64,000 nt of DNA from contig NZ_CP011479.1 in the NCBI RefSeq assembly GCF_001011155.1, positions 3,056,501 to 3,120,500 of the forward strand, in the 5' to 3' direction. A program made the position numbers and the translations under genes. Position 1 is the stretch's first letter; each line of letters opens with the position of its first letter. The DNA comes from Hoeflea sp. IMCC20628. Lineage in GTDB: Bacteria > Pseudomonadota > Alphaproteobacteria > Rhizobiales > Rhizobiaceae. The notes beneath the pieces are model-generated. The model worked only from the letters and a program-made list of their open reading frames with translations, had not been told where the DNA came from and did not search any database. Of this stretch, positions 1 through 64,000 are shown one piece after another.

Positions 1-80
1 CCTCCGAGGCGCGGCAATACAGTGGCCGTGCGGTCGACGCCGAATGGAAATGCCCCTTCGCACACAAGGAAGTTGCCTGA
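1..80 (+). CDS. C-terminal tail of an unidentified protein (5' end outside window)
   Basis: An open frame enters from the left edge (first complete codon at 3) and stops with TGA at 78-80. The last 25 residues include WKCPFAHKEVA. The stop lies one base before the ATG of the next gene, the usual geometry of an operon pair here, and an AAGGAAG Shine-Dalgarno for the next gene sits inside this tail. The fragment is too short for me to assign a family. Confidence 0.5.
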   Translation, partial: SEARQYSGRAVDAEWKCPFAHKEVA

Positions 81-81
81 G

Positions 82-678
82 ATGACCCACCGGATCCTAC
101 CACGCAGCGGCACCGCGTTTGAATTGAAGAAGGGCCAATTGCTCACGGTTATCGACCCGGAAGGCGAGCAAGTCTCCGACCTGGTGGCATTCAGCGCGGC
201 CGACACCCGCGAATATTTGTCCTCCGGACGGTCGATCGATTATGCCGGGCGGATATTTCTGACCACCGGAGATATTCTCTATTCGAACCGGTCAAGACCG
301 ATGCTGAGCATTGTCGAGGACGAAGTCGGACGGCATGATTTCAGCCTGACCCCATGCTCGCGCGACACGTTCCGCATCATCTATGGCGACACCGATCCGC
401 ATCATGGCTGCCAGGGCAATCTGGAAAACGCACTTGCGCCCTATGGCATAGGGCCTGACGCGATTCCGATCGCGTTCAATGTCTTCATGCATGTGGCGGT
501 CGACAGCGACAGCGGCGAGATCAAGGTGCTGCCTCCCCTGAGCAAGCCGGGGCAAAAGACCGTGTTCCGTGCCGAGATGGATCTGGTCATCGCCATGACC
601 GCCTGCTCCGCCGGACAATCCAACAATTTCCGCTACAAGCCGATCGATTACCGGATCGAAGATGCTGCCATAGCCTGA
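82..678 (+). CDS. DUF1989 (urea carboxylase-associated type) family protein
   Basis: The product is 198 residues if started at ATG 82, which has AAGGAAG about 9 bases upstream; an in-frame ATG at 22 has no comparable site and would overlap the preceding gene. The motifs MLSIVEDEVGRHDFSLTPCS, HHGCQGNLENAL, FNVFMHVAVD and AGQSNNFRYKPI match the DUF1989 family, proteins often found beside urea amidolyase or amino-compound catabolic genes. Their chemistry is not established; conserved Cys and His residues suggest metal binding. The gene follows the unidentified tail by one base and converges on the TRAP permease gene six bases away. No urea amidolyase gene is visible, so its role here is unknown. 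Confidence 0.75.
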   Translation: MTHRILPRSGTAFELKKGQLLTVIDPEGEQVSDLVAFSAADTREYLSSGRSIDYAGRIFLTTGDILYSNRSRPMLSIVEDEVGRHDFSLTPCSRDTFRIIYGDTDPHHGCQGNLENALAPYGIGPDAIPIAFNVFMHVAVDSDSGEIKVLPPLSKPGQKTVFRAEMDLVIAMTACSAGQSNNFRYKPIDYRIEDAAIA

Positions 679-684
679 CCGGTT

Positions 685-2235
685 CTAGAAGATGACGCCA
701 GGCAGCCAGGTCGCCAGTTGCGGCAGCAGCCAGACCAGAGAAATGCCGACGATCTGCAACCCGATGAACGGCACCACACCGGCATAGATCTGGCCGGTGG
801 TGACTTCCGGCGGCGCCGCTCCGCGCAGATAAAACAGCGAGAAACCGAAGGGCGGGGTGAGGAAACTGGTCTGCAGATTGATCGCCAGCAACACGCCGAG
901 CCAGATCGGGTCATGCCCCATCATGATCAGCGGCGGGGCGATCAGCGGCAGCACGATCACCGAGATCTCGACGAAATCGAGAAAGAAGCCAAGTACGAAA
1001 ACAAAGGCCATGCAGAATAACAAGGCGCCCGCCGGACCGCCGGGCATGTTGGCAAGGATATGCGCCACCCGCTCCTCGCCACCAAGGCCGATAAAGACCA
1101 GCGAAAACATGCCGGCGGCAAGAATGGTGGCGAAGATCATTGCGGTCATGGTCAGGGTGGAATCGACGGCGGCATGCAGCGTTTTGGTGCGGAACGTGGC
1201 ACGAAGGGCTGTCAGGATCGCTACCGCACCGACAATGGTCAGCATGATGTATAAGCCACCGGCGCTCAGCGAGCCGATGCCGAGATCATTGCGCTGCAGG
1301 CGCACCGGGAACAGACCGGCAAGGATGCCCAGGCAGATCAGCGCCGCCGCACCCCAAAGAATGATTCGCGGGCTTTTGCCGACCCGCATGCCGGCCATCA
1401 ATAAGGCGCCAATAGCTCCGACCGATGCGGCTTCGGTGGGAGTCGCGACACCACCGAGAATGGCGCCGAGAACCGTGAATATCAGCAACACTGGCGGAAT
1501 AATTGCCGAGATGATCTCACGCCTGTCCGGCTTGGGTGTATCGAGCGTCGCCGGAGGCATGTCGCCGGGGCGGATCAGGCCGTGCACCAGAATGTAGATC
1601 AGGTAAAGCACCACCAGCGTCAGGCCGGGAATAAGCGCGGCGGCAAAAAACTGGCCCACCGACAGTGCTTCGACAGAGAACTTGCCCTGCTCGTACTGCG
1701 CCTGCTGAAACGCGTTGGACATGACATCGGCGAGAATGATCAGCAGCGTCGAGGGCGGGATGATCTGGCCCAAGGTGCCTGCGGTGCATACAATTCCCGA
1801 AGCGACACGCGGATCATAGCCGGAGCGCAGCATGGTTGGCAGCGCAATCATGCCCATGGCAACGACGGTGGCCCCGACAATGCCGGTGGAGGCCGCGAGC
1901 AGCGCACCGACGAGCACCACGGAAATACCTAGGCCGCCGCGCAACTGCCCGAACAACCGGCCCATGGTGTCGAGCAGCTCCTCGGCGATGCGGCTTTTCT
2001 CCAGCACCGCGCCCATTAGCACAAACAGCGGAATGGCAATCAGAACCTGGTTGGAAATCAGGCCGAAGACACGCTGGCCGGTGGCGCCCATCAGCGTGAT
2101 GTCCATGACGCCGAGCGCCCAGCCGAGATAGGCGAAGACGACCGCCACCCCGGCAATCGAAAACGACACCGGAAAGCCGAGCAGGATGGCGCCCATCAGG
2201 GCTGCGAACATGATGAGATCGAGATACTGGCTCAT
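685..2235 (-). CDS. dctM: TRAP transporter large permease subunit (DctM type)
   Basis: This is the membrane subunit (516 residues) carrying the sodium-coupled transport pathway of a TRAP transporter. Typical DctM features are visible: GIVGATVVAMGMIALPTML near residues 118-136, GTLGQIIPPSTLLII near 153-167 and ATPTEAASVGA near 264-274. The protein is longer than the usual 425-440 residues because of an extra stretch at about 290-350 with one or two added hydrophobic segments. The start ATG overlaps the stop of dctQ by four bases (ATGA), so translation is probably coupled. It is the last gene of the minus-strand series beginning with hutI, so histidine, urocanate or a breakdown product is the most economical guess for the substrate. 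Confidence 0.9.
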   Translation of the reverse strand: MSQYLDLIMFAALMGAILLGFPVSFSIAGVAVVFAYLGWALGVMDITLMGATGQRVFGLISNQVLIAIPLFVLMGAVLEKSRIAEELLDTMGRLFGQLRGGLGISVVLVGALLAASTGIVGATVVAMGMIALPTMLRSGYDPRVASGIVCTAGTLGQIIPPSTLLIILADVMSNAFQQAQYEQGKFSVEALSVGQFFAAALIPGLTLVVLYLIYILVHGLIRPGDMPPATLDTPKPDRREIISAIIPPVLLIFTVLGAILGGVATPTEAASVGAIGALLMAGMRVGKSPRIILWGAAALICLGILAGLFPVRLQRNDLGIGSLSAGGLYIMLTIVGAVAILTALRATFRTKTLHAAVDSTLTMTAMIFATILAAGMFSLVFIGLGGEERVAHILANMPGGPAGALLFCMAFVFVLGFFLDFVEISVIVLPLIAPPLIMMGHDPIWLGVLLAINLQTSFLTPPFGFSLFYLRGAAPPEVTTGQIYAGVVPFIGLQIVGISLVWLLPQLATWLPGVIF

Positions 2236-2744
2236 GCGTCGGCCTTTGGCGCGGAGGTCTGAGGCAGCATCAGCCGGATCAGCAGGGACAGAGATTGCAG
2301 CATCAGCAGGATGCAGAAGGCCGGGATCAGCGACTTGAGCAGGAACACCGCTTCAATGCCGCCGACCGAAATCGGACCTTCGAGAATTTTCCAGGAATTG
2401 CGCACCGACGGCCAGGACCAGTAGAGCAGCACCAGCATGGATGGCATCAGCAGAAACAGATGGCCGAAAATGTCGATGCGGCGGCGGCCGACGTCAGTTG
2501 CCTTGGCGTAGAAGACATCGACGCGGACATGCTTGTCGACCAGCAGCGTGTAGGCAGCACCCAGCATGAACAGCGTCGCGTGCATGTAGAGCACGCTTTC
2601 CTGCACGGCGATGAAGTTGACGCCGAAGACGTAGCGTCCGACCACGATGGCGAACTGCACCAGCACCATCAACAGCGCCAGCCAGCGGATGACACTTGCC
2701 GTGGCCCGGCTGATAGAATCGAGAATGTCAGCCAGACGCTGCAT
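2232..2744 (-). CDS. dctQ: TRAP transporter small permease subunit (DctQ type)
   Basis: This 170-residue hydrophobic protein has four predicted membrane helices and a GRYVFGVNFIAVQE segment typical of DctQ proteins. DctQ pairs with DctM in the inner membrane. The gene sits between dctP and dctM, overlaps dctM by ATGA and is separated from dctP by a 62-base gap containing a strong hairpin. The ATG at 2744 is supported by a GAGGGA sequence a few bases upstream. Confidence 0.88.
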   Translation of the reverse strand: MQRLADILDSISRATASVIRWLALLMVLVQFAIVVGRYVFGVNFIAVQESVLYMHATLFMLGAAYTLLVDKHVRVDVFYAKATDVGRRRIDIFGHLFLLMPSMLVLLYWSWPSVRNSWKILEGPISVGGIEAVFLLKSLIPAFCILLMLQSLSLLIRLMLPQTSAPKADA

Positions 2745-2764
2745 GCAGTTCCCTCTTGCTGTGA

Positions 2765-2795
2765 TGACCGGCGCGGGACGTGCCCGCGCCGGTCA
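2765..2795 (-). terminator. Intercistronic hairpin between dctP and dctQ
   Basis: A perfect 13-base inverted repeat (arms TGACCGGCGCGGG and its complement, loop of 5) lies between the binding-protein gene and the small permease gene. No run of T follows on the minus strand, so it is more likely a 3' stabiliser or partial attenuator than a complete terminator. Such a hairpin would favour more binding protein than membrane subunits. Confidence 0.65.
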
Positions 2796-2806
2796 GAGTC
2801 TTGCTA

Positions 2807-3895
2807 TCAGTAGCCCATCACGGAGGCGCGGGCGTTCATCTGCCCGTTGTCGGCATAAGTCATGTAGCCACCGACCAGATCCCGATAGGAAACGTAGCTT
2901 TCGGTGATGCGCTTGACCAGTTCATCATCGTTCTGGCGCAACTCGTCAACAACCTCTTCGGCCGCCTTGCCCATGGCGACGATAACATCGTCAGGCAGCT
3001 TGCGAACCATGACACCGTGCTCGGAGACCAGCGTCTTGAGTGACTGGGCGTGCTTGGTGGTGTATTCGGTCCAGACCGGATTGTAGAGGCTTTCGCAAGC
3101 CAGCGAGACCACCTGCTGCAGATCGTCTGGCAGCTCGGCAAAGGCTGCGGCGTTGACGCCACATTCCTCAGCCGATGATGGCTCACCAACGCCGGGCCAG
3201 TAGTAGTTCTTGGCAACCTGGTAGAAGCCGAGAGCGGAATCAGACCACGGGCCGATGAATTCACCGGCGTCGAGCGCGCCGGTCTGCAGCGCCTGGAACA
3301 TCGCCGGGCCGCTCATGGCTTCAGATGCCATCCCGAGCTTGTTGGCCATTTCCGAGGCGAGACCGGCGGTGCGGAACTTCAGGCCCTTGAGATCTTCAAC
3401 CGAGTTGATCTCGTTGCGGAACCAGCCAGCCCACTGCGGACCGGAATTGCCGCACAGGAACGGCTTGACGCCGAAGCGGCCATACATTTCGTCATACAGC
3501 GCCTGACCACCGCCATGCTGCATCCAACCGAACTGCTCGTCAGCGCGGAGGCCGAAAGGCTGCGAACCGAACAGCAGGATGCCCTTGGACTTGGAGCCCC
3601 AGTAGGCAGGAACGGCATGATAGAGCTCGGCAGTGCCTTCGGACACGGCGTCAAAAACACCCGGACCCGGGACGATTTCACCGGCTGCATAGAGCTTGAC
3701 CTCGATGCGGCCGCCCGACAGCGTGGTGATGCGGTCGGCCAGAAGCTGGGCGGCAACGCCCGGGCCTGGCAGGTTCTTCGGCCATGCGGTGACCATCTTC
3801 CACTGGCGCTTGTCCTGCGCAATTGCAGGGGTGGCAAGTGTTGCAGCCGCGGCCGCACCGGCGACGCCGGCCTTCAGGAATTTTCTTCTCTGCAT
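2807..3895 (-). CDS. dctP: TRAP transporter periplasmic solute-binding protein (DctP/TakP type)
   Basis: The 362-residue product starts at ATG 3895, preceded by GAGAGGA. The frame stays open further upstream, but that part runs through hutU and is rejected. The N-terminus carries a Tat signal: RRKFLK at residues 3-8, an alanine-rich hydrophobic stretch and AIAQ before the cleavage point. The mature part has TRAP receptor motifs (GLKFRTAGLASEMANKLG, ALQTGALDAGEFIGPWSD) resembling 2-oxo-acid/mannitol-chloroaromatic type receptors such as TakP. It begins 23 bases after hutU on the same strand with no terminator visible between, which ties it to histidine catabolism. The actual ligand cannot be read from sequence. 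Confidence 0.88.
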   Translation of the reverse strand: MQRRKFLKAGVAGAAAAATLATPAIAQDKRQWKMVTAWPKNLPGPGVAAQLLADRITTLSGGRIEVKLYAAGEIVPGPGVFDAVSEGTAELYHAVPAYWGSKSKGILLFGSQPFGLRADEQFGWMQHGGGQALYDEMYGRFGVKPFLCGNSGPQWAGWFRNEINSVEDLKGLKFRTAGLASEMANKLGMASEAMSGPAMFQALQTGALDAGEFIGPWSDSALGFYQVAKNYYWPGVGEPSSAEECGVNAAAFAELPDDLQQVVSLACESLYNPVWTEYTTKHAQSLKTLVSEHGVMVRKLPDDVIVAMGKAAEEVVDELRQNDDELVKRITESYVSYRDLVGGYMTYADNGQMNARASVMGY

Positions 3896-3918
3896 AATCA
3901 GTCCTCTCAGTTTATCGT

Positions 3919-5601
3919 TCACCCAAGTATTGCGGGCAGATTGAGCCCGTGTTCGCGCGCGCAATCGAGCGCGATGTCGTAGCCGGCATCGGCATGACGC
4001 CAGACACCGGAAGCCGGATCGTTCCACAGCACCCGCTCGAGGCGTTTGGCTGCAGATTCGGTGCCATCGGCAACGACAACCATGCCGGAGTGCTGGGAGA
4101 AGCCCATGCCGACGCCGCCGCCATGGTGGATCGACACCCAGGTGGCACCCGATGCGGTGTTGACCAGAGCATTGAGCAGCGGCCAATCGCTGACGGCGTC
4201 GGAGCCGTCCTTCATGGCTTCGGTCTCACGATTGGGCGAAGCGACGGAGCCGGAATCAAGGTGATCACGACCAATGACGATCGGCGCCTTGAGCTCGCCC
4301 GAGGCCACCATTTCGTTGAATGCCAGACCGGCACGATGGCGGTCGCCGAGACCGATCCAGCAGATCCGCGCCGGCAGGCCCTGGAAGGCAATGCGTTCGC
4401 GGGCCATGTCGAGCCAGGCGTGGAGATGGGTGTTTTCGGGGAACAGCTCTTTCATCTTGGCGTCGGTCTTGTAGATGTCTTCCGGATCGCCCGAGAGTGC
4501 GACCCAACGGAACGGACCGATGCCGCGGCAAAACAGCGGCCGGATATAAGCCGGAACGAAGCCGGGGAATGCGAAGGCATTTTCCAGGCCCTCATCCTGG
4601 GCGACCTGGCGGATGTTGTTGCCGTAATCGAGCGTCGGAACGCCGGCATTCCAGAAATCCACCATGGCGCCGACCTGATTTTTCATGCTGGCACGGGCGG
4701 CTTTCTCAACTGCCTTTGGGTCACTTTCCTGCTTTTCGCGCCATTCGGCGACATTCCAGCCCTGCGGCAGGTAACCGTGCAGCGGGTCATGCGCCGAGGT
4801 CTGGTCGGTGACCATATCAGGGCGCGGGCCGCCTGCCTTCATGCGCGCGGCGAGCTCGATGAAGACGTCGGCGGCGTTGCCGAGAAGGCCGACTGATTTG
4901 GCTTCACCGGCCTTGGTCCACTTGTCGATCATGGCGAGCGCTTCATCAAGCGTATGCGCCTTGGCATCGACATAGCGGGTGCGCAGGCGGAAATCGATGC
5001 GGGTCTCATCGCACTCGACGGCGAGACAACAGGCGCCGGCCATCACGGCTGCCAGCGGCTGTGCGCCGCCCATGCCGCCGAGGCCGCCGGTCAGGATCCA
5101 CTTGCCGGTGAGATCGCCGTCATAATGCTGGCGGCCGGCTTCGGCGAAAGTCTCGAACGTGCCCTGAACGATGCCTTGCGTGCCGATATAGATCCACGAT
5201 CCGGCGGTCATCTGGCCGTACATGGCGAGCCCGCGCTTGTCGAGTTCGTTGAAATGGTCCCAGTTGGCCCAGTGCGGCACCAGGTTGGAGTTGGCGATCA
5301 ACACGCGTGGCGCGTCGACATGGGTACGGACCACGGCCACCGGCTTGCCCGACTGGACCACCAGCGTCTCGTCGTCATTGAGTTCCTTGAGGCTGGCGAC
5401 AATCTGGTCAAAATCCTTCCAGGTGCGCGCGGCCCGGCCGATGCCGCCATAGACCACCAACTCATGCGGGTTCTCGGCGACATCGGGATGCAGATTGTTC
5501 ATCAGCATCCGCATCGGCGCTTCGGTGAGCCAGCTCTTGGCTGTGATCTCGGTGCCTGTCGGCGGATAGACATCGCGCTGATTGTGTCTCGGATTGGTCA
5601 T
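3919..5601 (-). CDS. hutU: Urocanate hydratase
   Basis: This cytoplasmic enzyme (EC 4.2.1.49) converts urocanate to 4-imidazolone-5-propanoate using tightly bound NAD+ as an electrophile. The 560-residue length is normal for the family. The glycine-rich [10 protein letters not shown] at 172-181 is the NAD-binding loop, and Cys414 in [10 protein letters not shown] is the expected active-site cysteine. The start ATG overlaps the hutG stop by ATGA. It is the fourth gene of the hutI-H-G-U run and is followed 23 bases later by the TRAP receptor gene. Confidence 0.97.
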
Positions 5602-6398
5602 GATTGGCCTCCCACTAAAGCTGCCAGATCGGCAATTGATGTCAGAATTGTCTTTAGATGCACGCGCAGCCGGTCCGCCTTGGCCTCGTCATAGGCAAAG
5701 GGAAGCTCCTCGGTGGCCAGATGCGTGCTTTGCGCCAGTTCCATCTGGATGGCGTGAATGTTGTCAGCCGGCCGGCCATAGTGACGCGTGGTCCAGCCGC
5801 CCTTGAAGCGGCCATTGAGGACGCTCGAATAGCCTTCAGCACCAGCGCAGATGCCGTTGACGACCGCCTCGATCACAGGCGCGCAGGTAGCGCCATTGTT
5901 GGTGCCGATGTTGAAATCGGGCAGCGTGCTATCGAACAGGAACGGGATTTTGGAGCGGATCGAGTGGCAGTCATAGAGGATGGCGACGCCATGGATCGCG
6001 CGCACCCTTTCGAGCTCTGCTTCCAGTGCCACGTGATAGGGTGCATGCCAGGCAAGGCGGCGCGCCTCGATCTCGGCGGCATCCGGCTCTTCCAGCCACA
6101 GCGGCTCGCCATCGAAATTTGTCATCGGCACCAGGCCGGTGGTGTTCTGGCCTGGATAAAGGCTTTCGCCCGACGGATCACGATTGGCGTCAACAACGTA
6201 ACGATGGAAATTGGCCCGGACGGTGGTGACGTCGTCCAGCAGGCCGTCATAGAGCTGGTCAACATGCCAATCAGTGTCGCCCATCGTTTGCCCGAGCGGT
6301 GTCAACCGGGCGAAGATATCGGCTGGAACGTGGGTACCGGTGTGCGGCAGACCGAGCACCAGCGGGCTGTCTCCGGGTTTGACCGTGACCGGGGTCAT
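5598..6398 (-). CDS. hutG: N-formylglutamate deformylase (amidohydrolase)
   Basis: The enzyme (EC 3.5.1.68) releases glutamate and formate from N-formylglutamate, the last step of the five-step histidine pathway. Visible motifs are [11 protein letters not shown] near the N-terminus, [11 protein letters not shown] and LYDCHSIRS, where His and Asp residues are expected zinc and catalytic ligands. I place the start at ATG 6398 (266 residues): it overlaps the hutH stop by ATGA and has GGGAGAG upstream, whereas the longer frame from 6434 would intrude into hutH. Having this enzyme together with HutF, and no formiminoglutamase, shows that formiminoglutamate is processed in two steps. Confidence 0.95.
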
Positions 6399-7936
6399 GC
6401 CGTCTCTCCCGCGAGCAGACTTGCCACATCGCATTGGCTCTGCACCCTGCCCTCGGCCACCAGCGCTGCGGCGCTGGCGATGTCGCCGGCCATGAAACGG
6501 TCATCGATGAGCGTGGCGATTTCCGAGCGGATGAGATCCACAGCGCCCTGCAAGGCCGGGCTTGTGGTCAGCGGTGCGCGGAACTCGACGCCTTGGGCTG
6601 CGCACATCAGCTCGACGCCGATGATGACGTTGAGATTGTCGTTCATCCGCAGCAGACGGCGCGCCCCATGGGCGGCCATCGAAACGTGATCTTCCTGATT
6701 GGCCGATGTCGGGGTGGAATCGGTCGAGCATGGATTGGCCAGATGCTTGTTCTCGCTCATCAGTGCTGCGGTGGTGACTTCGGCGATCATCAGGCCTGAG
6801 TTCAGGCCCGGCTTCGGAGTCAGGAACGGCGGCAGATCGAAGGACAGCGTCGGATCAACCATCAGTGCGACACGGCGCTGGGCGATGGCGCCAATCTCGG
6901 CGATGGCGATGGCGATCTGATCTGCAGCAAAGGCCACCGGCTCGGCGTGGAAATTGCCGCCGGAAACGATCTTGCCTTCAGCGACCAGCACCAGCGGGTT
7001 GTCAGAGACCGCATTGGCTTCGATCTCCAGCGTCTGCCCGGCAAAGCGCAAAAGATCGAGTGCCGCGCCTGCGACCTGCGGCTGGCAGCGAATGCAATAG
7101 GGATCCTGCACGCGGGTGTCGCCATCGCGGTGGCTTTCGCGGATCACCGAGCCGTCCATCACTGCGCGCATGGCGCGGGCGACATCGATCTGGCCACGAT
7201 GGCCACGGAAGGCGTGAATGCCTGCTTCGAGCGGCGCGGTCGACCCCATGATCGCGTCAGTCGACAGACAGGACGAGACGACGCTGGCCTGGAGATTGCG
7301 GATGGCGGAGAAGAGGCCGGTCAGCGAACAGGCCGTGGAAAACTGGGTGCCGTTGATCAGGCCGAGACCTTCCTTCGGGGCAAGAACCGCAGGCTCGACT
7401 CCGGCCGCAGCCAGCGCCTGGGCCGCAGGCAAGCGATCGCCCTTGAAGATCGCCTCACCCTCGCCGATCATTGCAGCGGCCATATGGGCCAGCGGTGCAA
7501 GATCGCCCGATGCGCCGACCGAGCCCTGGCTCGGGATCACCGGCGTGACGCCTTCGCGCAGCATGTTCTGAATCACCGACAGCGTCTTCCAGGTGATGCC
7601 CGAGGCGCCGCGTCCGGCCGAGAGAAGCTTCAACGCCATCATCAGCCTTGTGGTGGCGACATCGAGCACTTCGCCGACGCCGCAGCAATGCGACAGGATC
7701 AGGTTGCGCTGCAGTTGCGCAGTATCGCCTGGCTTGATGCGGACGCTGGCGAGCTTTCCGAAGCCGGTGTTGACGCCATAGACGGCCTCATCTCCCGCTG
7801 CAGCCTGACGGACAAGCTCCGCGGCAGCCTCGATGCCCGGCAAGGCGCTGTCATCGAGAACAACCGCCACGCCGGTGCGCCAGATCTGTTCGAGTTGGCC
7901 AAGCGTCGCCTGGCCGGGCAGTAGCGTCAGCGTCAT
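6395..7936 (-). CDS. hutH: Histidine ammonia-lyase (histidase)
   Basis: The enzyme (EC 4.3.1.3) deaminates L-histidine to urocanate. The product is 513 residues from ATG 7936, which overlaps the hutI stop by ATGA; the longer frame from 8017 is rejected. The self-cyclising Ala-Ser-Gly tripeptide that forms the MIO cofactor is at 142-144 in [14 protein letters not shown], and the N-terminal [12 protein letters not shown] is also diagnostic. It is the second gene of the hut operon and catalyses the committed step. Confidence 0.97.
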
Positions 7937-9126
7937 AGCGTGCCTCCAAAAATCCGCTTCCAGAGCGGGTTGAATCCAATGCGGTAGGCCAGTTCCGCCG
8001 GATGCTCGACATCCCAAACGGCGAGATCGGCGCGCAGGTCAGTCTTGATCATTCCGCAGTCGTCGAGGCCAAGCGCATGGGCGGCGTTTCTGGTCACGCC
8101 TGCAAGCGCCTCTTCCGGCGTCATCCGGAACAAGGTGCAGGCCATGTTCATGCTGAGCAGCAGGGAGGTCATTGGTGATGAGCCAGGGTTGCAATCCGTT
8201 GCTACAGCCATCGCCACGCCATTTTGGCGAAATGCATCGATTGGCGGCGCGGCAGTTTCATGCAGGGTGTAAAATGCACCGGGCAGGATCACCGCCACGG
8301 TGCCTGATTTTGCCATGGCGGCAGCATCATTAGCGTTGGCATATTCAAGATGATCAGCAGACAAAGCGCCATAGCTGGCGGCCAATTGCGCACCACCGAG
8401 GTTGGACAGCTGTTCGGCGTGCAACTTGACCGGAATACCGAGCGCCTTGGCCTTGTCGAAGACCCGCGCAATCTGTTCCGGCGAAAATGCAATGCCCTCG
8501 CAAAAACCGTCCACCGCATCGACCAGGCCTTCAGCATGGGCGACATCGAGTGCCGGGATGCAGACCTCGTCGATATAGGCGTCGGGACGACCCTTGTATT
8601 CGGGCGGCACGGCATGGGCGCCAAGAAAACTGGTCCTGACCCGAACCTGGCGGTGCTCGGCCACAGCCTTGGCAGCGCGCAGCATTTTCAACTCGTTTTC
8701 AATATCGAGGCCGTAACCAGACTTGATTTCGATTGTCGACACGCCTTCAGCGATCATCGCATCGACGCGGGTCAAGGCCCCGGCAAGCAGTTCGTCCTGA
8801 TTAGCCTTGCGTGTGGCAGCGACAGTCGAGACGATTCCGCCGCCGGCTCTGGCGACTTCCTCGTAGCTCGCACCTTCAAGCCGCATCTCGAATTCACGGG
8901 CGCGATTGCCACCGTGAACAACGTGGGTGTGACAATCGATCAGCGCCGGCGTAACCAGTCGGCCTTTCAGGTCAAGGCTCTCATCCAGCTTGAATTTGCC
9001 CGGCAAATCGCTTGCCGGTCCAGCCCAGGCGATACGCCCGGCGCGGATGGCCACAGCCCCCTTCTCCACCAGCCCGTAAGCCGATGAACCATCCATGGTC
9101 GCCAATGTCGCGTTGATCAGGAGCAT
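7933..9126 (-). CDS. hutI: Imidazolonepropionase
   Basis: This metal-dependent amidohydrolase (EC 3.5.2.7) opens 4-imidazolone-5-propanoate to N-formiminoglutamate. Metal-ligand motifs are visible: [10 protein letters not shown] in the N-terminal third, [10 protein letters not shown] in the middle and [11 protein letters not shown] near the C-terminus. Length is 397 residues, near the family norm. It is the promoter-proximal gene of the leftward hut-TRAP operon, and its start at 9126 faces hutF across a 74-base gap with a palindromic operator candidate. Confidence 0.95.
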
Positions 9127-9200
9127 AATTTCGCCGTTGTTATGTTCGTGTTATTGGACTATAAGTATATACATAAAAACCTGTCAAGAGGCGTGACACA
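9127..9200. promoter_or_regulatory. Divergent hutI/hutF promoter region with candidate HutC operator
   Basis: This 74-base gap separates two divergent hut genes. At 9165-9172 is the perfect palindrome GTATATAC, flanked by AT-rich sequence (TATAAG before, ATAAAAA after) that extends the symmetry imperfectly. HutC proteins bind AT-rich palindromes in hut promoters and are released by urocanate. The gap also holds the promoters, so one bound repressor could block both directions. The operator assignment is inferred from position and symmetry. Confidence 0.6.
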
Positions 9201-10565
9201 ATGACGATTGTCTGGGCTGAAAAAGCGTTACTGGAAAGCGGCTGGGTCGAGAATGTGCGGGTCGACATCAGCCAAGACGGTCTGATCGAAGCCATTGAGC
9301 CAGACAGGCCGGCAGAAGGCCACAGAACCGGGGTGCTGCTGCCAGCGCCCGCCAATTGCCACAGCCACGCCTTTCAGCGCGCCATGGCGGGATTGACCGA
9401 AAGACGCGGGCCCGATGCGTCGGATTCGTTCTGGACATGGCGGCAGTTGATGTTCCGCTTTCTTGACCGGTTGACGCCTGAGCATGTCGAGGCCATCGCC
9501 GCTTTCGTGCAGATGGAAATGCTTGAGGCCGGCTATTCGGCCAATGTCGAGTTTCATTATCTGCACCACCAGCCCGGTGGCGTGCCTTATGACAACATGG
9601 CCGAGATGGCCGAGCGGATTGCTGCGGCTAGCTCCACCACCGGCATGGGGCTGACGCTGCTGCCGGTGCATTATCAGTATGGCGGCTGCGACAAGCGGGC
9701 ATTGGGCCCGGGCCAAATCCGTTTCGGCAATACACTCGACGCCTATGCCGAGCTTCATGCCAGATCTGCCGAGGCCATTGCCCACCTGCCCGCCGACAGT
9801 CGCATCGGCGTGGCGCCGCACAGTCTGCGCGCTGTCGCACCCGAAGACCTTGTCCATCATGCAAAACTGGCTGGCGACAATCCGTTGCACATGCATCTGG
9901 CCGAGCAGATTGCCGAAGTCGAGGAGATCGAAGCGGCCTATGGCAAGCGCCCGGTGGAACTGGTGCTCGATTCAATGGAACTCAATGAACGGCGCTGTTT
10001 TATCCATTGCACACAGATGCTGCCCCATGAAACCCAAGGCCTTGCCAGAAGCGGCGCGGTTGCGGGGCTCTGCCCGATCACCGAATCAAGCCTGGGCGAC
10101 GGCATCTTTGATGGCGTCCGCTGGTTCGAAAACGGTGGCGCGATTGCCATCGGTTCGGATTCCAACATTCGCATCTCGCTGTCGGAAGAACTCAGGACGC
10201 TGGACTACTCGCAACGTTTCCGCGATCACTCCCGCGCCGCACTGGCGACGCCGGACAAGTCCACAGGGCGGCGGTTGTTCGATGCTATCAATGCAGGTGG
10301 AGCCAGTGTTTCGGCGCGGAATAATGGAGCCCTTGCCGTCGGCAAGCTCGCCGACATGATGGCGCTGGATTCTGGCGCAGTCGATCTGATCGGCAGAACC
10401 GGCGACACGATCCTCGACTGTTATGTGTTCGCTGGAGACGATCGCATGGTAGAGGATGTCTGGTCGGCGGGTCGTCACATGGTGAGCGGTGGCCGGCATG
10501 TGAAACGGGAGGCCATCGTCGCGGCCTATGCCAGCACGATGAAACAGCTTGGAGAGGCCATTTGA
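9201..10565 (+). CDS. hutF: Formimidoylglutamate deiminase
   Basis: The enzyme (EC 3.5.3.13) converts N-formimidoylglutamate to N-formylglutamate and ammonia, feeding HutG. It is an amidohydrolase-fold protein of 454 residues with PANCHSHAFQRAM near residue 50, MHLAEQ near 233 and GSDSNI near 317, which supply metal ligands. The C-terminal part (SARNNGALAVGKLADMMALD) is the usual amidohydrolase beta-sandwich return. It is divergent from hutI and its stop overlaps the start of hutC by four bases, making a two-gene operon. Confidence 0.95.
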   Translation: MTIVWAEKALLESGWVENVRVDISQDGLIEAIEPDRPAEGHRTGVLLPAPANCHSHAFQRAMAGLTERRGPDASDSFWTWRQLMFRFLDRLTPEHVEAIAAFVQMEMLEAGYSANVEFHYLHHQPGGVPYDNMAEMAERIAAASSTTGMGLTLLPVHYQYGGCDKRALGPGQIRFGNTLDAYAELHARSAEAIAHLPADSRIGVAPHSLRAVAPEDLVHHAKLAGDNPLHMHLAEQIAEVEEIEAAYGKRPVELVLDSMELNERRCFIHCTQMLPHETQGLARSGAVAGLCPITESSLGDGIFDGVRWFENGGAIAIGSDSNIRISLSEELRTLDYSQRFRDHSRAALATPDKSTGRRLFDAINAGGASVSARNNGALAVGKLADMMALDSGAVDLIGRTGDTILDCYVFAGDDRMVEDVWSAGRHMVSGGRHVKREAIVAAYASTMKQLGEAI

Positions 10566-11263
10566 GCGGAGGAGAATTCAACAGCTGGCAAACGGTGCAG
10601 GCGGAGGTGCTGCGCCGGATCAATGCCCGCGAGTGGAAGCCGGGTGAGTTCATTCCAAACGAGGCGGAACTGTCGGTCGAATTCGGCTGCGCCAGGGCGA
10701 CGGTCAACCGGGCGCTGCGCGCGCTTGCCGATACCGGCCTGCTCGACCGACGCCGCAAGGCCGGCACCCGGGTGGCGCTCAATCCGGTGCGCAAGGCCAC
10801 GCTGGATATCCCGGTCATCCGTTACGAGATCGAAGGCAGGGGACAGACCTACCGCCACACCGTACTCACGCAGGAGCGCGCCCTGCCGCCATCAGGCATC
10901 CGGGCCCGCATGCAGATCGAGCCCGGCGTCAAGCTGATCCATCTGGTGACGCTGCATCTGGCTGACGGCAAACCTTATGTGTTCGGAGACCGCTGGATCA
11001 ACACAGCGGCAGTGCCCGGCATCGAGACAGCCGATCTCACCGTCAAAAGCGCCAATGAATGGCTGGTGGCGAACATCCCGTTTGAAGGCGGCGACTTCTC
11101 GTTTTCGGCGATGACTGCCGGAACACGCGAAGCCGAAATTCTTGCCTGCAAGGAAGGCGAAGGCCTGTTCGTCATAGACCGCAGTACCTGGAACAAGGGA
11201 CTGGTGATCACCTCGGTGCGGCTGACCTTTGCACCAGGCTATCAGATGCACACCAAGATCTGA
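10562..11263 (+). CDS. hutC: Histidine utilization repressor, GntR/HutC family
   Basis: This is a 233-residue regulator with an N-terminal winged helix (about 6-75; NEAELSVEFGCARATVNRAL) and a C-terminal UTRA ligand-binding domain that in HutC proteins senses urocanate. The start is a TTG overlapping the hutF stop (TTGA), with GGAGAGG just upstream; no later ATG would keep the winged helix intact. It should control the divergent hutI and hutF promoters and hence its own expression. It converges on the carnitine operon, whose last gene ends 18 bases away. Confidence 0.93.
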   Translation: MSGGEFNSWQTVQAEVLRRINAREWKPGEFIPNEAELSVEFGCARATVNRALRALADTGLLDRRRKAGTRVALNPVRKATLDIPVIRYEIEGRGQTYRHTVLTQERALPPSGIRARMQIEPGVKLIHLVTLHLADGKPYVFGDRWINTAAVPGIETADLTVKSANEWLVANIPFEGGDFSFSAMTAGTREAEILACKEGEGLFVIDRSTWNKGLVITSVRLTFAPGYQMHTKI

Positions 11264-11281
11264 GCGGTCGGACGTTCACTG

Positions 11282-12064
11282 CTATTTACCCGTCCAGACC
11301 GGATCGCGCTTTTCGGCGAAGGCCCTGGACCCTTCGAGATTGTCCTCGGAACCATAGAGCGTATCAACGGTTTGCAATTGCCGCTTGGTCACCTTGTTCA
11401 TGGTGTCCTGGAATTTCTCGCCTTCGGCCTCGCGTACCACTTCCTTGATCGCGGCAAAGACCAGCGGCGGGCCGGACGCGAGAAGCTCGGCCATTTCCCA
11501 AGCCTTGGCCATCAGCTCATCGGCCTTATGGATCTGGTTGACGAAGCCCCAGCGGTGGGCCTCTTGCGCATCAATCCAGCGGCCGGTGAACAGCATTTCC
11601 ATGGCGATGTGATAGGGAATGCGCTTGGGCAGCTTGATCGAGGCCGCATCGGCGACGGTGCCGGAACGAATTTCGGGCAGGGCGAAGCTAGCATGTTCAA
11701 CAGCAAGAATAATGTCGCAGGACAGCGCGATTTCCAGCCCGCCGCCACAGCAAATGCCGTTGACGGCACAAATCACCGGCTTGTTGAGATGCGGCAATTC
11801 CTGAAGCCCGCCAAAGCCGCCAACGCCGTAATCGCCATCGACCGCGTCGCCATCGGCTGCAGCCTTCAGGTCCCAGCCGGGGCAGAAGAATTTCTCGCCG
11901 GCACCGGTGAGGATGGCGACGCGCAGATCCGGGTTGTCACGGAAATCGCGAAACACTTCGCCCATGATACGGCTGGTTTCCAAATCGACCGCATTGGCCT
12001 TTGGCCGGTCAAGCGTGACTTCGAGTACGTGGCCAACAATACGGGTCTTGATTGGTCCGGTCAT
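11282..12064 (-). CDS. caiD: Carnitinyl-CoA dehydratase / crotonobetainyl-CoA hydratase (CaiD-like)
   Basis: The 260-residue product belongs to the enoyl-CoA hydratase (crotonase) family. Motifs RPKANAVD, KFFCPGWDLKAAADGDA, NGICCGGGLEIALSCD (oxyanion hole) and FALPEIRSGTVADAA resemble CaiD more than general enoyl-CoA hydratases. CaiD adds water to crotonobetainyl-CoA to give L-carnitinyl-CoA. The start overlaps the stop of the CoA-ligase gene by ATGA; it is the last gene of the leftward operon. The acyl-CoA dehydrogenase, CoA ligase and carnitine dehydrogenase upstream support a gamma-butyrobetaine/crotonobetaine to carnitine route. Confidence 0.82.
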   Translation of the reverse strand: MTGPIKTRIVGHVLEVTLDRPKANAVDLETSRIMGEVFRDFRDNPDLRVAILTGAGEKFFCPGWDLKAAADGDAVDGDYGVGGFGGLQELPHLNKPVICAVNGICCGGGLEIALSCDIILAVEHASFALPEIRSGTVADAASIKLPKRIPYHIAMEMLFTGRWIDAQEAHRWGFVNQIHKADELMAKAWEMAELLASGPPLVFAAIKEVVREAEGEKFQDTMNKVTKRQLQTVDTLYGSEDNLEGSRAFAEKRDPVWTGK

Positions 12065-14133
12065 GGTCGGGATCCTTCCTCATTCAGGCAAATCAGCGCG
12101 TCGACGGCTATGGCGTCAGACGCGCGGGCGATCAATGGATTGACTTCCAGCTCAATGAGCCGGTCGGCGTGAGCTTCAGCATAGTTGCCTACAGCCATCA
12201 CCGCATCGACCAGCGACTCGATGTCTGCGGCCGGTTTGCCGCGATAGCCTTCAAGCAGCCGGCCGACCTTCAGGCTTCTGAATGCGGCCTCGATTTCGGT
12301 CCGGCTTGCGGGCAAGAGCAGGCTGGCCGTATCCCCCAGCAGCTCGGTCAAAACACCCCCGGCACCAAGGGTCAACAAAAACATGCCTGTCGGATCCCGG
12401 GTGATGCCGATCAACAGTTCGGCAAGCTGACCTGCCACCATTTCCTCGACCAGAAAGCCATGAGCTGTGCCGCTCATGCGCTCAGCCGCAGCAACGAGAT
12501 CCTGCTGATTTGGAATATTGAGCACCACCAGCCCGGCTTCGCTCTTGTGCGCCGCGCCCGTTCCCTTCAGCACGACAGGAAATTCCAGCGCGGCGGAAGC
12601 TTCGGCCAACTCATCGATTGTCGCGGCGGTTCGGCTCTGCGGACACTTTAAGCCAAATCCGGACAGAGCGTCTTTCGAGGCAGCCTCGCTGAGGGTGACC
12701 GGCGTTTGGGCATATGTTGATGCCAGTTGCACACCCGGAGCTTCACCACCTCTGGTCCGGCCTGCGGCAATGGCTGAGTTGATGGCGGCGATTCCCTCGC
12801 TCATGCCATGGAGGACGGCGACTCCTCCCTCCATGAAACTGCGGGTGAAGCTGTCCGACATATTTTCAGGCAGGCTGGCCAGTACCGCAACGCGCGCGCC
12901 GGTGTCGGCCTTTGCTGCAACAATGGCGTCGACTGCGCATTGATAACCCGACGGGTCGCAGCGGTCGGCACGCGGAAGGTCCAGAATGAAGACAATGAGG
13001 TCAAATGTTTCGGCCATGACCATCGAGAACATCCGGGTCATGCGAGGCGTGTCACCCCAGATGAAGGTGTGATAATCGAGCGGATTGGCGATGGTGACGA
13101 TGGGTCCAAGCTCGGCTTTCAACGCGGCGCGTTGAGCTGGCGCGAAATCGACAAACTCCAGATTGGTCCCGCTGCTCAGATCCGCCATCAGGCTTGCTTC
13201 GCCACCGGAGCAACTGACCGAACAGATTGCGGACCCCGGCAACGGCCCGACCATATGCAGCAGCTTGAGCGTTTCGAGGAAGACGGCGATGGTCTCGACC
13301 TCGATGATCCCGAGGCGTTTCAGCAATGCCGAGCCAGCTGCAGCATTGCCGGCCAGCGAAGCGGTGTGGGTCATTGTTGCGGCCCGTGCCTTGTCGGACC
13401 GGCCGATCTTGATGGCGACCACCGGTTTACCCTTAGTGCGCGCCTTGGCAGCGAAGGCTTCCAGTGCACGGATATCACCAAAGCCTTCGAGATAAAGCCC
13501 AATGGCGGTAACCCGATCATCATCAAGCAGCGCTTCGGCTATGGCGCTGGCGCCGACCTGCGCCTGATTGCCGGCGGCAATCACATAGGCAATCGGCAGA
13601 CCGCGGGCCTGCATGGTCATGTTGATGGCGATGTTGGAGGACTGGGCGACGATGGCAATGCCGCTTTCCACGTCAATGCCGCCATGCTGGTCCGGCCATA
13701 GCGTGACATTGTCTAGATAGTTGAGAAGCCCGTAGCAATTGGGCCCGAGGATCGGCATATCACCTGCGGCCTCGACAAGCCGCGCCTGCAAATCGGCGCC
13801 GCCAGCCGTTTCACTTTCACTTTCGAGAAAGCCTGAGGCAAAGCAGGTCGCGCCGCCGGCCCCCATGGCGCTGAGCTTTTCGACCACCTCGATTGTCGCG
13901 TCCCGGTTGACGCCGATGAAGCTCGCATCAGGCACGCCTGGAAGATCGTCAATGGAGGCGATGCAGGGCACGCCGAGGATGTCGCTACGTTTCGGATTGA
14001 CCGGCCAGATGTCGCCATCAAAGCCGGACTTCTTCAGCTGAGCGACCACATTGACGGCCCAGCCGCCACCAAACAGCGCGATGGATCTAGGCCTTAGAAG
14101 GCGGGAAAGGTCAGGTTTCATGGACGGGATCAC
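12061..14133 (-). CDS. Acyl-CoA synthetase (ADP/NDP-forming), fused alpha-beta type
   Basis: This is a 690-residue enzyme with a CoA-binding Rossmann domain at the N-terminus (RPRSIALFGGGWAVNVV), succinyl-CoA-synthetase-like domains in the middle (GPNCYGLLNYLDN, SCSGGEASLMADL) and a C-terminal ATP-grasp domain (FPVVLKGTGAAHKSEAGLV, LLTLGAGGVLTELLGD). Members activate carboxylates with ATP and CoA. In this operon the likely substrate is gamma-butyrobetaine, crotonobetaine or carnitine, replacing the AMP-forming CaiC ligase. The GTG at 14133 overlaps the preceding stop (GTGA); an ATG at 14121 is the alternative and would give 686 residues. Substrate is inferred from context only. Confidence 0.85.
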   Translation of the reverse strand: MIPSMKPDLSRLLRPRSIALFGGGWAVNVVAQLKKSGFDGDIWPVNPKRSDILGVPCIASIDDLPGVPDASFIGVNRDATIEVVEKLSAMGAGGATCFASGFLESESETAGGADLQARLVEAAGDMPILGPNCYGLLNYLDNVTLWPDQHGGIDVESGIAIVAQSSNIAINMTMQARGLPIAYVIAAGNQAQVGASAIAEALLDDDRVTAIGLYLEGFGDIRALEAFAAKARTKGKPVVAIKIGRSDKARAATMTHTASLAGNAAAGSALLKRLGIIEVETIAVFLETLKLLHMVGPLPGSAICSVSCSGGEASLMADLSSGTNLEFVDFAPAQRAALKAELGPIVTIANPLDYHTFIWGDTPRMTRMFSMVMAETFDLIVFILDLPRADRCDPSGYQCAVDAIVAAKADTGARVAVLASLPENMSDSFTRSFMEGGVAVLHGMSEGIAAINSAIAAGRTRGGEAPGVQLASTYAQTPVTLSEAASKDALSGFGLKCPQSRTAATIDELAEASAALEFPVVLKGTGAAHKSEAGLVVLNIPNQQDLVAAAERMSGTAHGFLVEEMVAGQLAELLIGITRDPTGMFLLTLGAGGVLTELLGDTASLLLPASRTEIEAAFRSLKVGRLLEGYRGKPAADIESLVDAVMAVGNYAEAHADRLIELEVNPLIARASDAIAVDALICLNEEGSRP

Positions 14134-15293
14134 GCGCCAAACGGACGTAGCAGCGAGCGCGAGATGATATGGCGCTGGATCTCGGATGTGCCTTCCCAGA
14201 TGCGTTCGATGCGGGCGTCGCGCCAGATGCGCTCGAGCGGCAGCTCATCCATCAGACCCATGCCGCCATGGATCTGGATCGCCTCGTCGGCGACCATGGC
14301 CAGCATCTCGGTGGCCTTGAGCTTGGCCATGGCCATGTCGGCGTCGGACACCGTGCCCTGGTCGAATTTCCAGCCAGCTTCCATGATCATCAGCTCGGCG
14401 GCCTTCATTTCCATCGCCATGTCGGCGAGCTTGAAGGAGACGCCCTGGAACTTGCCAATCGGCTGGCCGAACTGTTCACGGGTGGCGGCCCATTCGACCG
14501 AGTGCTGGAAGGCGCGGTCGGCACGGCCGAGACAGGTGGCGCCGACTTGCAGCCTTGTGGCGCCGAGCCAGGTGTTGGCAACTTCAAAGCCCTTGTGAAC
14601 TTCGCCCAGCACATTTTCGGCGGGGATGCGGCAATTGTCGAATTCGAGGATGGCGTTGGTATAGCCGCGATGGGAGACATTGCGGTAGCCGTCGCGCACC
14701 GCATAGCCGGGCGTGTCCTTGTCGACGAAGAACGCGGTGATCAGTTTTTTCGGTCCGCGCGGTGTATCCTCTTCACCGGTCGCCATGAAGCAGATCGAAA
14801 AATCGGCAATATCGGCGTGGGAAATGAAATGCTTGGTGCCGTTGAGCACCCAGTCGGATCCATCCAGCTTGGCGCTGGCCTTCATGCCGCGCAGGTCGGA
14901 GCCCGCGCCGGGCTCGGTCATGGCCAGGCAATCCCATTTTTCGCCAGCGACGCAAGGTTCGAGATAGCGGGCGCGCTGATCAGGCGTTCCGGCGCACAGG
15001 ATATTTGAGGGGCGCGCGATACAGGTCCAGTGCAACGCATAATTGGCGCGGCCAAGTTCCTTCTCGTACAAGAGCCATGTCGGTGTATCGAGACCGGCGC
15101 CGCCGAACTCTTCGGGAATGTTGGCAGCGTAGAGCCCCGCGGCAATCGCCTTCTGCTGGATCTCGCGCACCAGATCCATATCGAGATGGCCGGTGCGCTC
15201 GACCTGGGCTTCGTGCGGATAGAGTTCATTCTCGACGAAAGCCCGTGTGGTCTCGACGATCATCTCCTGTTCCTGGGTCAGTCCGAAATCCAT
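14130..15293 (-). CDS. Acyl-CoA dehydrogenase (gamma-butyrobetainyl-CoA or crotonobetainyl-CoA type)
   Basis: This FAD-dependent dehydrogenase has 387 residues from ATG 15293, preceded by AAAGGTG; a longer frame lacks a site. Family motifs are CLAMTEPGAGSDLRGM (FAD/substrate loop), SATR-region equivalents around LGATRLQVGATCLG, QIHGGMGLMDELPLERIWRD and ERIWEGTSEIQR, whose Glu is the expected catalytic base. In this operon it probably oxidises gamma-butyrobetainyl-CoA to crotonobetainyl-CoA, as in aerobic carnitine biosynthesis from gamma-butyrobetaine in Agrobacterium-type strains. It lies four bases after the SDR gene. Confidence 0.85.
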   Translation of the reverse strand: MDFGLTQEQEMIVETTRAFVENELYPHEAQVERTGHLDMDLVREIQQKAIAAGLYAANIPEEFGGAGLDTPTWLLYEKELGRANYALHWTCIARPSNILCAGTPDQRARYLEPCVAGEKWDCLAMTEPGAGSDLRGMKASAKLDGSDWVLNGTKHFISHADIADFSICFMATGEEDTPRGPKKLITAFFVDKDTPGYAVRDGYRNVSHRGYTNAILEFDNCRIPAENVLGEVHKGFEVANTWLGATRLQVGATCLGRADRAFQHSVEWAATREQFGQPIGKFQGVSFKLADMAMEMKAAELMIMEAGWKFDQGTVSDADMAMAKLKATEMLAMVADEAIQIHGGMGLMDELPLERIWRDARIERIWEGTSEIQRHIISRSLLRPFGA

Positions 15294-15297
15294 TTTT

Positions 15298-16059
15298 TTA
15301 CACCTTTGGGTCGGGGTTTTCAGTATGGCCATCAACGGCAATCACCTGGCCAGAGACCAGCCGGGCACCGTCGGACGCCAGAAAAACGGCCATGTTGGCA
15401 ATGTCTTCAGCCGAGACGAAGGAGCGCATTGAAACGCCCGCCTCGTAACCTGCCCGGATGGCTTCGGGCGTGGTTCCCTTGGCCTTGGCCTCGCGCGCGA
15501 TGACGCCGTCGATCCGCGGACCTTCAACACAGCCCGGCGCGATCGCATTGGCACGGATGCCGTAGGGGCCGAGCTCCATGGCGAGTGTCTTCATCAGTCC
15601 GATCTCCGCCCATTTTGCAGAGGCATAAGGTGAGCGGTTGGGAAAGCCGTTGATGCCCGCATTCGAGGAGGTGATCAGGATAACGCCCGATTTCTGTGCC
15701 TTCATCATCGGAGCCGCATATTTGGCGGCCAGAAATGCACCTTCCAGATTGACGGCGATGCAGCGGCGAAAATCCTCAATCTGCACGTCCTCGACCAGAG
15801 CCGTGGGCCCGGCAATGCCTGCATTGGCGCAGACCACGTCAACGCTACCCCACTCGCTGGCGATACGACCGAAGACCGCCTGCACATGCTCAGGAGCGCT
15901 GGCGTCACCGGTCATCTTCAGCCAACTGCCGGGGCACTGAGCCAACGCGGCCTCGTCCATATCGGTGACAAAGACCCGGGCACCATCGGCTGCAAAGGCC
16001 TGAGCCATGGCCTTGCCAATGCCCGATCCGCCGCCGGTGATGAGAACCCGCTTGCTCAT
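15298..16059 (-). CDS. Short-chain dehydrogenase/reductase (SDR)
   Basis: This classical SDR of 253 residues has the NAD(P)-binding GGGSGIG near residue 8, NAG near 87, the catalytic Ser in ITSSNAG, and Tyr-x-x-x-Lys in YASAK. I chose ATG 16059 because it starts directly at the Rossmann strand; ATG 16071 immediately follows the lcdH stop and would add four residues. Its substrate is unknown. In this operon it could oxidise a hydroxyacyl intermediate such as carnitinyl-CoA or act on a betaine-derived alcohol or aldehyde; that is guesswork. Confidence 0.85.
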   Translation of the reverse strand: MSKRVLITGGGSGIGKAMAQAFAADGARVFVTDMDEAALAQCPGSWLKMTGDASAPEHVQAVFGRIASEWGSVDVVCANAGIAGPTALVEDVQIEDFRRCIAVNLEGAFLAAKYAAPMMKAQKSGVILITSSNAGINGFPNRSPYASAKWAEIGLMKTLAMELGPYGIRANAIAPGCVEGPRIDGVIAREAKAKGTTPEAIRAGYEAGVSMRSFVSAEDIANMAVFLASDGARLVSGQVIAVDGHTENPDPKV

Positions 16060-16071
16060 ATCGTGTCCCAT

Positions 16072-17505
16072 TCAGTTGCGCATGCTGGCGGGCTTGGGCA
16101 GTTTCGACTGGGCTTCGCCGAGTGCCGTGATCTTAGCCAGTACCGCACCTTCCGGTTCGCAGGAGCGACGGGTTTCGAGCGAGACATGGAGCAGCAGCTG
16201 ATTGCAGGTCGAAAGCAGTTCCCCGTTAGCGGTCCGGATCATCTCGTGGTAGAGCCGCAGCTTCTTGCCGCGGGCTTCGAGCACCTGGGTGCGGACGTGG
16301 ATCACATCGCCAAGATGGGTCTCGTTGAGGTAGCCGATTTCATTGGAGACGGTGAAATAGGACAGACCGCCATCGATATAAGCCTGATCTGCGCCAACCA
16401 TCTGCATCACCACATCGCCGGCATCAGAAAACACCTGGCCGTAGCGGCTTTCGTTCATGTGGCCATTGTAATCCATCCAGTCGACCGGGATGACCCGCTC
16501 AAGCGTCGTCAACGGGTGATCAATGTCGGTCGGCAGCGGCGGCTTGTTGCGCGCATCCTGAATATTGAGCAGCTCTCCCGAGCCCCAATTGCGCCCCTTC
16601 AAAGCCCGCATTATGGCAACCAGATTGTCGTCGCGGATGCGCTCGAGTTCGCGGATCGAATGCATGCCTGACTGGGCGTCCGACTGATCGGCGATCATGT
16701 TGGTCAGTTCTTCAGTGAGTTCCGGCACATCCATCAGCTTGGTCCAGGGCCAGGAGAGGCACGGGCCGAACTGGGCTATGAAGTGGCGCATGCCCGCCTC
16801 ACCGCCGGCGATGCGGTAGGTCTCGAACAGGCCCATCTGAGCCCAGCGCATACCGAAGCCATAGCGGATGACGTCGTCGATTTCCTCGGTGGTGGCAACG
16901 CCATCCTTGATCAGCCACAGCGCCTCGCGCCAGACGGCTTCGAGAAAGCGGTCGGCAATGTGGGCGTCAATTTCCTTGCGCACGATCAGCGGCTTCATGC
17001 CGATGTCTTCGAGCACGACTTTTGCGCGCTCGACAGTTTCCTGAACCCCGACAAGCTCGATCACCGGCAGCAGATAGACCGGGTTGAACGGATGGGCGAC
17101 GAAGATCTGCTCCGGCCTTGCCGCACCCTGTTGCAGTTCAGATGGCTTGAAGCCCGACGTGGACGAACCGATCAGCGCGTCCTGGCCACAATGGGTCTGG
17201 ATTTCAGCAAAAATGGTGTGCTTGATGTCGAGGCGCTCGGGCGCGCTTTCCTGGATCCAGTCGGCGTCTGCAACCGCTTCTGCGATAGAGGCGGCAAAGC
17301 TGAGCTTGCCCGCCTTCGGCACGCTGACATCGGAAAGAGCCGGCAGTGACCGTCTTGCATTGGCAAGCACTTCACCAACCTTGCGTTCGGCTTCCGGATC
17401 GGGATCGGAGACGACAACGTCCCAACCGTTGAGAAGGAACCGGGCAGCCCAGCCGCCGCCAATGACGCCGCCGCCAATGATGGCAGCTTTCAATTTTTTG
17501 CTCAT
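16072..17505 (-). CDS. lcdH: L-carnitine 3-dehydrogenase fused to a hotdog-fold (betainyl-CoA) thioesterase
   Basis: This is a two-domain protein of 477 residues. Residues 1 to about 320 are a 3-hydroxyacyl-CoA-dehydrogenase-like NAD enzyme: GGGVIGGGW at 11-19, SSTSGF at 114-119 and HPFNP at 138-142. This is L-carnitine dehydrogenase (EC 1.1.1.108), which makes 3-dehydrocarnitine. Residues from about 335 form a 4-HBT/hotdog domain with DYNGHMNESRY at 345-355, matching the thioesterase thought to hydrolyse betainyl-CoA to glycine betaine. The fusion is known in rhizobia and Xanthomonas. The start overlaps the HD-domain gene stop by ATGA. Confidence 0.93.
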   Translation of the reverse strand: MSKKLKAAIIGGGVIGGGWAARFLLNGWDVVVSDPDPEAERKVGEVLANARRSLPALSDVSVPKAGKLSFAASIAEAVADADWIQESAPERLDIKHTIFAEIQTHCGQDALIGSSTSGFKPSELQQGAARPEQIFVAHPFNPVYLLPVIELVGVQETVERAKVVLEDIGMKPLIVRKEIDAHIADRFLEAVWREALWLIKDGVATTEEIDDVIRYGFGMRWAQMGLFETYRIAGGEAGMRHFIAQFGPCLSWPWTKLMDVPELTEELTNMIADQSDAQSGMHSIRELERIRDDNLVAIMRALKGRNWGSGELLNIQDARNKPPLPTDIDHPLTTLERVIPVDWMDYNGHMNESRYGQVFSDAGDVVMQMVGADQAYIDGGLSYFTVSNEIGYLNETHLGDVIHVRTQVLEARGKKLRLYHEMIRTANGELLSTCNQLLLHVSLETRRSCEPEGAVLAKITALGEAQSKLPKPASMRN

Positions 17506-18122
17506 GCGTTTCGCTCTCTGGCAATGGTTATGTCTGTCAGGGCAACCCGTTCGCCGGCACGGATCACTAAGGGATCGTAGGCTTTGCGGGCGAAGACCTG
17601 TTCGACCATGTCGCGGAAGAATTCGATGCCTTCATGCGGGTAATCGGGGTCAAAACTGTTCTGATCCCAGCGTTCGCAGAATGCGGCGCAATCATCGTAA
17701 TAGGCATGCCCCTTGTAGGCATCGCGCGAATGCGGATTGCCGCCAACATGTTGGGCATAATAGAGTTTTTGAAAATCGCCGTGCTTCTCCACCACCCAGG
17801 CGCATTGCTCGCGCACAAAGGGCTTGAGGATGGCGGCGGCATATTCATCGTGATTGTAGGGCGCGTAGATATCGCCGATATCATGCAGAAGCGCGGACAC
17901 AACCCAATCCACATCGGCGCCATCGCGCCAGGCACGAGTGGCGGCCTGCAACAAATGGCCGAGCCGAGTGACCTGGTAGCCCGACAGGCTCTTGTCGAGA
18001 TCGACCATGGCTGCCAGAAGCCGCTCGGCGGTTTTGGCGGCATAGTCGATTTCGTGCCCGGTGAGGAATTCATAATCCTCCCGGTCGCCATCCTTCATTG
18101 CTGTGAACTTGACCTTTTCCAT
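17502..18122 (-). CDS. HD-domain protein resembling PhnZ/TmpB mixed-valent di-iron oxygenases
   Basis: The product has 206 residues from ATG 18122, with GGGGAGGG five bases upstream; an earlier in-frame start at 18146 would overlap the preceding gene and lacks a site. An HD fold is clear, with HD at 80-81 in ALLHDIGD. The possible metal ligands His56, His80, Asp81, His91, His114 and Asp153 have the same order as the di-iron site I recall for PhnZ, and the spacing His56-to-His80 (24) is the same. PhnZ and TmpB cleave the C-P bond of hydroxyphosphonates, TmpB acting on a trimethylammonium substrate related to carnitine. Here the gene sits between the dehydrocarnitine-cleavage enzyme and carnitine dehydrogenase, overlapping the latter. 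It could instead be a plain HD phosphohydrolase. Confidence 0.8.
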   Translation of the reverse strand: MEKVKFTAMKDGDREDYEFLTGHEIDYAAKTAERLLAAMVDLDKSLSGYQVTRLGHLLQAATRAWRDGADVDWVVSALLHDIGDIYAPYNHDEYAAAILKPFVREQCAWVVEKHGDFQKLYYAQHVGGNPHSRDAYKGHAYYDDCAAFCERWDQNSFDPDYPHEGIEFFRDMVEQVFARKAYDPLVIRAGERVALTDITIARERNA

Positions 18123-18142
18123 GGCACCCTCCCCTAGGCGTT

Positions 18143-19060
18143 TCAATTGGCGGTCGGCGCGCGCTTGGTCAGGTTGAGACGCTCACGCACTTCCTGCGGA
18201 CCGATGACCCGCGCGCCCATATTTTCGACGATTGACGCGGCGCGCTCGACCAGCTGTGCGTTGGTGGCGAGTTGGCCCTTACCGAGCCAGAGATTGTCTT
18301 CAAGACCAACGCGAACATTACCGCCGGCCAGTACTGAGGCTGCGACATAGGCCATCTGGTTGCGGCCAAGCGCGAAGGCCGACCAGTTCCAGTCGTCAGG
18401 TACGTTGTTGACCATCGCCATGAAGGTGTTGAGGTCATCGGGTGCGCCCCACGGCACGCCCATGCAAAGCTGCACCAGCGCATCCGGCGCAAGCACGCCT
18501 TCCTTGACCAGTTCCTTGGCGAACCAGAGATGGCCGGTGTCGAATGCCTCGACTTCCGGTTTGACACCGAGTTCGGTCATCATGGCGCCCATGGCTCGCA
18601 GCATGCCGGGTGTGTTGGTCATGACGTAATCAGCCTCGGCGAAATTCATCGTGCCGCAATCAAGCGTGCACATCTCAGGCAAGCATTCCAGAATGTGTTT
18701 CATGCGCTCGGATGCACCGGCCATGTCGGTGCCGACCGGATTGAGCGGCAATGGCCTTTCGGTCGGTCCGAACACCATGTCGCCGCCCATTCCGGCGGTG
18801 AGGTTCAAGACGACATCGACTTCCGCTTCGCGGATGCGTTCGGTGACTTCGCGGTAGAGCGCCACATCGCGGCGCGGGCTGCCGGTCTCGGGATCGCGCA
18901 CATGGCAATGCACAATCGCGGCTCCGGCCTTGGCCGCGTCAATGGCGGACTCGGCAATCTGCTTGGGCGAACGCGGCACGTGCGGGCTTCGATCCTGAGT
19001 GGCGCCGGATCCGGTGACGGCGCAGGTGATGAAAACCTCGCGATTCATGGTCAATGGCAT
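18143..19060 (-). CDS. Beta-keto acid cleavage enzyme (BKACE), probably 3-dehydrocarnitine:acetyl-CoA trimethylamine transferase
   Basis: This 305-residue TIM-barrel enzyme starts at ATG 19060, preceded by GAGGAGTG. The family zinc motif is HCHVRDPETG with His51 and His53, and FITCAVTGSGAT begins the barrel. BKACE enzymes condense a beta-keto acid with acetyl-CoA, giving acetoacetate and a new CoA thioester. With carnitine dehydrogenase downstream, the likely reaction is 3-dehydrocarnitine plus acetyl-CoA to betainyl-CoA plus acetoacetate; the thioesterase domain of LcdH would then release glycine betaine. It is the first gene of the operon, divergent from the CdhR-like regulator. Confidence 0.88.
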   Translation of the reverse strand: MPLTMNREVFITCAVTGSGATQDRSPHVPRSPKQIAESAIDAAKAGAAIVHCHVRDPETGSPRRDVALYREVTERIREAEVDVVLNLTAGMGGDMVFGPTERPLPLNPVGTDMAGASERMKHILECLPEMCTLDCGTMNFAEADYVMTNTPGMLRAMGAMMTELGVKPEVEAFDTGHLWFAKELVKEGVLAPDALVQLCMGVPWGAPDDLNTFMAMVNNVPDDWNWSAFALGRNQMAYVAASVLAGGNVRVGLEDNLWLGKGQLATNAQLVERAASIVENMGARVIGPQEVRERLNLTKRAPTAN

Positions 19061-19137
19061 GCGGTCACTCCTCTTCTTGATGGTCGCACAATGATGACTG
19101 GCTTGCAGCCACATGCATTCCAATTTACGAAGACAAC
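19061..19137. promoter_or_regulatory. Divergent carnitine-operon promoter region with inverted repeat
   Basis: A 77-base gap separates the first gene of the carnitine operon from the AraC-type regulator. An inverted repeat TGGCT-tgc-AGCCA lies at 19099-19111. GlxA/CdhR regulators activate by binding repeats near such promoters, so this is a reasonable operator candidate. The assignment rests on position and symmetry only. Confidence 0.4.
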
Positions 19138-20127
19138 ATGACACAAAGCGAACTCACGCAGGAATATTCAGACTCCAAGCCACCCATGAGCGTCAATTTT
19201 CTGGTTGTTCCGGGGTGTTCATTGCTGACACTGGCAAGCACTGTCGAGCCCCTGAGGGCCGCCAACAGGCAGGCTGGCAGTACGGTTTTCGACTGGCGAT
19301 TTGTTTCCGTGGACGGGACCTCACCGATCACATCCTCCGGTATCGCCTGGCCCGTCTCAGGCAAGCATGACCCTTCATCCCGGTGTGATGTGCTGGCGAT
19401 CATCGCAGGTTTTGGCGCACCGCAGATGACCGACCGCAAGTTGATTGCGCATATCTACCGGGCAGCAAGAAATGCACGTCTCGTCATCGGCATTGAATCG
19501 GGAGCCTGGCTGCTGGCGCGCGCGGGACTGCTGGATGAACACCGTGCAGCAACCCATTGGGAAGATTTCGAGGAATTCGCCGCAGCATTCCCGAATGTTG
19601 ACCTTCGTCCGGATCGCTACGTTATCGACCGGCGTTTCGTGACAACATCAGGCGCATCACCGACGTTAGACATGATGGTGGATCTGGTCGGGCGTGAACT
19701 CGGCCATCCGGCAGCGCTGGAAGTGGCAACCAGCTTCGTTCATGACTATTTGCGCGCGGCAGGTGACGCGCAGGTCAACGCGACCCTGGGTGATGCGCGG
19801 CATGATCCGCGTCTGGTGCGTTCGATCCGGATCATGGAAACCCATGTCGACGCACCAGTCAGCATCGCCGCGATCGCCAAGCGGGTGTCGATGTCGGCGC
19901 GCGGGCTGGAACAATTGTTTTCCCGGCAGATGGGCCAGACACCGGGTGCCTATTTCCTGTCGCTGAGGCTGGCGGCGGCGCGGCGGCTGGTCAGTGACAC
20001 ACGGTTGAGCATGACCGATATCGCATCGCGGACGGGATTCTCCTCGGAATCTGCATTTTCACGCGCGTTCAGCCGGCAGTTCGACCTGTCGCCGAGTGCA
20101 AGCCGGAAACGGCCGGCCTCCGCTTAG
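19138..20127 (+). CDS. cdhR: AraC-family activator with DJ-1/GATase-like domain (CdhR/GbdR type)
   Basis: This 329-residue protein combines an N-terminal DJ-1/PfpI-like sensor domain (about 17-190; NFLVVPGCSLLTLAS, IGIESGAWLLARAGLL) with a C-terminal AraC double helix-turn-helix (about 220-320; ISIAAIAKRVSMSARGLEQLF-like core and SMTDIASRTGFSSESAFSRAF). Regulators of this architecture control carnitine (CdhR) and glycine betaine (GbdR) catabolism in pseudomonads. It is transcribed away from the carnitine operon, which it probably activates. The exact ligand is inferred. Confidence 0.82.
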   Translation: MTQSELTQEYSDSKPPMSVNFLVVPGCSLLTLASTVEPLRAANRQAGSTVFDWRFVSVDGTSPITSSGIAWPVSGKHDPSSRCDVLAIIAGFGAPQMTDRKLIAHIYRAARNARLVIGIESGAWLLARAGLLDEHRAATHWEDFEEFAAAFPNVDLRPDRYVIDRRFVTTSGASPTLDMMVDLVGRELGHPAALEVATSFVHDYLRAAGDAQVNATLGDARHDPRLVRSIRIMETHVDAPVSIAAIAKRVSMSARGLEQLFSRQMGQTPGAYFLSLRLAAARRLVSDTRLSMTDIASRTGFSSESAFSRAFSRQFDLSPSASRKRPASA

Positions 20128-20153
20128 AGCCAATCATCTTGAACTGGACACAG

Positions 20154-20936
20154 TCAACTGCCCTTGACCGGCACCTTGGCTTCGAGCCAGCGGAAGGCCA
20201 GCACCAGAACACCGGTCAGGATCATGTAGATCAGCGCCAGCAGCAACAGCGGCTCATAGGTCAGATAGGTGTCCTGGCGCACGCGCGAGATGATGGCATA
20301 GACATCGACCACAGTGATGGTGGCGACCAGCGGCGTGGCCTTGAGCTGCAGCACGGTTTCACCGGCCAGCGTCGGCAAAGCCCGGTGAATGGCGCGCGGC
20401 AGCCAGATGCGCCGGAACGCCGTGAATGGCGACATGCCGTAAGCCCGTGCGGCCTCGAGTTCGCCCTTGGGAACCCCCGCGAAAGCCCCGCGCATTACCT
20501 CGCCCTCGTATCCGGCAAACGACATCGTCAGCGCCAACACACCATAGGGCCAGGCCGAGCGCAGATAGGGCCAGGCCCAGGACTGGCGGATTTCCGGCCA
20601 GTAGGCAAACAGCGAACCTAGGCCGTAATAGAGAAGCCACAATTGCAAGAGCAAGGGCGTGCCGCGGATCACGGTGCAGAAGGCACGGGCAGGGCCGGAG
20701 AGCCAGACAGGGCCTGCCGCCTGGGCGAGCCCGAGCGGCACAGCCAGCAAAAAGCCCAGCACACTGGTCAGAAACAACAGCCAGAGCGTGGTGCCGACGC
20801 CGGTGAGCAGCTTGCCGGAATAGCGCGGCAGCCAGTCCCAGCGCATGTTGATCGCAGCAAACAGGATGATCCCAATGGCGATCGCCAGCAGCACCAGGCG
20901 GTGCGGTTCATTCCAGCGTCGTGTCTCGGATTGCAT
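20154..20936 (-). CDS. Polar amino-acid ABC transporter permease (HisM/ArtM type)
   Basis: This 260-residue inner-membrane permease has the conserved EAA loop MRGAFAGVPKGELEAARAYGMSPFTAFRRI-type segment near residues 150-180 and the RGTPLLLQLWLLYYG motif typical of His/Arg/Glu uptake permeases. Its ATG overlaps the stop of the partner permease by one base (TGATG). It is the last gene of the transporter operon and converges on cdhR with a 26-base gap. The divergent arginine-type genes suggest arginine or a methylated arginine as substrate. Confidence 0.88.
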   Translation of the reverse strand: MQSETRRWNEPHRLVLLAIAIGIILFAAINMRWDWLPRYSGKLLTGVGTTLWLLFLTSVLGFLLAVPLGLAQAAGPVWLSGPARAFCTVIRGTPLLLQLWLLYYGLGSLFAYWPEIRQSWAWPYLRSAWPYGVLALTMSFAGYEGEVMRGAFAGVPKGELEAARAYGMSPFTAFRRIWLPRAIHRALPTLAGETVLQLKATPLVATITVVDVYAIISRVRQDTYLTYEPLLLLALIYMILTGVLVLAFRWLEAKVPVKGS

Positions 20937-21667
20937 CAGCGCACCGCCGGTATGCCGCGGCGGGCATGGCGTTCAATCCGGCGGATGGCGACATTGGAAA
21001 GCAGTGTCACCATCAGATAGAGCAAGCCGGCAGCAAAGAAGAATGTGAAATAGTGCTTGGTCGTGCCACCGGCCTGACGCGTGACCAGCGTCAGCTCCGC
21101 AACACCGACGACAGCCAGCAGAGCAGTATCCTTGGTAGCGATCAACCAGAGATTGGAAAGACCGGGCACGGCGTGCGGCAACATGCCGGGAAGCGTGATG
21201 CGCCGCAGAACCTGCAGCGACGACATGCCATAGGCACGCGCCGCCTCGATCTGTCCGTGCGGCACCGCCTTGAAAGCGCCGCGCAGAACTTCAGTCTGAT
21301 AGGCGCCCTGAACCACGCCGATGACGAAGATACCGGCAGCCAGACCGCTGATGTCCATGCGCTCGGCGCCGATCAGCACCAGGGACTGGTTAAGGGCATC
21401 GGTTCCGGCATAATAGAGCAGCAGAATGAGAACCAGTTCCGGCACAGCGCGGACCAGCGTGGTGTAGACATCCAGCACATCGCGCAGGATGGGGCCGCCA
21501 TAGAGCTTGCCGGTGGCGCCGCCGATGCCGATCAGGAACCCCAGAATATAGCCGCCTACGGCGACCTGAAGCGAGATCGCCAGACCTTTGAGCAGCACGC
21601 CGCCCCAGCCCGGCGGGTTCAGCGCCAGAAGCTCCCAGGCGGAAAGGCCTGTTATCCAGTCAAACAT
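20936..21667 (-). CDS. Polar amino-acid ABC transporter permease (HisQ/ArtQ type)
   Basis: This is the second permease, 243 residues from ATG 21667 with TGAGG nine bases upstream; a GTG at 21682 is possible but falls in a hairpin region. RAVPELVLILLLYYAG and the EAA loop (VLRGAFKAVPHGQIEAARAYG) are typical of HisQ proteins. It forms the heterodimeric membrane channel with the downstream permease. The transporter lies between carnitine genes and arginine-type genes; HisMQ permeases normally carry amino acids, whereas carnitine uptake normally uses OpuA-type systems. Confidence 0.87.
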   Translation of the reverse strand: MFDWITGLSAWELLALNPPGWGGVLLKGLAISLQVAVGGYILGFLIGIGGATGKLYGGPILRDVLDVYTTLVRAVPELVLILLLYYAGTDALNQSLVLIGAERMDISGLAAGIFVIGVVQGAYQTEVLRGAFKAVPHGQIEAARAYGMSSLQVLRRITLPGMLPHAVPGLSNLWLIATKDTALLAVVGVAELTLVTRQAGGTTKHYFTFFFAAGLLYLMVTLLSNVAIRRIERHARRGIPAVR

Positions 21668-21682
21668 TTGAAACGGCCTCAC

Positions 21683-21711
21683 TGGCCCGGCGAGTTAAAC
21701 CCGCCGGGCCA
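21683..21711 (-). terminator. Intercistronic hairpin after the amino-acid binding protein gene
   Basis: A perfect 10-base inverted repeat (TGGCCCGGCG and complement, loop of 9) lies between the binding-protein stop at 21742 and the first permease start at 21667. The minus strand shows no T run after it. It occupies the same place as hairpins in four other transporter operons of this window and probably protects the upstream mRNA or reduces read-through. Confidence 0.6.
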
Positions 21712-21741
21712 GCAGCAGCGCAGTGCGCCTGTTCAGGCATA

Positions 21742-22512
21742 TTACTTGCCGTAGATGTCGAAGTCGAAATAGGCCTTCGAGAATTCCGCATAGGTTCCGT
21801 TATCAAGAATGGCCGCGATCGCCGTGTTGAACTTTTCGCGCAGCTCATCGTCGCCCTGGCGCAGGCCAATGCCAACGCCGGCACCGAGAATGGCCGGATC
21901 GTCTTCAACAGCGCCGACGATTTCGCAGCAGTCGTCGGATTTGACGAAGGCATCAAGCGCCAGCGAATCCGCCATGACGGCGTCAACGCGACCGGCAGCT
22001 AGATCCTGGTTGGCTTCGTCCTGGGTCTGGTATTCCTTGATCTCGGCAGCCACATCACCAAAATGGGTGGTCATGTAGTCCTGGTGGATGGTGGACACCT
22101 GAACACCGAGGATCTTGCCCTTGAGGCCAGCGGCGTCCGGGGTGATGCCCGAGCCCTTCGAGGTCGCGATCACGGCCGGAGTGTTGTAATATTTGTCGGA
22201 GAAAGCGATCGACTTCATGCGCTCTTCGGTGATCGACATCGAGCCGACAATGGCGTCGATCTTGTTGGACATCAGCGCAGGAATGATGCCATCCCAGGCC
22301 ACCGGGGTGACCACGCAATCAAGCTTGGCCTCGGCGCAGACGGCGTTCATGAATTCAATTTCCCAACCGGCCCAGTTGCCGGAAGCATCCGGCTCGGTGA
22401 ATGGCGGGTAAGGTTCGGCAGCAACGCCAACGCGCAGCGCTTCAGCGGATGCTGCACTGGCCGCAAATGTCAGGCCGAGAGCGGCGATGGCTGTGATGAT
22501 CTTGGTCTTCAT
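21742..22512 (-). CDS. Periplasmic amino-acid-binding protein (ABC family 3)
   Basis: This 256-residue protein has a Sec signal peptide (MKTKIITAIAALGLTFAA, cleavage after ASA near residue 23) and the family 3 fold: LRVGVAAEPYPPFTEPD, GWEIEFMNAVC, WDGIIPALMSNKIDAIVGSM and ITEERMKSIAFSDKYY. It delivers an amino acid to the HisQM-type permeases. A pair of adjacent cysteines (DDCCEIV) near residue 190 is unusual. The ATPase gene is upstream and a hairpin follows the gene. The ligand is probably a basic amino acid given the neighbouring arginine-type enzymes, but this is inference. Confidence 0.9.
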   Translation of the reverse strand: MKTKIITAIAALGLTFAASAASAEALRVGVAAEPYPPFTEPDASGNWAGWEIEFMNAVCAEAKLDCVVTPVAWDGIIPALMSNKIDAIVGSMSITEERMKSIAFSDKYYNTPAVIATSKGSGITPDAAGLKGKILGVQVSTIHQDYMTTHFGDVAAEIKEYQTQDEANQDLAAGRVDAVMADSLALDAFVKSDDCCEIVGAVEDDPAILGAGVGIGLRQGDDELREKFNTAIAAILDNGTYAEFSKAYFDFDIYGK

Positions 22513-22573
22513 GGTTTCTCCCCTTTTATGGAATTCGGGTTATCATATTCGGGCTTTGCCCATTCGCCCCGGA

Positions 22574-23380
22574 CTATTGAACAGTCGCGAGGAATTTTTG
22601 CAGGCGCTCCGATTCCGGCGCGCTGTAGACGATATCCGGTGAACCTTCTTCTTCGATCACACCGTCGGCCAGGAACACCACGTGGTTGGCGACCTCCCGG
22701 GCGAAATTCATCTCGTGAGTGACCAGCAGCATGGTGCGGCCTTCGCGCGCCAGATCGGCGATAACGGCCAGCACTTCGCCGACCAGTTCCGGATCAAGTG
22801 CAGAGGTCGGTTCGTCAAACAGCATGACTTCCGGTTCGACCGCAAGGGCCCTGGCGATGGCAGCGCGCTGTTGCTGACCGCCAGACAGGAATGCCGGGTA
22901 GACATCGCGCTTGTCGGACAGGCCGACGCGCTCCAGCAGAACCTCGGCGCGGGCGATTGCCTCATCGCGCGGCACGCCCATGACCTGCACAGGCGCTTCG
23001 ATAATATTGCCCAGAACCGTCATGTGCTGCCACAGATTGAAGCTCTGAAACACCATGGCAAGGCGGGTGCGGATGCGGCGCAGCTGGCCGGCATTGGCGG
23101 GTTTAAGGCCGCCGCGCCCATCGGGCTGCATCTCGATGGTTTCGCCCTTGATGCTTATGGCGCCCTGGGTCGGCAGTTCCAGCATGTTGATGCAGCGAAG
23201 CAGGGTCGACTTGCCGGACCCGGATCCACCGATGATGGCCACCACATCGCCGGTTCGGGCCGTCAACGACACGCCCTTGAGAACTTCAAGCTCGCCAAAT
23301 GTCTTGTGCAGATCAGCGACCTGCACAGCTGGCGGTGAATTGTCGGTGCCGGTCCCTGCAGCGATTTGTGGACTGCTCAT
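22574..23380 (-). CDS. Polar amino-acid ABC transporter ATP-binding protein (HisP/GlnQ type)
   Basis: This 268-residue ATPase has Walker A GGSGSGKST near residue 50, Q-loop VFQSFNLWQHMTVLGN, signature LSGGQQQRAAIARAL, Walker B VMLFDEPTSALDPELV and the H-loop VTHEMNFA. The 20-residue N-terminal extension is polar and probably disordered. It is the first gene of the leftward transporter operon, starting 86 bases from the divergent DDAH-like gene. It energises the HisQM-type permeases. Confidence 0.93.
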   Translation of the reverse strand: MSSPQIAAGTGTDNSPPAVQVADLHKTFGELEVLKGVSLTARTGDVVAIIGGSGSGKSTLLRCINMLELPTQGAISIKGETIEMQPDGRGGLKPANAGQLRRIRTRLAMVFQSFNLWQHMTVLGNIIEAPVQVMGVPRDEAIARAEVLLERVGLSDKRDVYPAFLSGGQQQRAAIARALAVEPEVMLFDEPTSALDPELVGEVLAVIADLAREGRTMLLVTHEMNFAREVANHVVFLADGVIEEEGSPDIVYSAPESERLQKFLATVQ

Positions 23381-23466
23381 ACGTTCCCTTTTGTTGCTCC
23401 GTCTGTTGCGAAGTTGGCCGATGGTGGCCCTTGCGCACTAATTAATCAAGTGTATAATTTCATAAA
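23381..23466. promoter_or_regulatory. Divergent promoter region, ABC transporter / DDAH-like gene
   Basis: This 86-base gap drives the transporter operon leftward and the DDAH-TetR-AruHI genes rightward. The right half is very AT-rich (CTAATTAATC around 23437, then GTGTATAATTTCATAAA), consistent with a promoter for 23467. The TetR regulator encoded at 24360 is the likely ligand-responsive repressor, but I cannot identify a convincing operator. Confidence 0.4.
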
Positions 23467-24363
23467 ATGCACTTCATCCGAACGGACCCCCACATGACAT
23501 ACGGATCTCAATCGATGGCCGCCCCGCTGAAGCGGGTTGCAATGCGCAAACCCGGCAAGAGCCTGCTTTCGGCCAAGGCAGTGGATTGGCACTATGGCCC
23601 CGGCTTTGATGGAGCACGCGCCATTGAACAGTTTGACGTCTTTGCCGATCTTGTTGCCTCCTGCGGCACCGAGATCATCTGGATTGAAGACAATGGTGAC
23701 GGCCTTGCCGACGCGATGTTTACGCATGACCCGTCGCTGGTTTCCGATCATGGGGCGATCATCCTGCGCATGGGCAAGCCCGGACGCATGGCTGAGCCGG
23801 ACTTGCATGCAGCCGCCTATGAAGCTGCTGGAATTCCGATCCTGGGCCGGATCGAGGCTCCGGGTGCGGTTGAAGGTGGCGATTGTGTCTGGGTCGACAC
23901 AACAACGCTGGCTGTCGGTCGCGGTGTGCGTACCAATCAGGCCGGTATTGAACAATTGGCGGCAATACTTGCCCCGCACGGCGTCTCAGTGCTGGGCTTC
24001 GACCTTCCACTTGGCAATGGCGCCGACGCCTGCCTGCATCTGATGTCGGTTGTCTCACCGCTTGATGAGCGACTGGCGTTGGTCTACGCGCCGATGCTTC
24101 CTGTCGCCTTCTGGCAATTGCTCAAGGATCGCGGCTACACCTTGCTTGAAGCCCCGGCGGATGAGTTTGCCGCATCCAACGGCCTCAACCTCAATGTTCT
24201 GCCGCTGACGCCGGGCGACGTGCTGATGGTCGACGGGTTTCCCAAAACCCGCGCACTGATGGAAAACGCCAAGTGCCGCGTCCGCGTGTTCAACGCCGAT
24301 GCGCTGTGCATCCCCTGCGAAGGCGGCCCTACTTGCCTCACCCGACCGGTTTGGCGGGAATGA
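23467..24363 (+). CDS. Amidinotransferase-superfamily hydrolase (dimethylarginine dimethylaminohydrolase / arginine deiminase-like)
   Basis: This 298-residue pentein-fold enzyme has the expected active-site elements: FTHDPS (Asp88), VEGGD (136-139), CLHLMS (His191) and GGPTCLTRP with nucleophile Cys290 near the C-terminus. Such enzymes attack the guanidinium carbon; DDAH turns N-omega-methylated arginines into citrulline and a methylamine. The start is uncertain: ATG 23467, or ATG 23494 which lies nearer the conserved core; neither has a strong ribosome site. The next gene overlaps its stop by ATGA. Co-location with an AruH/AruI pair and an amino-acid transporter supports a guanidino amino acid as substrate. 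Confidence 0.8.
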   Translation: MHFIRTDPHMTYGSQSMAAPLKRVAMRKPGKSLLSAKAVDWHYGPGFDGARAIEQFDVFADLVASCGTEIIWIEDNGDGLADAMFTHDPSLVSDHGAIILRMGKPGRMAEPDLHAAAYEAAGIPILGRIEAPGAVEGGDCVWVDTTTLAVGRGVRTNQAGIEQLAAILAPHGVSVLGFDLPLGNGADACLHLMSVVSPLDERLALVYAPMLPVAFWQLLKDRGYTLLEAPADEFAASNGLNLNVLPLTPGDVLMVDGFPKTRALMENAKCRVRVFNADALCIPCEGGPTCLTRPVWRE

Positions 24364-24989
24364 CGCGGCGGACGTTTCATCATCAACCCGAAGCGGTGCG
24401 GCAAAACGATCTGATTGCCGCAACGCTCGACAGCATCGCCGAATTGGGGCTGGCGGGCGCAACCGTGCGGGAAGTTGCCGCGCGCGCCGGCGTCACACCG
24501 GGCTTGATCCGTCGCTATTTCGTCAACAAGGAGCGGCTGGTCGCGGCGGCCTACCGGACCTTCATATCGGATCTGACAGCGGCGGCTGCAACCGGCTGCG
24601 GCGACGGGTCGGCACATTCACGGCTCGCCGGGCTGATCCGCGCCAGCGTCACCGCGCCTGTGGCCGACGGTCGAACACTGTCGATCTGGGCTGCCTTCAT
24701 CGGCACGGTGAATTCTGATCCGGTGATGGCCGAAGCGCACCGCGAAGGCTACCGGAGGTTCCGTGATCTCATCGAACAACTGGTTGGCGAAGTCATGGCC
24801 GAGCGCGGATCGCTGGCCTCCGCAGAAGATATCCGCAGACAGGGGATCGTGCTCAACGCGTTGCTCGACGGTCTCTGGATTGAAATATCCATGGGCGGCG
24901 ATGACTTCGCGCGCCTCGACGTGGTCCGGATCGCGCTCGATTCAGTGGCAATACTGCTGGGGATCGACCCGGCAGAATTCAGGGAATAA
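24360..24989 (+). CDS. TetR-family transcriptional regulator (BetI-like)
   Basis: This is a 209-residue regulator from ATG 24360, which overlaps the preceding stop and has GGCGGGA directly upstream. Residues about 14-60 form the TetR helix-turn-helix (TVREVAARAGVTPGLIRRYF), and the C-terminal part resembles BetI-type ligand-binding domains (SIWAAFIGTVNSDPVM). It lies between the DDAH-like gene and the aminotransferase gene, only four bases from the latter, so it probably represses this operon and the divergent transporter. Confidence 0.85.
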   Translation: MTRRTFHHQPEAVRQNDLIAATLDSIAELGLAGATVREVAARAGVTPGLIRRYFVNKERLVAAAYRTFISDLTAAAATGCGDGSAHSRLAGLIRASVTAPVADGRTLSIWAAFIGTVNSDPVMAEAHREGYRRFRDLIEQLVGEVMAERGSLASAEDIRRQGIVLNALLDGLWIEISMGGDDFARLDVVRIALDSVAILLGIDPAEFRE

Positions 24990-24993
24990 TAAA

Positions 24994-26157
24994 ATGCAAT
25001 ATGCCGCAATCACAGATCGTCTGGCTCACACCGGCGGCGCCAAATGGGCCATTCACCAGCGCTGCCGGGAGATGAAGGCCGAAGGCGCCGACATCATCGA
25101 GCTGACCATCGGCGAGCCCGATTTGCCGCCGGATCCGCGCCTCTTCGAAGTCTGTCATCAGTCGATGCTTGCCGGGCGCACCGGCTATTCGAGCGGCCGC
25201 GGCGAGCCGAAACTGCTCGAGGCGATTGCGGCCCGCTATGCAAAGCGACGTGCTGACGTGGACGTCAACAATGTGCTGTGTTTTCCCGGCACCCAGACAG
25301 CGCTGTTTGCGACCATGATGGCCCTGACCGGTCCGGGTGACGGTGTGCTGGTCGGCGATCCGTTCTACGCCACCTATGAAGGCGTCATCGTTGCCAGCGG
25401 CGCGCATCGGCAATCGGTGCCGCTGAGACCGGAGAACGGGTTCCGGATGACCGCTGAAGATCTTGAAGCCTCGATTACGCCCCACTCCCGCGTGCTGCTG
25501 TTGAATTCGCCGCACAATCCGACCGGCGCCGTGCTTGAGGCTGGCGAATTGGCCAAGATTGGCGCAGTCTGTCAAAAGCATGACATCTGGATAATTGCTG
25601 ACGAGGTGTATGAAGAGTTGGTATTTGACGGCGTTTTCGCCTCGCCATTCGATAATCCCGATCTTGCTGACCTTGTCATCGCAGTCTCGTCGATCTCCAA
25701 GTCGCATGCCGCACCGGGCTTTCGAAGCGGATGGGCTGTCGGCCCGCACGAGTTTTGCGAAAAACTGTTGCCGCTTTCGGAAACCATGCTGTTTGGCAAT
25801 CAGCCCTTCATCGCCGACATGACAGCGTTTGCGCTGACCTCCGATATGCAGACATCAGCGCTGATGCGGGACTCCTACAAACGGCGCTCTGGCGTTTTTG
25901 CCGACCGGCTTGAAAAGGTTGACGGCATTGTGCCGTTCCGCCCGCAGGCAGGCATGTTCATCGTGCTGGATGTGTCCGGCACCGGCCTTGATGGCGAAAC
26001 ATTTGCCTGGCGCCTGCTCGAGGCCGGCGTTGCGGTGATGCCGGGATCCTCCTTCGGCGACAGCGGCGGCAAGCTGGTACGGCTCAGCCTGACCGTGCCG
26101 GACGTGGCGGTTGAAGAAGCCTCCCGGCGCATCGCGCGCTTTGTGGGGACAATCTGA
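24994..26157 (+). CDS. Fold-type I aminotransferase, AruH-like (arginine:pyruvate transaminase candidate)
   Basis: This PLP-dependent enzyme has 387 residues from ATG 24994. Key motifs are IGEPDLPP, TGYSSGRGEPKLLEAIA, LNSPHNPTGA, IIADEVYEELVFDG and SISKSHAAPGFRSGW, whose Lys binds PLP. Order and wording resemble arginine:pyruvate transaminase AruH of Pseudomonas, which makes 2-ketoarginine. The stop overlaps the start of the TPP-enzyme gene by one base (TGATG), and that neighbour resembles AruI, the partner decarboxylase. Other aspartate-family aminotransferases share much of this pattern, so substrate is inferred from pairing. Confidence 0.8.
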   Translation: MQYAAITDRLAHTGGAKWAIHQRCREMKAEGADIIELTIGEPDLPPDPRLFEVCHQSMLAGRTGYSSGRGEPKLLEAIAARYAKRRADVDVNNVLCFPGTQTALFATMMALTGPGDGVLVGDPFYATYEGVIVASGAHRQSVPLRPENGFRMTAEDLEASITPHSRVLLLNSPHNPTGAVLEAGELAKIGAVCQKHDIWIIADEVYEELVFDGVFASPFDNPDLADLVIAVSSISKSHAAPGFRSGWAVGPHEFCEKLLPLSETMLFGNQPFIADMTAFALTSDMQTSALMRDSYKRRSGVFADRLEKVDGIVPFRPQAGMFIVLDVSGTGLDGETFAWRLLEAGVAVMPGSSFGDSGGKLVRLSLTVPDVAVEEASRRIARFVGTI

Positions 26158-27749
26158 TGCACGACCGCCCTATGACTGTTGGCGAAGCGCTTGTCGTGAT
26201 GCTGGAACAGGCCGGTGTCGACACCGTCTTCGGCATTCCCGGTGTTCACACCATCGAACTTTATCGCGGACTGGCCGACAGTGCGATCCGCCACATAACG
26301 CCGCGCCATGAACAGGGCGCCGGCTTCATGGCGGATGGCTATGCGCGGGTCACCGGACGTCCCGGCGTGTGCATTGTCATCACCGGCCCGGGCCTGACCA
26401 ACACACTTACGGCCATGGCGCAGGCGCGGGCCGACAGCATTCCGATGCTGGTGATCTCCGGGGTCAATGCGACTGCGACACTGGGCAATGGGCGCGGTCA
26501 TCTGCATGAACTCCCCGACCAGTCCGGACTTGTCAGCACCGTGGCGCTGCGGTCCTTCACGCTCACCGATCCGGCACAGCTGTCCGATGTGCTCGCGCAG
26601 GCTTTTGCCGTCATGACCAGCGGCCGCCCCGGCCCTGTACATATCGAGATTCCCACCGACATCATGAAGCTGCCTGCCGGAAAGCAGACCTTCACAATGC
26701 CGTTAAACCCTCGCCCGAACCCGTCGGCGGCTGATCTGGCGACGGCCCAGCGTATGTGCGCTGATGCAAAAATGCCGGTGATCCTGATTGGTGGCGGCGC
26801 TGTTGCTCACGCCTCGGCTGTCCGGAACTTCGCCCAGGCGCTTGATGCCCCGGTGATCAGCACCACCAATTCCCGAGGCATCATGGCGGGCCACGATCTC
26901 GATCTGCCCGCTAGCCCAAGCCTGGCCTGCGTCCGGGATTTGCTGATGACAGCTGATCTTGTACTGGCTCTGGGAACCGAATTGGGGCCGACCGATTGCG
27001 ACATGTATGAGGATGGCGGCTTCACGCTGCCCAAAAACCTGATCCGGGTCGATATCGACAGCGCTCAACTGGCGCGCGGACCATTGCCGGCCTTGCCGGT
27101 CACAGCTGACCTCGGCTCATTCCTTGACAACATGCTCTCGAACAGGGATGCGTGGGCACGAAAATCAACCGGTGACGGGGCAAAGCGCAGCAAGGCTGTG
27201 CGTGAACTCGCCTTGGCCGAGATCGGCGAGACGTATGGCAGCCATATCGATCTTTGCCACGAAATCTGGCGTGCCATGCCCGACGCCACACTGGTCGGAG
27301 ATTCAACCCAACTGATCTATGCCGGCAACATGTATGTTGAAGCGCCGCGGGAAACCGCCTGGTTCAATTCCGCCACCGGCTTTGGCACATTGGGTTACGC
27401 TGCACCAGCCGCGATTGGAGCTGCGCTCGGCCAACCCGGCCGCCCAGCTGTCGCACTTCTGGGCGATGGCGGGTTTCAGTTCACCCTGGCCGAACTCGGC
27501 AGCGCGCGCGATTGCAACGCCGATGTCGCGTTCCTGGTCTGGAACAATTCCGGTTACATGGAAATCGAGACATCAATGGTGTCGGCCAGCATAGCGCCGA
27601 TCGGCGTCACCCCATCGGCACCGGATTTCTCAATCGTGGCCAGTGCCTACGGACTACCGTCTCGACGAGTTGCAAGTCAGGACGAGCTGATCGCGGCACT
27701 CAAGGAACTTCCGCGACCCTGTCTGATCGAGTATCTCGCACCTCGTTGA
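26157..27749 (+). CDS. Thiamine-pyrophosphate enzyme, AruI-like (2-ketoarginine decarboxylase candidate)
   Basis: This 530-residue enzyme belongs to the acetolactate synthase-like family: N-terminal Pyr domain with FGIPGVHTIELYRGL and the conserved Glu in RHEQGAGFMADGYAR, a central domain, and a C-terminal PP domain with the TPP/Mg motif GDGGFQFTLAEL through NNSGYMEIE. AruI decarboxylates 2-ketoarginine to 4-guanidinobutyraldehyde. The tight overlap with an AruH-like aminotransferase supports that role; a general acetolactate synthase is less likely because no small subunit gene is present. A hairpin follows the stop. Confidence 0.8.
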   Translation: MHDRPMTVGEALVVMLEQAGVDTVFGIPGVHTIELYRGLADSAIRHITPRHEQGAGFMADGYARVTGRPGVCIVITGPGLTNTLTAMAQARADSIPMLVISGVNATATLGNGRGHLHELPDQSGLVSTVALRSFTLTDPAQLSDVLAQAFAVMTSGRPGPVHIEIPTDIMKLPAGKQTFTMPLNPRPNPSAADLATAQRMCADAKMPVILIGGGAVAHASAVRNFAQALDAPVISTTNSRGIMAGHDLDLPASPSLACVRDLLMTADLVLALGTELGPTDCDMYEDGGFTLPKNLIRVDIDSAQLARGPLPALPVTADLGSFLDNMLSNRDAWARKSTGDGAKRSKAVRELALAEIGETYGSHIDLCHEIWRAMPDATLVGDSTQLIYAGNMYVEAPRETAWFNSATGFGTLGYAAPAAIGAALGQPGRPAVALLGDGGFQFTLAELGSARDCNADVAFLVWNNSGYMEIETSMVSASIAPIGVTPSAPDFSIVASAYGLPSRRVASQDELIAALKELPRPCLIEYLAPR

Positions 27750-27753
27750 GCTA

Positions 27754-27772
27754 AAGCGGGTACGGCCCGCTT
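27754..27772. terminator. Hairpin between convergent AruI-like and ArgE-like genes
   Basis: A seven-base inverted repeat AAGCGGG-TACGG-CCCGCTT fills the 22-base space between two convergent genes. It has no clear T run but is placed to end both transcripts. Confidence 0.5.
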
Positions 27773-28938
27773 CAGGCACACAGCGTATCGAGAAGCCTGT
27801 CCATGAACGCTTCGCCGGCGGCAAGCTGTTCGAGCGACAAGAACTCGTCGGGCTGATGCGCCTGGGCGATGTCGCCGGGGCCGCAGATCACGGTGGAATA
27901 ACCGCGGGTCTGGAACTGGCTGCCTTCGGTACCGTAGCTGACCACGTGCCGGCCGTTGTCGCCGGTCAAGCGCCGCGCCAGCGTTTCGGCTGGGCCATCT
28001 GTCTCGGGCGTCAGCGCCGGGAGGCCAAATCCGCGCGTCAGATCAATTCCGGTATCGGGATGGATTTTCTGCATCTCGGCTGTCAGCTCGGCTGCCTTGG
28101 CTTCGAAGAGGCTTGCCCATTCCTCGGGGCTTTCCCCGGGGACAAAGCGGAATTCGATGAAGAAGTGGCAATCCTTGGCGGTGATGTTGTGCGCGGTGCC
28201 GCCTTCAATGGTGCCGACATGCAGCGTGGTGAAAGGCGGCTCGAACGGCGCGGCAAGTTCAGACGGTGTGCGCGCTACATTTTCGGCATTGCGCTGGTTG
28301 GCCCACTCGATCAGTTTTGCCGCCTGCATAATGGCGCTGACGCCATAGGGCAAAAGCGACGAATGGACCTCGAAGCCGCGGACATGGACCCGGTAGCCAA
28401 GCCCGCCCTTGTGGCCGGTGACCACCCGCATCATCGTCGGTTCACCGACAATGACTTCGCGGGCGCGCGGCAGAGCGCCGAGCATGGTTTCAACCAGATC
28501 AACGACAGCGACACAGCCGACTTCTTCATCAAATGACAGCGCCAATTGCAAAGGCCGCATGAGCGGGCGTGTCGAGGCGCGCGCCATGGCGAGCAGCGCC
28601 AGCGCATCAAAGCCCTTCATGTCGCAGGACCCGCGCCCGAACAATTTTCCATCCCGCTCGGTCAGTGCCCAGGGATCGGTTGACCAGTTCTGGCCCTCGA
28701 CCGGAACCACATCGGTGTGACCTGACAAAATGACGCCGCCGTCGATATTCGGACCGGTCTGGGCATAGAGATGCGCCTTCGTGCCGCAGGGGCTGGGGAT
28801 CCGCTCCGAGGCAATTCCGAAGCTCTCGAGATAGGATTCTACCCACTCGACAAGCGGCAGATTGGTGTCCCGGCTTACCGTAGGGAAGGAAACCAGCTTT
28901 GCCAGAATGTCTCGAGAATTAGAATATTTTTCCATCAT
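27772..28938 (-). CDS. M20-family metallopeptidase, acetylornithine deacetylase (ArgE)-like
   Basis: This 388-residue enzyme starts at ATG 28938 with GGGTAA upstream (a TTG at 28947 or ATG 28935 are alternatives). Zinc-site motifs of the M20 family are visible: GHTDVVPVEGQNW, GRGSCDMKGF and SFDEEVGC, with EGSQFQTRG and the final His in PGDIAQAHQPDEF. The pattern matches acetylornithine deacetylases, which hydrolyse N-acetylornithine; related members act on other N-acyl amino acids. It is separate from the neighbouring arginine-type operon but functionally compatible with it. Confidence 0.85.
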   Translation of the reverse strand: MMEKYSNSRDILAKLVSFPTVSRDTNLPLVEWVESYLESFGIASERIPSPCGTKAHLYAQTGPNIDGGVILSGHTDVVPVEGQNWSTDPWALTERDGKLFGRGSCDMKGFDALALLAMARASTRPLMRPLQLALSFDEEVGCVAVVDLVETMLGALPRAREVIVGEPTMMRVVTGHKGGLGYRVHVRGFEVHSSLLPYGVSAIMQAAKLIEWANQRNAENVARTPSELAAPFEPPFTTLHVGTIEGGTAHNITAKDCHFFIEFRFVPGESPEEWASLFEAKAAELTAEMQKIHPDTGIDLTRGFGLPALTPETDGPAETLARRLTGDNGRHVVSYGTEGSQFQTRGYSTVICGPGDIAQAHQPDEFLSLEQLAAGEAFMDRLLDTLCA

Positions 28939-29193
28939 TTTACCCAAACCAATGTTGTGATTTTCGAGTTACAGCCGATTTCCACATCTTTGTTCGCTCT
29001 GAGGAGCCTTGTCCATAGCCGGTTCTGCGGGAAATCTCCTGTCGAATGACGCGGCGTTTGAACACTTATCACTCAATTTCAAAAACCCCACTGGTCAACC
29101 ACGGGAAAATTGGTCAATAGTAAGGGCAACCGGCAATCGAAAGATCAGACCGGCAACAAAAAATAACGGGAAAACATTCCCGAGGGGTACAGT
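28939..29193. promoter_or_regulatory. Divergent intergenic region (argE-like / dppD) with direct repeat
   Basis: This 255-base non-coding region separates the peptidase gene from the dipeptide-type transporter operon. The heptamer TGGTCAA occurs twice, at 29092-29098 and 29111-29117, 19 bases apart start to start (two helical turns). It is followed by an A-rich stretch and the ribosome site GAGGGG before ATG 29194. The repeat is a plausible regulator site of unknown owner. Confidence 0.4.
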
Positions 29194-30205
29194 ATGCCAG
29201 ACACGGCTTTGCCAATTCTGGATGTTAAAGGGCTTAATACGGTTTTCCGTACCCGCGGCGGTGAAGTGCACGCGGTGAACTCAGTCGACTTCCATCTACA
29301 TCCCGACGAATTGCTCGGCGTGGTGGGGGAAAGCGGTTCCGGAAAATCGGTGACCATGATGTCGCTGTTGCGGCTGTTGCCGTCTCCGCCTGCGGAGATG
29401 CGGAACGGTACGGTGATGTTCGATGGTCAGGACCTGCTCAAGATCAGCCCGGAGGAACTGCGACAGGTGCGCGGGTCCAAAATCGGCTTCATCTTTCAGG
29501 ACCCTATGACATCTCTCAATCCGGTCTATACGATCGGCTTTCAACTGGCGGAGCCGTTGCGGGCGCATCTCGGTCTCTCAAAAGCCGAGGCACGAACGCG
29601 TTCGATTGAGCTTCTGCAACTGGTCGGCATTCCAGATCCCGAACGACGGCTGAAGGATTTTCCGCATCAGTTCTCAGGTGGCATGCGTCAGCGCGTGATG
29701 ATCGCCATTGCACTGGCCTGCGATCCGAAGGTGCTGATCGCTGACGAGCCGACGACGGCGCTGGATGTCACCCTTCAGGCACAGATCATCGAGCTGGTGA
29801 AAGACCTGCGCCGGAAGCTCGGCATGGCGATTATCTGGATCACCCACGATCTTGGCGTCATTGCCGGAATCGCTGACAGGGTGATGGTGATGTATGCCGG
29901 CCAGGTGGTCGAAGAAGGTCCGGTCAACCAGATTTTCAAGGACCCGCAGCACCCCTACACGCAGGCTTTGCTGAAGACCGTGCCAGCCGTACGCGGCCCG
30001 CGCGCCGAGAAATTGCAGGTCATCGAGGGGCAACCGCCGATCATGTACGAGGCGCCGGTTGCTTGCTCGTTCCGCAACCGGTGCAAATATGCCTTCGACC
30101 GGTGTGCGGTGGAAAATCCGGCTCTTTATGCAACGGCAGCGCCGGGGCATCGCGCCGCCTGTTTCCTGCTGGACAAGGCGTCAACGCCAGAGCCGGAGGC
30201 CGTCA

Positions 30206-30213
<8 letters not shown>
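29194..30213 (+). CDS. dppD: Dipeptide/oligopeptide ABC transporter ATP-binding protein (DppD type)
   Basis: This 339-residue ATPase has Walker [11 protein letters not shown], signature [15 protein letters not shown], Walker [15 protein letters not shown] and H-loop [10 protein letters not shown]. The C-terminal extension carries the cysteine motif [14 protein letters not shown] typical of Dpp/Opp ATPases, which in some relatives binds an Fe-S cluster. It opens a five-gene operon with dppF, the binding protein and two permeases. The dppF start overlaps its stop by eight bases. The substrate may be peptides or another family 5 solute. Confidence 0.92.
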
Positions 30214-31261
<1,048 letters not shown>

Positions 31262-31282
31262 AAGTTCAAAAAGGAGACAGCC

Positions 31283-32983
31283 ATGAGACTTAAGACCATT
31301 CTGATGGGCGCCGTTGCCGCGATGGCGATTGCACCTATCGCCCATGCCGAACGCGGCACAGACGGCGACGTCAAGATCATTTACTGGCAGGCGCCCTCGA
31401 TCCTCAACCCGTACCTCTCGGGCGGCACCAAGGACATTGAAGCTTCCTCGCTCATCGTCGAGCCGCTGGCACGCTTTGACGAAAAGGGAGCTCTGGTTCC
31501 CTATCTTGTCGACGAAATCCCGACCGTTGAAAACGGCGGTGTTTCCGCTGATCTGACATCGATTACCTGGAAGCTGAAGGAAGGCCTGTTGTGGTCTGAC
31601 GGCACCCCAGTGACCTCGGCTGACGTCAAGTTCACAGCAGACTACTGCATGGCGCCAGACGGGGGCTGTGCCCAAAGCGCAAAATTCGACAATGTCGAAA
31701 GCATTGAAACACCCGACGACCTTACGGTCATCGTCAAGTTCGACTCGCCGAAGCCTGTTCCGTATGCTGCGTTTGTTGGTGGTCAGTCGCCAGTCATCCA
31801 GGCAGCACAGTTCAAGGATTGCCTTGGCGCGAAGGCCCAGGAATGCACCTCGGCCAATTTTGGCCCGATCGGCACCGGACCGTTTGTCGTCACCGACTTC
31901 AAGCCGAACGACGTCATCACCATGAAGGCCAATGAAAACTATCGCGACCCCGCCAAGCCGGCGTTTGCGACACTGACCTTCAAGGGCGGCGGCGACGCGG
32001 CTTCTGCCGGTCGCGCGGTTATGGAAACCGGCGAATTCGACTATGCGTGGAACCTGCAGCTGGCTCCCGAAGTCATTGCCCAGATGGCAGAAGGCGGCAA
32101 GGGCACGCCTGTTTCCGGTTTCGGTACGCTGGTCGAGCGCATTGAAATGAACATGACTGATCCATCGCCTGACTTGGCTGAAGGCGAGCGTTCAACTGCC
32201 AAGCATCCGCACCCGATCCTTTCCGATCTCAAGGTACGGCAGGCGCTTTCCATGGCCATCGACCGCACCCTGCTGGTTGAAATCGGTTACGGCCAGGCCG
32301 GACGTCCGACCTGCAACCTGGTGCCTGCACCGGAACTGTTTGCTTCGCCCAACACGGATTGCATTGCTCAGGATGTGGACGGTGCCAAGGCACTTCTGGA
32401 TGAAGCCGGCTGGGCCGTTGGTGGTGATGGCGTCCGCGAAAAGGACGGAAAGAAGCTCAAGCTTCTGTTCCAGTCTTCAACCAATGCCGTGCGTCAGGAC
32501 TTCCAGGCGCTGATCAAGCAGTGGTGGTCTGACGTCGGCGTCGAAACCGAACTCAAGAACATTGACGGTTCGGTGTTCTTCGGCGGCGATCCGGCTTCTC
32601 CCGACACCTTCCAGAAGTTTTATGCGGACGTGGAGATGTACGCCAACAACTTCGACGGCACCGATCCGGAGCAGTATCTTGGCCAGTACACCTGCGAGAA
32701 GGCTCCTAAGCCTGAATCACAGTGGCAGGGTGAGAACATCAACCGCTACTGCGATCCGGCTTATGACGAACTGGTCGCCGAGCTCGGCAAAACCGGCGAA
32801 ATCTCCAAGCGCGCCGAAATCGCCAAGAAGCTCAACGAGATGATCACCAAGGAATCGATGACAATCGTACCGCTGGTCGATCGTGGCCGCGTTTCGGCGC
32901 ATGCCAACAGCCTCGGCGGTGTTGTGCTCAACACCTGGGATTCCGAACTTTGGAATGTCGCGGACTGGTACCGCATCAAGTAA
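31283..32983 (+). CDS. dppA: ABC transporter substrate-binding protein, family 5 (DppA/OppA type)
   Basis: This 566-residue periplasmic protein has a strong ribosome site (AAGGAGA) and a Sec signal peptide (MRLKTILMGAVAAMAIAPIA, cleavage after AHA near 22). Family 5 motifs include the TWKLKEGLLWSDGTPVTSADV-like segment near residues 95-115, GTGPFVVTDFKPND and VRQALSMAIDRTLL. Several cysteines in pairs (YCMAPDGGC, CLGAKAQEC) suggest disulfides. It sits between the ATPase and permease genes, with a hairpin behind it. The ligand cannot be read from sequence; peptides, opines or sugars are all possible. Confidence 0.9.
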   Translation: MRLKTILMGAVAAMAIAPIAHAERGTDGDVKIIYWQAPSILNPYLSGGTKDIEASSLIVEPLARFDEKGALVPYLVDEIPTVENGGVSADLTSITWKLKEGLLWSDGTPVTSADVKFTADYCMAPDGGCAQSAKFDNVESIETPDDLTVIVKFDSPKPVPYAAFVGGQSPVIQAAQFKDCLGAKAQECTSANFGPIGTGPFVVTDFKPNDVITMKANENYRDPAKPAFATLTFKGGGDAASAGRAVMETGEFDYAWNLQLAPEVIAQMAEGGKGTPVSGFGTLVERIEMNMTDPSPDLAEGERSTAKHPHPILSDLKVRQALSMAIDRTLLVEIGYGQAGRPTCNLVPAPELFASPNTDCIAQDVDGAKALLDEAGWAVGGDGVREKDGKKLKLLFQSSTNAVRQDFQALIKQWWSDVGVETELKNIDGSVFFGGDPASPDTFQKFYADVEMYANNFDGTDPEQYLGQYTCEKAPKPESQWQGENINRYCDPAYDELVAELGKTGEISKRAEIAKKLNEMITKESMTIVPLVDRGRVSAHANSLGGVVLNTWDSELWNVADWYRIK

Positions 32984-32993
32984 TGCAGAAAAC

Positions 32994-33021
32994 GGATGGT
33001 CCCGCTCCGGCGGGGCCATCC
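32994..33021 (+). terminator. Intercistronic hairpin between dppA and dppB
   Basis: A 12-base stem (left arm GGATGGTCCCGC, right arm GCGGGGCCATCC, one G-U pair, loop TCCG) lies in the 88-base gap after the binding-protein gene. The T run ATTTTT comes only about 12 bases later, so partial termination or 3' protection is more likely than full termination. Confidence 0.65.
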
Positions 33022-33071
33022 ATGCTTGCTGCGATTTTTCCGCGCCATACTGCTGAACCGAGGCGTCGCCA

Positions 33072-34079
33072 ATGCTGACATTCATATTCAGACGACTCAT
33101 GTTGGCCGTACCGACGCTTGTGCTCATCAGTCTGATCATTTTCCTGCTGCTGGATCTGGCGCCTGGCGATCCGCTCGCCAACCAGCCGCTCAGTATCCCG
33201 CCGGATGTGCGCCAGAAGATGCGCGATGCACTCGGGCTCGATTCGCCTGCCTATATCCGTTACCTGCTCTGGGCCAAGCAGTTCTTCTGGGTCGAGCCAC
33301 TGGTGTTCATCGACTGGGCGGTTGGAACGAGTTTCTCCGAAGGCATGCAGCGCATTGTCTCCTGGCAATTCCGCGCACCGGTCTTCGACATCATCATCCA
33401 GCGCTTGCCGCAGACGGCCTGGGTTGTCGGACTTGCCTATGTGGTCGGCGTGATGATCGCCCTGCCGATCGGCATCATTTCGGCCTACAAGCAATATTCC
33501 TGGTTCGATCAAATCGGCACCTTCGTGTCGATGATCGGATTTTCGGTGCCGCCATTCTTCTCGGGCGTGCTGATGATCGTGTTTTTCGCAATCATGCTGC
33601 CCTGGTTTCCATCGATTTACGACACCACGCTGGTGGTCAATGATTTCGAGAGCTTTGGCCAGCAGGTCAGGCAGATGACCCTGCCGGTCCTGGTGCTGGC
33701 CTTGCAGACAACGGCGCAGTTGTCGCGGTTCATGCGCGCCTCGATGCTCGACAATCTCAATCATGATTATGTCCGCACCGCGCGCGCCAAGGGCATGACC
33801 GAGAAAGTGGTGTTGCTGGTGCATGTGTTGCGCAACTCGATGATCCCGGTGGTCACCGTGATCGCGCTGGGCATTCCCTCGATTTTTGGCGGCGCCATCA
33901 TTACCGAACAGATCTTCAAGGTGAATGGCCTGGGGCAATTGCTGATCACCGCCATCTACGCCAATGACCTGCCGATGGTGCAGACGCTTGCCTTCATCTT
34001 CGCTGTGCTGATCGTGCTGTGCAACCTGATCGCGGACGTTCTCTACGGCCTGCTTGATCCGAGGATCCGCTATGACTGA
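33072..34079 (+). CDS. dppB: Dipeptide-type ABC transporter permease (DppB type)
   Basis: This 335-residue permease begins MLTFIFRRLMLAVPTLV, the usual DppB amphipathic start and first helix. The EAA loop region DYVRTARAKGMTEKVVLLVHVLRNSMIPVV is split across residues about 230-260. DppB forms the membrane channel with DppC. Its stop overlaps the start of dppC by eight bases. Confidence 0.92.
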   Translation: MLTFIFRRLMLAVPTLVLISLIIFLLLDLAPGDPLANQPLSIPPDVRQKMRDALGLDSPAYIRYLLWAKQFFWVEPLVFIDWAVGTSFSEGMQRIVSWQFRAPVFDIIIQRLPQTAWVVGLAYVVGVMIALPIGIISAYKQYSWFDQIGTFVSMIGFSVPPFFSGVLMIVFFAIMLPWFPSIYDTTLVVNDFESFGQQVRQMTLPVLVLALQTTAQLSRFMRASMLDNLNHDYVRTARAKGMTEKVVLLVHVLRNSMIPVVTVIALGIPSIFGGAIITEQIFKVNGLGQLLITAIYANDLPMVQTLAFIFAVLIVLCNLIADVLYGLLDPRIRYD

Positions 34080-34992
34080 TGCCCCGATTATAGCCCCGGC
34101 AGGGCCCGACACCTCCGGCCGCTCGCAGTGGTGGGATGTGTGGGATCAGTTCAAGACCCACAAAGGCGCGCTGTTTGGCGCCGCCATCTTTCTGTTCATC
34201 GTGCTGGCGGTGACCATCGGTCCGTTTATCTGGACGCTGGAGCCGACCTTCATTGACATCCGGGCCCGCAATTCCGGACCGATGATGGCTCACCCCTTTG
34301 GCACCGACCAGTTGGGCCGTGATATCCTGGCGCGGATGATGGCGGGCGGACAGGTGTCCATCGCCGTTGGCCTGACCGCCATGCTGATCAGTGTGCTGCT
34401 GGGTACGCTTGTCGGTGTGACCTCCGGATTTTTCCAGAGACTTGACGGTCTTCTGATGGGGTTGACCAACCTGTTTCTGGCGCTGCCGCTGTTGCCGCTG
34501 CTCTTGGTCATGGTGATGCTGTTTCGCGAGACGCTGGCGCGCAGTTTCGGGCCCGAGATGGGGACCTTCATCCTGATCGTTTCGGCCATCGGGGTGACCA
34601 GCTGGATGCAGACCGCGCGCATTGTGCGGGGCGAAGTTCTGGCGCTCAAGGAACGCGAATTCGTGCTGGCAGCCCGGTCTATCGGCACCCCGTCGCGGCG
34701 CATGATCCTGCGTCACATCCTGCCCAATGTGCTCTCCCCGATCATGGTCTCGGCAACGCTCGGGATCGCCACGGCGATCATCACCGAATCCGCGCTGTCG
34801 TTCCTCGGGCTCGGCTTCCCGCCGGATTTTCCGACCTGGGGCCGGTTGCTGTTTGATGCGATCGATTATCTGCAGCAGTATCCCGAGCGGGTGTTCTGGC
34901 CGGGACTGGCGATTTCGCTGACCGTGCTGAGCGTCAACTATATCGGTGATGGCCTGCGCGACGCGCTCGATCCGCGCATCCGCGGACGCTGA
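34072..34992 (+). CDS. dppC: Dipeptide-type ABC transporter permease (DppC type)
   Basis: This 306-residue permease starts at ATG 34072, with GAGGA inside the end of dppB. It has the HPFGTDQLGRDILARMMAGG motif of DppC proteins, five to six membrane helices, the EAA loop around EREFVLAARSIGTPSRRMI, and ends with DALDPRIRGR as is typical. It is the last gene of the transporter operon and converges on a transglutaminase gene 14 bases away. Confidence 0.92.
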   Translation: MTDAPIIAPAGPDTSGRSQWWDVWDQFKTHKGALFGAAIFLFIVLAVTIGPFIWTLEPTFIDIRARNSGPMMAHPFGTDQLGRDILARMMAGGQVSIAVGLTAMLISVLLGTLVGVTSGFFQRLDGLLMGLTNLFLALPLLPLLLVMVMLFRETLARSFGPEMGTFILIVSAIGVTSWMQTARIVRGEVLALKEREFVLAARSIGTPSRRMILRHILPNVLSPIMVSATLGIATAIITESALSFLGLGFPPDFPTWGRLLFDAIDYLQQYPERVFWPGLAISLTVLSVNYIGDGLRDALDPRIRGR

Positions 34993-35006
34993 ACGGCCTG
35001 TCAGAC

Positions 35007-35894
35007 CTATTCGCTGACCGGAGCCACGTCGACTGACTGATTGCTGGTCTGCCCGCCAGCCGTGCGCATGGCGCCGCGCACCGGGGCGACGTCGGCATAA
35101 TCGCGACCATAGCCGACCACGATATGATCGGTTCCGGCAAATGTTGCATTGGTCGGATCATATTCGACCCAGCCGACGCCGGGACCGCACCAGGCCGACA
35201 CCCAGGCATGCATGGCATCTGCACCTTCAAGCCGTTCCTGTCCGGGCGGCGGCAAGGTTCTCAAATAGCCGCTGACATAGCCCGAGGGAATGCCAAGGCT
35301 CCTGAGCGCGATGATCATGATATGGGTGAAATCCTGACAGACACCATGCCGATTGGCAAAGGCTTCCGCCGCCGGCGTATCCACCGTGGTGGCGTCTGCG
35401 TCAAAGCGCATTTCCCGGTGCAGCGCCAAACCCAGCCCGGCGACGATGTCTGCGCAAGGCTCGCCAGTGCGAAGATGATGTCGGGCCCATTTGGCAATCG
35501 CTGCATCCGGCCTGGCATAGGAGGACGCAGCCAGAAAATGCAACGGTGAGCGGGGTCCGAGATCGGTCTCGGCTTCAATCGCCCTGGCGAGGCTGGGCAG
35601 ATCAACCGAAGCCGCACGGGGTTCGGCGCCACTGGTGACCTCAACCCGGGCTCTGAGCGCCATCACGATGTTGCTGTGCGGTTCGTTGAACGCCATTTCG
35701 GTCAAGCGGTTGCCGAAAAAATCTTCACGCTCGGCAAGCATTGCCGGTTGCGGGTCTACATCCACACTGCCGGCAATCAGCCGCTGACGGCCTTCGATCA
35801 CCATCGGCATGGCCCGCAGGATCTGACGGGCGCCGGCGGCAGGCGCCTGAAAATCATAGTCGATGGTCAGTCTGATATCGTAGAGCATCGCCAT
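35007..35894 (-). CDS. Transglutaminase-like cysteine peptidase
   Basis: This 295-residue protein starts at ATG 35894, overlapping the upstream stop by one base (TGATG). It has an N-terminal bacterial transglutaminase-associated beta domain (about 1-85) and a transglutaminase core with the full triad: Cys186 in RHGVCQDFTH, His229 in ADAMHAWVSA and Asp246 in VEYDPTNA. Such proteins are predicted peptidases or amidases that accompany ATP-grasp/alpha-E proteins in a conserved three-gene neighbourhood seen here. The natural substrate is unknown. No signal peptide is present, so it acts in the cytoplasm. Confidence 0.88.
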   Translation of the reverse strand: MAMLYDIRLTIDYDFQAPAAGARQILRAMPMVIEGRQRLIAGSVDVDPQPAMLAEREDFFGNRLTEMAFNEPHSNIVMALRARVEVTSGAEPRAASVDLPSLARAIEAETDLGPRSPLHFLAASSYARPDAAIAKWARHHLRTGEPCADIVAGLGLALHREMRFDADATTVDTPAAEAFANRHGVCQDFTHIMIIALRSLGIPSGYVSGYLRTLPPPGQERLEGADAMHAWVSAWCGPGVGWVEYDPTNATFAGTDHIVVGYGRDYADVAPVRGAMRTAGGQTSNQSVDVAPVSE

Positions 35895-38293
35895 CAATCG
35901 AGAAACTGTGCATGGATGTCATTGGTCAACAGCCCAATTGCCTGAGCCAGTTCGACCAGTTTGGCCTGATCGAGGCTCTGTGGCGTCAGCACGGCGAGAT
36001 CGGACTGCACCCGCAACACGGACCGCGACAATTCGGACAATTGTCCGTTGAGATCAGCTCCGGGCAATAGGCTGACCTGATCGCGGATTTCATCGATATG
36101 AAACGCGATTGAGCGCGGATTGAGCGGGTCAAGCGCCAGCAGGTCGACAACAGTGTCGCGGCTGGCCGTCACCGGATAGCGTCTGCGATGGGTCATCACG
36201 CTGTCGCCGAATTCCACGCAGAGCTCAAAGCCGCCATGCGGGCTGCGCCATTCGCTAAATGTTGCCAGCAGATCAGCCATGGCGAGGGCGCGCTCCAGCG
36301 ACCGGCCGATGGTCAGAAAACGCCAGCCGCTGAACCGGTACATGTTGTCGTGCACCAGCCCGGAAAACCCGGTGATCTTGCGCAACAGCACACCCATTGC
36401 GGATGCTGCATCTTCGCCCGGTCTGACGGTGTGCCCCATCTTCTCAATAGTGGTCTCAAGGTCAGCCAGCGACGCCCAGGCATCGACCGAGAACCGGTCA
36501 CGCACCTGGTTGGCGGCATTGACGGCGAATGAAATGGTTTTGGCAATCTCCGCCGGCACACCTTCCGAGACATCAAGCGTATGTTCTTCAAGGTAGGCTT
36601 CAAGTGCCGTCATCAGCGGCGTGCCGCCCGACGGGGTTTCGTCCAGCCGGCTCATATAGGCCCGCGTCAGCCGCATCTGTCCTTCAGCGCGCTCCACGTA
36701 GCGGCCGAGCCAGAACAGGTTGTCGGCAGCACGGCTCGGCAGCAGCCCCGGCGAGGTGCGGACGAAGGATTCACCGGTCTGCACCAGCATGGAATCCTCC
36801 GGCACCGGGGTGTCCGACACGACCCAGACATCGGCGACAGTGCCGCCGCGGCTGATCGAGACCGCCGACGGATCCTGTCCGGTCGCCGACAGCCGGGCAA
36901 AGCCGCCGGGCATCAGCTGCCAGCCGTCACGGGTGCGCGCCATGAACACCCGAATCCGCATCGGCTTTGGTTTCAGGCCGCCGTCATCCCAGCACGGCGT
37001 GGTGGACAGCGACACGAGCTCTTGGCCGACCAGATTTCTGCCCTCAGTTGCCAGCCAAGTGTCGAGATCGGTTCCCATCGCCGTCATGTCGCCCCTCAGA
37101 ACAACGCCCGGCTCGGCTTCGAGCGGCAAGCGGTTCGAATTGGCCGGTCCGATCAACATGGTGCCGGCGTTGGCGCGCACATGCGCACGCTCATCCGTGG
37201 CTCCGCACCACCAGGTCGCAAGGTTGGGTACGGCCAGTTTCTTGCCATGCAGCACTTCCGACAGGCGCGGCAGGAAGGCAAGGAAAGCGCGACTTTCGAG
37301 AATGCCGGCGCCAAGCGCGTTGATCATGGTCACGCCTTCGGAGCGGACAGCGCCCAGTAGCCCGGGCGTGCCCAGACGCGAACTCGCCTCCAGCTCCAGC
37401 GGATCAGCCCATGCCGCATCAAGCCTGCGCCATAACACGCTGATCGGCTTGAGACCGGAGACCGTACGCACCATCAAGCGACCATCGTCAACGGTCAGGT
37501 CATCACCCTCGAGCAGCATCATGCCGAGATAACGGGCGATATAGGCATGCTCGAAATAGGTCTCGTTCATCGGACCCGGCGTCAGGATGCCGGCGCGGCT
37601 GCCCTCTTCATGGCGCAAGGCGTTGAGCCCGTCGCGGAAGGCGCGGAAGAACCCGGCCAGGCGTTCAACATTGCTGCTGTTGAGAAATCCGGAATAGGAT
37701 CGCGCCGAGGCCACGCGGTTTTCCAAGGCGTAGCCGGCGCCGGAGGGGGCCTGGGTCCGGTCGCCCAGAACCCACCAGCCACCATCGGGTCCGCGCCCGA
37801 TTTCAAAGGACACAAAATGCAGGAAATGGCCCGATGCCGGTTTTACCCCGACCAGAGGGCGCAGCCATTCCGGATTTGAGGCAATGACGTCTGCGGGAAG
37901 ATGGCCCTCGGCAACAAGCCGGTTTTCGCCATAGAGGTCGGCCACGACGGCCTCGAGCAGATCTGCCCGCTCTGCAAGCCCCTCAGCCAGCGCCTGCCAT
38001 TCGTCGGCCGGCTGGATCACCGGCACCGGGCTCCAGGGCCAATCCCGCTGGCTTTTGTCTTCGCCGTAATTGCGCACAAACACACCCGCATCGCGCAGAT
38101 ATTGCGCACCGCGGGCAAAGGCGCGCTCGCGCTCGTCGGGCCTCATTGCGTCCAGATGCGCAATCAGACCGACCCAGACTGGACGAATGCTGCCGTCAGC
38201 CGCCAGCAATTCGTCGGGCACGCCGGGCAAGGGCGTGTAATCCGACAAAATTGACGGCCGCCCCGGATTTTCGGCCGCTGCTCGTTCCGGCAC
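35894..38293 (-). CDS. Circularly permuted ATP-grasp fused to alpha-E domain (DUF404/DUF407-DUF403)
   Basis: This is a 799-residue fusion. The N-terminal half (about 10-480) is the circularly permuted ATP-grasp type, with VVADLYGENRLVAEGHLPADV, MNETYFEHAYIARYLGMMLLEG and NALGAGILESRAFLAFLP. The C-terminal half (about 500-799; PSRAADNLFWLGRYVERAEGQ) is the helical alpha-E domain. In many genomes these are two genes. The family is predicted to form amide or peptide bonds that the neighbouring transglutaminases cut or exchange. The start is a GTG at 38293, three bases after the stop of the upstream gene. Confidence 0.87.
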   Translation of the reverse strand: MPERAAAENPGRPSILSDYTPLPGVPDELLAADGSIRPVWVGLIAHLDAMRPDERERAFARGAQYLRDAGVFVRNYGEDKSQRDWPWSPVPVIQPADEWQALAEGLAERADLLEAVVADLYGENRLVAEGHLPADVIASNPEWLRPLVGVKPASGHFLHFVSFEIGRGPDGGWWVLGDRTQAPSGAGYALENRVASARSYSGFLNSSNVERLAGFFRAFRDGLNALRHEEGSRAGILTPGPMNETYFEHAYIARYLGMMLLEGDDLTVDDGRLMVRTVSGLKPISVLWRRLDAAWADPLELEASSRLGTPGLLGAVRSEGVTMINALGAGILESRAFLAFLPRLSEVLHGKKLAVPNLATWWCGATDERAHVRANAGTMLIGPANSNRLPLEAEPGVVLRGDMTAMGTDLDTWLATEGRNLVGQELVSLSTTPCWDDGGLKPKPMRIRVFMARTRDGWQLMPGGFARLSATGQDPSAVSISRGGTVADVWVVSDTPVPEDSMLVQTGESFVRTSPGLLPSRAADNLFWLGRYVERAEGQMRLTRAYMSRLDETPSGGTPLMTALEAYLEEHTLDVSEGVPAEIAKTISFAVNAANQVRDRFSVDAWASLADLETTIEKMGHTVRPGEDAASAMGVLLRKITGFSGLVHDNMYRFSGWRFLTIGRSLERALAMADLLATFSEWRSPHGGFELCVEFGDSVMTHRRRYPVTASRDTVVDLLALDPLNPRSIAFHIDEIRDQVSLLPGADLNGQLSELSRSVLRVQSDLAVLTPQSLDQAKLVELAQAIGLLTNDIHAQFLD

Positions 38294-38296
38294 GGC

Positions 38297-41200
38297 TCAA
38301 ATCCCCGGCTTGCGACGCAGATCGAGCGTGAACGGAAACTCCGGATGCGGCGTTTCGGGAGTCGGCATTGGTGCACCCGGCGTATGACCACGGTGCTCGA
38401 ACCGTGCCAATCGGCGCGCTTCGGCTTCGTTGCCGTTGACCGGGAAGGTGTCATAGCTGCGGCCGCCGGGATGGGCGACATGGTAGACGCATCCACCCAG
38501 GGCCTTGCCCGACCAGGTGTCGAAAATGTCGAAGGTCAGAGGCGCATTGACCGGCAGCACCGGATGCAGCGCCAGCGTCGGCTGCCAGGCCTTGTAGCGT
38601 ACACCGCCAACGGAGGAGCCGGTCTGGCCCATTTCCGTCAAAGGCACCGGGCGGCCATTGCAGGCCACAACATAGCGGGACGGATCGGCGGTTTCGAGCT
38701 TGACCTGCAAGCGCTCGACGGAGCTGTCGGTGTAGCGGACGGTGCCGCCGATGGCTCCGGTTTCGCCCAGCACATGCCACGGCTCCAGCGCCTGACGCAG
38801 TTCGAGCCGGACGCCCTCGTATGTCACCTCGCCGCAGAACGGGAAGCGGAATTCGGCCTGCGCCTCGTACCATTCGGAGCGTAGATCAAAGCCGTGATCG
38901 CGCAAATCGCGCAGCACATCGAGAAAATCCTGCCAGATGAAATGCGGCAGCATGAAGCGGTCAGTCAGCGTGGTACCCCAGCGGGTGAAGCGGCCCTTGG
39001 CCGGGCTCTGCCAGAACCGGGCCACTAGAGCGCGGATCATGACTTGCTGGGCCAGGCTCATGCGCGGTTCCGGCGGCATTTCAAAGCCGCGGAATTCGAC
39101 CAGCCCAAGCCGGCCGGTCGGGCCATCAGGCGAATAGAGCTTGTCGATGCAGATTTCCGCCCGGTGGGTGTTGCCGGTGACATCGGTCAACAGATTGCGC
39201 AGCAAGCGGTCAACCAGCCACGGCAGCGGCGGGGTGCCGGCATCGGGGTGCGGGATCTGCTCGAGCGCCGTCTCTAGCTCGTAGAGGCTGTCATGACGGG
39301 CTTCGTCGATGCGCGGCGCCTGGCTGGTCGGGCCGATGAACAGGCCGGAAAACAGATAGGACAGGCTTGGATGACGCTGCCAGTGCAGGATGAGACTGGC
39401 GAGCAGGTCAGGCCGGCGGAGAAACGGGCTGTCGAGCGGCGTGGCGCCACCGACGACCACGTGATTGCCGCCACCGGTGCCGGTGTGACGTCCGTCGATC
39501 ATGAACTTGTCGGCGCCAAGACGGGTCTGACGCGCCTCCTCATAGACACCTTCGGTGATCGCCTTGCATTCATCCCAGTCGCTGGCGGGGTGAACATTGA
39601 CTTCAACAACGCCGGGATCGGGTGCGACGCGGATGACATTGAGGCGCGGATCATGCGGCGGCCCGTAGCCCTCGATATGGACTTTCAGGCCAAGCCGGTC
39701 AGCGGCAACTTCAGCAGCGGAAACCAGCTCGAGATAGTCTTCTACCTTTTCCACCGGCGGCATGAAGATGCACAGTCGTCCGTCTCTGGGTTCGACCGAA
39801 ATGGCGGTGCGAACGGCGCCGTCCAGATCGCCGATTTTCTGTTCGACGCGGTTCTGGGTGGCCTCCGCAGCGGTGAACTGCGCAACCGGCTGTGCCGAAG
39901 CCTCGGCAGGGCGGGCATCGGACAACGCGTCGGCGAGTGCTGCTGCCGCAGCTACGGGATCTGGCAAATCGCCGCGTGGCTCGGTGGGGTCAGCCGGATT
40001 GACGAACGGATAGGACGATTCCGGCACATGCGGCAGTGATCCGAGCGGCAGGCGATAACCGACAGGGCTGTCGCCGGGCACCAGGAAAACATGGCCGCGC
40101 CGGGTTTTCCATTTCTCAGAGCGCCAGCCATGTCCGGCGGCTTTCGACTGCCAGCGCTGAACCGGCAGTACAAAGCCCGAAGGCGTCGCCAGTCCGCGTC
40201 CGAAGACAGTCGCAATCCGGTGACGCTCCTCGGCGTCTTCCAGCTTGGAGTTTTCAGGTGTCACATTGTCAGGAAGGTTGCCCTCCTTGAGGATCCATTC
40301 CGCCGGATCCTCATAGGCTGCGACGACATGATCGTCTTCAATCCCCAGATTGTCGGCAATGGCTGCGAGCAACTGCTTGGCGGTTTCGGGGCTCGCCTGA
40401 CCGGTATCCGTGCCCTCATCGGCGATGAGTTCGGGATTGTGCCAGATCGGCTTGCCGTCGCGGCGCCAATAGAGCGAAAAGGTCCAGCGCGGCAGGGTTT
40501 CGCCGGGATACCATTTGCCCTGGCCATAATGCAGGAAACCGCCGGGAGCGAAGCGTGTGCGCAACCGGCGGATCAGCTTGTCGGCGGCCTCGCGCTTTTG
40601 CGGACCGACGGCGGCGGTGTTCCACTCTTCGCTCTCGAAATCGTCGATCGACACGAAGGTCGGTTCGCCGCCCATGGTCAAGCGGACATCGCCCTCCTTC
40701 AGCTTGGCGTCGATATCGTGACCGAGTGTGTCGAGCGCTGCCCAGGATTCCTCGTTGAACGGCTTGGTGATGCGCGGATGTTCGGCCATCCGATCAACAC
40801 GCATGTCGAACGCGAAATCAACCTCTGCATAGCTTGCGAGGCCGGAAATCGGCGCGGCATTGCGGAAATGCGGCGTTGCGGCGAGCGGGATGTGGCTTTC
40901 GCCGGTCAGCAAGCCCGAGGTCGGGTCAAGACCGATCCAGCCGGCGCCGGGCAGATAGACCTCGGTCCAGGCATGCAGGTCGGTGAAATCGTGATCCGTG
41001 CCGGCAGGACCATCGATTGCCACCAGATCGGGCTTGAGCTGGATCAGGTAGCCCGAAACGAAGCGCGCGGCAAAACCCAGATGCCTGAGAATCTGCACCA
41101 GCGTCCAGCTTGAATCACGGCAAGAGCCCTTGCCTGTCGAGAAGGTTTCCTCCGGCGTCTGGACGCCGGGCTCCATGCGGATCACATAGCCGATTTCATT

Positions 41201-41659
41201 GGCCAGCCGGGCATTGAGACCGACTACAAAATCCACCGTGCCGGTTTTGCCGCGCGGGATCGTGTCCATGAAGGCTTTCAGCCGCGGGCCAGCCGGCTCG
41301 GGCGTCCGGTAGATCACCAGATCCGGCGCAATGTCCTCGGGATATTCGAATGGCCAATTTTCGGCGGATTCCTCGACGAAGAAATCGAACGGATTGTAGA
41401 CGGTCATGTCGGCCACCAGATCGACCTCGATCTTCAGCTCCATCACCGGATCTGGGAACACATAGCGCGCCATCCAGTTCCCATAGGGATCCTGCTGGTA
41501 ATTGACGAAATGCTGTTTGGGGCTGATCTTGAGGGAGTGGGAGACCACCCTCGTCCGGCTGTGCGGTGCAGGCCGCAGGCGGATGATCTGCGGGCCAAGT
41601 GTAACCGGGCGATCATATTTGTAATGGGTGAGGTGGTAGACGCTTGCCAGAATCGACAT
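38297..41659 (-). CDS. Large transglutaminase-DUF2126 protein
   Basis: The product is 1120 residues from ATG 41659. The N-terminus holds a transglutaminase module with Cys170 in [11 protein letters not shown], His219 in DLHAWTEVY and Asp235 in LDPTSG. The rest is DUF2126 (from about 310), with [35 protein letters not shown] and [20 protein letters not shown]; this last part resembles the glutamine-synthetase/ATP-grasp-like amidoligase folds proposed for the family. It is the first gene of the three-gene operon. A cytoplasmic peptide-tag or peptide-synthesis role has been proposed for the set; nothing in the neighbourhood names a substrate. Confidence 0.85.
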
Positions 41660-41826
41660 GGGGTGTATCCGTTGATCGGGCGGCCTTGCGGCACGGTCAA
41701 GCATGCCCTGCCCGCCAGATCATGTCCACTGTTCATGACGCAGCGCACACCAAAACGCGCCCTGAACTGGTATCCAGAGCCTTATGCGGTGAAGAAGAGG
41801 CTTAAGATTCGAGAAACTGCGCGGTG

Positions 41827-42291
41827 TCAGGCGGCGAGTGCACCCGCTTCATCGAGCACCGAATCGATATCCAGATGAGATATCATCTGACTTCCCTTGG
41901 AGATGATTGATGTTGTCATTCTCTGGACTTCGGTCGCGCCGATCTCGGGAACAGACTGGATCTCCTCTGCGGACACGGTGACCATATCAGAGACATTGTC
42001 GACCAGAAGGCCGACCAGTTGGCCGCGGACACTGGTAACGATAATGGCGGAGCGTTCGGTCGGCGCGATCGCCGCAAGTCCGAGCCGCAGCGCCATGTCG
42101 ACCACCGGTATAACGGCTCCGCGCAGATTGATCACACCCAGAACGTGGCGGGGCACGTGGGCCAGTGGTGTGGCAGGCGTCCAGCCACGGATTTCCCGAA
42201 CTGACATGATGTTCACGCTGAACAGCTGCTCGCCGAGAAAAAACGAGATGATTTTCAAATCTGCTGCCTTGCCGTCCTGGGTCTCGTTCAT
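41827..42291 (-). CDS. cheW: CheW-like chemotaxis coupling protein
   Basis: This 154-residue single-domain CheW has FFLGEQLFSVNIMSVREI, VPRHVLGVINLRGAVIPVVDM and LVGLLVDNVSDMV, the two beta-barrel halves that bind receptor and CheA. It lies alone, with no receptor or cheA gene nearby, so it may serve a chemotaxis cluster elsewhere. CheW proteins at isolated loci are common in Rhizobiales. Confidence 0.93.
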   Translation of the reverse strand: MNETQDGKAADLKIISFFLGEQLFSVNIMSVREIRGWTPATPLAHVPRHVLGVINLRGAVIPVVDMALRLGLAAIAPTERSAIIVTSVRGQLVGLLVDNVSDMVTVSAEEIQSVPEIGATEVQRMTTSIISKGSQMISHLDIDSVLDEAGALAA

Positions 42292-42574
42292 CGTGTCCTC
42301 GTCTCAAGTTTGCCTGATCAGGCCGAGCGATGCCGGGCCTTGCTCCGCCAATCCGGGTCAAAACATCCAAACAGGTGGCTCCAACGAGCCTTGCCGGAAC
42401 ATCCATCTCTTCCCGTCTCTGGATTCAATCATGGTTTGGTTAAGAATGGGGAAACATACACCGGCGAAGACCATCACGACTGGATTTGAAAATCGCACGG
42501 TTCAGCATCCACCGGTGCCGGGTCCGTCGGCTCGCTCGGAACGACGTCAAACAACTGGGCTTTAAGGATCAGAA
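42292..42574. other. Non-coding region upstream of cheW
   Basis: I see no supported gene in these 283 bases. They should hold the promoter for the leftward cheW gene. Short open frames present have no ribosome site and no recognisable motif. Confidence 0.5.
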
Positions 42575-42575
42575 T

Positions 42576-42609
42576 CAAAAACCGCCGGATCGCATACGCA
42601 ATCCGGCGG
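42576..42609 (-). terminator. Rho-independent terminator of the DEAD-box helicase gene
   Basis: On the minus strand a 12-base stem (CCGCCGGATTGC with one mismatch, loop GTAT) is followed directly by TTTTTGATT. It lies about 46 bases after the helicase stop and has all features of an intrinsic terminator. Confidence 0.85.
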
Positions 42610-42655
42610 CCCATTTCGGTTGAGACCCGTGACTGTCAAACGTGACAGGCAGTGT

Positions 42656-44806
42656 TCAGCTCTTTGGCTTGCGCTTTAGACCCTTCTCACCGCCCGAAGC
42701 GGGCTCAGCTGGAGCGCCCGGGCCTTTGCGATGCGGCTTGGCCGGTTTTGCGTCGGGTTTGAAATCCGGCTTGAAGCCAATCTTCTCGCGCTTGGGCTTC
42801 TTGTCCTTGGCAAAGGGCTTGTCGCCGTCGGTTCGCACCGCTGGCTTGCCCGGCTTTGCAGGCTTGACATAATCGGGTGCCGGTTTCTGATAGGCATCGG
42901 CAGCTCTTGGCTTGTCTGCGGCCGGCTTTGGCGCCGGAGCCACATCATCATAGGGCCATGCGCCGGCCTTGGCGCCGGATGGCACGTCAACCCGGCTTGA
43001 AGGCTTCTTGTCGGCATAGGCATCCTGACGCGGCGGACGGTCATCGCGCTTCTTGCCACCGGTAAAGGGGCGCTTCTTGGCATAGTCCGGCTTTGCCTTT
43101 TCGCCGGGCGCATAATCGCTGCGGGGACCCCGGTTGAAATCATCATCCTTCGACCGCGGCGGACGGGCCGGGCGGGCCGAGGCTTCGGGCACGCCATCCA
43201 TGCGCGTGATCGTCACATTCTTCTCGAGCGTGCGCGTCGGACCGACTGCGGCCTCGAATTTCGCAGCGGCTGCGCCCGAAATCTCAACATGGGTTTCAAG
43301 ATCGTGGATCTTGATGGAGCCGATGTCGGTCTTGGTGATGTTGCCGGCACGACAGATCATCGGCAGAATCCAGCGCGGCTCGGCCGATTGCTTGCGGCCC
43401 AGCGACAACGAGAACCAGACCGCATTGGTGATCGGCACATGCTCGCCGCGTGGCGCGCGCTCTGGATAGGTTCCACCAGGGGCCGAAACCGGTCCGCCGT
43501 CAATCAATTCCTCGGGCGAGGAGCGGCCGGCACGATGCAAGCGCATCAGCGCCGCAGCGACCTTCTCGGGCCCGTGCTTTTCCAGCAGGGCTGCGACCAT
43601 CGTGGCTTCGTCCTCAGCAACGTCAGCCTCGAAAGATGCGTCGCCCATCAGCCGTTCATCGTCGCGGGCAAGAATTTCGTCAGCCGACGGCGGGCGTGCC
43701 CAGGCGGCGGTGATGCGGGCGTCAGACAGCAAGCGTTCGGTACGGCGACGGGCGCTGTAAGGCACGATCAGCGCAGAGACGCCTTTGCGTCCGGCACGGC
43801 CGGTGCGGCCCGAACGGTGCAGCAAGCCTTCCGGGTTTTTCGGCAGATCGGCGTGGATCACCAGTTCGAGGTCCGGCAGATCGAGGCCACGGGCGGCAAC
43901 ATCGGTTGCCACACAGACCTTGGCCCGGCCATCGCGCAAAGCCTGCAAGGCGTGGGTACGCTCGTTCTGACTGAGTTCGCCCGACAGGGCCACAACCGAA
44001 AAGCCGCGATTGGAGAACCGCGCGGTCAAATGGTTGACCGTGGCGCGGGTGCTGCAAAACACGATCGCGTTCTTGGCATCATAATAGCGCAACACGTTGA
44101 TGACCGCGTTTTCGCGGTCATTGGGCGCAACCGTCAGCGCCCGGTATTCAATGTCGAGATGCTGCTTGGCGTCGCCGGCGGTGGTAACGCGAACCGCCTT
44201 GGTCTGGTAGCGCTTGGCCAGATTGGCGATTCCTGTCGGCACGGTGGCCGAAAACATCAGCGTGCGGCGCTGGTCGGGTGCTGCATCGAGAATGAACTGC
44301 AGATCATCGCGGAAGCCGAGATCGAGCATTTCGTCAGCTTCATCAAGCACGACGGCACGCATTGCCGACAAATCGAGCGAGCCGCGATCAATGTGATCGC
44401 GCAACCGGCCCGGCGTTCCCACAACAATGTGCACGCCGCGCTTCAAGGTCTGACGCTCGGTCGTCATGTTCATCCCGCCAACGCAGGTGGCAATGCGCGC
44501 GCCGGCGTCGGCATAGAGCCAGGTCAGCTCGCGCTCAACCTGCAAGGCAAGTTCACGTGTCGGCGCAATGCACAGCGCCATTGGCAGGTCGGCGCGCGGC
44601 AGCGTTGCCTCGTCGCCCATCAGTGTCGGTGCAAGCGATATGCCGAAGGCGACCGTCTTGCCCGATCCGGTCTGTGCCGACACCAAAAGGTCGGCGTCAC
44701 GCACATCGGATGCCAGCATGGCCTCCTGAACGGGAGTGAGGGTTTCATAGCCACGTTTTGCCAATGCGCCGGCAATTGCCGGATGAATTTCTGTCTTGGA
44801 CGTCAT
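42656..44806 (-). CDS. DEAD-box RNA helicase with DbpA-type RNA-binding domain and long basic tail
   Basis: This 716-residue helicase has Q motif TPVQEAML, Walker A AQTGSGKT near residue 44, GG and TPGRL motifs, DEAD in VVLDEADEML, SAT in LMFSATV, ATDVAARGLD and HRSGRTGRAGR. A DbpA-type RNA-binding domain follows (about 455-550; WILPMICRAGNITKTDIG). The last 150 residues are low-complexity, rich in Lys, Pro, Asp and Ala. Helicases of this CsdA/DbpA group act in ribosome assembly and cold adaptation. The gene is monocistronic with its own terminator. Confidence 0.93.
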   Translation of the reverse strand: MTSKTEIHPAIAGALAKRGYETLTPVQEAMLASDVRDADLLVSAQTGSGKTVAFGISLAPTLMGDEATLPRADLPMALCIAPTRELALQVERELTWLYADAGARIATCVGGMNMTTERQTLKRGVHIVVGTPGRLRDHIDRGSLDLSAMRAVVLDEADEMLDLGFRDDLQFILDAAPDQRRTLMFSATVPTGIANLAKRYQTKAVRVTTAGDAKQHLDIEYRALTVAPNDRENAVINVLRYYDAKNAIVFCSTRATVNHLTARFSNRGFSVVALSGELSQNERTHALQALRDGRAKVCVATDVAARGLDLPDLELVIHADLPKNPEGLLHRSGRTGRAGRKGVSALIVPYSARRRTERLLSDARITAAWARPPSADEILARDDERLMGDASFEADVAEDEATMVAALLEKHGPEKVAAALMRLHRAGRSSPEELIDGGPVSAPGGTYPERAPRGEHVPITNAVWFSLSLGRKQSAEPRWILPMICRAGNITKTDIGSIKIHDLETHVEISGAAAAKFEAAVGPTRTLEKNVTITRMDGVPEASARPARPPRSKDDDFNRGPRSDYAPGEKAKPDYAKKRPFTGGKKRDDRPPRQDAYADKKPSSRVDVPSGAKAGAWPYDDVAPAPKPAADKPRAADAYQKPAPDYVKPAKPGKPAVRTDGDKPFAKDKKPKREKIGFKPDFKPDAKPAKPHRKGPGAPAEPASGGEKGLKRKPKS

Positions 44807-44990
44807 TTGATACTTTCAACTGAAAAAATGGCCGGGCCGGCTGGATTGGGCGTGAGCAGCAAAACGCAGCTCCGGCGGATCGGTGCGGTATAGGGCATAG
44901 GCGCTGTGGTTCAAAGCGCCAAATTCAGCAAAATAGCAACCTCCCGGGCCTATTTCGAAGTAATTCGAGCCTGAGAGGGTTCATGCTGAT

Positions 44991-45015
44991 GGAACCATGA
45001 CTGCTATGCGGCGTT
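44991..45015 (+). promoter_or_regulatory. Candidate EcfG-type general stress promoter
   Basis: GGAAC at 44991-44995 and CGTT at 45012-45015 are separated by 16 bases, matching the GGAAC-N16/17-CGTT consensus of alphaproteobacterial EcfG sigma factors. Transcription would begin around 45020-45023, at or just before the ATG at 45024, so the mRNA would be essentially leaderless. The match is short and could be chance. Confidence 0.55.
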
Positions 45016-45023
45016 ATTGTGTC

Positions 45024-45326
45024 ATGAAAAAGATCACGCTCATCACCGCAGCCATTGCCGCACTGGCCGCTGCTACTGTTGCCGCCCAGACCGGTGACCA
45101 CACCACAGGTTCGAACGAGTCTGATATGGTTGTGGCGTCTCTCCAGGTTCAGGAAGCTCCCTTGCGGCGCACCACCCGCACAATTACCCAAAAGCAGTCC
45201 GGCACGGGTATTGATCAGATCCGCTATGTGATCGGACCACGGAAACCTGGCGAATCCTGTGAACAGGCGGCTTGGCCATACTATCCCGTTGATTGCCTGC
45301 AACGTGTGGAGCAGTCTGGCCTCTGA
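45024..45326 (+). CDS. Small secreted protein of unknown function
   Basis: The product is 100 residues from ATG 45024, beginning MKKITLITAAIAALAAATVA with cleavage expected after VAA or AAQ, so it is probably periplasmic. The mature part is polar, with the C-terminal motif RYVIGPRKPGESCEQAAWPYYPVDCLQR containing two cysteines likely to form a disulfide. I recall similar small Cys-x-n-DCL proteins in Rhizobiales but know no function. An in-frame ATG at 44997 lies between the two promoter elements described separately, so I reject it. There is no Shine-Dalgarno, consistent with a leaderless mRNA. Confidence 0.7.
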   Translation: MKKITLITAAIAALAAATVAAQTGDHTTGSNESDMVVASLQVQEAPLRRTTRTITQKQSGTGIDQIRYVIGPRKPGESCEQAAWPYYPVDCLQRVEQSGL

Positions 45327-45416
45327 TACCGGTTGATGTTTCCCGTCGGGTGCGGCGACAACCAAATATCGTCACGAAGATGTTGTCAGCCGCGACGAAT
45401 GCTGGTTGTTTGAGGC

Positions 45417-46325
45417 ATGGCCTTCACGCTTCGCCAATTGCAATATTTCGTCGCTGTCGCCGCCCAGGGCACTGTCTCCGGGGCGGCGCAAAATCTGTCG
45501 ATTTCTCAATCCGCCGTCACAGAGGCGATCAAGGAACTCGAGGGTGACCTGGGTGTGGAGCTGTTCGACCGGCATTCGCGCGGGTTGACCATTACGCACA
45601 AGGGACACCAGTTCCTTCGCCATGCGACCAAGATTTTGTCCGATGTCTCTGATGCACGTCGAACCTTCTCCGATGACAAGGAAAACCTGACAGGCACTCT
45701 TAATTTGGGCGTCACCTCACTGGTGGCAGGCTACGTGCTATCTGACCTACTGGCGCGCTACCGCCGCGCCTTTCCTGGCGTTACTGTTTCGGCGATCGAG
45801 GACAATGGCGATTATCTCGAACATCTGCTGATCGGCGGCGAATTGGATGTCGCCGTGATTGTCATTTCCAATTTACGCAACAGGATGGCGCTGCAGACCG
45901 AGATTCTGGAGGTTTCGCCCTACCGGCTGTGGCTGCCACTCGGTCATCGTCTGGCGTCGGCTGAAAGCATTACGGTCGCTGACGTGGCGGAAGAGCCTGT
46001 GATCATGTTGACCATTGACGAAATCGAGGAAAGCACGGGCAAATTGCTGAGCGCCATTGGCTCCCGCCCGAAGATTGCCTTCAGGACAAGATCTGTGGAA
46101 GCCGTGCGCAGTCTGGTCGCCACCGGTGCCGGTGTGGCGCTGTTACCGGATCTTGTCTATCGGCCATGGTCCCTGGAAGGCGACCGGATCGAAAGCCGTG
46201 ACGTATCGGGAAGCCTGCCTATGGTGCAGGTCGGCGTGGCCTGGCGGCGTGGCAGCCAGATGACACAGGCCGCGCGCGATTTCATCGACCTTTCTCAGGC
46301 GCAGAGAGCTATTCGTCAGCGCTGA
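45417..46325 (+). CDS. LysR-family transcriptional regulator
   Basis: This 302-residue regulator has an N-terminal LysR helix-turn-helix (FTLRQLQYFVAVAAQGTVSG, LSISQSAVTEAIKELEGDLG) and the LysR substrate-binding domain. The first residues resemble regulators such as CbbR/OxyR-like and nac-type members, which does not define a ligand. The genes on either side (small secreted protein, arsC) are on the same strand and not obviously its targets. Confidence 0.9.
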   Translation: MAFTLRQLQYFVAVAAQGTVSGAAQNLSISQSAVTEAIKELEGDLGVELFDRHSRGLTITHKGHQFLRHATKILSDVSDARRTFSDDKENLTGTLNLGVTSLVAGYVLSDLLARYRRAFPGVTVSAIEDNGDYLEHLLIGGELDVAVIVISNLRNRMALQTEILEVSPYRLWLPLGHRLASAESITVADVAEEPVIMLTIDEIEESTGKLLSAIGSRPKIAFRTRSVEAVRSLVATGAGVALLPDLVYRPWSLEGDRIESRDVSGSLPMVQVGVAWRRGSQMTQAARDFIDLSQAQRAIRQR

Positions 46326-46511
46326 TCGCATGATCCCCGCAGACATCACAAAACCGCTGACACAGACTAATGGGCGCGGAGTTCTCGTTTCGGGGATTGC
46401 ATAATACTATTTATCTAATATTCTTGATTTATTGATGAGATAACCATCGATGAAAACTTTTCCGGGCGAACAGTCGCCCACAAACTCGATGTCAAAACGA
46501 GCGAGCAAACC

Positions 46512-47036
46512 ATGACAGACAAGATCTACAACGTGCTGTTCTTGTGCACAGGCAATTCGGTGCGGTCGATTCTGGCGGAAGCGATCATGAACCGGGTTGG
46601 GCAGGACCGTTTCAAAGCCTACTCGGCAGGCTCCCAGGCAAAAGGTGAAGTGCACCCGTTCACGCTGGATCTGCTTCGGCAACTCAATTTCAACACCGAT
46701 TTCGCAAGATCGAAGAACTGGGACGAATTTGCCGGGCCCGACGCCCCTAAAATGGATTTCGTCTTTACGGTCTGTGACAATGCAGCGAACGAAAGCTGCC
46801 CGGTCTGGCCCGGTCAACCGATATCGGCGCACTGGGGCATTCCCGATCCTGCCAGCGCCGAAGGCACTGATGCAGAGCGGCGGCTGGCCTTTTCTGAAGC
46901 CTCCCGTATGCTCAATGCTCGGATCTCCATCTTCGCGAATCTTCCGTTGAGCAGCATCGACAAGCTTGCATTGAAAGACCGGCTGGATGCGATTGGTCAG
47001 ACACCGGATTCCAAAGGTGCGGCTGAATCGCAATAA
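46512..47036 (+). CDS. arsC: Arsenate reductase, thioredoxin-coupled low-molecular-weight phosphatase type
   Basis: This 174-residue protein has the phosphatase P-loop CTGNSVRS (nucleophile Cys12, Arg18) and the resolving pair Cys88 and Cys96 in TVCDNAANESCPV, the three-cysteine relay of thioredoxin-linked ArsC. It reduces arsenate to arsenite in the cytoplasm. A C-terminal tail of about 35 residues is longer than usual. No arsR, arsB or acr3 gene is adjacent, so an exporter must be elsewhere or the protein has another phosphatase role. The ribosome site is weak. Confidence 0.88.
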   Translation: MTDKIYNVLFLCTGNSVRSILAEAIMNRVGQDRFKAYSAGSQAKGEVHPFTLDLLRQLNFNTDFARSKNWDEFAGPDAPKMDFVFTVCDNAANESCPVWPGQPISAHWGIPDPASAEGTDAERRLAFSEASRMLNARISIFANLPLSSIDKLALKDRLDAIGQTPDSKGAAESQ

Positions 47037-47125
47037 CAGCAGATAAAGGCGCGAAATACTGCAAAATGTGTCCTGAAAGCCTGGTTTCGGCTGTCGGCAG
47101 CACTGAATCGGAGACAAGCGACAGG

Positions 47126-47156
47126 TATCGGTTTTTCCGATATCAGAATTCTGATA
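47126..47156. promoter_or_regulatory. Overlapping palindromes upstream of the putrescine-type transporter
   Basis: A perfect 16-base palindrome TATCAGAATTCTGATA lies at 47141-47156, overlapping an inverted repeat TATCGG-TTTTT-CCGATA at 47126-47142. They are about 93 bases before the binding-protein ATG at 47249, a good position for an operator. The cognate regulator is unknown; the LysR genes on either side of the transporter region are candidates. Confidence 0.45.
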
Positions 47157-47248
47157 AAAGTATTTGCGCACTCAGACTGGCCGTATCAGTGTTGGCTCCC
47201 GACGCTGGTCGCTATTTTGGCGGCCACCAACGGTGGGAGCTCAAGCAA

Positions 47249-48415
47249 ATGAAAAAGATGTTGAACACATGTACGGCCATGGCGATGGCGCTTTCGGTCA
47301 TGACGCCAGGAATTGCCTCGGCGGAGATGATGAAAGAAGTTGGACCCGGCGAGGGTCAAGTCAATATCGTCGCTTGGGCTGGCTATATCGAGCGTGGCGA
47401 AACCGACAAGGCCTTTGACTGGGTCAGCAAGTTCGAAGAAGCCACCAGCTGCAAGGTCAACGTCAAGACTGCCAACACATCCGACGAGATGGTGGCGCTG
47501 ATGAACGAAGGCGGCTTCGATCTGGTCACCGCTTCTGGCGACGCCTCGCTTCGGCTGATCGCCGGCAAGCGCGTACAGCCGATCAACACTGATCTCATTC
47601 CGTCCTGGTCGACGGTCGATGACCGCCTCAAGAGTGCCCCATGGCACACAGTCGACGGCGTTCACTACGGCACGCCCTATATGTGGGGCCCGAATGTGCT
47701 GATGTACAACACCGAAGCCTTCAAGGACGCCGCACCTACATCCTGGAACGTGGTGTTCGAAGAGATGGACCTTCCCGATGGCAAGACCAACAAGGGCCGC
47801 GTTCAGGCCTATGATGGCCCGATCCACATTGCCGATGCGGCGCAGTACCTCATGTTCCACAAGCCGGAACTTGGCATCAAGAGCCCCTACGAGCTCAACG
47901 AAGACCAGTACAAGGAAGCGCTTGACCTGCTGCGCGTGCAGCGGACACTCGTCGGCCGTTACTGGCATGACGCGTTCATCCAGATCGACGACTTCAAGAA
48001 CGAAGGCGTTGTGGCGTCGGGCTCCTGGCCGTTCCAGGTCAACCTGCTCAAAGCCGACAACGTGCCGGTGGCTTCTGTCCTCCCGCAGGAAGGTGCGACC
48101 GGCTGGGCTGACACCACGATGATGCATTCGGAGGCCGCCAACCCGAACTGTTCCTACATGTGGATGGAGCACTCGCTGGCTTCCAACCTGCAGTCCGACC
48201 TCTCGGTCTGGTTTGGCGCCAACCCTTCCGTTCCTGCCGCCTGCACCGATGGCCGCGGCATGCAGACTGCCGAGGGCTGCACCGCCAACGGTCTGGATGA
48301 TTTCGACCGAATCAACTTCTGGACCACACCGGTCTCGAAGTGCGAAAGCCAGGGCGAATGCGTGCCCTATTATCGCTGGGTCTCTGACTATATCGGCGTC
48401 ATTGGCGGCCGCTAA
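47249..48415 (+). CDS. ydcS: Spermidine/putrescine-type ABC transporter substrate-binding protein (YdcS-like)
   Basis: The product is 388 residues from ATG 47249, with GGGAGC upstream; the frame stays open further left without a credible start. A Sec signal peptide (MKKMLNTCTAMAMALSVMTP, cleavage after ASA near 25) precedes the PotD-like fold: VNIVAWAGYIERG, YGTPYMWGPNVLMYNTEAF and ATGWADTTMMHSEAANPN. It opens an operon with an ATPase, two permeases and gamma-aminobutyraldehyde dehydrogenase, the same gene set as E. coli ydcSTUVW, so putrescine is the likely ligand. A perfect hairpin follows the gene. Confidence 0.88.
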   Translation: MKKMLNTCTAMAMALSVMTPGIASAEMMKEVGPGEGQVNIVAWAGYIERGETDKAFDWVSKFEEATSCKVNVKTANTSDEMVALMNEGGFDLVTASGDASLRLIAGKRVQPINTDLIPSWSTVDDRLKSAPWHTVDGVHYGTPYMWGPNVLMYNTEAFKDAAPTSWNVVFEEMDLPDGKTNKGRVQAYDGPIHIADAAQYLMFHKPELGIKSPYELNEDQYKEALDLLRVQRTLVGRYWHDAFIQIDDFKNEGVVASGSWPFQVNLLKADNVPVASVLPQEGATGWADTTMMHSEAANPNCSYMWMEHSLASNLQSDLSVWFGANPSVPAACTDGRGMQTAEGCTANGLDDFDRINFWTTPVSKCESQGECVPYYRWVSDYIGVIGGR

Positions 48416-48439
48416 GCGCAACCGCCACTTCGTACCCGC

Positions 48440-48469
48440 CTCTCCCTCCCCTCGTTTGGGGAGGGAGAG
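48440..48469 (+). terminator. Intercistronic hairpin after the putrescine-type binding protein gene
   Basis: A perfect 12-base inverted repeat (CTCTCCCTCCCC and complement, loop TCGTTT) lies 25 bases after the binding-protein stop and before the ATPase gene. There is no T run. It matches the position of hairpins after the other four binding-protein genes. Confidence 0.65.
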
Positions 48470-48552
48470 CTGCTTCACTGCAATATCCTGATGTAGACTT
48501 GCCTGCAGCCGCTCGCTTTTCGCCGGGCCATCAGGACTGATTTGGACTCTCC

Positions 48553-49542
48553 ATGCCGTATGCTGTCTCATTTCAACAGGTCTCACGTCACTTCGGGTCT
48601 GTTCGCGCTGTCGACGCCGTCGATCTGGAGATCGAACCGGGCGAATTCTTCGCAATGCTTGGACCTTCGGGGTCAGGAAAGACAACCTGCCTGAGACTGA
48701 TTGCCGGCTTCGAGCAACCGACGGCCGGACATATCGAGATTTTTGGAGAGACTGCGGAAGGCGTTCCGCCCTACCGGCGCAACGTCAACACCGTGTTTCA
48801 GGATTATGCGCTGTTTCCGCATCTCAACGTGGCAGACAATGTGGCCTACGGACAGATGATCCGCGGCGTCGGCAAGGCTGAACGTTTACGCGAGGCCGAG
48901 GCTGCGCTGGAGATGGTCAAACTGCCTGGTTACGGGTCCCGCAAGCCCGGGCAATTGTCCGGCGGCCAGAGGCAACGGGTGGCGCTGGCGCGCGCCTTGG
49001 TCAACAAGCCGAAAGTGCTGCTTCTCGATGAACCGCTCGGTGCGCTGGATCTCAAGCTGCGCGAGCAAATGCAGGAAGAACTGAAAGTTCTGCAAAAGGC
49101 ACTCGGCATCACCTTCGTCTTCGTCACTCATGATCAGGGCGAAGCCTTGTCCATGGCCGACCGGATCGCGGTTTTCAATGAAGGCCGGATCATGCAGACC
49201 GGCACGCCCGAAGATATTTACCGCCGCCCGAAAACCCGTTTTGTCGCCGATTTCGTCGGCTCCTCCAACGTGCTTCCTCCCAAAATCACACAACAACTCG
49301 GCGGTCCTGCGGAATGGGCCAGCCTCCGGCCTGAGGATATCCGTCTCGGCACGGATTCCGGCCACGAAGCCCAGGTCACCGGGACAAGCTTTCTCGGCAG
49401 CGCCACCCGGGTGACGCTGGATCTGGCAGGCGAAAAGATCAACGTGCTTCTGCCGTCCGGCTCCGATGTGCCGGAACAGGGCACCAACGTCCGGTTCTCC
49501 TGGGAGCCTTCTGCGCTGCACCTGATGGGAGCGGATGCATGA
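48553..49542 (+). CDS. ydcT: Putrescine-type ABC transporter ATP-binding protein (PotA/YdcT-like)
   Basis: This 329-residue ATPase has Walker A GPSGSGKTT, signature LSGGQRQRVALARAL, Walker B VLLLDEPLGALDLKLR and H-loop THDQGEALSM. A C-terminal TOBE-type beta domain (about 240-329; WASLRPEDIRLGTDSG) is typical of polyamine and spermidine transport ATPases. Its stop overlaps the first permease start by ATGA. It lies downstream of the hairpin that follows the binding-protein gene. Confidence 0.92.
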   Translation: MPYAVSFQQVSRHFGSVRAVDAVDLEIEPGEFFAMLGPSGSGKTTCLRLIAGFEQPTAGHIEIFGETAEGVPPYRRNVNTVFQDYALFPHLNVADNVAYGQMIRGVGKAERLREAEAALEMVKLPGYGSRKPGQLSGGQRQRVALARALVNKPKVLLLDEPLGALDLKLREQMQEELKVLQKALGITFVFVTHDQGEALSMADRIAVFNEGRIMQTGTPEDIYRRPKTRFVADFVGSSNVLPPKITQQLGGPAEWASLRPEDIRLGTDSGHEAQVTGTSFLGSATRVTLDLAGEKINVLLPSGSDVPEQGTNVRFSWEPSALHLMGADA

Positions 49543-50495
49543 GCACCGCAACGCTCCAGCCTGCGGCCATATTGCCTGGACGGGGCGGACTTGGTGGCGC
49601 GCTGTCGGACGCATTCTGGCGCAACCCTAAGCTTTTGCTGTTTTTGATGCTGACACCGCCACTGCTGTGGCTCGGGGTGATTTATCTCGGCAGCCTGTTT
49701 GCGCTGCTGATCCAGAGCTTTTTCTCGATTGATGAGTTCTCCGGCATGGTGGTGCGTGAATTCACGCTGAAAACCTATGGCGAGCTGCTGCGGCCATCCA
49801 ATCTCGACATCATCGTCCGCACCGTCACGATGGCAGGGCTAGTGACCATTGCGTCAGCCATCATCGCTTTTCCGATCGCCTATTACGCCGCGCGCTATGC
49901 CCGCGGGCGCTGGAAGGTGGTGTTCTATCTCGGCGTGATGCTGCCCTTGTGGTCGAGCTATCTGGTCAAGATCTATGCCTGGAAACTGATCCTCGCCAAG
50001 GAAGGCATTCTCGGCTGGGTGTTTGCAAAGCTTCATCTGACATTTCTTCTCGACGCCTGGCTTTCACTGCCGGTTGTCGGCGGCAACTCCCTGTCGGTGA
50101 GCCCGACTGGCACATTTCTCGTCTTTGTCTATGTCTGGTTACCTTTCATGATCCTGCCGATGCAGGCAGCACTCGAGCGGGTGCCGAAAAACCTGCTCGA
50201 AGCCTCGGCCGATCTTGGCGCCTCGCCCAGCCAGACGTTTCGCAATGTGCTTTTGCCGCTGGCGCTGCCGGGCGTGATTGCCGGGTCGATCTTCACATTT
50301 TCGCTGACACTGGGCGATTACATCATCCCTCAGATCATCGGCACCTCGCACCTGTTCATCGGCATGGCTGTCTACGCGCATCAAGGGACGGCCGGCAACA
50401 TTCCGCTGGCAGCGGCCTTTACCGTGGTGCCGGTGGTGATCATGGGCATCTATCTGTGGCTGGCCAAACGTGCGGGAGCATTCAATGCGCTCTGA
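49539..50495 (+). CDS. ydcU: Putrescine-type ABC transporter permease (PotB/YdcU-like)
   Basis: This 318-residue membrane protein has about six helices and the EAA loop in [23 protein letters not shown]. The N-terminal 30 residues are cytoplasmic. PotB-type permeases open the membrane pathway for polyamines together with the PotC-type partner. It overlaps the ATPase gene by four bases and the next permease by eleven. Confidence 0.9.
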
Positions 50496-51300
50496 CAAGC
50501 AAAACCGCACGCCCATGGGCCTGAAAATCGCCGCCGGCATCGGCCTCGCCTTCCTGCATCTGCCAATCCTGCTGATCTTCCTCTATGCGTTTACCACCGA
50601 GGAGAAAAGCTACCAGTTCCCTCCCCCGGGGCTGACGCTGAAATGGTTTGCGGTCACCTGGAACCGGCCTGATGTCTGGGAAGCGCTTGGGCTTTCTGTG
50701 CGGGTTGCCTCGATCTCGACAGTGGTGGCGCTGACGCTGGGCACCTTATGTGCAGCCGCCATCTCGCAGACAAAGTTTTTCGGGCGGGAAGCAATTTCGT
50801 TGCTGGTGATCTTGCCGATAGCCCTGCCCGGCATCATCACCGGTATCTCGCTGCGCTCGGCCTTCAACCTGGCCGAAATCCCGTTTTCGTTCTGGACCAT
50901 CGTTCTGGGTCACGCCACCTTCTGCGTCGTCGTGGTCTACAACAATGCAGTGGCGCGGTTCCGGCGGATGCAGGGGTCGCTGATCGAAGCCTCGATGGAT
51001 CTTGGCGCTGACGGTTTCCAGACCTTCCGCCATGTCATCCTGCCCAATATCGGCACAGCACTTCTGGCCGGCGGCATGCTTGCCTTCGCTCTGTCATTTG
51101 ACGAGGTGATCGTCACCACATTCACCGCCGGCCAGCAGGCCACGCTACCGATCTGGATGCTTGAAGAACTCGTGCGCCCCCGCCAGCGCCCGGTCACCAA
51201 TGTGGTGGCGATGGTGGTGGTGCTGGTGACCTTCCTGCCCATCCTTGCTGCCTATTACCTGACCCGGGACGGAGACCAGATCTCCGGACAGGGCAAATAA
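50485..51300 (+). CDS. ydcV: Putrescine-type ABC transporter permease (PotC/YdcV-like)
   Basis: This 271-residue partner permease starts at ATG 50485, with CGGGAG seven bases upstream; a GTG at 50470 is possible but has no site. It contains [21 protein letters not shown], the usual PotC first periplasmic segment, and the EAA loop in [23 protein letters not shown]. It is 17 bases from the aldehyde dehydrogenase gene, so transporter and enzyme are co-transcribed. Confidence 0.9.
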
Positions 51301-51317
51301 CACACGGGAGAAACGCC

Positions 51318-52745
51318 ATGGACACCCAAATGCTGATCGGCAATCGCTTCGAGGCCGGCACGGAAGCCGAAGAGAAAATCTTCAACCCGCGCACCGGCGA
51401 GACCATCCTCAACCTGCCCGAAGCTTCCTCGATCCAGATCGAGGCTGCAGTCAATGCCGCCGAAAAGGCATTCGCCACATGGTCCCGGACCACACCGGCG
51501 CAGCGCTCCGGCTACCTGCTCAAGATCGCCGACCGGATCGAAGCCGAAGCCGACGGTTTCGCAGCGCTGGAAGCGCTCAATTGCGGCAAGCCGATCAATG
51601 CGGTGAAAAACGACGAAATCCCGGCGATTGTCGATTGCTACCGGTTCTTCGCCGGTGCGGTGCGCTGCATGCCCGGCACGGCTGCGGGCGAATATATGGA
51701 GGGGCACACCTCGATGATCCGCCGCGATCCGATCGGCATCATTGCCTCGATAGCGCCGTGGAACTACCCGCTGATGATGATGGCATGGAAGCTGGCGCCG
51801 GCAATCGGCGGCGGCAACACAGTGGTCTTCAAACCCTCCGAGCAGACACCGCTGACTTCGCTGAAGTTTGCCAAGATCCTGGCCGACATCCTGCCTGAAG
51901 GTGTGGTCAACGTCATTCTCGGTCGCGGTGAAAGCGTCGGCAATGCCCTGATCAATCATCCCAAGATCAGCATGGTCTCGATAACCGGCGATGTCGCTAC
52001 CGGCAAGAAGGTGCTGCAGGCGGCTGCCAAATCGGTCAAGCGCACGCATCTGGAACTGGGCGGCAAGGCACCGGTCATTGTGTTCGATGACGCCGACCTC
52101 GACGCTGTCGTCTATGGGCTCCGCGCATTCGGCTACTACAATGCCGGGCAGGACTGCACAGCAGCCTGCCGCATCTACGCCGGACCGAAGATCTACGAAA
52201 AGCTCGTCGACAGGTTGGCGAGCGCCGTTTCTACCATCAAGTATGATCAGGCCGATGATGCCGAAAACGAGATCGGTCCGCTGATTTCCAAACGCCAACG
52301 CGACCGAGTGGCAAGCTTTGTCGAACGCGCCACAGAAATGAAGCACATCGAAATCGCCACCGGCGGCAAGCCGGGCGATGGCAATGGCTATTACTACCAG
52401 CCAACCCTGATCGCCGGCGCGCTGCAGACCGACGAGATTGTCCAACGCGAAGTCTTCGGCCCTGTGGTTTCCGTGACCCGGTTCTCCGATGCAGACGAGG
52501 CCGTCACCTGGGCCAATGATTCCGAATATGGTCTGGCTTCCTCGGTCTGGACCAAGGACATTTCCAAGGCGATGACCTGTGCGGCGCGATTGCAATATGG
52601 CTGCACCTGGATCAACACCCACTTCATGCTGGTCAACGAGATGCCGCATGGCGGCATCAAGCAGTCGGGCTATGGCAAGGACATGTCGATGTATGCGCTT
52701 GAGGATTATACCGCTGTACGCCACGTGATGATCGCTCACGGGTAG
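51318..52745 (+). CDS. patD: Gamma-aminobutyraldehyde dehydrogenase (PatD/YdcW-like)
   Basis: The enzyme (EC 1.2.1.19) oxidises 4-aminobutanal, formed from putrescine, to 4-aminobutyrate with NAD+. It is 475 residues long. The conserved [20 protein letters not shown] segment carries the general-base Glu, and the catalytic Cys lies in [13 protein letters not shown]. Similarity of segments such as [17 protein letters not shown] and [20 protein letters not shown] to E. coli YdcW is high by eye. GGGAGAAACGCC precedes the ATG. No putrescine transaminase is in the window. Confidence 0.93.
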
Positions 52746-52789
52746 AAAGCTTTGCACCCGCCGTGCGGTGCAATCGCGCGGCGCGCATT

Positions 52790-52813
52790 CCGGGGCGGTC
52801 TTGACCGCCCCGG
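52790..52813. terminator. Hairpin after patD
   Basis: A perfect 11-base inverted repeat CCGGGGCGGTC-TT-GACCGCCCCGG lies 45 bases after the patD stop, between it and the following LysR gene. It has no T run but is a good candidate for ending the transporter operon. Confidence 0.55.
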
Positions 52814-52921
52814 GGCAATGCCGCAAAACCGGATGACGAGGCGTGGCCATCGGCGCACGACGATCTGGATCAGGGGCGGCTTTCCCCTGCCTTCCGCCTC
52901 CTCACTGAAAGCGGCAATGGC

Positions 52922-53815
52922 ATGAACTGGGATGACATAAGGGTTTTTCTGGCTGTTGCCCGCGCGGGACAGATCCTGGCCGCGGCAAAACGGCTGGGCA
53001 TCAATCACGCCACTGCAGCGCGACGGATCACCTCGCTCGAAACCGCGCTTGATGCACAACTGATCGTGCGCCGCACCAATGGCTGCGGCCTGACCGGCGA
53101 AGGCGAGGCCTTTCTGGCCCATGCCGAACGCGTCGAAGCCGAGATGCTGGCGGCACAAGCCAGCCTAGGCCGCACCGACAGCGCTATTTCCGGCACCGTG
53201 CGGATCGGCGCGCCGGATGGGTTCGGAGTTTCCTTTCTGGCGCCGCGGCTTGGCGCTTTGATCGCCAAACATCCGGACCTGCGGCTGCAACTGGTGCCGG
53301 TGCCGCACAGCTTCTCCCTTTCGCAACGCGAAGCCGACATCGCCATTACCATCGAACGTCCCGCAGAAGGCCGCTTGGTGGCCCGCAAGCTTGTTGACTA
53401 TTCGCTGTCGCTCTACGCCTCACGCGGCTATCTCGAGGCCCACGGAACTCCGGCGCATACCGATGATCTCAAGAGCCACCGGTTGATCAGCTATGTGGAA
53501 GATCTGATTTTTTCGCCTTCGCTGCATTTCACCCGTGACATCCTGCGCAACTGGACGGCGCAGTTCGAAATCTCGAGCGCCACAGGGCAAACCGAAGCGG
53601 TGCGCTCAGGCGCCGGCATTGCCGTGCTGCATGATTATATCGCCGGGCTCGACCCGGATCTGGTGCGGTTGCTGCCCGAGCACCGCATCGAACGGTCCTA
53701 CTACATGGTCTATCATGAATCCGCCCGCGATCTGGCGCGGGTTCGCACAGTGGCAGATCACATCTCGACGGTCGCGCATGAGCACAAGGCCCGGTTCTTC
53801 CCGACCGACAGATAG
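52922..53815 (+). CDS. LysR-family transcriptional regulator
   Basis: This 297-residue LysR protein has an N-terminal helix-turn-helix (MNWDDIRVFLAVARAGQIL, LGINHATAARRITSLE) and a substrate-binding domain (RIGAPDGFGVSFLAPRLG). The MNWDD start is typical of a LysR subgroup found near short-chain or aldehyde dehydrogenases. It lies downstream of patD on the same strand, behind a hairpin, so it may regulate the putrescine operon, but no divergent target supports this. Confidence 0.88.
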   Translation: MNWDDIRVFLAVARAGQILAAAKRLGINHATAARRITSLETALDAQLIVRRTNGCGLTGEGEAFLAHAERVEAEMLAAQASLGRTDSAISGTVRIGAPDGFGVSFLAPRLGALIAKHPDLRLQLVPVPHSFSLSQREADIAITIERPAEGRLVARKLVDYSLSLYASRGYLEAHGTPAHTDDLKSHRLISYVEDLIFSPSLHFTRDILRNWTAQFEISSATGQTEAVRSGAGIAVLHDYIAGLDPDLVRLLPEHRIERSYYMVYHESARDLARVRTVADHISTVAHEHKARFFPTDR

Positions 53816-53853
53816 AGAGCTCGCAACCGTTCGAGCGGCCATCCAAGACGGTG

Positions 53854-54002
53854 AAAAACAAAACGCCTGCCAGATTGAAACCTGGCAGGCGCTTTAATGT
53901 CGTCGTGATGTCCAAACCGGTGCTTGGGAGGAGGATCCCGGTTCCGATCATCTCGACTTATGCCATGCCGAATTGGGAGGAGGAGGAGTTCGGCGTGGCG
54001 TT
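53854..54002 (-). ncRNA. Small RNA with two anti-Shine-Dalgarno loops (alpha-r14/NfeR1-like)
   Basis: The minus strand can form three stem-loops. The first (53962-53999) has an 11-base stem GCCACGCCGAA with one mismatch and a 16-base loop containing CTCCTCCTCCTCCC. The second (53915-53943) has a six-base stem AACCGG and a loop containing TCCTCCTCCC. The third (53864-53891) is a perfect 10-base stem CGCCTGCCAG with loop of 8, followed by TTTTGTTTTT, an intrinsic terminator. This layout of CU-rich loops complementary to ribosome-binding sites is that of the alphaproteobacterial alpha-r14 (suhB) family, which includes Sinorhizobium NfeR1, as I recall it. Length would be about 149 bases. Family membership is by structure, not by search. 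Confidence 0.78.
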
Positions 54003-54008
54003 GAGACC

Positions 54009-54037
54009 AATATGATACCATTCATGCTGCATTGCAA
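54009..54037 (-). promoter_or_regulatory. Candidate sigma-70-type promoter of the small RNA
   Basis: Reading the minus strand, TTGCAA (54037-54032) and CATATT (54014-54009) are exactly 17 bases apart, a good -35/-10 pair. Transcription would begin near 54002, just before the first stem-loop. Confidence 0.6.
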
Positions 54038-54155
54038 CAACTATTTTGAGATTCTTTTATCTTTTAGTAAACTTCGGTAAATTCTTGTTATTTTGTGTGT
54101 TTTCCAAGCTCGCAAGCTTCAGGGATCGTTCCATTTGAACGCCAATATCGCAACG
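54038..54155. other. Non-coding region between small RNA and xylose-type transporter
   Basis: This stretch is AT-rich and holds no supported gene. It lies upstream of the small-RNA promoter and downstream of the transporter terminator. Confidence 0.5.
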
Positions 54156-54189
54156 CAACAAAAAACCGGAGCAGATAGCCCCGGTTTTG
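54156..54189 (-). terminator. Rho-independent terminator of the xylose-type ABC operon
   Basis: On the minus strand AAAACCGGGGC pairs with GCTCCGGTTTT (11 pairs, one G-U, loop TATCT), ending in a run of T with TTTTTT. It lies directly after the ATPase gene stop at 54197. Confidence 0.85.
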
Positions 54190-54196
54190 CGTCTGA

Positions 54197-54988
54197 TCAG
54201 GCGGATTGCAGAGCGCCCGGCCCCGGTATCGCACCGGGGGGACATTTGCCCATGATGATCATGCCCAGGACTTCGTCCTTGGTAACATCCGAAGTTTTGG
54301 CGTGGCCGACGATCTGGCCATTCTTCATCACGCTGACGCGGTCGGCGAGATCGAAGACATCGTGAATGTCATGGCTGATCAGGAAAATACCGAGACCTTC
54401 CTTTTTCAGCTGCTTGATCAGATCTGCGACCTGTTCCGTCTCCTGCGGGCCGAGCGCTGCAGTCGGTTCATCCATGATCAGGATGCGCGCATTGAACAGG
54501 ATTGCCCGGGCAATCGCCACCGACTGACGCTGTCCGCCGGACAATTTGCTGACCGGTTCCTTGAAGCGCTGAAAGTTCGGATTCAGACGCCCCATGACCT
54601 TGCGGGCCTCGACTTCCATGGCAATATCATCGAGCGTGCCCCAGGCGGTCTGGAGTTCGCGACCAAGATAGAGATTGGCCGCAGCGTCGACATTGTCGGC
54701 GACTGCCAGCGTCTGATAGATCGTTTCAATGCCATAGCGTTTGGCGTCGCGCGGGTTGTCGATCTGGGCTTCCTTGCCCTCGATGAAGATCTGGCCGGAG
54801 TCGCGCTTGTAAGCACCCGACAGGATCTTGATCAACACCGATTTACCGGCTCCGTTGTGACCAAGCAATCCAACCACTTCTCCGGGGAAAAGGTCCATTG
54901 AGACATGGTCCACAGCCTTGATGCCGCCGAAGGCAAGTGAGATATCCCTGAGTTCGACCAAGGGCGTCGTTTTGGAAATGTCTGACAT
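54197..54988 (-). CDS. Sugar ABC transporter ATP-binding protein, single-domain
   Basis: This 263-residue ATPase has Walker A GHNGAGKS, signature [15 protein letters not shown], Walker [16 protein letters not shown] and H-loop SHDIHDVF. It contains only one nucleotide-binding domain, whereas the usual XylG/RbsA ATPase has two in tandem (about 500 residues); single-domain versions such as FrcA occur in rhizobia and would dimerise. It is the last gene of the operon with xylF- and xylH-like genes, 11 bases after the permease gene, followed by a terminator. Confidence 0.9.
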
Positions 54989-54999
54989 GATGGTTCTCC

Positions 55000-56328
55000 C
55001 TACTTCGCCCGGCGTCGGTACATGGTGTCAACCCAGACGGCGAAGACGAGCACGCTGCCCACCACCATCTGCTGAATAGCGGCATCAAATCCGATCAGCA
55101 CCATCCCGGTCTGCAAAGACTGCATCACGATCGCACCCAGGATAGCGCCGTAGATGGTGCCAACGCCGCCAGCAAAGGATGTGCCGCCAATCACAGCCGC
55201 CGCGATCACGTAAAGTTCGTCAAGCGTGCCGAGATTGTTGGTCGCCGAATTTAGCCGGGCACTCGCGATCACAGCCGACAATCCGCACATCAATCCCATC
55301 AAGGCGAAGATCTTGACCGTCACCCAGCGGGTGTTGATGCCGGCAAGTTCGGCGGCTTCAGGATTGCCGCCAATTGCGAAAACGTAACGCCCGAAGCGGG
55401 TCCGCGAGGTCAGGAATGTCATGAATATGCCGACCCCCATCAGAATCAGAACCGGAATGGCAAACCCGTGCGAGATGAAGATCTCCTTGGCCGGCGTCTG
55501 GATGTTGTTGGCCTCGGCATATTGCCTGACGATGCCGATCGGCCAGGGATAGGAATTGACCAGAAGCACGAAACCGATGGTGACGCCACAGCCGACCAGT
55601 CCCAGAAAGACTTCTGCCCACATCGGTCGCAGCGGAAAGGCGTAGTGATTGCGCTGACGCCGACCAACAACCAACAGGGCGATGATGCCAATACAAATCA
55701 GAATGCCGACAACCCAGCTGCCTGTCGATCCGATGGCGCCATAGGGGCCACCACCCAGCAGCGTAAAGGTGCTGTCTACCGGTGAAATTGTTTCGCCGCG
55801 GGCCAGCAAAAAGGCGGCGCCGCGCCAGACCAGCAAACCACCGAGAGTGACGATGAAGGCCGGTATGCCAAGATAGGCAATCAGGTAGCCGTGAAATGCG
55901 CCGATTGCAGCGCCGATGAGCAATCCGCAGATCACCGTGATGATCCAGATCATCGGATGCCCGAGACCGAGATATTCCGGCAGGATCCAGACCTGGATGA
56001 TGGCCATCATCATGGCACAGAATCCAAGGATCGAACCGACGGAAAGGTCAATGTGGCGTGTGACAATCACCAGCACCATGCCGGTCGCCATCACGCCGAT
56101 GGACGCTGTTTGAACCGAGAGATTCCAGAGGTTTCGTGCCGAAAGAAAGGATCCACGTCCGAGAACGATCTCGCCATAGAGATGAAATCCAACCCAGATC
56201 GTGATCAAGGCCGCTATCATGCCAAGCAGCCGCACATCGACTTCGGTGGCACGCAGGAACTTGGAAAAAATCCCCTCGTTCTCAACGCGACCGGCGCCTA
56301 CAGTTGTCTTTGTCGTTGATTGGCTCAC
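55000..56328 (-). CDS. xylH: Sugar ABC transporter permease, XylH-like
   Basis: This membrane protein is 442 residues from a GTG at 56328 with GGGGAGT six bases upstream; the longer frame to 56352 lacks an ATG or site. It has about ten helices, with [50 protein letters not shown] and [20 protein letters not shown] typical of XylH/RbsC permeases. The extended middle (about 200-300) is characteristic of xylose permeases. It forms the homodimeric pathway served by the downstream ATPase. Confidence 0.9.
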
Positions 56329-56430
56329 CGGGACTCCCCCATCCTCAAGCAATTGTTCTCCCGCGGGCGGCTAAAATACCCATCCGACGCGGTCAACTCC
56401 CCTGCCCCAAACCTTGCCGGTAAAGAGCAA

Positions 56431-56459
56431 CCTGCGCCGGCGAAGCTCGCCGACGCAGG
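56431..56459 (-). terminator. Intercistronic hairpin between xylF and xylH
   Basis: A 13-base stem (CCTGCGCCGGCGA, one mismatch, loop of 3) lies between the binding-protein stop at 56483 and the permease start at 56328. There is no T run on the minus strand. It occupies the same position as the hairpins after the other binding-protein genes. Confidence 0.65.
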
Positions 56460-56482
56460 ACAGTGTCAGTACTGATGATTGA

Positions 56483-57511
56483 TCAGCAGCCGTTTACGCC
56501 GTCCATGGCGCCTTCGCAGACCTTGTCCTTGGCAATATGTCCGGCTTCGATGACAACGTTGATGTTGTCCTTGGTGACCGGTGTTGGCGCAAGGAAGATG
56601 GCGTTCATCTCAACGCCATTGGCGCCGCCGGACCACTTAACAGCACCCGGAATTTCGGTCATGGACTTGCCCTCAGCAAGCATGCCTGCGATGTCGCCAG
56701 CGGCTTTGCCGAGTGCGCGTGCATCCTTCCAGACCGAAACGGTCTGAGTGCCACGGGCAACGCGGTTGAGCGCAGCATGGTCACCATCCTGGCCACCGAC
56801 CGGGATGTTGAGACCCTGTGCGGCAAGCGCTGCGATAACGCCACCGGCCATGCCGTCGTTTTCCGACAGAACCGCGTCAACATTGTTGTCGGCTGCGGTC
56901 AGGATCTGCTCCATGTTCTTCTGAGCATTGTCCGGCTTCCAGCCATCGGTGAAAGCTTCTCCGACGATCTTGATCTTGCCGGCTTCGACATCCGCGCCAA
57001 TGACTTCCATCATGCCTTCAAGCAAGAAGAGTGCGTTCGGATCACCCTTGTCGCCCTTGATGATGGCATAGTTGCCTTCAGGCTGCTGAGCCTTGACGGT
57101 TTCGGCAATGATGCGGCCGACGCCCTTGTTGTCGAAAGTCAGGTAGAAAGCGCGATCATCTTCGATCAGACGGTCGTAGCCAAGCACCGGGATACCTTCG
57201 GCATCGGCTTTGTCGACAGCAGCGCCAACGGCGCCGGAGTCAACGGACAAGATCACGAGGGCGTTTGCGCCCTGGGCGATGAGGCTTTCCACATCGGTCA
57301 ACTGCTTGGCGGCCGAAGCCTGCGCATCAGCAGAGATATAGGTGTCGCCATTGGCTTCGATAGCTGCCTTCATGGCGCCTTCGTCAGTCTTCCAACGCTC
57401 TTCCTGGAAGTTCGACCAGGAAACGCCGATTACCATATCCTTGGCAAAAGTTGCCGTCGACATGGTGAGCGCGATAGCCGATCCGGCCATCAGATAAATA
57501 ATGGATTTCAT
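56483..57511 (-). CDS. xylF: D-xylose-type ABC transporter substrate-binding protein
   Basis: This 342-residue periplasmic protein starts at ATG 57511, with GGGAGGACAAC upstream. A Sec signal (MKSIIYLMAGSAIALTMSTA, cleavage after TFA near 23) precedes a family 1 sugar-binding fold: GVSWSNFQEERWKTDEGAM, IPVLGYDRLIEDDRAFYLTF, EAFTDGWKPDNAQKNME, SENDGMAGGVIAALAAQGL and PVGGQDGDHAALNRVARGTQ. These are XylF hallmarks. The C-terminal Cys pair (KVCEGAMDGVNGC) may form a disulfide. It is first in the operon and faces an inverted-repeat operator candidate. Confidence 0.92.
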   Translation of the reverse strand: MKSIIYLMAGSAIALTMSTATFAKDMVIGVSWSNFQEERWKTDEGAMKAAIEANGDTYISADAQASAAKQLTDVESLIAQGANALVILSVDSGAVGAAVDKADAEGIPVLGYDRLIEDDRAFYLTFDNKGVGRIIAETVKAQQPEGNYAIIKGDKGDPNALFLLEGMMEVIGADVEAGKIKIVGEAFTDGWKPDNAQKNMEQILTAADNNVDAVLSENDGMAGGVIAALAAQGLNIPVGGQDGDHAALNRVARGTQTVSVWKDARALGKAAGDIAGMLAEGKSMTEIPGAVKWSGGANGVEMNAIFLAPTPVTKDNINVVIEAGHIAKDKVCEGAMDGVNGC

Positions 57512-57600
57512 GTTGTCCTCCCAAGGAAAATACCTGCCGGACGGAGCCTCCCCTGCCCGGTCAATGCTCAACTGCACGAGCGCCAAACAAAAGGCAAGCT

Positions 57601-57621
57601 TTTTCTCGACACTCGAGAAAA
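57601..57621. promoter_or_regulatory. Candidate ROK-regulator operator upstream of xylF
   Basis: A perfect inverted repeat with nine-base arms, TTTTCTCGA and TCGAGAAAA, separated by CAC, lies 90 bases upstream of the xylF start in the divergent region. Its length and symmetry are those of a repressor or activator site. The ROK-family regulator encoded at 58392 is the nearest regulator gene and the likely owner. Confidence 0.6.
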
Positions 57622-57796
57622 TAAGTGGCAGGGTTTTTCTGCGCTGTCAACTTGACTCGATGGAGGTGAGCAACGAGACGCAACAGTGCAAGGGAGAGAG
57701 GTGGCGAGACAGCATGGTACATGCGCTCGCCCGAGGGAGAAGGCATGGTGGAATTCCTCAATCTGGAAAACGCCGTGACAAAACGGGACACCACTT

Positions 57797-58288
57797 ATGT
57801 GTAGTGCGTCGACGCACATGTCAGGCAGCAAAGAGCCAGGCAAACGATCTGCAATTGGTTGCATGGCAGCCGTAGTTTCGTGCCTGACCCTTTGTGCCGG
57901 CGCAACGGCGGGCCATGCACAAACCGGGTTGAATGAATATGCGGACAGACCAGGTCTCGCCGGGCCAGAGATGCGCCCGGATGATGTTGCGACCTGTCGG
58001 ACCCTCGGTGCATCCCTGGAAGGATTTGATACACCGGAAACGCGCACGGACCTCTGGGTATCGGGACCGCTGACCCTGATCCAGACCGATGAGGTATTAT
58101 GGTATCTCGTTATCTGTGATGAGCCTGGCATCCGGGTTATGTGCGTAACCTACTCCGACAACGACATGCAGCTTGGCGACACGGTGGTGCTCGCCGGCGC
58201 GCTGGAAATCCAGGATGAAACCCACGTCGTTCTCGATCCCTGCCTTGCCTCACCAGGCACGGGCGAGCACGGAACGGCAGAACAATGA
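57797..58288 (+). CDS. Small secreted protein, possibly OB-fold-like
   Basis: The product is up to 163 residues from ATG 57797; ATG 57818 is an alternative start. The N-terminal segment MAAVVSCLTLCAGATAGHAQ looks like a signal peptide with cleavage after HAQ, so the protein is probably periplasmic. The mature part has alternating hydrophobic strands (LWVSGPLTLIQ, LWYLVICDEP, IRVMCVTYSD, DTVVLAGALEI, HVVLDPCLA) and conserved-looking cysteines, a pattern like small OB-fold proteins. I do not recognise a family. It lies between the xylose operator and the ROK regulator. Confidence 0.6.
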   Translation: MCSASTHMSGSKEPGKRSAIGCMAAVVSCLTLCAGATAGHAQTGLNEYADRPGLAGPEMRPDDVATCRTLGASLEGFDTPETRTDLWVSGPLTLIQTDEVLWYLVICDEPGIRVMCVTYSDNDMQLGDTVVLAGALEIQDETHVVLDPCLASPGTGEHGTAEQ

Positions 58289-58391
58289 GGCTGCTGTCTG
58301 CGCCTTGCCGCGAATGCCCGAGCGCACAATGGCGGGGATGGGGGCATTGGAGTCCCCGGATTGAAAGCAATGACGATCGAGTTCGCCACCA

Positions 58392-59624
58392 ATGCTGACC
58401 AAGTCCAGCACCGAGCTCATACGCCAGCAGAACCGTGCACTCGTACTGGAAGCTCTGCGCCGGCAGAGCGGACAGGCCCACACTGATCTGGCACTTGCGA
58501 CGGGGCTCGCCTCCGCGACTGTCTCGGCGATAACCCAGGGGCTCGAGAACGAGCGCGTGATCGAGCGGTCCGAGGCGCCGCCCGCCGGCGGGCGCGGACG
58601 GCCGCGCATTCTGTTCCGGCAGCGCCGCGCCGCAGCCTTTGCCGCCTTTGTCCGGATTTCCTCGGATATGTTTCAGTATTCCATGGTGGACTATTCGGGG
58701 ACGCTGATCGACCGGATCGAGGAAAAACGCGACGAGACCGGTCAGAGCGTGGAAGCCTTTGCTGACGACATTCGCGCAGCCCTTCAGCGTCTGACCAAAC
58801 GAACCGGGGTTTCGCGCGACGACCTGAAAGCCATATCGGTGTCATCAAAAGGCCTGGTGGCGGACGACAATACCTCCTTGCTGTGGTCACCGGTGCTCGG
58901 CGGTCAACAGGTCGACATGCGCAAAATGCTGGAAACCGATTGGCGCGCCAAGATCACGCTAAGCCACGAGAGCCTGTTGGTGGCCAGTGCCCTGCACACT
59001 TCGCTGAGCCAGGAAGCCAGCCATCCGATCCCGCGTCTCGCCGCATTGTCGCTGGGTCACTCCATCGGCCTTGGTGTCGTGCACGCCGAGACGTCCGTGG
59101 CGCCGCTGACCCGAGCCCCAGGATTTGGCCACATGATCCACACCCATGGCGGCGCACTGTGCCGCTGCGGATCGCTCGGCTGCATCGAGGCCTATGCCGG
59201 ATTCTACGCGATACTGCGGACCGCGTTCGAGGTGCCGCCCAATACCATCCCGGCGAGCTTCGTGCCGTTCAGCGAAGTCCAGAAAATTGCCGTGCTGGCC
59301 CGCCGGGGCGACCGGATGGCGGAATTCGCCTTCCGTCAGGCAGGGACCGCGCTCGGCAATGGACTGGCCCGGCTGATCAGCCTTCACGGCAAGATGCCGA
59401 TTGTGTTCACAGGTCCTGGAATACGCTTTCTCGACCTGATGCGACCGGGCATTGATCTGGGTCTGTCGGCATCTCTGGGGGTGCGGATTGAAGGTCCGCC
59501 CGAGATTTCAGTTTCAGCCGACGAAGAGCGACTGGTCTTCGAAGGCCATCTTAATCACACAATGGCGGCGATTGACCGCGATGTAATTGCGCCCAAAATA
59601 TCGGGGCAAGGGGGAGCCGAATGA
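58392..59624 (+). CDS. ROK-family transcriptional regulator (XylR/NagC type)
   Basis: This 410-residue protein has an N-terminal winged helix (about 5-65; RALVLEALRRQSGQAHTDLA) and a C-terminal ROK sugar-kinase-like domain. The ROK zinc site is present: His247 and CRCGSLGC with Cys257, Cys259 and Cys264. Residues around 191-194 read SHES where kinases have an Asn-Asp pair, consistent with a sensor without kinase activity. Given the divergent xylose transporter and the inverted repeat, it probably senses xylose or a related sugar. Its stop overlaps the next start by ATGA. Confidence 0.88.
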   Translation: MLTKSSTELIRQQNRALVLEALRRQSGQAHTDLALATGLASATVSAITQGLENERVIERSEAPPAGGRGRPRILFRQRRAAAFAAFVRISSDMFQYSMVDYSGTLIDRIEEKRDETGQSVEAFADDIRAALQRLTKRTGVSRDDLKAISVSSKGLVADDNTSLLWSPVLGGQQVDMRKMLETDWRAKITLSHESLLVASALHTSLSQEASHPIPRLAALSLGHSIGLGVVHAETSVAPLTRAPGFGHMIHTHGGALCRCGSLGCIEAYAGFYAILRTAFEVPPNTIPASFVPFSEVQKIAVLARRGDRMAEFAFRQAGTALGNGLARLISLHGKMPIVFTGPGIRFLDLMRPGIDLGLSASLGVRIEGPPEISVSADEERLVFEGHLNHTMAAIDRDVIAPKISGQGGAE

Positions 59625-61072
59625 CGAATTCGAGAATGCGAGGACGATGGGGAGGTCAGCTTGCTGGGGTCCTGGCGTTGAATATCGGTCTGATCGGGGC
59701 CTCAATCGCGCCAGCGCCTGCAAACGAGCCGTGGGCTGAACGGACTCAGGCACTCGGCGTGATCGGGGACATGCCGACCGGCGTCCTCTCAGAACAGGAT
59801 CTGACAGCGCTCAGAACAGCTGGCGAAGCGCTGTTTGGCGCGCACTTCACCACGCTGGACGGCGTCGGCCGACCACAGGCGACCCAGGCAATCGACCCCA
59901 CCCGAAGAAAGCACCCGCGCGAACAGATCTTCATGCGCACGGCCGGTCCTGATGCCGGATCCTGCTTCTCGTGCCACAACCAGCCCGCGATTGGCGGCGC
60001 CGGTGATTTCGTTGCCAATGTCTTTGCTTCGGAAGGTTTTGAGAGCGCCGATTTCGATTCGCTTGACCCTCAATTCTCCAGCGAACGCGGCACCAACCAT
60101 ATTTTTGGCGCCGGACTGGTGGAACTGCTGGCGCGCGAAATGAGCCTCGAACTTCAGTCCGCCCGCAATGAGGCGCTTTCGCAAGCGCGTGCAGGCGGCA
60201 CCACTGTGCGGCTTCAACTGGTTTCCAAAGGGGTGGAGTTCGGCTTCATTTCCGCGGACGCGGATGGCTCCGTCAACCTCGATGAACTCGATGGCGTCGA
60301 CACCGATCTGGTCATTCGCCCCTTCAGCCAGAAGGGCGTGATGACCTCGCTGAGGCAATTCACCATCAATGCGCTCAACCAGCATCACGGCATGCAATCT
60401 GACGAACGCTTCGGTGCGCGCTGGACCGGGTCGGATGATTTCGATGGCGACAACAAAACCTCCGAAATTTCCGCCGCCGATGTTTCGGCGCTGGTGGCCT
60501 GGCAGGCGACACTGCCGGTCCCGGTCCGCAAGCTTCCCGAAGTGGATGGCTGGGCCGAGGCCGCAGCCCATGGCGAAGCTGTCTTCGATGATCTGAGCTG
60601 CACCACCTGCCACCGCCCTGCCCTGCCGCTGGAAAACCTTTCATTTGCTGACCCGGGACCGTTTGATCTGGCAGGCACGCTGAACGACCGGCAGGTAGGT
60701 GCAGCAGCGGTCTACGATATTGCCTTGATGGATTGGGCCGAGGGCCTGCCCCGCGACGATCAAGGCCGCGTCCTTGTACCCTTGTTCGGCGACCTCAAGC
60801 GCCACGTCATGACCGACAACCAGATCGATGCGCTTGGCAATGAAATTCTGTCGCAACGTTTTGTCGACAGGAATATTTTCCAGACCGCTGAACTGTGGGG
60901 GATCGGTTCAACCCAGCCCTACGGGCACCGAAATGATTTCAGCAGTCTCGCTGACATCATTCTCGCCCATGGTGGATCCGGACGGGTTGCCCGCGATGCC
61001 TATGCTGCCGCCCCCGACGCCGACAAATCGGCACTGATCGCGTTTTTGAAAACCCTGGTGATTGTCCCATGA
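59621..61072 (+). CDS. Di-heme oxidoreductase, DUF1111 family
   Basis: This secreted protein has 483 residues with an N-terminal signal sequence (GVLALNIGLIGASIAPAPAN). Two c-type heme motifs are visible: CFSCH at 115-119 and CTTCH at 327-331. The spacing and the AIDPTRRKHP, TNHIFGAGLVELL, RPFSQKGVMTSLRQF and RVLVPLFGDLKRHVM segments match DUF1111 di-heme proteins (putative thiol oxidoreductases, related to cytochrome c peroxidase). It is translationally coupled to the ROK regulator before it and to the ASPIC/UnbV gene after it (four-base overlaps at both ends). The electron donor and substrate are unknown. Confidence 0.85.
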   Translation: MTNSRMRGRWGGQLAGVLALNIGLIGASIAPAPANEPWAERTQALGVIGDMPTGVLSEQDLTALRTAGEALFGAHFTTLDGVGRPQATQAIDPTRRKHPREQIFMRTAGPDAGSCFSCHNQPAIGGAGDFVANVFASEGFESADFDSLDPQFSSERGTNHIFGAGLVELLAREMSLELQSARNEALSQARAGGTTVRLQLVSKGVEFGFISADADGSVNLDELDGVDTDLVIRPFSQKGVMTSLRQFTINALNQHHGMQSDERFGARWTGSDDFDGDNKTSEISAADVSALVAWQATLPVPVRKLPEVDGWAEAAAHGEAVFDDLSCTTCHRPALPLENLSFADPGPFDLAGTLNDRQVGAAAVYDIALMDWAEGLPRDDQGRVLVPLFGDLKRHVMTDNQIDALGNEILSQRFVDRNIFQTAELWGIGSTQPYGHRNDFSSLADIILAHGGSGRVARDAYAAAPDADKSALIAFLKTLVIVP

Positions 61073-62712
61073 TGCACACACGCACACTCCTGACCCTGGG
61101 CCTCCTCTGGCTCTCGGCCTCACCGGTTTTGGCGGGCGCCAGCTTTACCGCCGATGTGCCGATCCTGCACGAGGAAGCCGCCGCCGCTGGCATCATCCAC
61201 AGCTACACCGGAGGCTGGGAATTCTTCGTCGGCGGTGGCGCCGCCAGTTTTGACTGCAATGGCGACCGCCTTCCCGACCTGGTGTTGGCCGGCGGAGCCA
61301 GCCCGGCCCAGTTTTTTGTCAATGAGAGCAAAGCCGGCGGGGCGCTGGCCTTCAAGCCGATCGAGACCGGGCTGGAGCCGGAAGACCTCACCGGCGTGCT
61401 CGGCACCTATCCGCTGGATATCGACAATGACCGGCACATGGACCTGGTGCTGCTGCGGCTGGGTCGCAATCTGGTACTCAAGGGCGGCGCTGATTGCCAC
61501 TTCGAAAAGGCCAACCGTGCGTTCGGATTTGACGGCGGGCGGGCATGGTCGACGGGGTTGGCGGCGACATGGGAAAAAGACAGCACGTTCCCCACAATCG
61601 CCATCGGTAATTATGTCGACCGGTCGGCCCCGGGAACACCGTTTGGAACCTGCGAACCCAACCAGTTGCTGCGTCCTCGGCCGGTTGCCGAGCCCGACTA
61701 TTCAGAGCCGTTGCGTCTGGAGCCGGGCTATTGTGCCTTGTCAGTGCTGTTTACCGACTGGAACCGCACCGGGCGGCCTGATCTGAGGATCACCAATGAC
61801 AGGCAATATTACCGTGGCGGCGAAGAGCAATTGTGGGAGATGACCGAGGGACGGCCGCCCCGGCTTTACACCGCATCTCAAGGCTGGCAACGGCTGACAA
61901 TCTGGGGAATGGGAATCGCCGAAACCGATTTCGACGCCGATGGCCTGCCAGAATATGCGCTGACATCCATGGGTGACACCAAGCTTCAGAAGCTGGATGA
62001 CGAGGGCGGCGAGGACCGCCCGACCTATCGCGACATCGCCTTTGAAATGGGCGCCACTGCACAGCGGCCCTACACCGGCGGAGATCCGAAACCATCGACC
62101 GGCTGGCACAGCCAGTTCGCCGACATCAACAATGACACCATCACGGATCTGTTCATCGCCAAGGGCAATGTGCAGGCGATGCCGGATTTCGCCCAGTTCG
62201 ATCCGGACAATCTGCTAATGGGCGGATTTGACGGCGTCTTTCACGAAAAGGGCGCGGAAGCCGGAATCGCGCTCGATACCCGTGGGCGCGGTGCGGTTGT
62301 GGATGATTTCAACATGGACGGCATGCTTGATCTGCTGGTTGTCAACCGCGAGCACCCGGCAAGCCTGTTCCGCAACCTCGGCGCCAAAACGGCTTGGGGC
62401 AACCGGTCCATGGGCAATTGGGTGAAAATCGAGCTGGACAACGGCAAGATCAATCCATCCGCAGTCGGATCGCTGATCTCCGTGCGCACCGGAACGCGCA
62501 CCCAGACCCGCCGCATTCAGATCGGTGGCGGCCATGCCTCGGGCCAGGCCGGCTTCACTCATGTCGGGCTTGGCGTCGCCGAACGCGCAACCATCCGGGT
62601 GCAATGGCCGGACGGTGAGTGGAGCCATCCCTACCGGGTGTTCGCCGACCAGCATGTCCGAATAATCCGTGGCGAAGCCAATGCCCGCTACTGGTACCCG
62701 GCGCCACAATGA
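61069..62712 (+). CDS. Secreted FG-GAP/VCBS repeat protein with ASPIC/UnbV domain (CRTAC1-like)
   Basis: This 547-residue secreted protein has a signal peptide (MMHTRTLLTLGLLWLSASPV, cleavage after VLA near 22). Calcium-binding FG-GAP-type repeats are visible: FDCNGDRLPDLVLAGG, LDIDNDRHMDLVLLRLG, FADINNDTITDLFIAKG and DDFNMDGMLDLLVVN, each a blade of a beta-propeller. The C-terminal ASPIC/UnbV domain (about 430-520; NWVKIELDNGK, GGGHASGQAGFTHVGLG, IRVQWPDGEW) follows. Such proteins often sit beside di-heme or cytochrome-c-type genes, as here. Function is unknown. Confidence 0.87.
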   Translation: MMHTRTLLTLGLLWLSASPVLAGASFTADVPILHEEAAAAGIIHSYTGGWEFFVGGGAASFDCNGDRLPDLVLAGGASPAQFFVNESKAGGALAFKPIETGLEPEDLTGVLGTYPLDIDNDRHMDLVLLRLGRNLVLKGGADCHFEKANRAFGFDGGRAWSTGLAATWEKDSTFPTIAIGNYVDRSAPGTPFGTCEPNQLLRPRPVAEPDYSEPLRLEPGYCALSVLFTDWNRTGRPDLRITNDRQYYRGGEEQLWEMTEGRPPRLYTASQGWQRLTIWGMGIAETDFDADGLPEYALTSMGDTKLQKLDDEGGEDRPTYRDIAFEMGATAQRPYTGGDPKPSTGWHSQFADINNDTITDLFIAKGNVQAMPDFAQFDPDNLLMGGFDGVFHEKGAEAGIALDTRGRGAVVDDFNMDGMLDLLVVNREHPASLFRNLGAKTAWGNRSMGNWVKIELDNGKINPSAVGSLISVRTGTRTQTRRIQIGGGHASGQAGFTHVGLGVAERATIRVQWPDGEWSHPYRVFADQHVRIIRGEANARYWYPAPQ

Positions 62713-62753
62713 CGCCGGTCGCTTTTGCAACTCGACAATCACCCGGAGAAGAG

Positions 62754-62774
62754 TTGCCCGGCCGCGCCGGGCAA
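62754..62774. terminator. Hairpin after the ASPIC/UnbV gene
   Basis: A perfect nine-base inverted repeat TTGCCCGGC-CGC-GCCGGGCAA lies about 40 bases after the stop of the ASPIC/UnbV gene. It has no T run and may end that operon. Confidence 0.45.
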
Positions 62775-62874
62775 ACATCAAAACCCGCCTGTCCTATAGT
62801 TTCGAGTTGTCGCAGCCCTTGATAAAGCCCTATTGTTTCAGACGAGGAAGAGGACGAAATCAAAGGGGAGTAAT

Positions 62875-64000
62875 ATGCTTGGAATGATGCAGGACTGGCC
62901 GCTGCTTTGCCACAAGGTGATCGACCATGCCGCAACCTATCACGGCCAGAGGGAGGTTGTGTCGCGTTCGGTGGAAGGTCCCTTCCACAGGACCAATTAT
63001 GCAGAGGTTCGCGGCCGCTCGCTGAAACTTGCGCAACGGCTGGACCGGGATGGCTACGGCGTCGGCGACCGAATTGCGACGATGGCCTGGAACACCTGGC
63101 GGCATCTGGAGAGCTGGTACGGAATCCTGGGAATCGGGGCGATCTATCACACGCTCAATCCAAGGCTTTTTCCCGATCAGATCGCCTGGATCATGAACGA
63201 CGCCGAAGACAAGATGCTGTTTGTCGATCTCACCTTTGTCAAACTGGTCGAGATGATCGCACCGAAAGTGCCGAGCCTTGAGCGGATTGTGATCCTGACG
63301 GATGATGCGCATATGCCGGAAACCTCGCTCAAGAACGTGGTGTCTTACGAGAGCTACATTGCCGAGGCAGACGGCGATTTCGCCTGGGTGGACTTCGACG
63401 AGAGGACCGCTGCAGGCATGTGCTATACATCCGGCACCACCGGCGATCCAAAGGGCGTGGTCTATACCCACCGGTCCAATGTGCTGCATGCCATGGCAGC
63501 GCTTCAGCCCGACATGCTGAACCTGTCGTCGCGTGACCGGCTGATGCCGGTTGTCCCGCTGTTTCACGCCAATGGCTGGTCCACGGCCTTCTCCGCTCCG
63601 ATGGCCGGCTGTGCAATGGTGATGCCGGGCGCCGGGATGGACGGGGCCTCGATCTACGAAATTCTCACCAAAGAGAAAGTCACGATCACCGCAGCGGTGC
63701 CCACCATCTGGCTCATGCTGCTCCAGCACATGGAAAAACATGGCGGTGACCTGCCTGATCTGACTCGCGTGGTGATTGGCGGCTCGGCTTGTCCGCGCGC
63801 GATCACCCAGGCGTTCCAGGATACCTACGGGGTTGAGGTGATCCACGCCTGGGGTATGACGGAAATGAGTCCGCTTGGAACAGTATGCTCGGTAAAGCCG
63901 GACTATGCCCATCTTGAAGGCGAAGACAAACTTGACCTTCAGGCCAAGCAGGGCCATCCGCCGTTCACTGTCGAGATGAAGATCACCGATGACGAGAACC
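62875..64000 (+). CDS. AMP-forming fatty acyl-CoA ligase (AlkK/FadD-like), 3' end outside window
   Basis: An open frame from ATG 62875 (GGGGAG five bases upstream) runs uninterrupted to the window edge, giving about 375 residues of a protein normally near 540. It begins MLGMMQDWPLLCHKVIDHAA. The adenylation P-loop YTSGTTGDPKG and the following PVVPLFHANGW, AVPTIWLMLLQHM, IGGSACPRAITQAF and HAWGMTEMSPLG are typical of medium/long-chain acyl-CoA ligases such as AlkK. It activates fatty acids with ATP and CoA. It is separated from the upstream operon by 162 bases containing a hairpin. Confidence 0.9.
   Translation, partial: MLGMMQDWPLLCHKVIDHAATYHGQREVVSRSVEGPFHRTNYAEVRGRSLKLAQRLDRDGYGVGDRIATMAWNTWRHLESWYGILGIGAIYHTLNPRLFPDQIAWIMNDAEDKMLFVDLTFVKLVEMIAPKVPSLERIVILTDDAHMPETSLKNVVSYESYIAEADGDFAWVDFDERTAAGMCYTSGTTGDPKGVVYTHRSNVLHAMAALQPDMLNLSSRDRLMPVVPLFHANGWSTAFSAPMAGCAMVMPGAGMDGASIYEILTKEKVTITAAVPTIWLMLLQHMEKHGGDLPDLTRVVIGGSACPRAITQAFQDTYGVEVIHAWGMTEMSPLGTVCSVKPDYAHLEGEDKLDLQAKQGHPPFTVEMKITDDEN

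Follow-up and report, generated by a model that had tools for sequence, protein, structure and literature searches.

HD-domain oxygenases named in a 2020 account comprise MIOX, PhnZ, and TmpB (PMC8177086), to which variants of PhnZ were added in 2023 (PMC10574752). The former source describes (i) a YxxE substrate/gating loop as a feature of PhnZ and TmpB, (ii) an arginine three residues before the first ligand histidine as a mark of the HD phosphohydrolases, and (iii) two extra histidines between the HD pair and the last aspartate in the dinuclear phosphatase YqeK, so that the ligand set alone is no proof of an oxygenase. Glycine betaine is important in the sea both as an osmolyte and as a nutrient (PMC12478193). 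The route leading to it from carnitine is represented by the caiX-cdhCAB-hocS operon of Pseudomonas aeruginosa, which combines carnitine-to-betaine genes with a divergent CdhR-type regulator and has no HD gene among the genes named for it in PMC5806209. Searches of an open-access library returned no publication that treats an HD protein together with carnitine genes.

An HD gene within a carnitine operon

The window, a stretch of 64,000 nucleotides of the Hoeflea sp. IMCC20628 genome (contig NZ_CP011479.1, positions 3,056,501 to 3,120,500), contains an operon resembling that of P. aeruginosa, but with an HD gene among its members:

11282..12064, minus strand: crotonobetainyl-CoA hydratase-like enoyl-CoA hydratase (CaiD-like); NF002936 308 bits, its best family, under the cut-off of 500
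12061..14133, minus strand: NDP-forming acyl-CoA synthetase, candidate gamma-butyrobetaine/carnitine-CoA ligase; Pfam Succ_CoA_lig, ATP-grasp_5
14130..15293, minus strand: acyl-CoA dehydrogenase, candidate gamma-butyrobetainyl-CoA dehydrogenase; Pfam Acyl-CoA_dh
15298..16071, minus strand: short-chain dehydrogenase, same operon; Pfam adh_short_C2
16072..17505, minus strand: L-carnitine 3-dehydrogenase fused to a 4HBT thioesterase domain (CdhA-CdhB), 477 aa; NF005716 743 bits against a cut-off of 592; Pfam 3HCDH_N, 3HCDH, 4HBT_2
17502..18122, minus strand: HD-domain protein, 206 aa, PhnZ/TmpB-like predicted fold; ligands H56, H80, D81, H91, H114, D153
18143..19060, minus strand: beta-keto acid cleavage enzyme (BKACE; CdhC-like), adjoining the HD gene on its upstream side, with the start codon picked by eye; Pfam BKACE 2.7e-101; candidate for dehydrocarnitine cleavage, assigned by operon position
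19138..20127, plus strand, divergent: AraC/GATase-1 regulator, GbdR/CdhR-like; NF052371 GbdR 215 bits, under the cut-off of 480; Pfam HTH_18, DJ-1_PfpI

The carnitine-to-betaine genes stand together here, namely carnitine dehydrogenase, BKACE, thioesterase, and a GbdR/CdhR-like regulator, with the dehydrogenase as the only member to pass a specific equivalog cut-off. The acyl-CoA dehydrogenase reaches 184 bits with the crotonobetainyl-CoA dehydrogenase model, under the cut-off of 540, and another model matches it better. The first-pass annotation placed the HD gene correctly at 17502-18122 and gave no strand; translation assigns it to the minus strand, where the frame is a 206-residue ORF with an ATG preceded by a purine-rich Shine-Dalgarno-like stretch, the plus-strand frame being interrupted by a stop. 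The gene order given by that annotation also holds, the HD gene beginning 20 nt past the end of the BKACE gene at 18143 and overlapping the dehydrogenase/thioesterase fusion (16072-17505) by 4 nt.

Predicted fold and family placement

The six predicted metal ligands first proposed from the letters of the sequence, H56, H80-D81, H91, H114, and D153, are found by translation at the positions given, and none of them varies across an alignment of 21 sequences, in 110/110 homologues, and in 98/98 more diverse subfamily members. The spacing of 24 residues between H56 and H80 is indeed that between H34 and H58 in the PhnZ chain. Searching the AF2 model (pLDDT 95.3, pTM 0.91) against the PDB with Foldseek returned 10 matches at E ≤ 0.001, every one of them PhnZ or TmpB and none a hydrolase or phosphohydrolase (PhnZ best at 2.6e-6, TM 0.62/0.70; TmpB best at 1.7e-5; next match at E 0.15). 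Since the matches at this threshold are limited to PhnZ and TmpB, they support the grouping with oxygenases of this type suggested earlier, and the family profile, searched against PDB sequences, agrees (PhnZ 3.3e-12, TmpB 1.2e-8, next a Cas10 at 0.022), with ligands 1-5 aligned in the main stretch and the last Asp aligned only weakly, in a second one.

PhnZ (4MLM/4N6W) is the best structural and profile match, sharing ligand order and H-HD spacing, and TmpB, the (R)-1-hydroxy-2-trimethylaminoethylphosphonate oxygenase (6NPA), shares the fold and the ligand order H..HD..H..H..D; nevertheless, the window protein lacks the YxxE loop of both, its LSGY (46-49) aligning with YLGE of the genome's own TmpB, and it differs from TmpB in a shorter loop after HD and in displaying HDIGD instead of HDIGH. 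Y49 is present in 67/67 inner-clade members. The aligner places the TmpB His after HDIG in an 11-residue insertion, and D84 is a candidate for its replacement.

Described families match the protein weakly (Pfam MIOX/HD, NCBIfam Phn-HD), and its identity with any of the three was rejected by score: 24.0 bits against a cut-off of 300 for TmpB (NF049941), 31.9 bits against 214.6 for PhnZ/Phn-HD (TIGR03276), and 21.8 bits (E 1.6e-4) against a gathering score of 25, over residues 19-96 only, for MIOX (PF05153). The latter belongs to the same superfamily and its C-C bond cleavage is the chemistry nearest to that proposed below, although its Foldseek E-value with the model is 0.67. The best explanation is that the protein represents an undescribed subfamily of HD-domain oxygenases of the mixed-valent di-iron PhnZ/TmpB type, and oxygenase chemistry is probable.

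Gene neighborhoods of the relatives

The close-relative loci analyzed are the best 80 of 366, a selection that favors the carnitine clade, and 73 of these 80 carry BKACE-HD-CdhA on one strand, an order conserved, with overlap or short gaps, from Hoeflea to Mesorhizobium. The acyl-CoA dehydrogenase is kept in 72 of the same 80 loci, the CoA synthetase in 71, and the CaiD-like hydratase in 71, all three being present in 71, whereas the short-chain dehydrogenase finds a same-strand match in 5; another 7 of the 80 lie outside carnitine operons. In the distant locus L231, the HD gene is linked to thioesterase, BKACE, and CdhA-like genes, the set common to this locus and the window operon, and gamma-butyrobetaine genes were not seen in its 12.6 kb. 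In addition, the paralogue at L074 has in its vicinity an OYE-type flavoenzyme, MttB, a GbcB-like reductase, and a BetI-type regulator, and clustering together with visual inspection assigns comparable genes to L110. The quaternary-amine setting claimed in the first-pass annotation therefore stands for the close loci and one distant lineage, but not for the many distant homologues whose neighbors have no visible link of this kind, which counts against the interpretation by that annotation's own refuting condition. That every carnitine operon carries the HD gene was considered and rejected: at least 50 of 89 family genomes with CdhA over the cut-off are without it, because any HD match occurs in only 39/199 family genomes. 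At ≥150 bits the subfamily is found in 109/385 sampled genomes of the class.

The same neighborhoods bear on the alternative that the carnitine operon has captured an HD oxygenase whose substrate is some unrelated hydroxylated compound, with regulation alone in common. In favor of such a capture, distant relatives adjoin various genes, identified for the most part by eye, among them a purF-like gene, a cobalamin cluster, and hydantoinase-like genes, and the close loci outside carnitine operons point the same way; the gene order conserved between Hoeflea and Mesorhizobium and the recurrence with carnitine genes in L231 argue against it, making capture fairly unlikely.

A 2-oxoglutarate hydroxylase partner is typical of PhnZ and TmpB, not of MIOX. 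Such hydroxylases also adjoin homologues of the window HD protein, as in PhnY/PhnZ and TmpA/TmpB. The survey of upstream neighbors comprises 80 context loci, 20 of them family matches and 60 hand-picked for rank and spread before looking at partners; 28 of the 80 had no upstream same-strand ORF, and eight of the 52 ORFs found were dropped as spurious by eye (L125, L126, L129, L131, L196, L208, L218, L243), leaving 44 to be scanned. Among these immediate neighbors, PhyH accounts for 11 and TauD for 9, any other family reaching at most 2, and 60 of the 80 context loci have no hydroxylase directly upstream on the same strand. The sister HD proteins L202 and L206 differ in having a PhyH or a TmpA-like partner (support 100/98 in a tree that includes the window and 10 of the 73 carnitine-operon loci, rows with fewer than 150 matched residues being left out), as if both partner types fed the same kind of step.

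The scan of HD-neighboring TauD proteins covered eight, namely the divergent L199 and 7 of the 9 that adjoin the HD gene, and 7 of the 8 match TmpA best (318-361 bits, under the cut-off of 400), the trimethyllysine model being the worst of three for the scanned hydroxylases (148-199 bits). All nine HD-adjacent TmpA-like proteins display Asp at the position of TmpA N187, have lost N287, and carry Arg or Lys at R288; N187 and N287 are given as the phosphonate-contacting Asn of TmpA in PMC9296572. The Asp at N187 suggests that the substrate of these proteins may be neither gamma-butyrobetaine nor phosphonate. The Asp signature is absent from the hydroxylases of L199 and L248, which lie close to the HD gene without adjoining it (L248 and L249, outside the 80 context loci, were taken because a TmpA-family gene lies nearby), and genome G228 encodes a hydroxylase with the signature and has no HD match. 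Genes of the NF049936 family, which covers TmpA and gamma-butyrobetaine-hydroxylase-like proteins, were found at E ≤ 1e-40 in 52/109 HD-positive genomes of the class (HD match ≥150 bits) versus 13/276 HD-negative ones, counts uncorrected for shared ancestry.

A dinuclear HD phosphohydrolase, or another hydrolase of PhnZ-like fold, that has a nucleotide or phosphorylated metabolite as its substrate and owes its place in the operon to a regulatory or housekeeping role, would share the HD motif and account for R53, an arginine three residues before H56 kept in 95/98 members and typical of phosphohydrolases according to PMC8177086. The YqeK histidines, which make the ligand set indecisive, and the many distant members without a common neighbor theme are likewise compatible with a hydrolase. 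Such an enzyme is nonetheless unlikely, given that none appears in the Foldseek matches at E ≤ 0.001 and that hydroxylases, unexpected beside a phosphohydrolase, make up 20/44 scanned upstream neighbors.

The proposed reaction and the hydroxylase genes of this genome

The preferred reading, to which about even chances are given, is that a mixed-valent di-iron oxygenase acts on a beta-hydroxylated trimethylammonium compound, cutting the C-C bond next to its hydroxyl and in the simplest case turning carnitine into glycine betaine. Taken separately, a trimethylammonium substrate is somewhat favored, and carnitine to betaine specifically is doubtful; we infer iron, O2 use, C-C cleavage, and substrate alike. 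By analogy with the described oxygenases, (i) Fe1 would bind the substrate hydroxyl, (ii) O2 would be bound at Fe2, and (iii) the carbinol C-H would be abstracted and the adjacent bond then cut, leaving a carboxylic acid. In the relatives, the hydroxylated substrate would be supplied by the neighboring 2-oxoglutarate hydroxylase, TmpA-like or PhyH, whereas in the window operon it would be hydroxylated already, most simply carnitine or its D-isomer, giving glycine betaine and a two-carbon acid with no need for NAD+, acetyl-CoA, or CoA. Against this stand the processing of carnitine by CdhA, BKACE, and thioesterase, which makes a second route look redundant, the missing YxxE, the phosphohydrolase-type R53, and the lack of a hydroxylase partner in the window, where the TmpA-like and PhyH partner profiles of the relatives found no match at E ≤ 0.001.

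A further kind of HD oxygenase with a different pocket, in 109 of the 385 class genomes, would widen the chemistry beyond MIOX, PhnZ, and TmpB; if carnitine or a precursor is the substrate, it would provide a new O2-dependent entry to glycine betaine, and bacteria may have a second, oxygen-dependent way to break down carnitine-like compounds. Tentatively, a widespread branch of di-iron HD oxygenases might cleave C-C bonds in beta-hydroxylated trimethylammonium acids, yielding glycine betaine and a two-carbon acid from carnitine with O2 alone in the window operon, and working elsewhere in tandem with TmpA-like or PhyH enzymes, unrelated hydroxylases that replace one another beside the same enzyme. 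Since two hydroxylase families stand in for each other, the substrate can be tested directly.

The same oxygenase chemistry could instead cut 3-hydroxy-N6-trimethyllysine between C2 and C3 into gamma-butyrobetaine, glyoxylate, and ammonia, with the operon's CoA ligase, dehydrogenase, and hydratase then making carnitine. This would give exactly the compound handled by the lower gamma-butyrobetaine genes kept in 71 of the best 80 loci, and the Asp at N187 with Arg/Lys at R288 (9/9) might accommodate the head group of an alpha-amino acid. However, the hydroxylases match the trimethyllysine model worst, L231 shares CdhA, BKACE, and thioesterase with the window and shows no gamma-butyrobetaine genes, and the required hydroxylase is not linked in the window, the two NF049936-family genes of the genome at E ≤ 1e-40 being the canonical TmpA and a second copy in which Arg replaces an iron-ligand His; trimethyllysine is thus quite unlikely.

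The absence of TmpA noted in the first-pass annotation holds for the window but not for the genome, in which a canonical TmpA-TmpB pair (594 bits, cut-off 400, and 337.6 bits, cut-off 300) lies on the same contig about 1.66 Mb away (G000:C1, near 1.417 Mb); the window HD gene is accordingly not this genome's TmpB. Despite the related fold and the TmpA-like neighbors of relatives, the earlier suggestion of a TmpB-like side route, in which the phosphonate analogue 1-hydroxy-2-trimethylaminoethylphosphonate would be cleaved into glycine betaine and phosphate, is very improbable, given this dedicated pair, the low TmpB and Phn-HD scores and missing YxxE of the window protein, and the loss of both phosphonate-contacting Asn (PMC9296572), with Arg/Lys kept at R288, in the adjacent TmpA-like partners. 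Unlike PhnZ, the window protein has no PhyH-type partner within the window, and a single query without positive control found no unlinked PhyH partner in this genome at E ≤ 1e-5. The genome encodes two other PhyH-domain proteins.

The HD-domain protein gene within the carnitine operon

As the first-pass annotation had it, the HD gene follows the dehydrocarnitine-cleavage gene (BKACE) and overlaps carnitine dehydrogenase: it starts 20 nt after the end of BKACE, is preceded by a Shine-Dalgarno-like stretch 5' of its ATG, and shares 4 nt with a carnitine 3-dehydrogenase (CdhA)/thioesterase fusion gene. The six metal-ligand residues named there, H56, H80, D81, H91, H114, and D153, are likewise in place and invariant in two homologue sets (110/110 and 98/98).

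Genes of the carnitine operon
18122 to 17502, minus strand: HD-domain protein, 206 aa, translated ORF
Directly upstream of the HD gene: BKACE, profile match
Beyond BKACE, divergent: GbdR/CdhR-like regulator, profile match
Downstream, same strand: CdhA fused to thioesterase, 743 bits (cut-off 592)
Downstream, same strand: SDR, profile match
Downstream, same strand: acyl-CoA dehydrogenase, profile match
Downstream, same strand: NDP-forming CoA ligase, profile match
Downstream, same strand: crotonobetainyl-CoA hydratase-like protein, profile match

By the known pathway, this gene set would carry γ-butyrobetaine through carnitine to glycine betaine, with putative substrates for the CoA branch; the part from carnitine to glycine betaine is described in PMC5806209. 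Just past the divergent regulator, a HisQMP-type ABC transporter (20154-23380, minus strand) is a candidate carnitine or γ-butyrobetaine importer, kept with the operon in the Hoeflea loci L032-L039 and not seen at the Mesorhizobium carnitine-operon loci. A likely arginine-catabolism block (24979-28947) comprises a PLP aminotransferase, 5-guanidino-2-oxopentanoate decarboxylase (714 bits, cut-off 500), and acetylornithine deacetylase.

Relationship to PhnZ and TmpB

The proposed PhnZ/TmpB-like oxygenase grouping of the window protein holds because PhnZ and TmpB lead in sequence, profile, and fold searches, whereas membership in PhnZ or TmpB itself does not. The top NCBIfam matches were Phn-HD (8.6e-8), PhnZ1 (2.9e-6), and TmpB (2.7e-5), all far under the cut-offs, followed by an NTP transferase model (0.011); in Pfam, MIOX (1.6e-4) stayed under the gathering score and the generic HD model was barely above it (22.3 bits versus 22). 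Single-sequence search of the PDB returned PhnZ (8.4e-6), TmpB (0.0035), and Cas10 (0.012), and the family profile PhnZ (3.3e-12), TmpB (1.2e-8), and Cas10 (0.022). The structure prediction, suggested earlier together with the HMM search, gave an AF2 model (pLDDT 95.3, pTM 0.91) whose best structural matches are PhnZ (2.6e-6) and TmpB (1.7e-5), the next lying at 0.15.

The main sequence argument against the oxygenase assignment is R53, kept in 95/98 members: PMC8177086 describes an Arg three positions ahead of the first ligand His as a phosphohydrolase mark, and assigns substrate binding in PhnZ and TmpB to the YxxE loop. That the window protein is the genome's TmpB is rejected, the same contig carrying a separate canonical TmpA (594 bits) adjoining TmpB (338 bits) near 1.417 Mb. 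This true TmpB displays YLGE and HDIGH, whereas the window protein displays LSGY and HDIGD and lacks a loop after HD.

Distribution, phylogeny, and hydroxylase partners

HD-family matches occurred in 39/199 family genomes, 140/385 class genomes (some weak; 109 HD-positive, at 150 bits or more), and 68/398 phylum genomes, a set overlapping the other two. Carnitine dehydrogenase is commoner, over cut-off in 89/199 family genomes. The co-occurrence survey proposed in the first-pass annotation disclosed BKACE-HD-CdhA on one strand in 73 of the best 80 of 366 relatives, a selection biased to close kin, with acyl-CoA dehydrogenase, ligase, and hydratase also present in 71; the arrangement recurs in 15/30 fetched loci of the family set. 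Seven of the best 80 lie outside carnitine operons. Among these, L074 has as neighbours an OYE-type flavoenzyme, MttB, a GbcB-like reductase, and a BetI-type regulator; L110 has comparable genes, judged from clustering and by eye; and L078 and L093 are in an apparent cobalamin cluster (by eye). A thioesterase match is found in only 8 of the 73 operon loci, those of Hoeflea and Oricola (Hoeflea L037 is cut by a contig end); in the HD-bearing carnitine operons among L041-L111, mostly Mesorhizobium, the dehydrogenase lacks the thioesterase domain.

Carnitine-operon HD proteins form one clade (11 rows, support 100/99). Neighbours unrelated to quaternary amines had been named as evidence against the proposal; carnitine linkage stands in most close loci and in L231, and no common partner was found among the 31 members outside an inner clade of 67 (99/95). 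At L231, in a genome of 1.6 Mb, HD is accompanied by an opposite-strand thioesterase, BKACE, and a CdhA-like protein (best model L-carnitine dehydrogenase, 344 bits versus cut-off 414). The HD protein of this locus falls with L197/L201 (99/88), outside the carnitine clade, which argues for a separate origin of the linkage. Although the 31 outer members share no partner, GbdR/CdhR-type regulators occur in the contexts of L213 and L214, as also in those of L258, L264, and L265, at 33-36% identity to that of the window. L232 and L233 cover one locus in which two HD-family ORFs neighbour each other, apparently tandem copies, and at L131 (6269-8575, plus strand) a distant relative is in frame with an upstream hydantoinase B-like stretch, by eye a fusion.

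The contexts of 80 further homologues yielded 52 upstream same-strand ORFs; among the 44 scanned, PhyH (11) and TauD (9) predominate, every other family reaching at most 2. Searching whole contexts with both hydroxylase profiles adds only a divergent copy at L199 and, at L232, PhyH-like ORFs at a distance of some 2 kb. The inner clade takes in all 9 TmpA-partnered and 11/12 PhyH-labelled HD proteins, the two types being interspersed and L202 (PhyH) and L206 (TmpA-like) sisters (100/98); from this swapping next to one HD protein, the two hydroxylases seem to make the same kind of substrate.

TmpA is the best match of 7/8 scanned HD-neighbouring TauD proteins (318-361 bits, under the cut-off of 400), the L199 protein matching γ-butyrobetaine dioxygenase slightly better. 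The phosphonate contacts of TmpA are N187, N287, and R288 (PMC9296572); the 9 directly HD-adjacent TmpA-like partners carry Asp at 187, Pro, Thr, or Ser at 287, and Arg or Lys at 288, a signature absent from L199 and L248. Asp plus Arg recurs in unlinked copies from three HD-bearing genomes (L266, L267, L274), in unlinked L270 (genome G578), and in L268 of G228, which gave no HD match. From these residues, the Asp-bearing hydroxylases look like a separate group acting on another substrate. NF049936-family genes (TmpA and γ-butyrobetaine-hydroxylase-like) occur in 52/109 HD-positive versus 13/276 HD-negative class genomes, as raw counts including shared ancestry. Of 20 HD-bearing genomes that also have a partner hydroxylase or an unlinked TmpA-family gene, 15 encode a carnitine dehydrogenase-like protein (E≤1e-40; over cut-off in 7), so such genomes do not simply lack the standard carnitine route. 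In the 1.4 Mb genomes of L191 and L193, the neighbours of the TmpA-like/HD pair include, by eye, a RidA-like gene, an MFS transporter, and an aminomethyltransferase/DmdA-like gene.

Putative reaction and substrate

By analogy, the window protein would most likely use a mixed-valent di-iron centre to cleave, oxidatively, a bond beside a carbinol carbon. With carnitine as substrate, the carbinol would become the carboxylate of glycine betaine, the remainder leaving as a two-carbon acid; this would explain both the hydroxylase-free carnitine-operon branch and the existence of relatives with hydroxylases, but gives no account of the complete CdhA-BKACE-thioesterase route kept alongside. Possible alternatives are D-carnitine, a side product, or 3-hydroxy-trimethyllysine, the last feeding γ-butyrobetaine into the operon. 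An open-access literature search found no publications describing an HD protein associated with carnitine genes; we rate the fold and probable chemistry as known, the subfamily and its genomic context as new, and the substrate as putative.

The genome also encodes a second γ-butyrobetaine-dioxygenase-like protein (L247:6213-7412, minus strand; G000:C1:1509236-1510306; 306 bits, under cut-off), which carries Arg at the position of its relatives' first iron-ligand His (HTD) and may lack normal iron binding.
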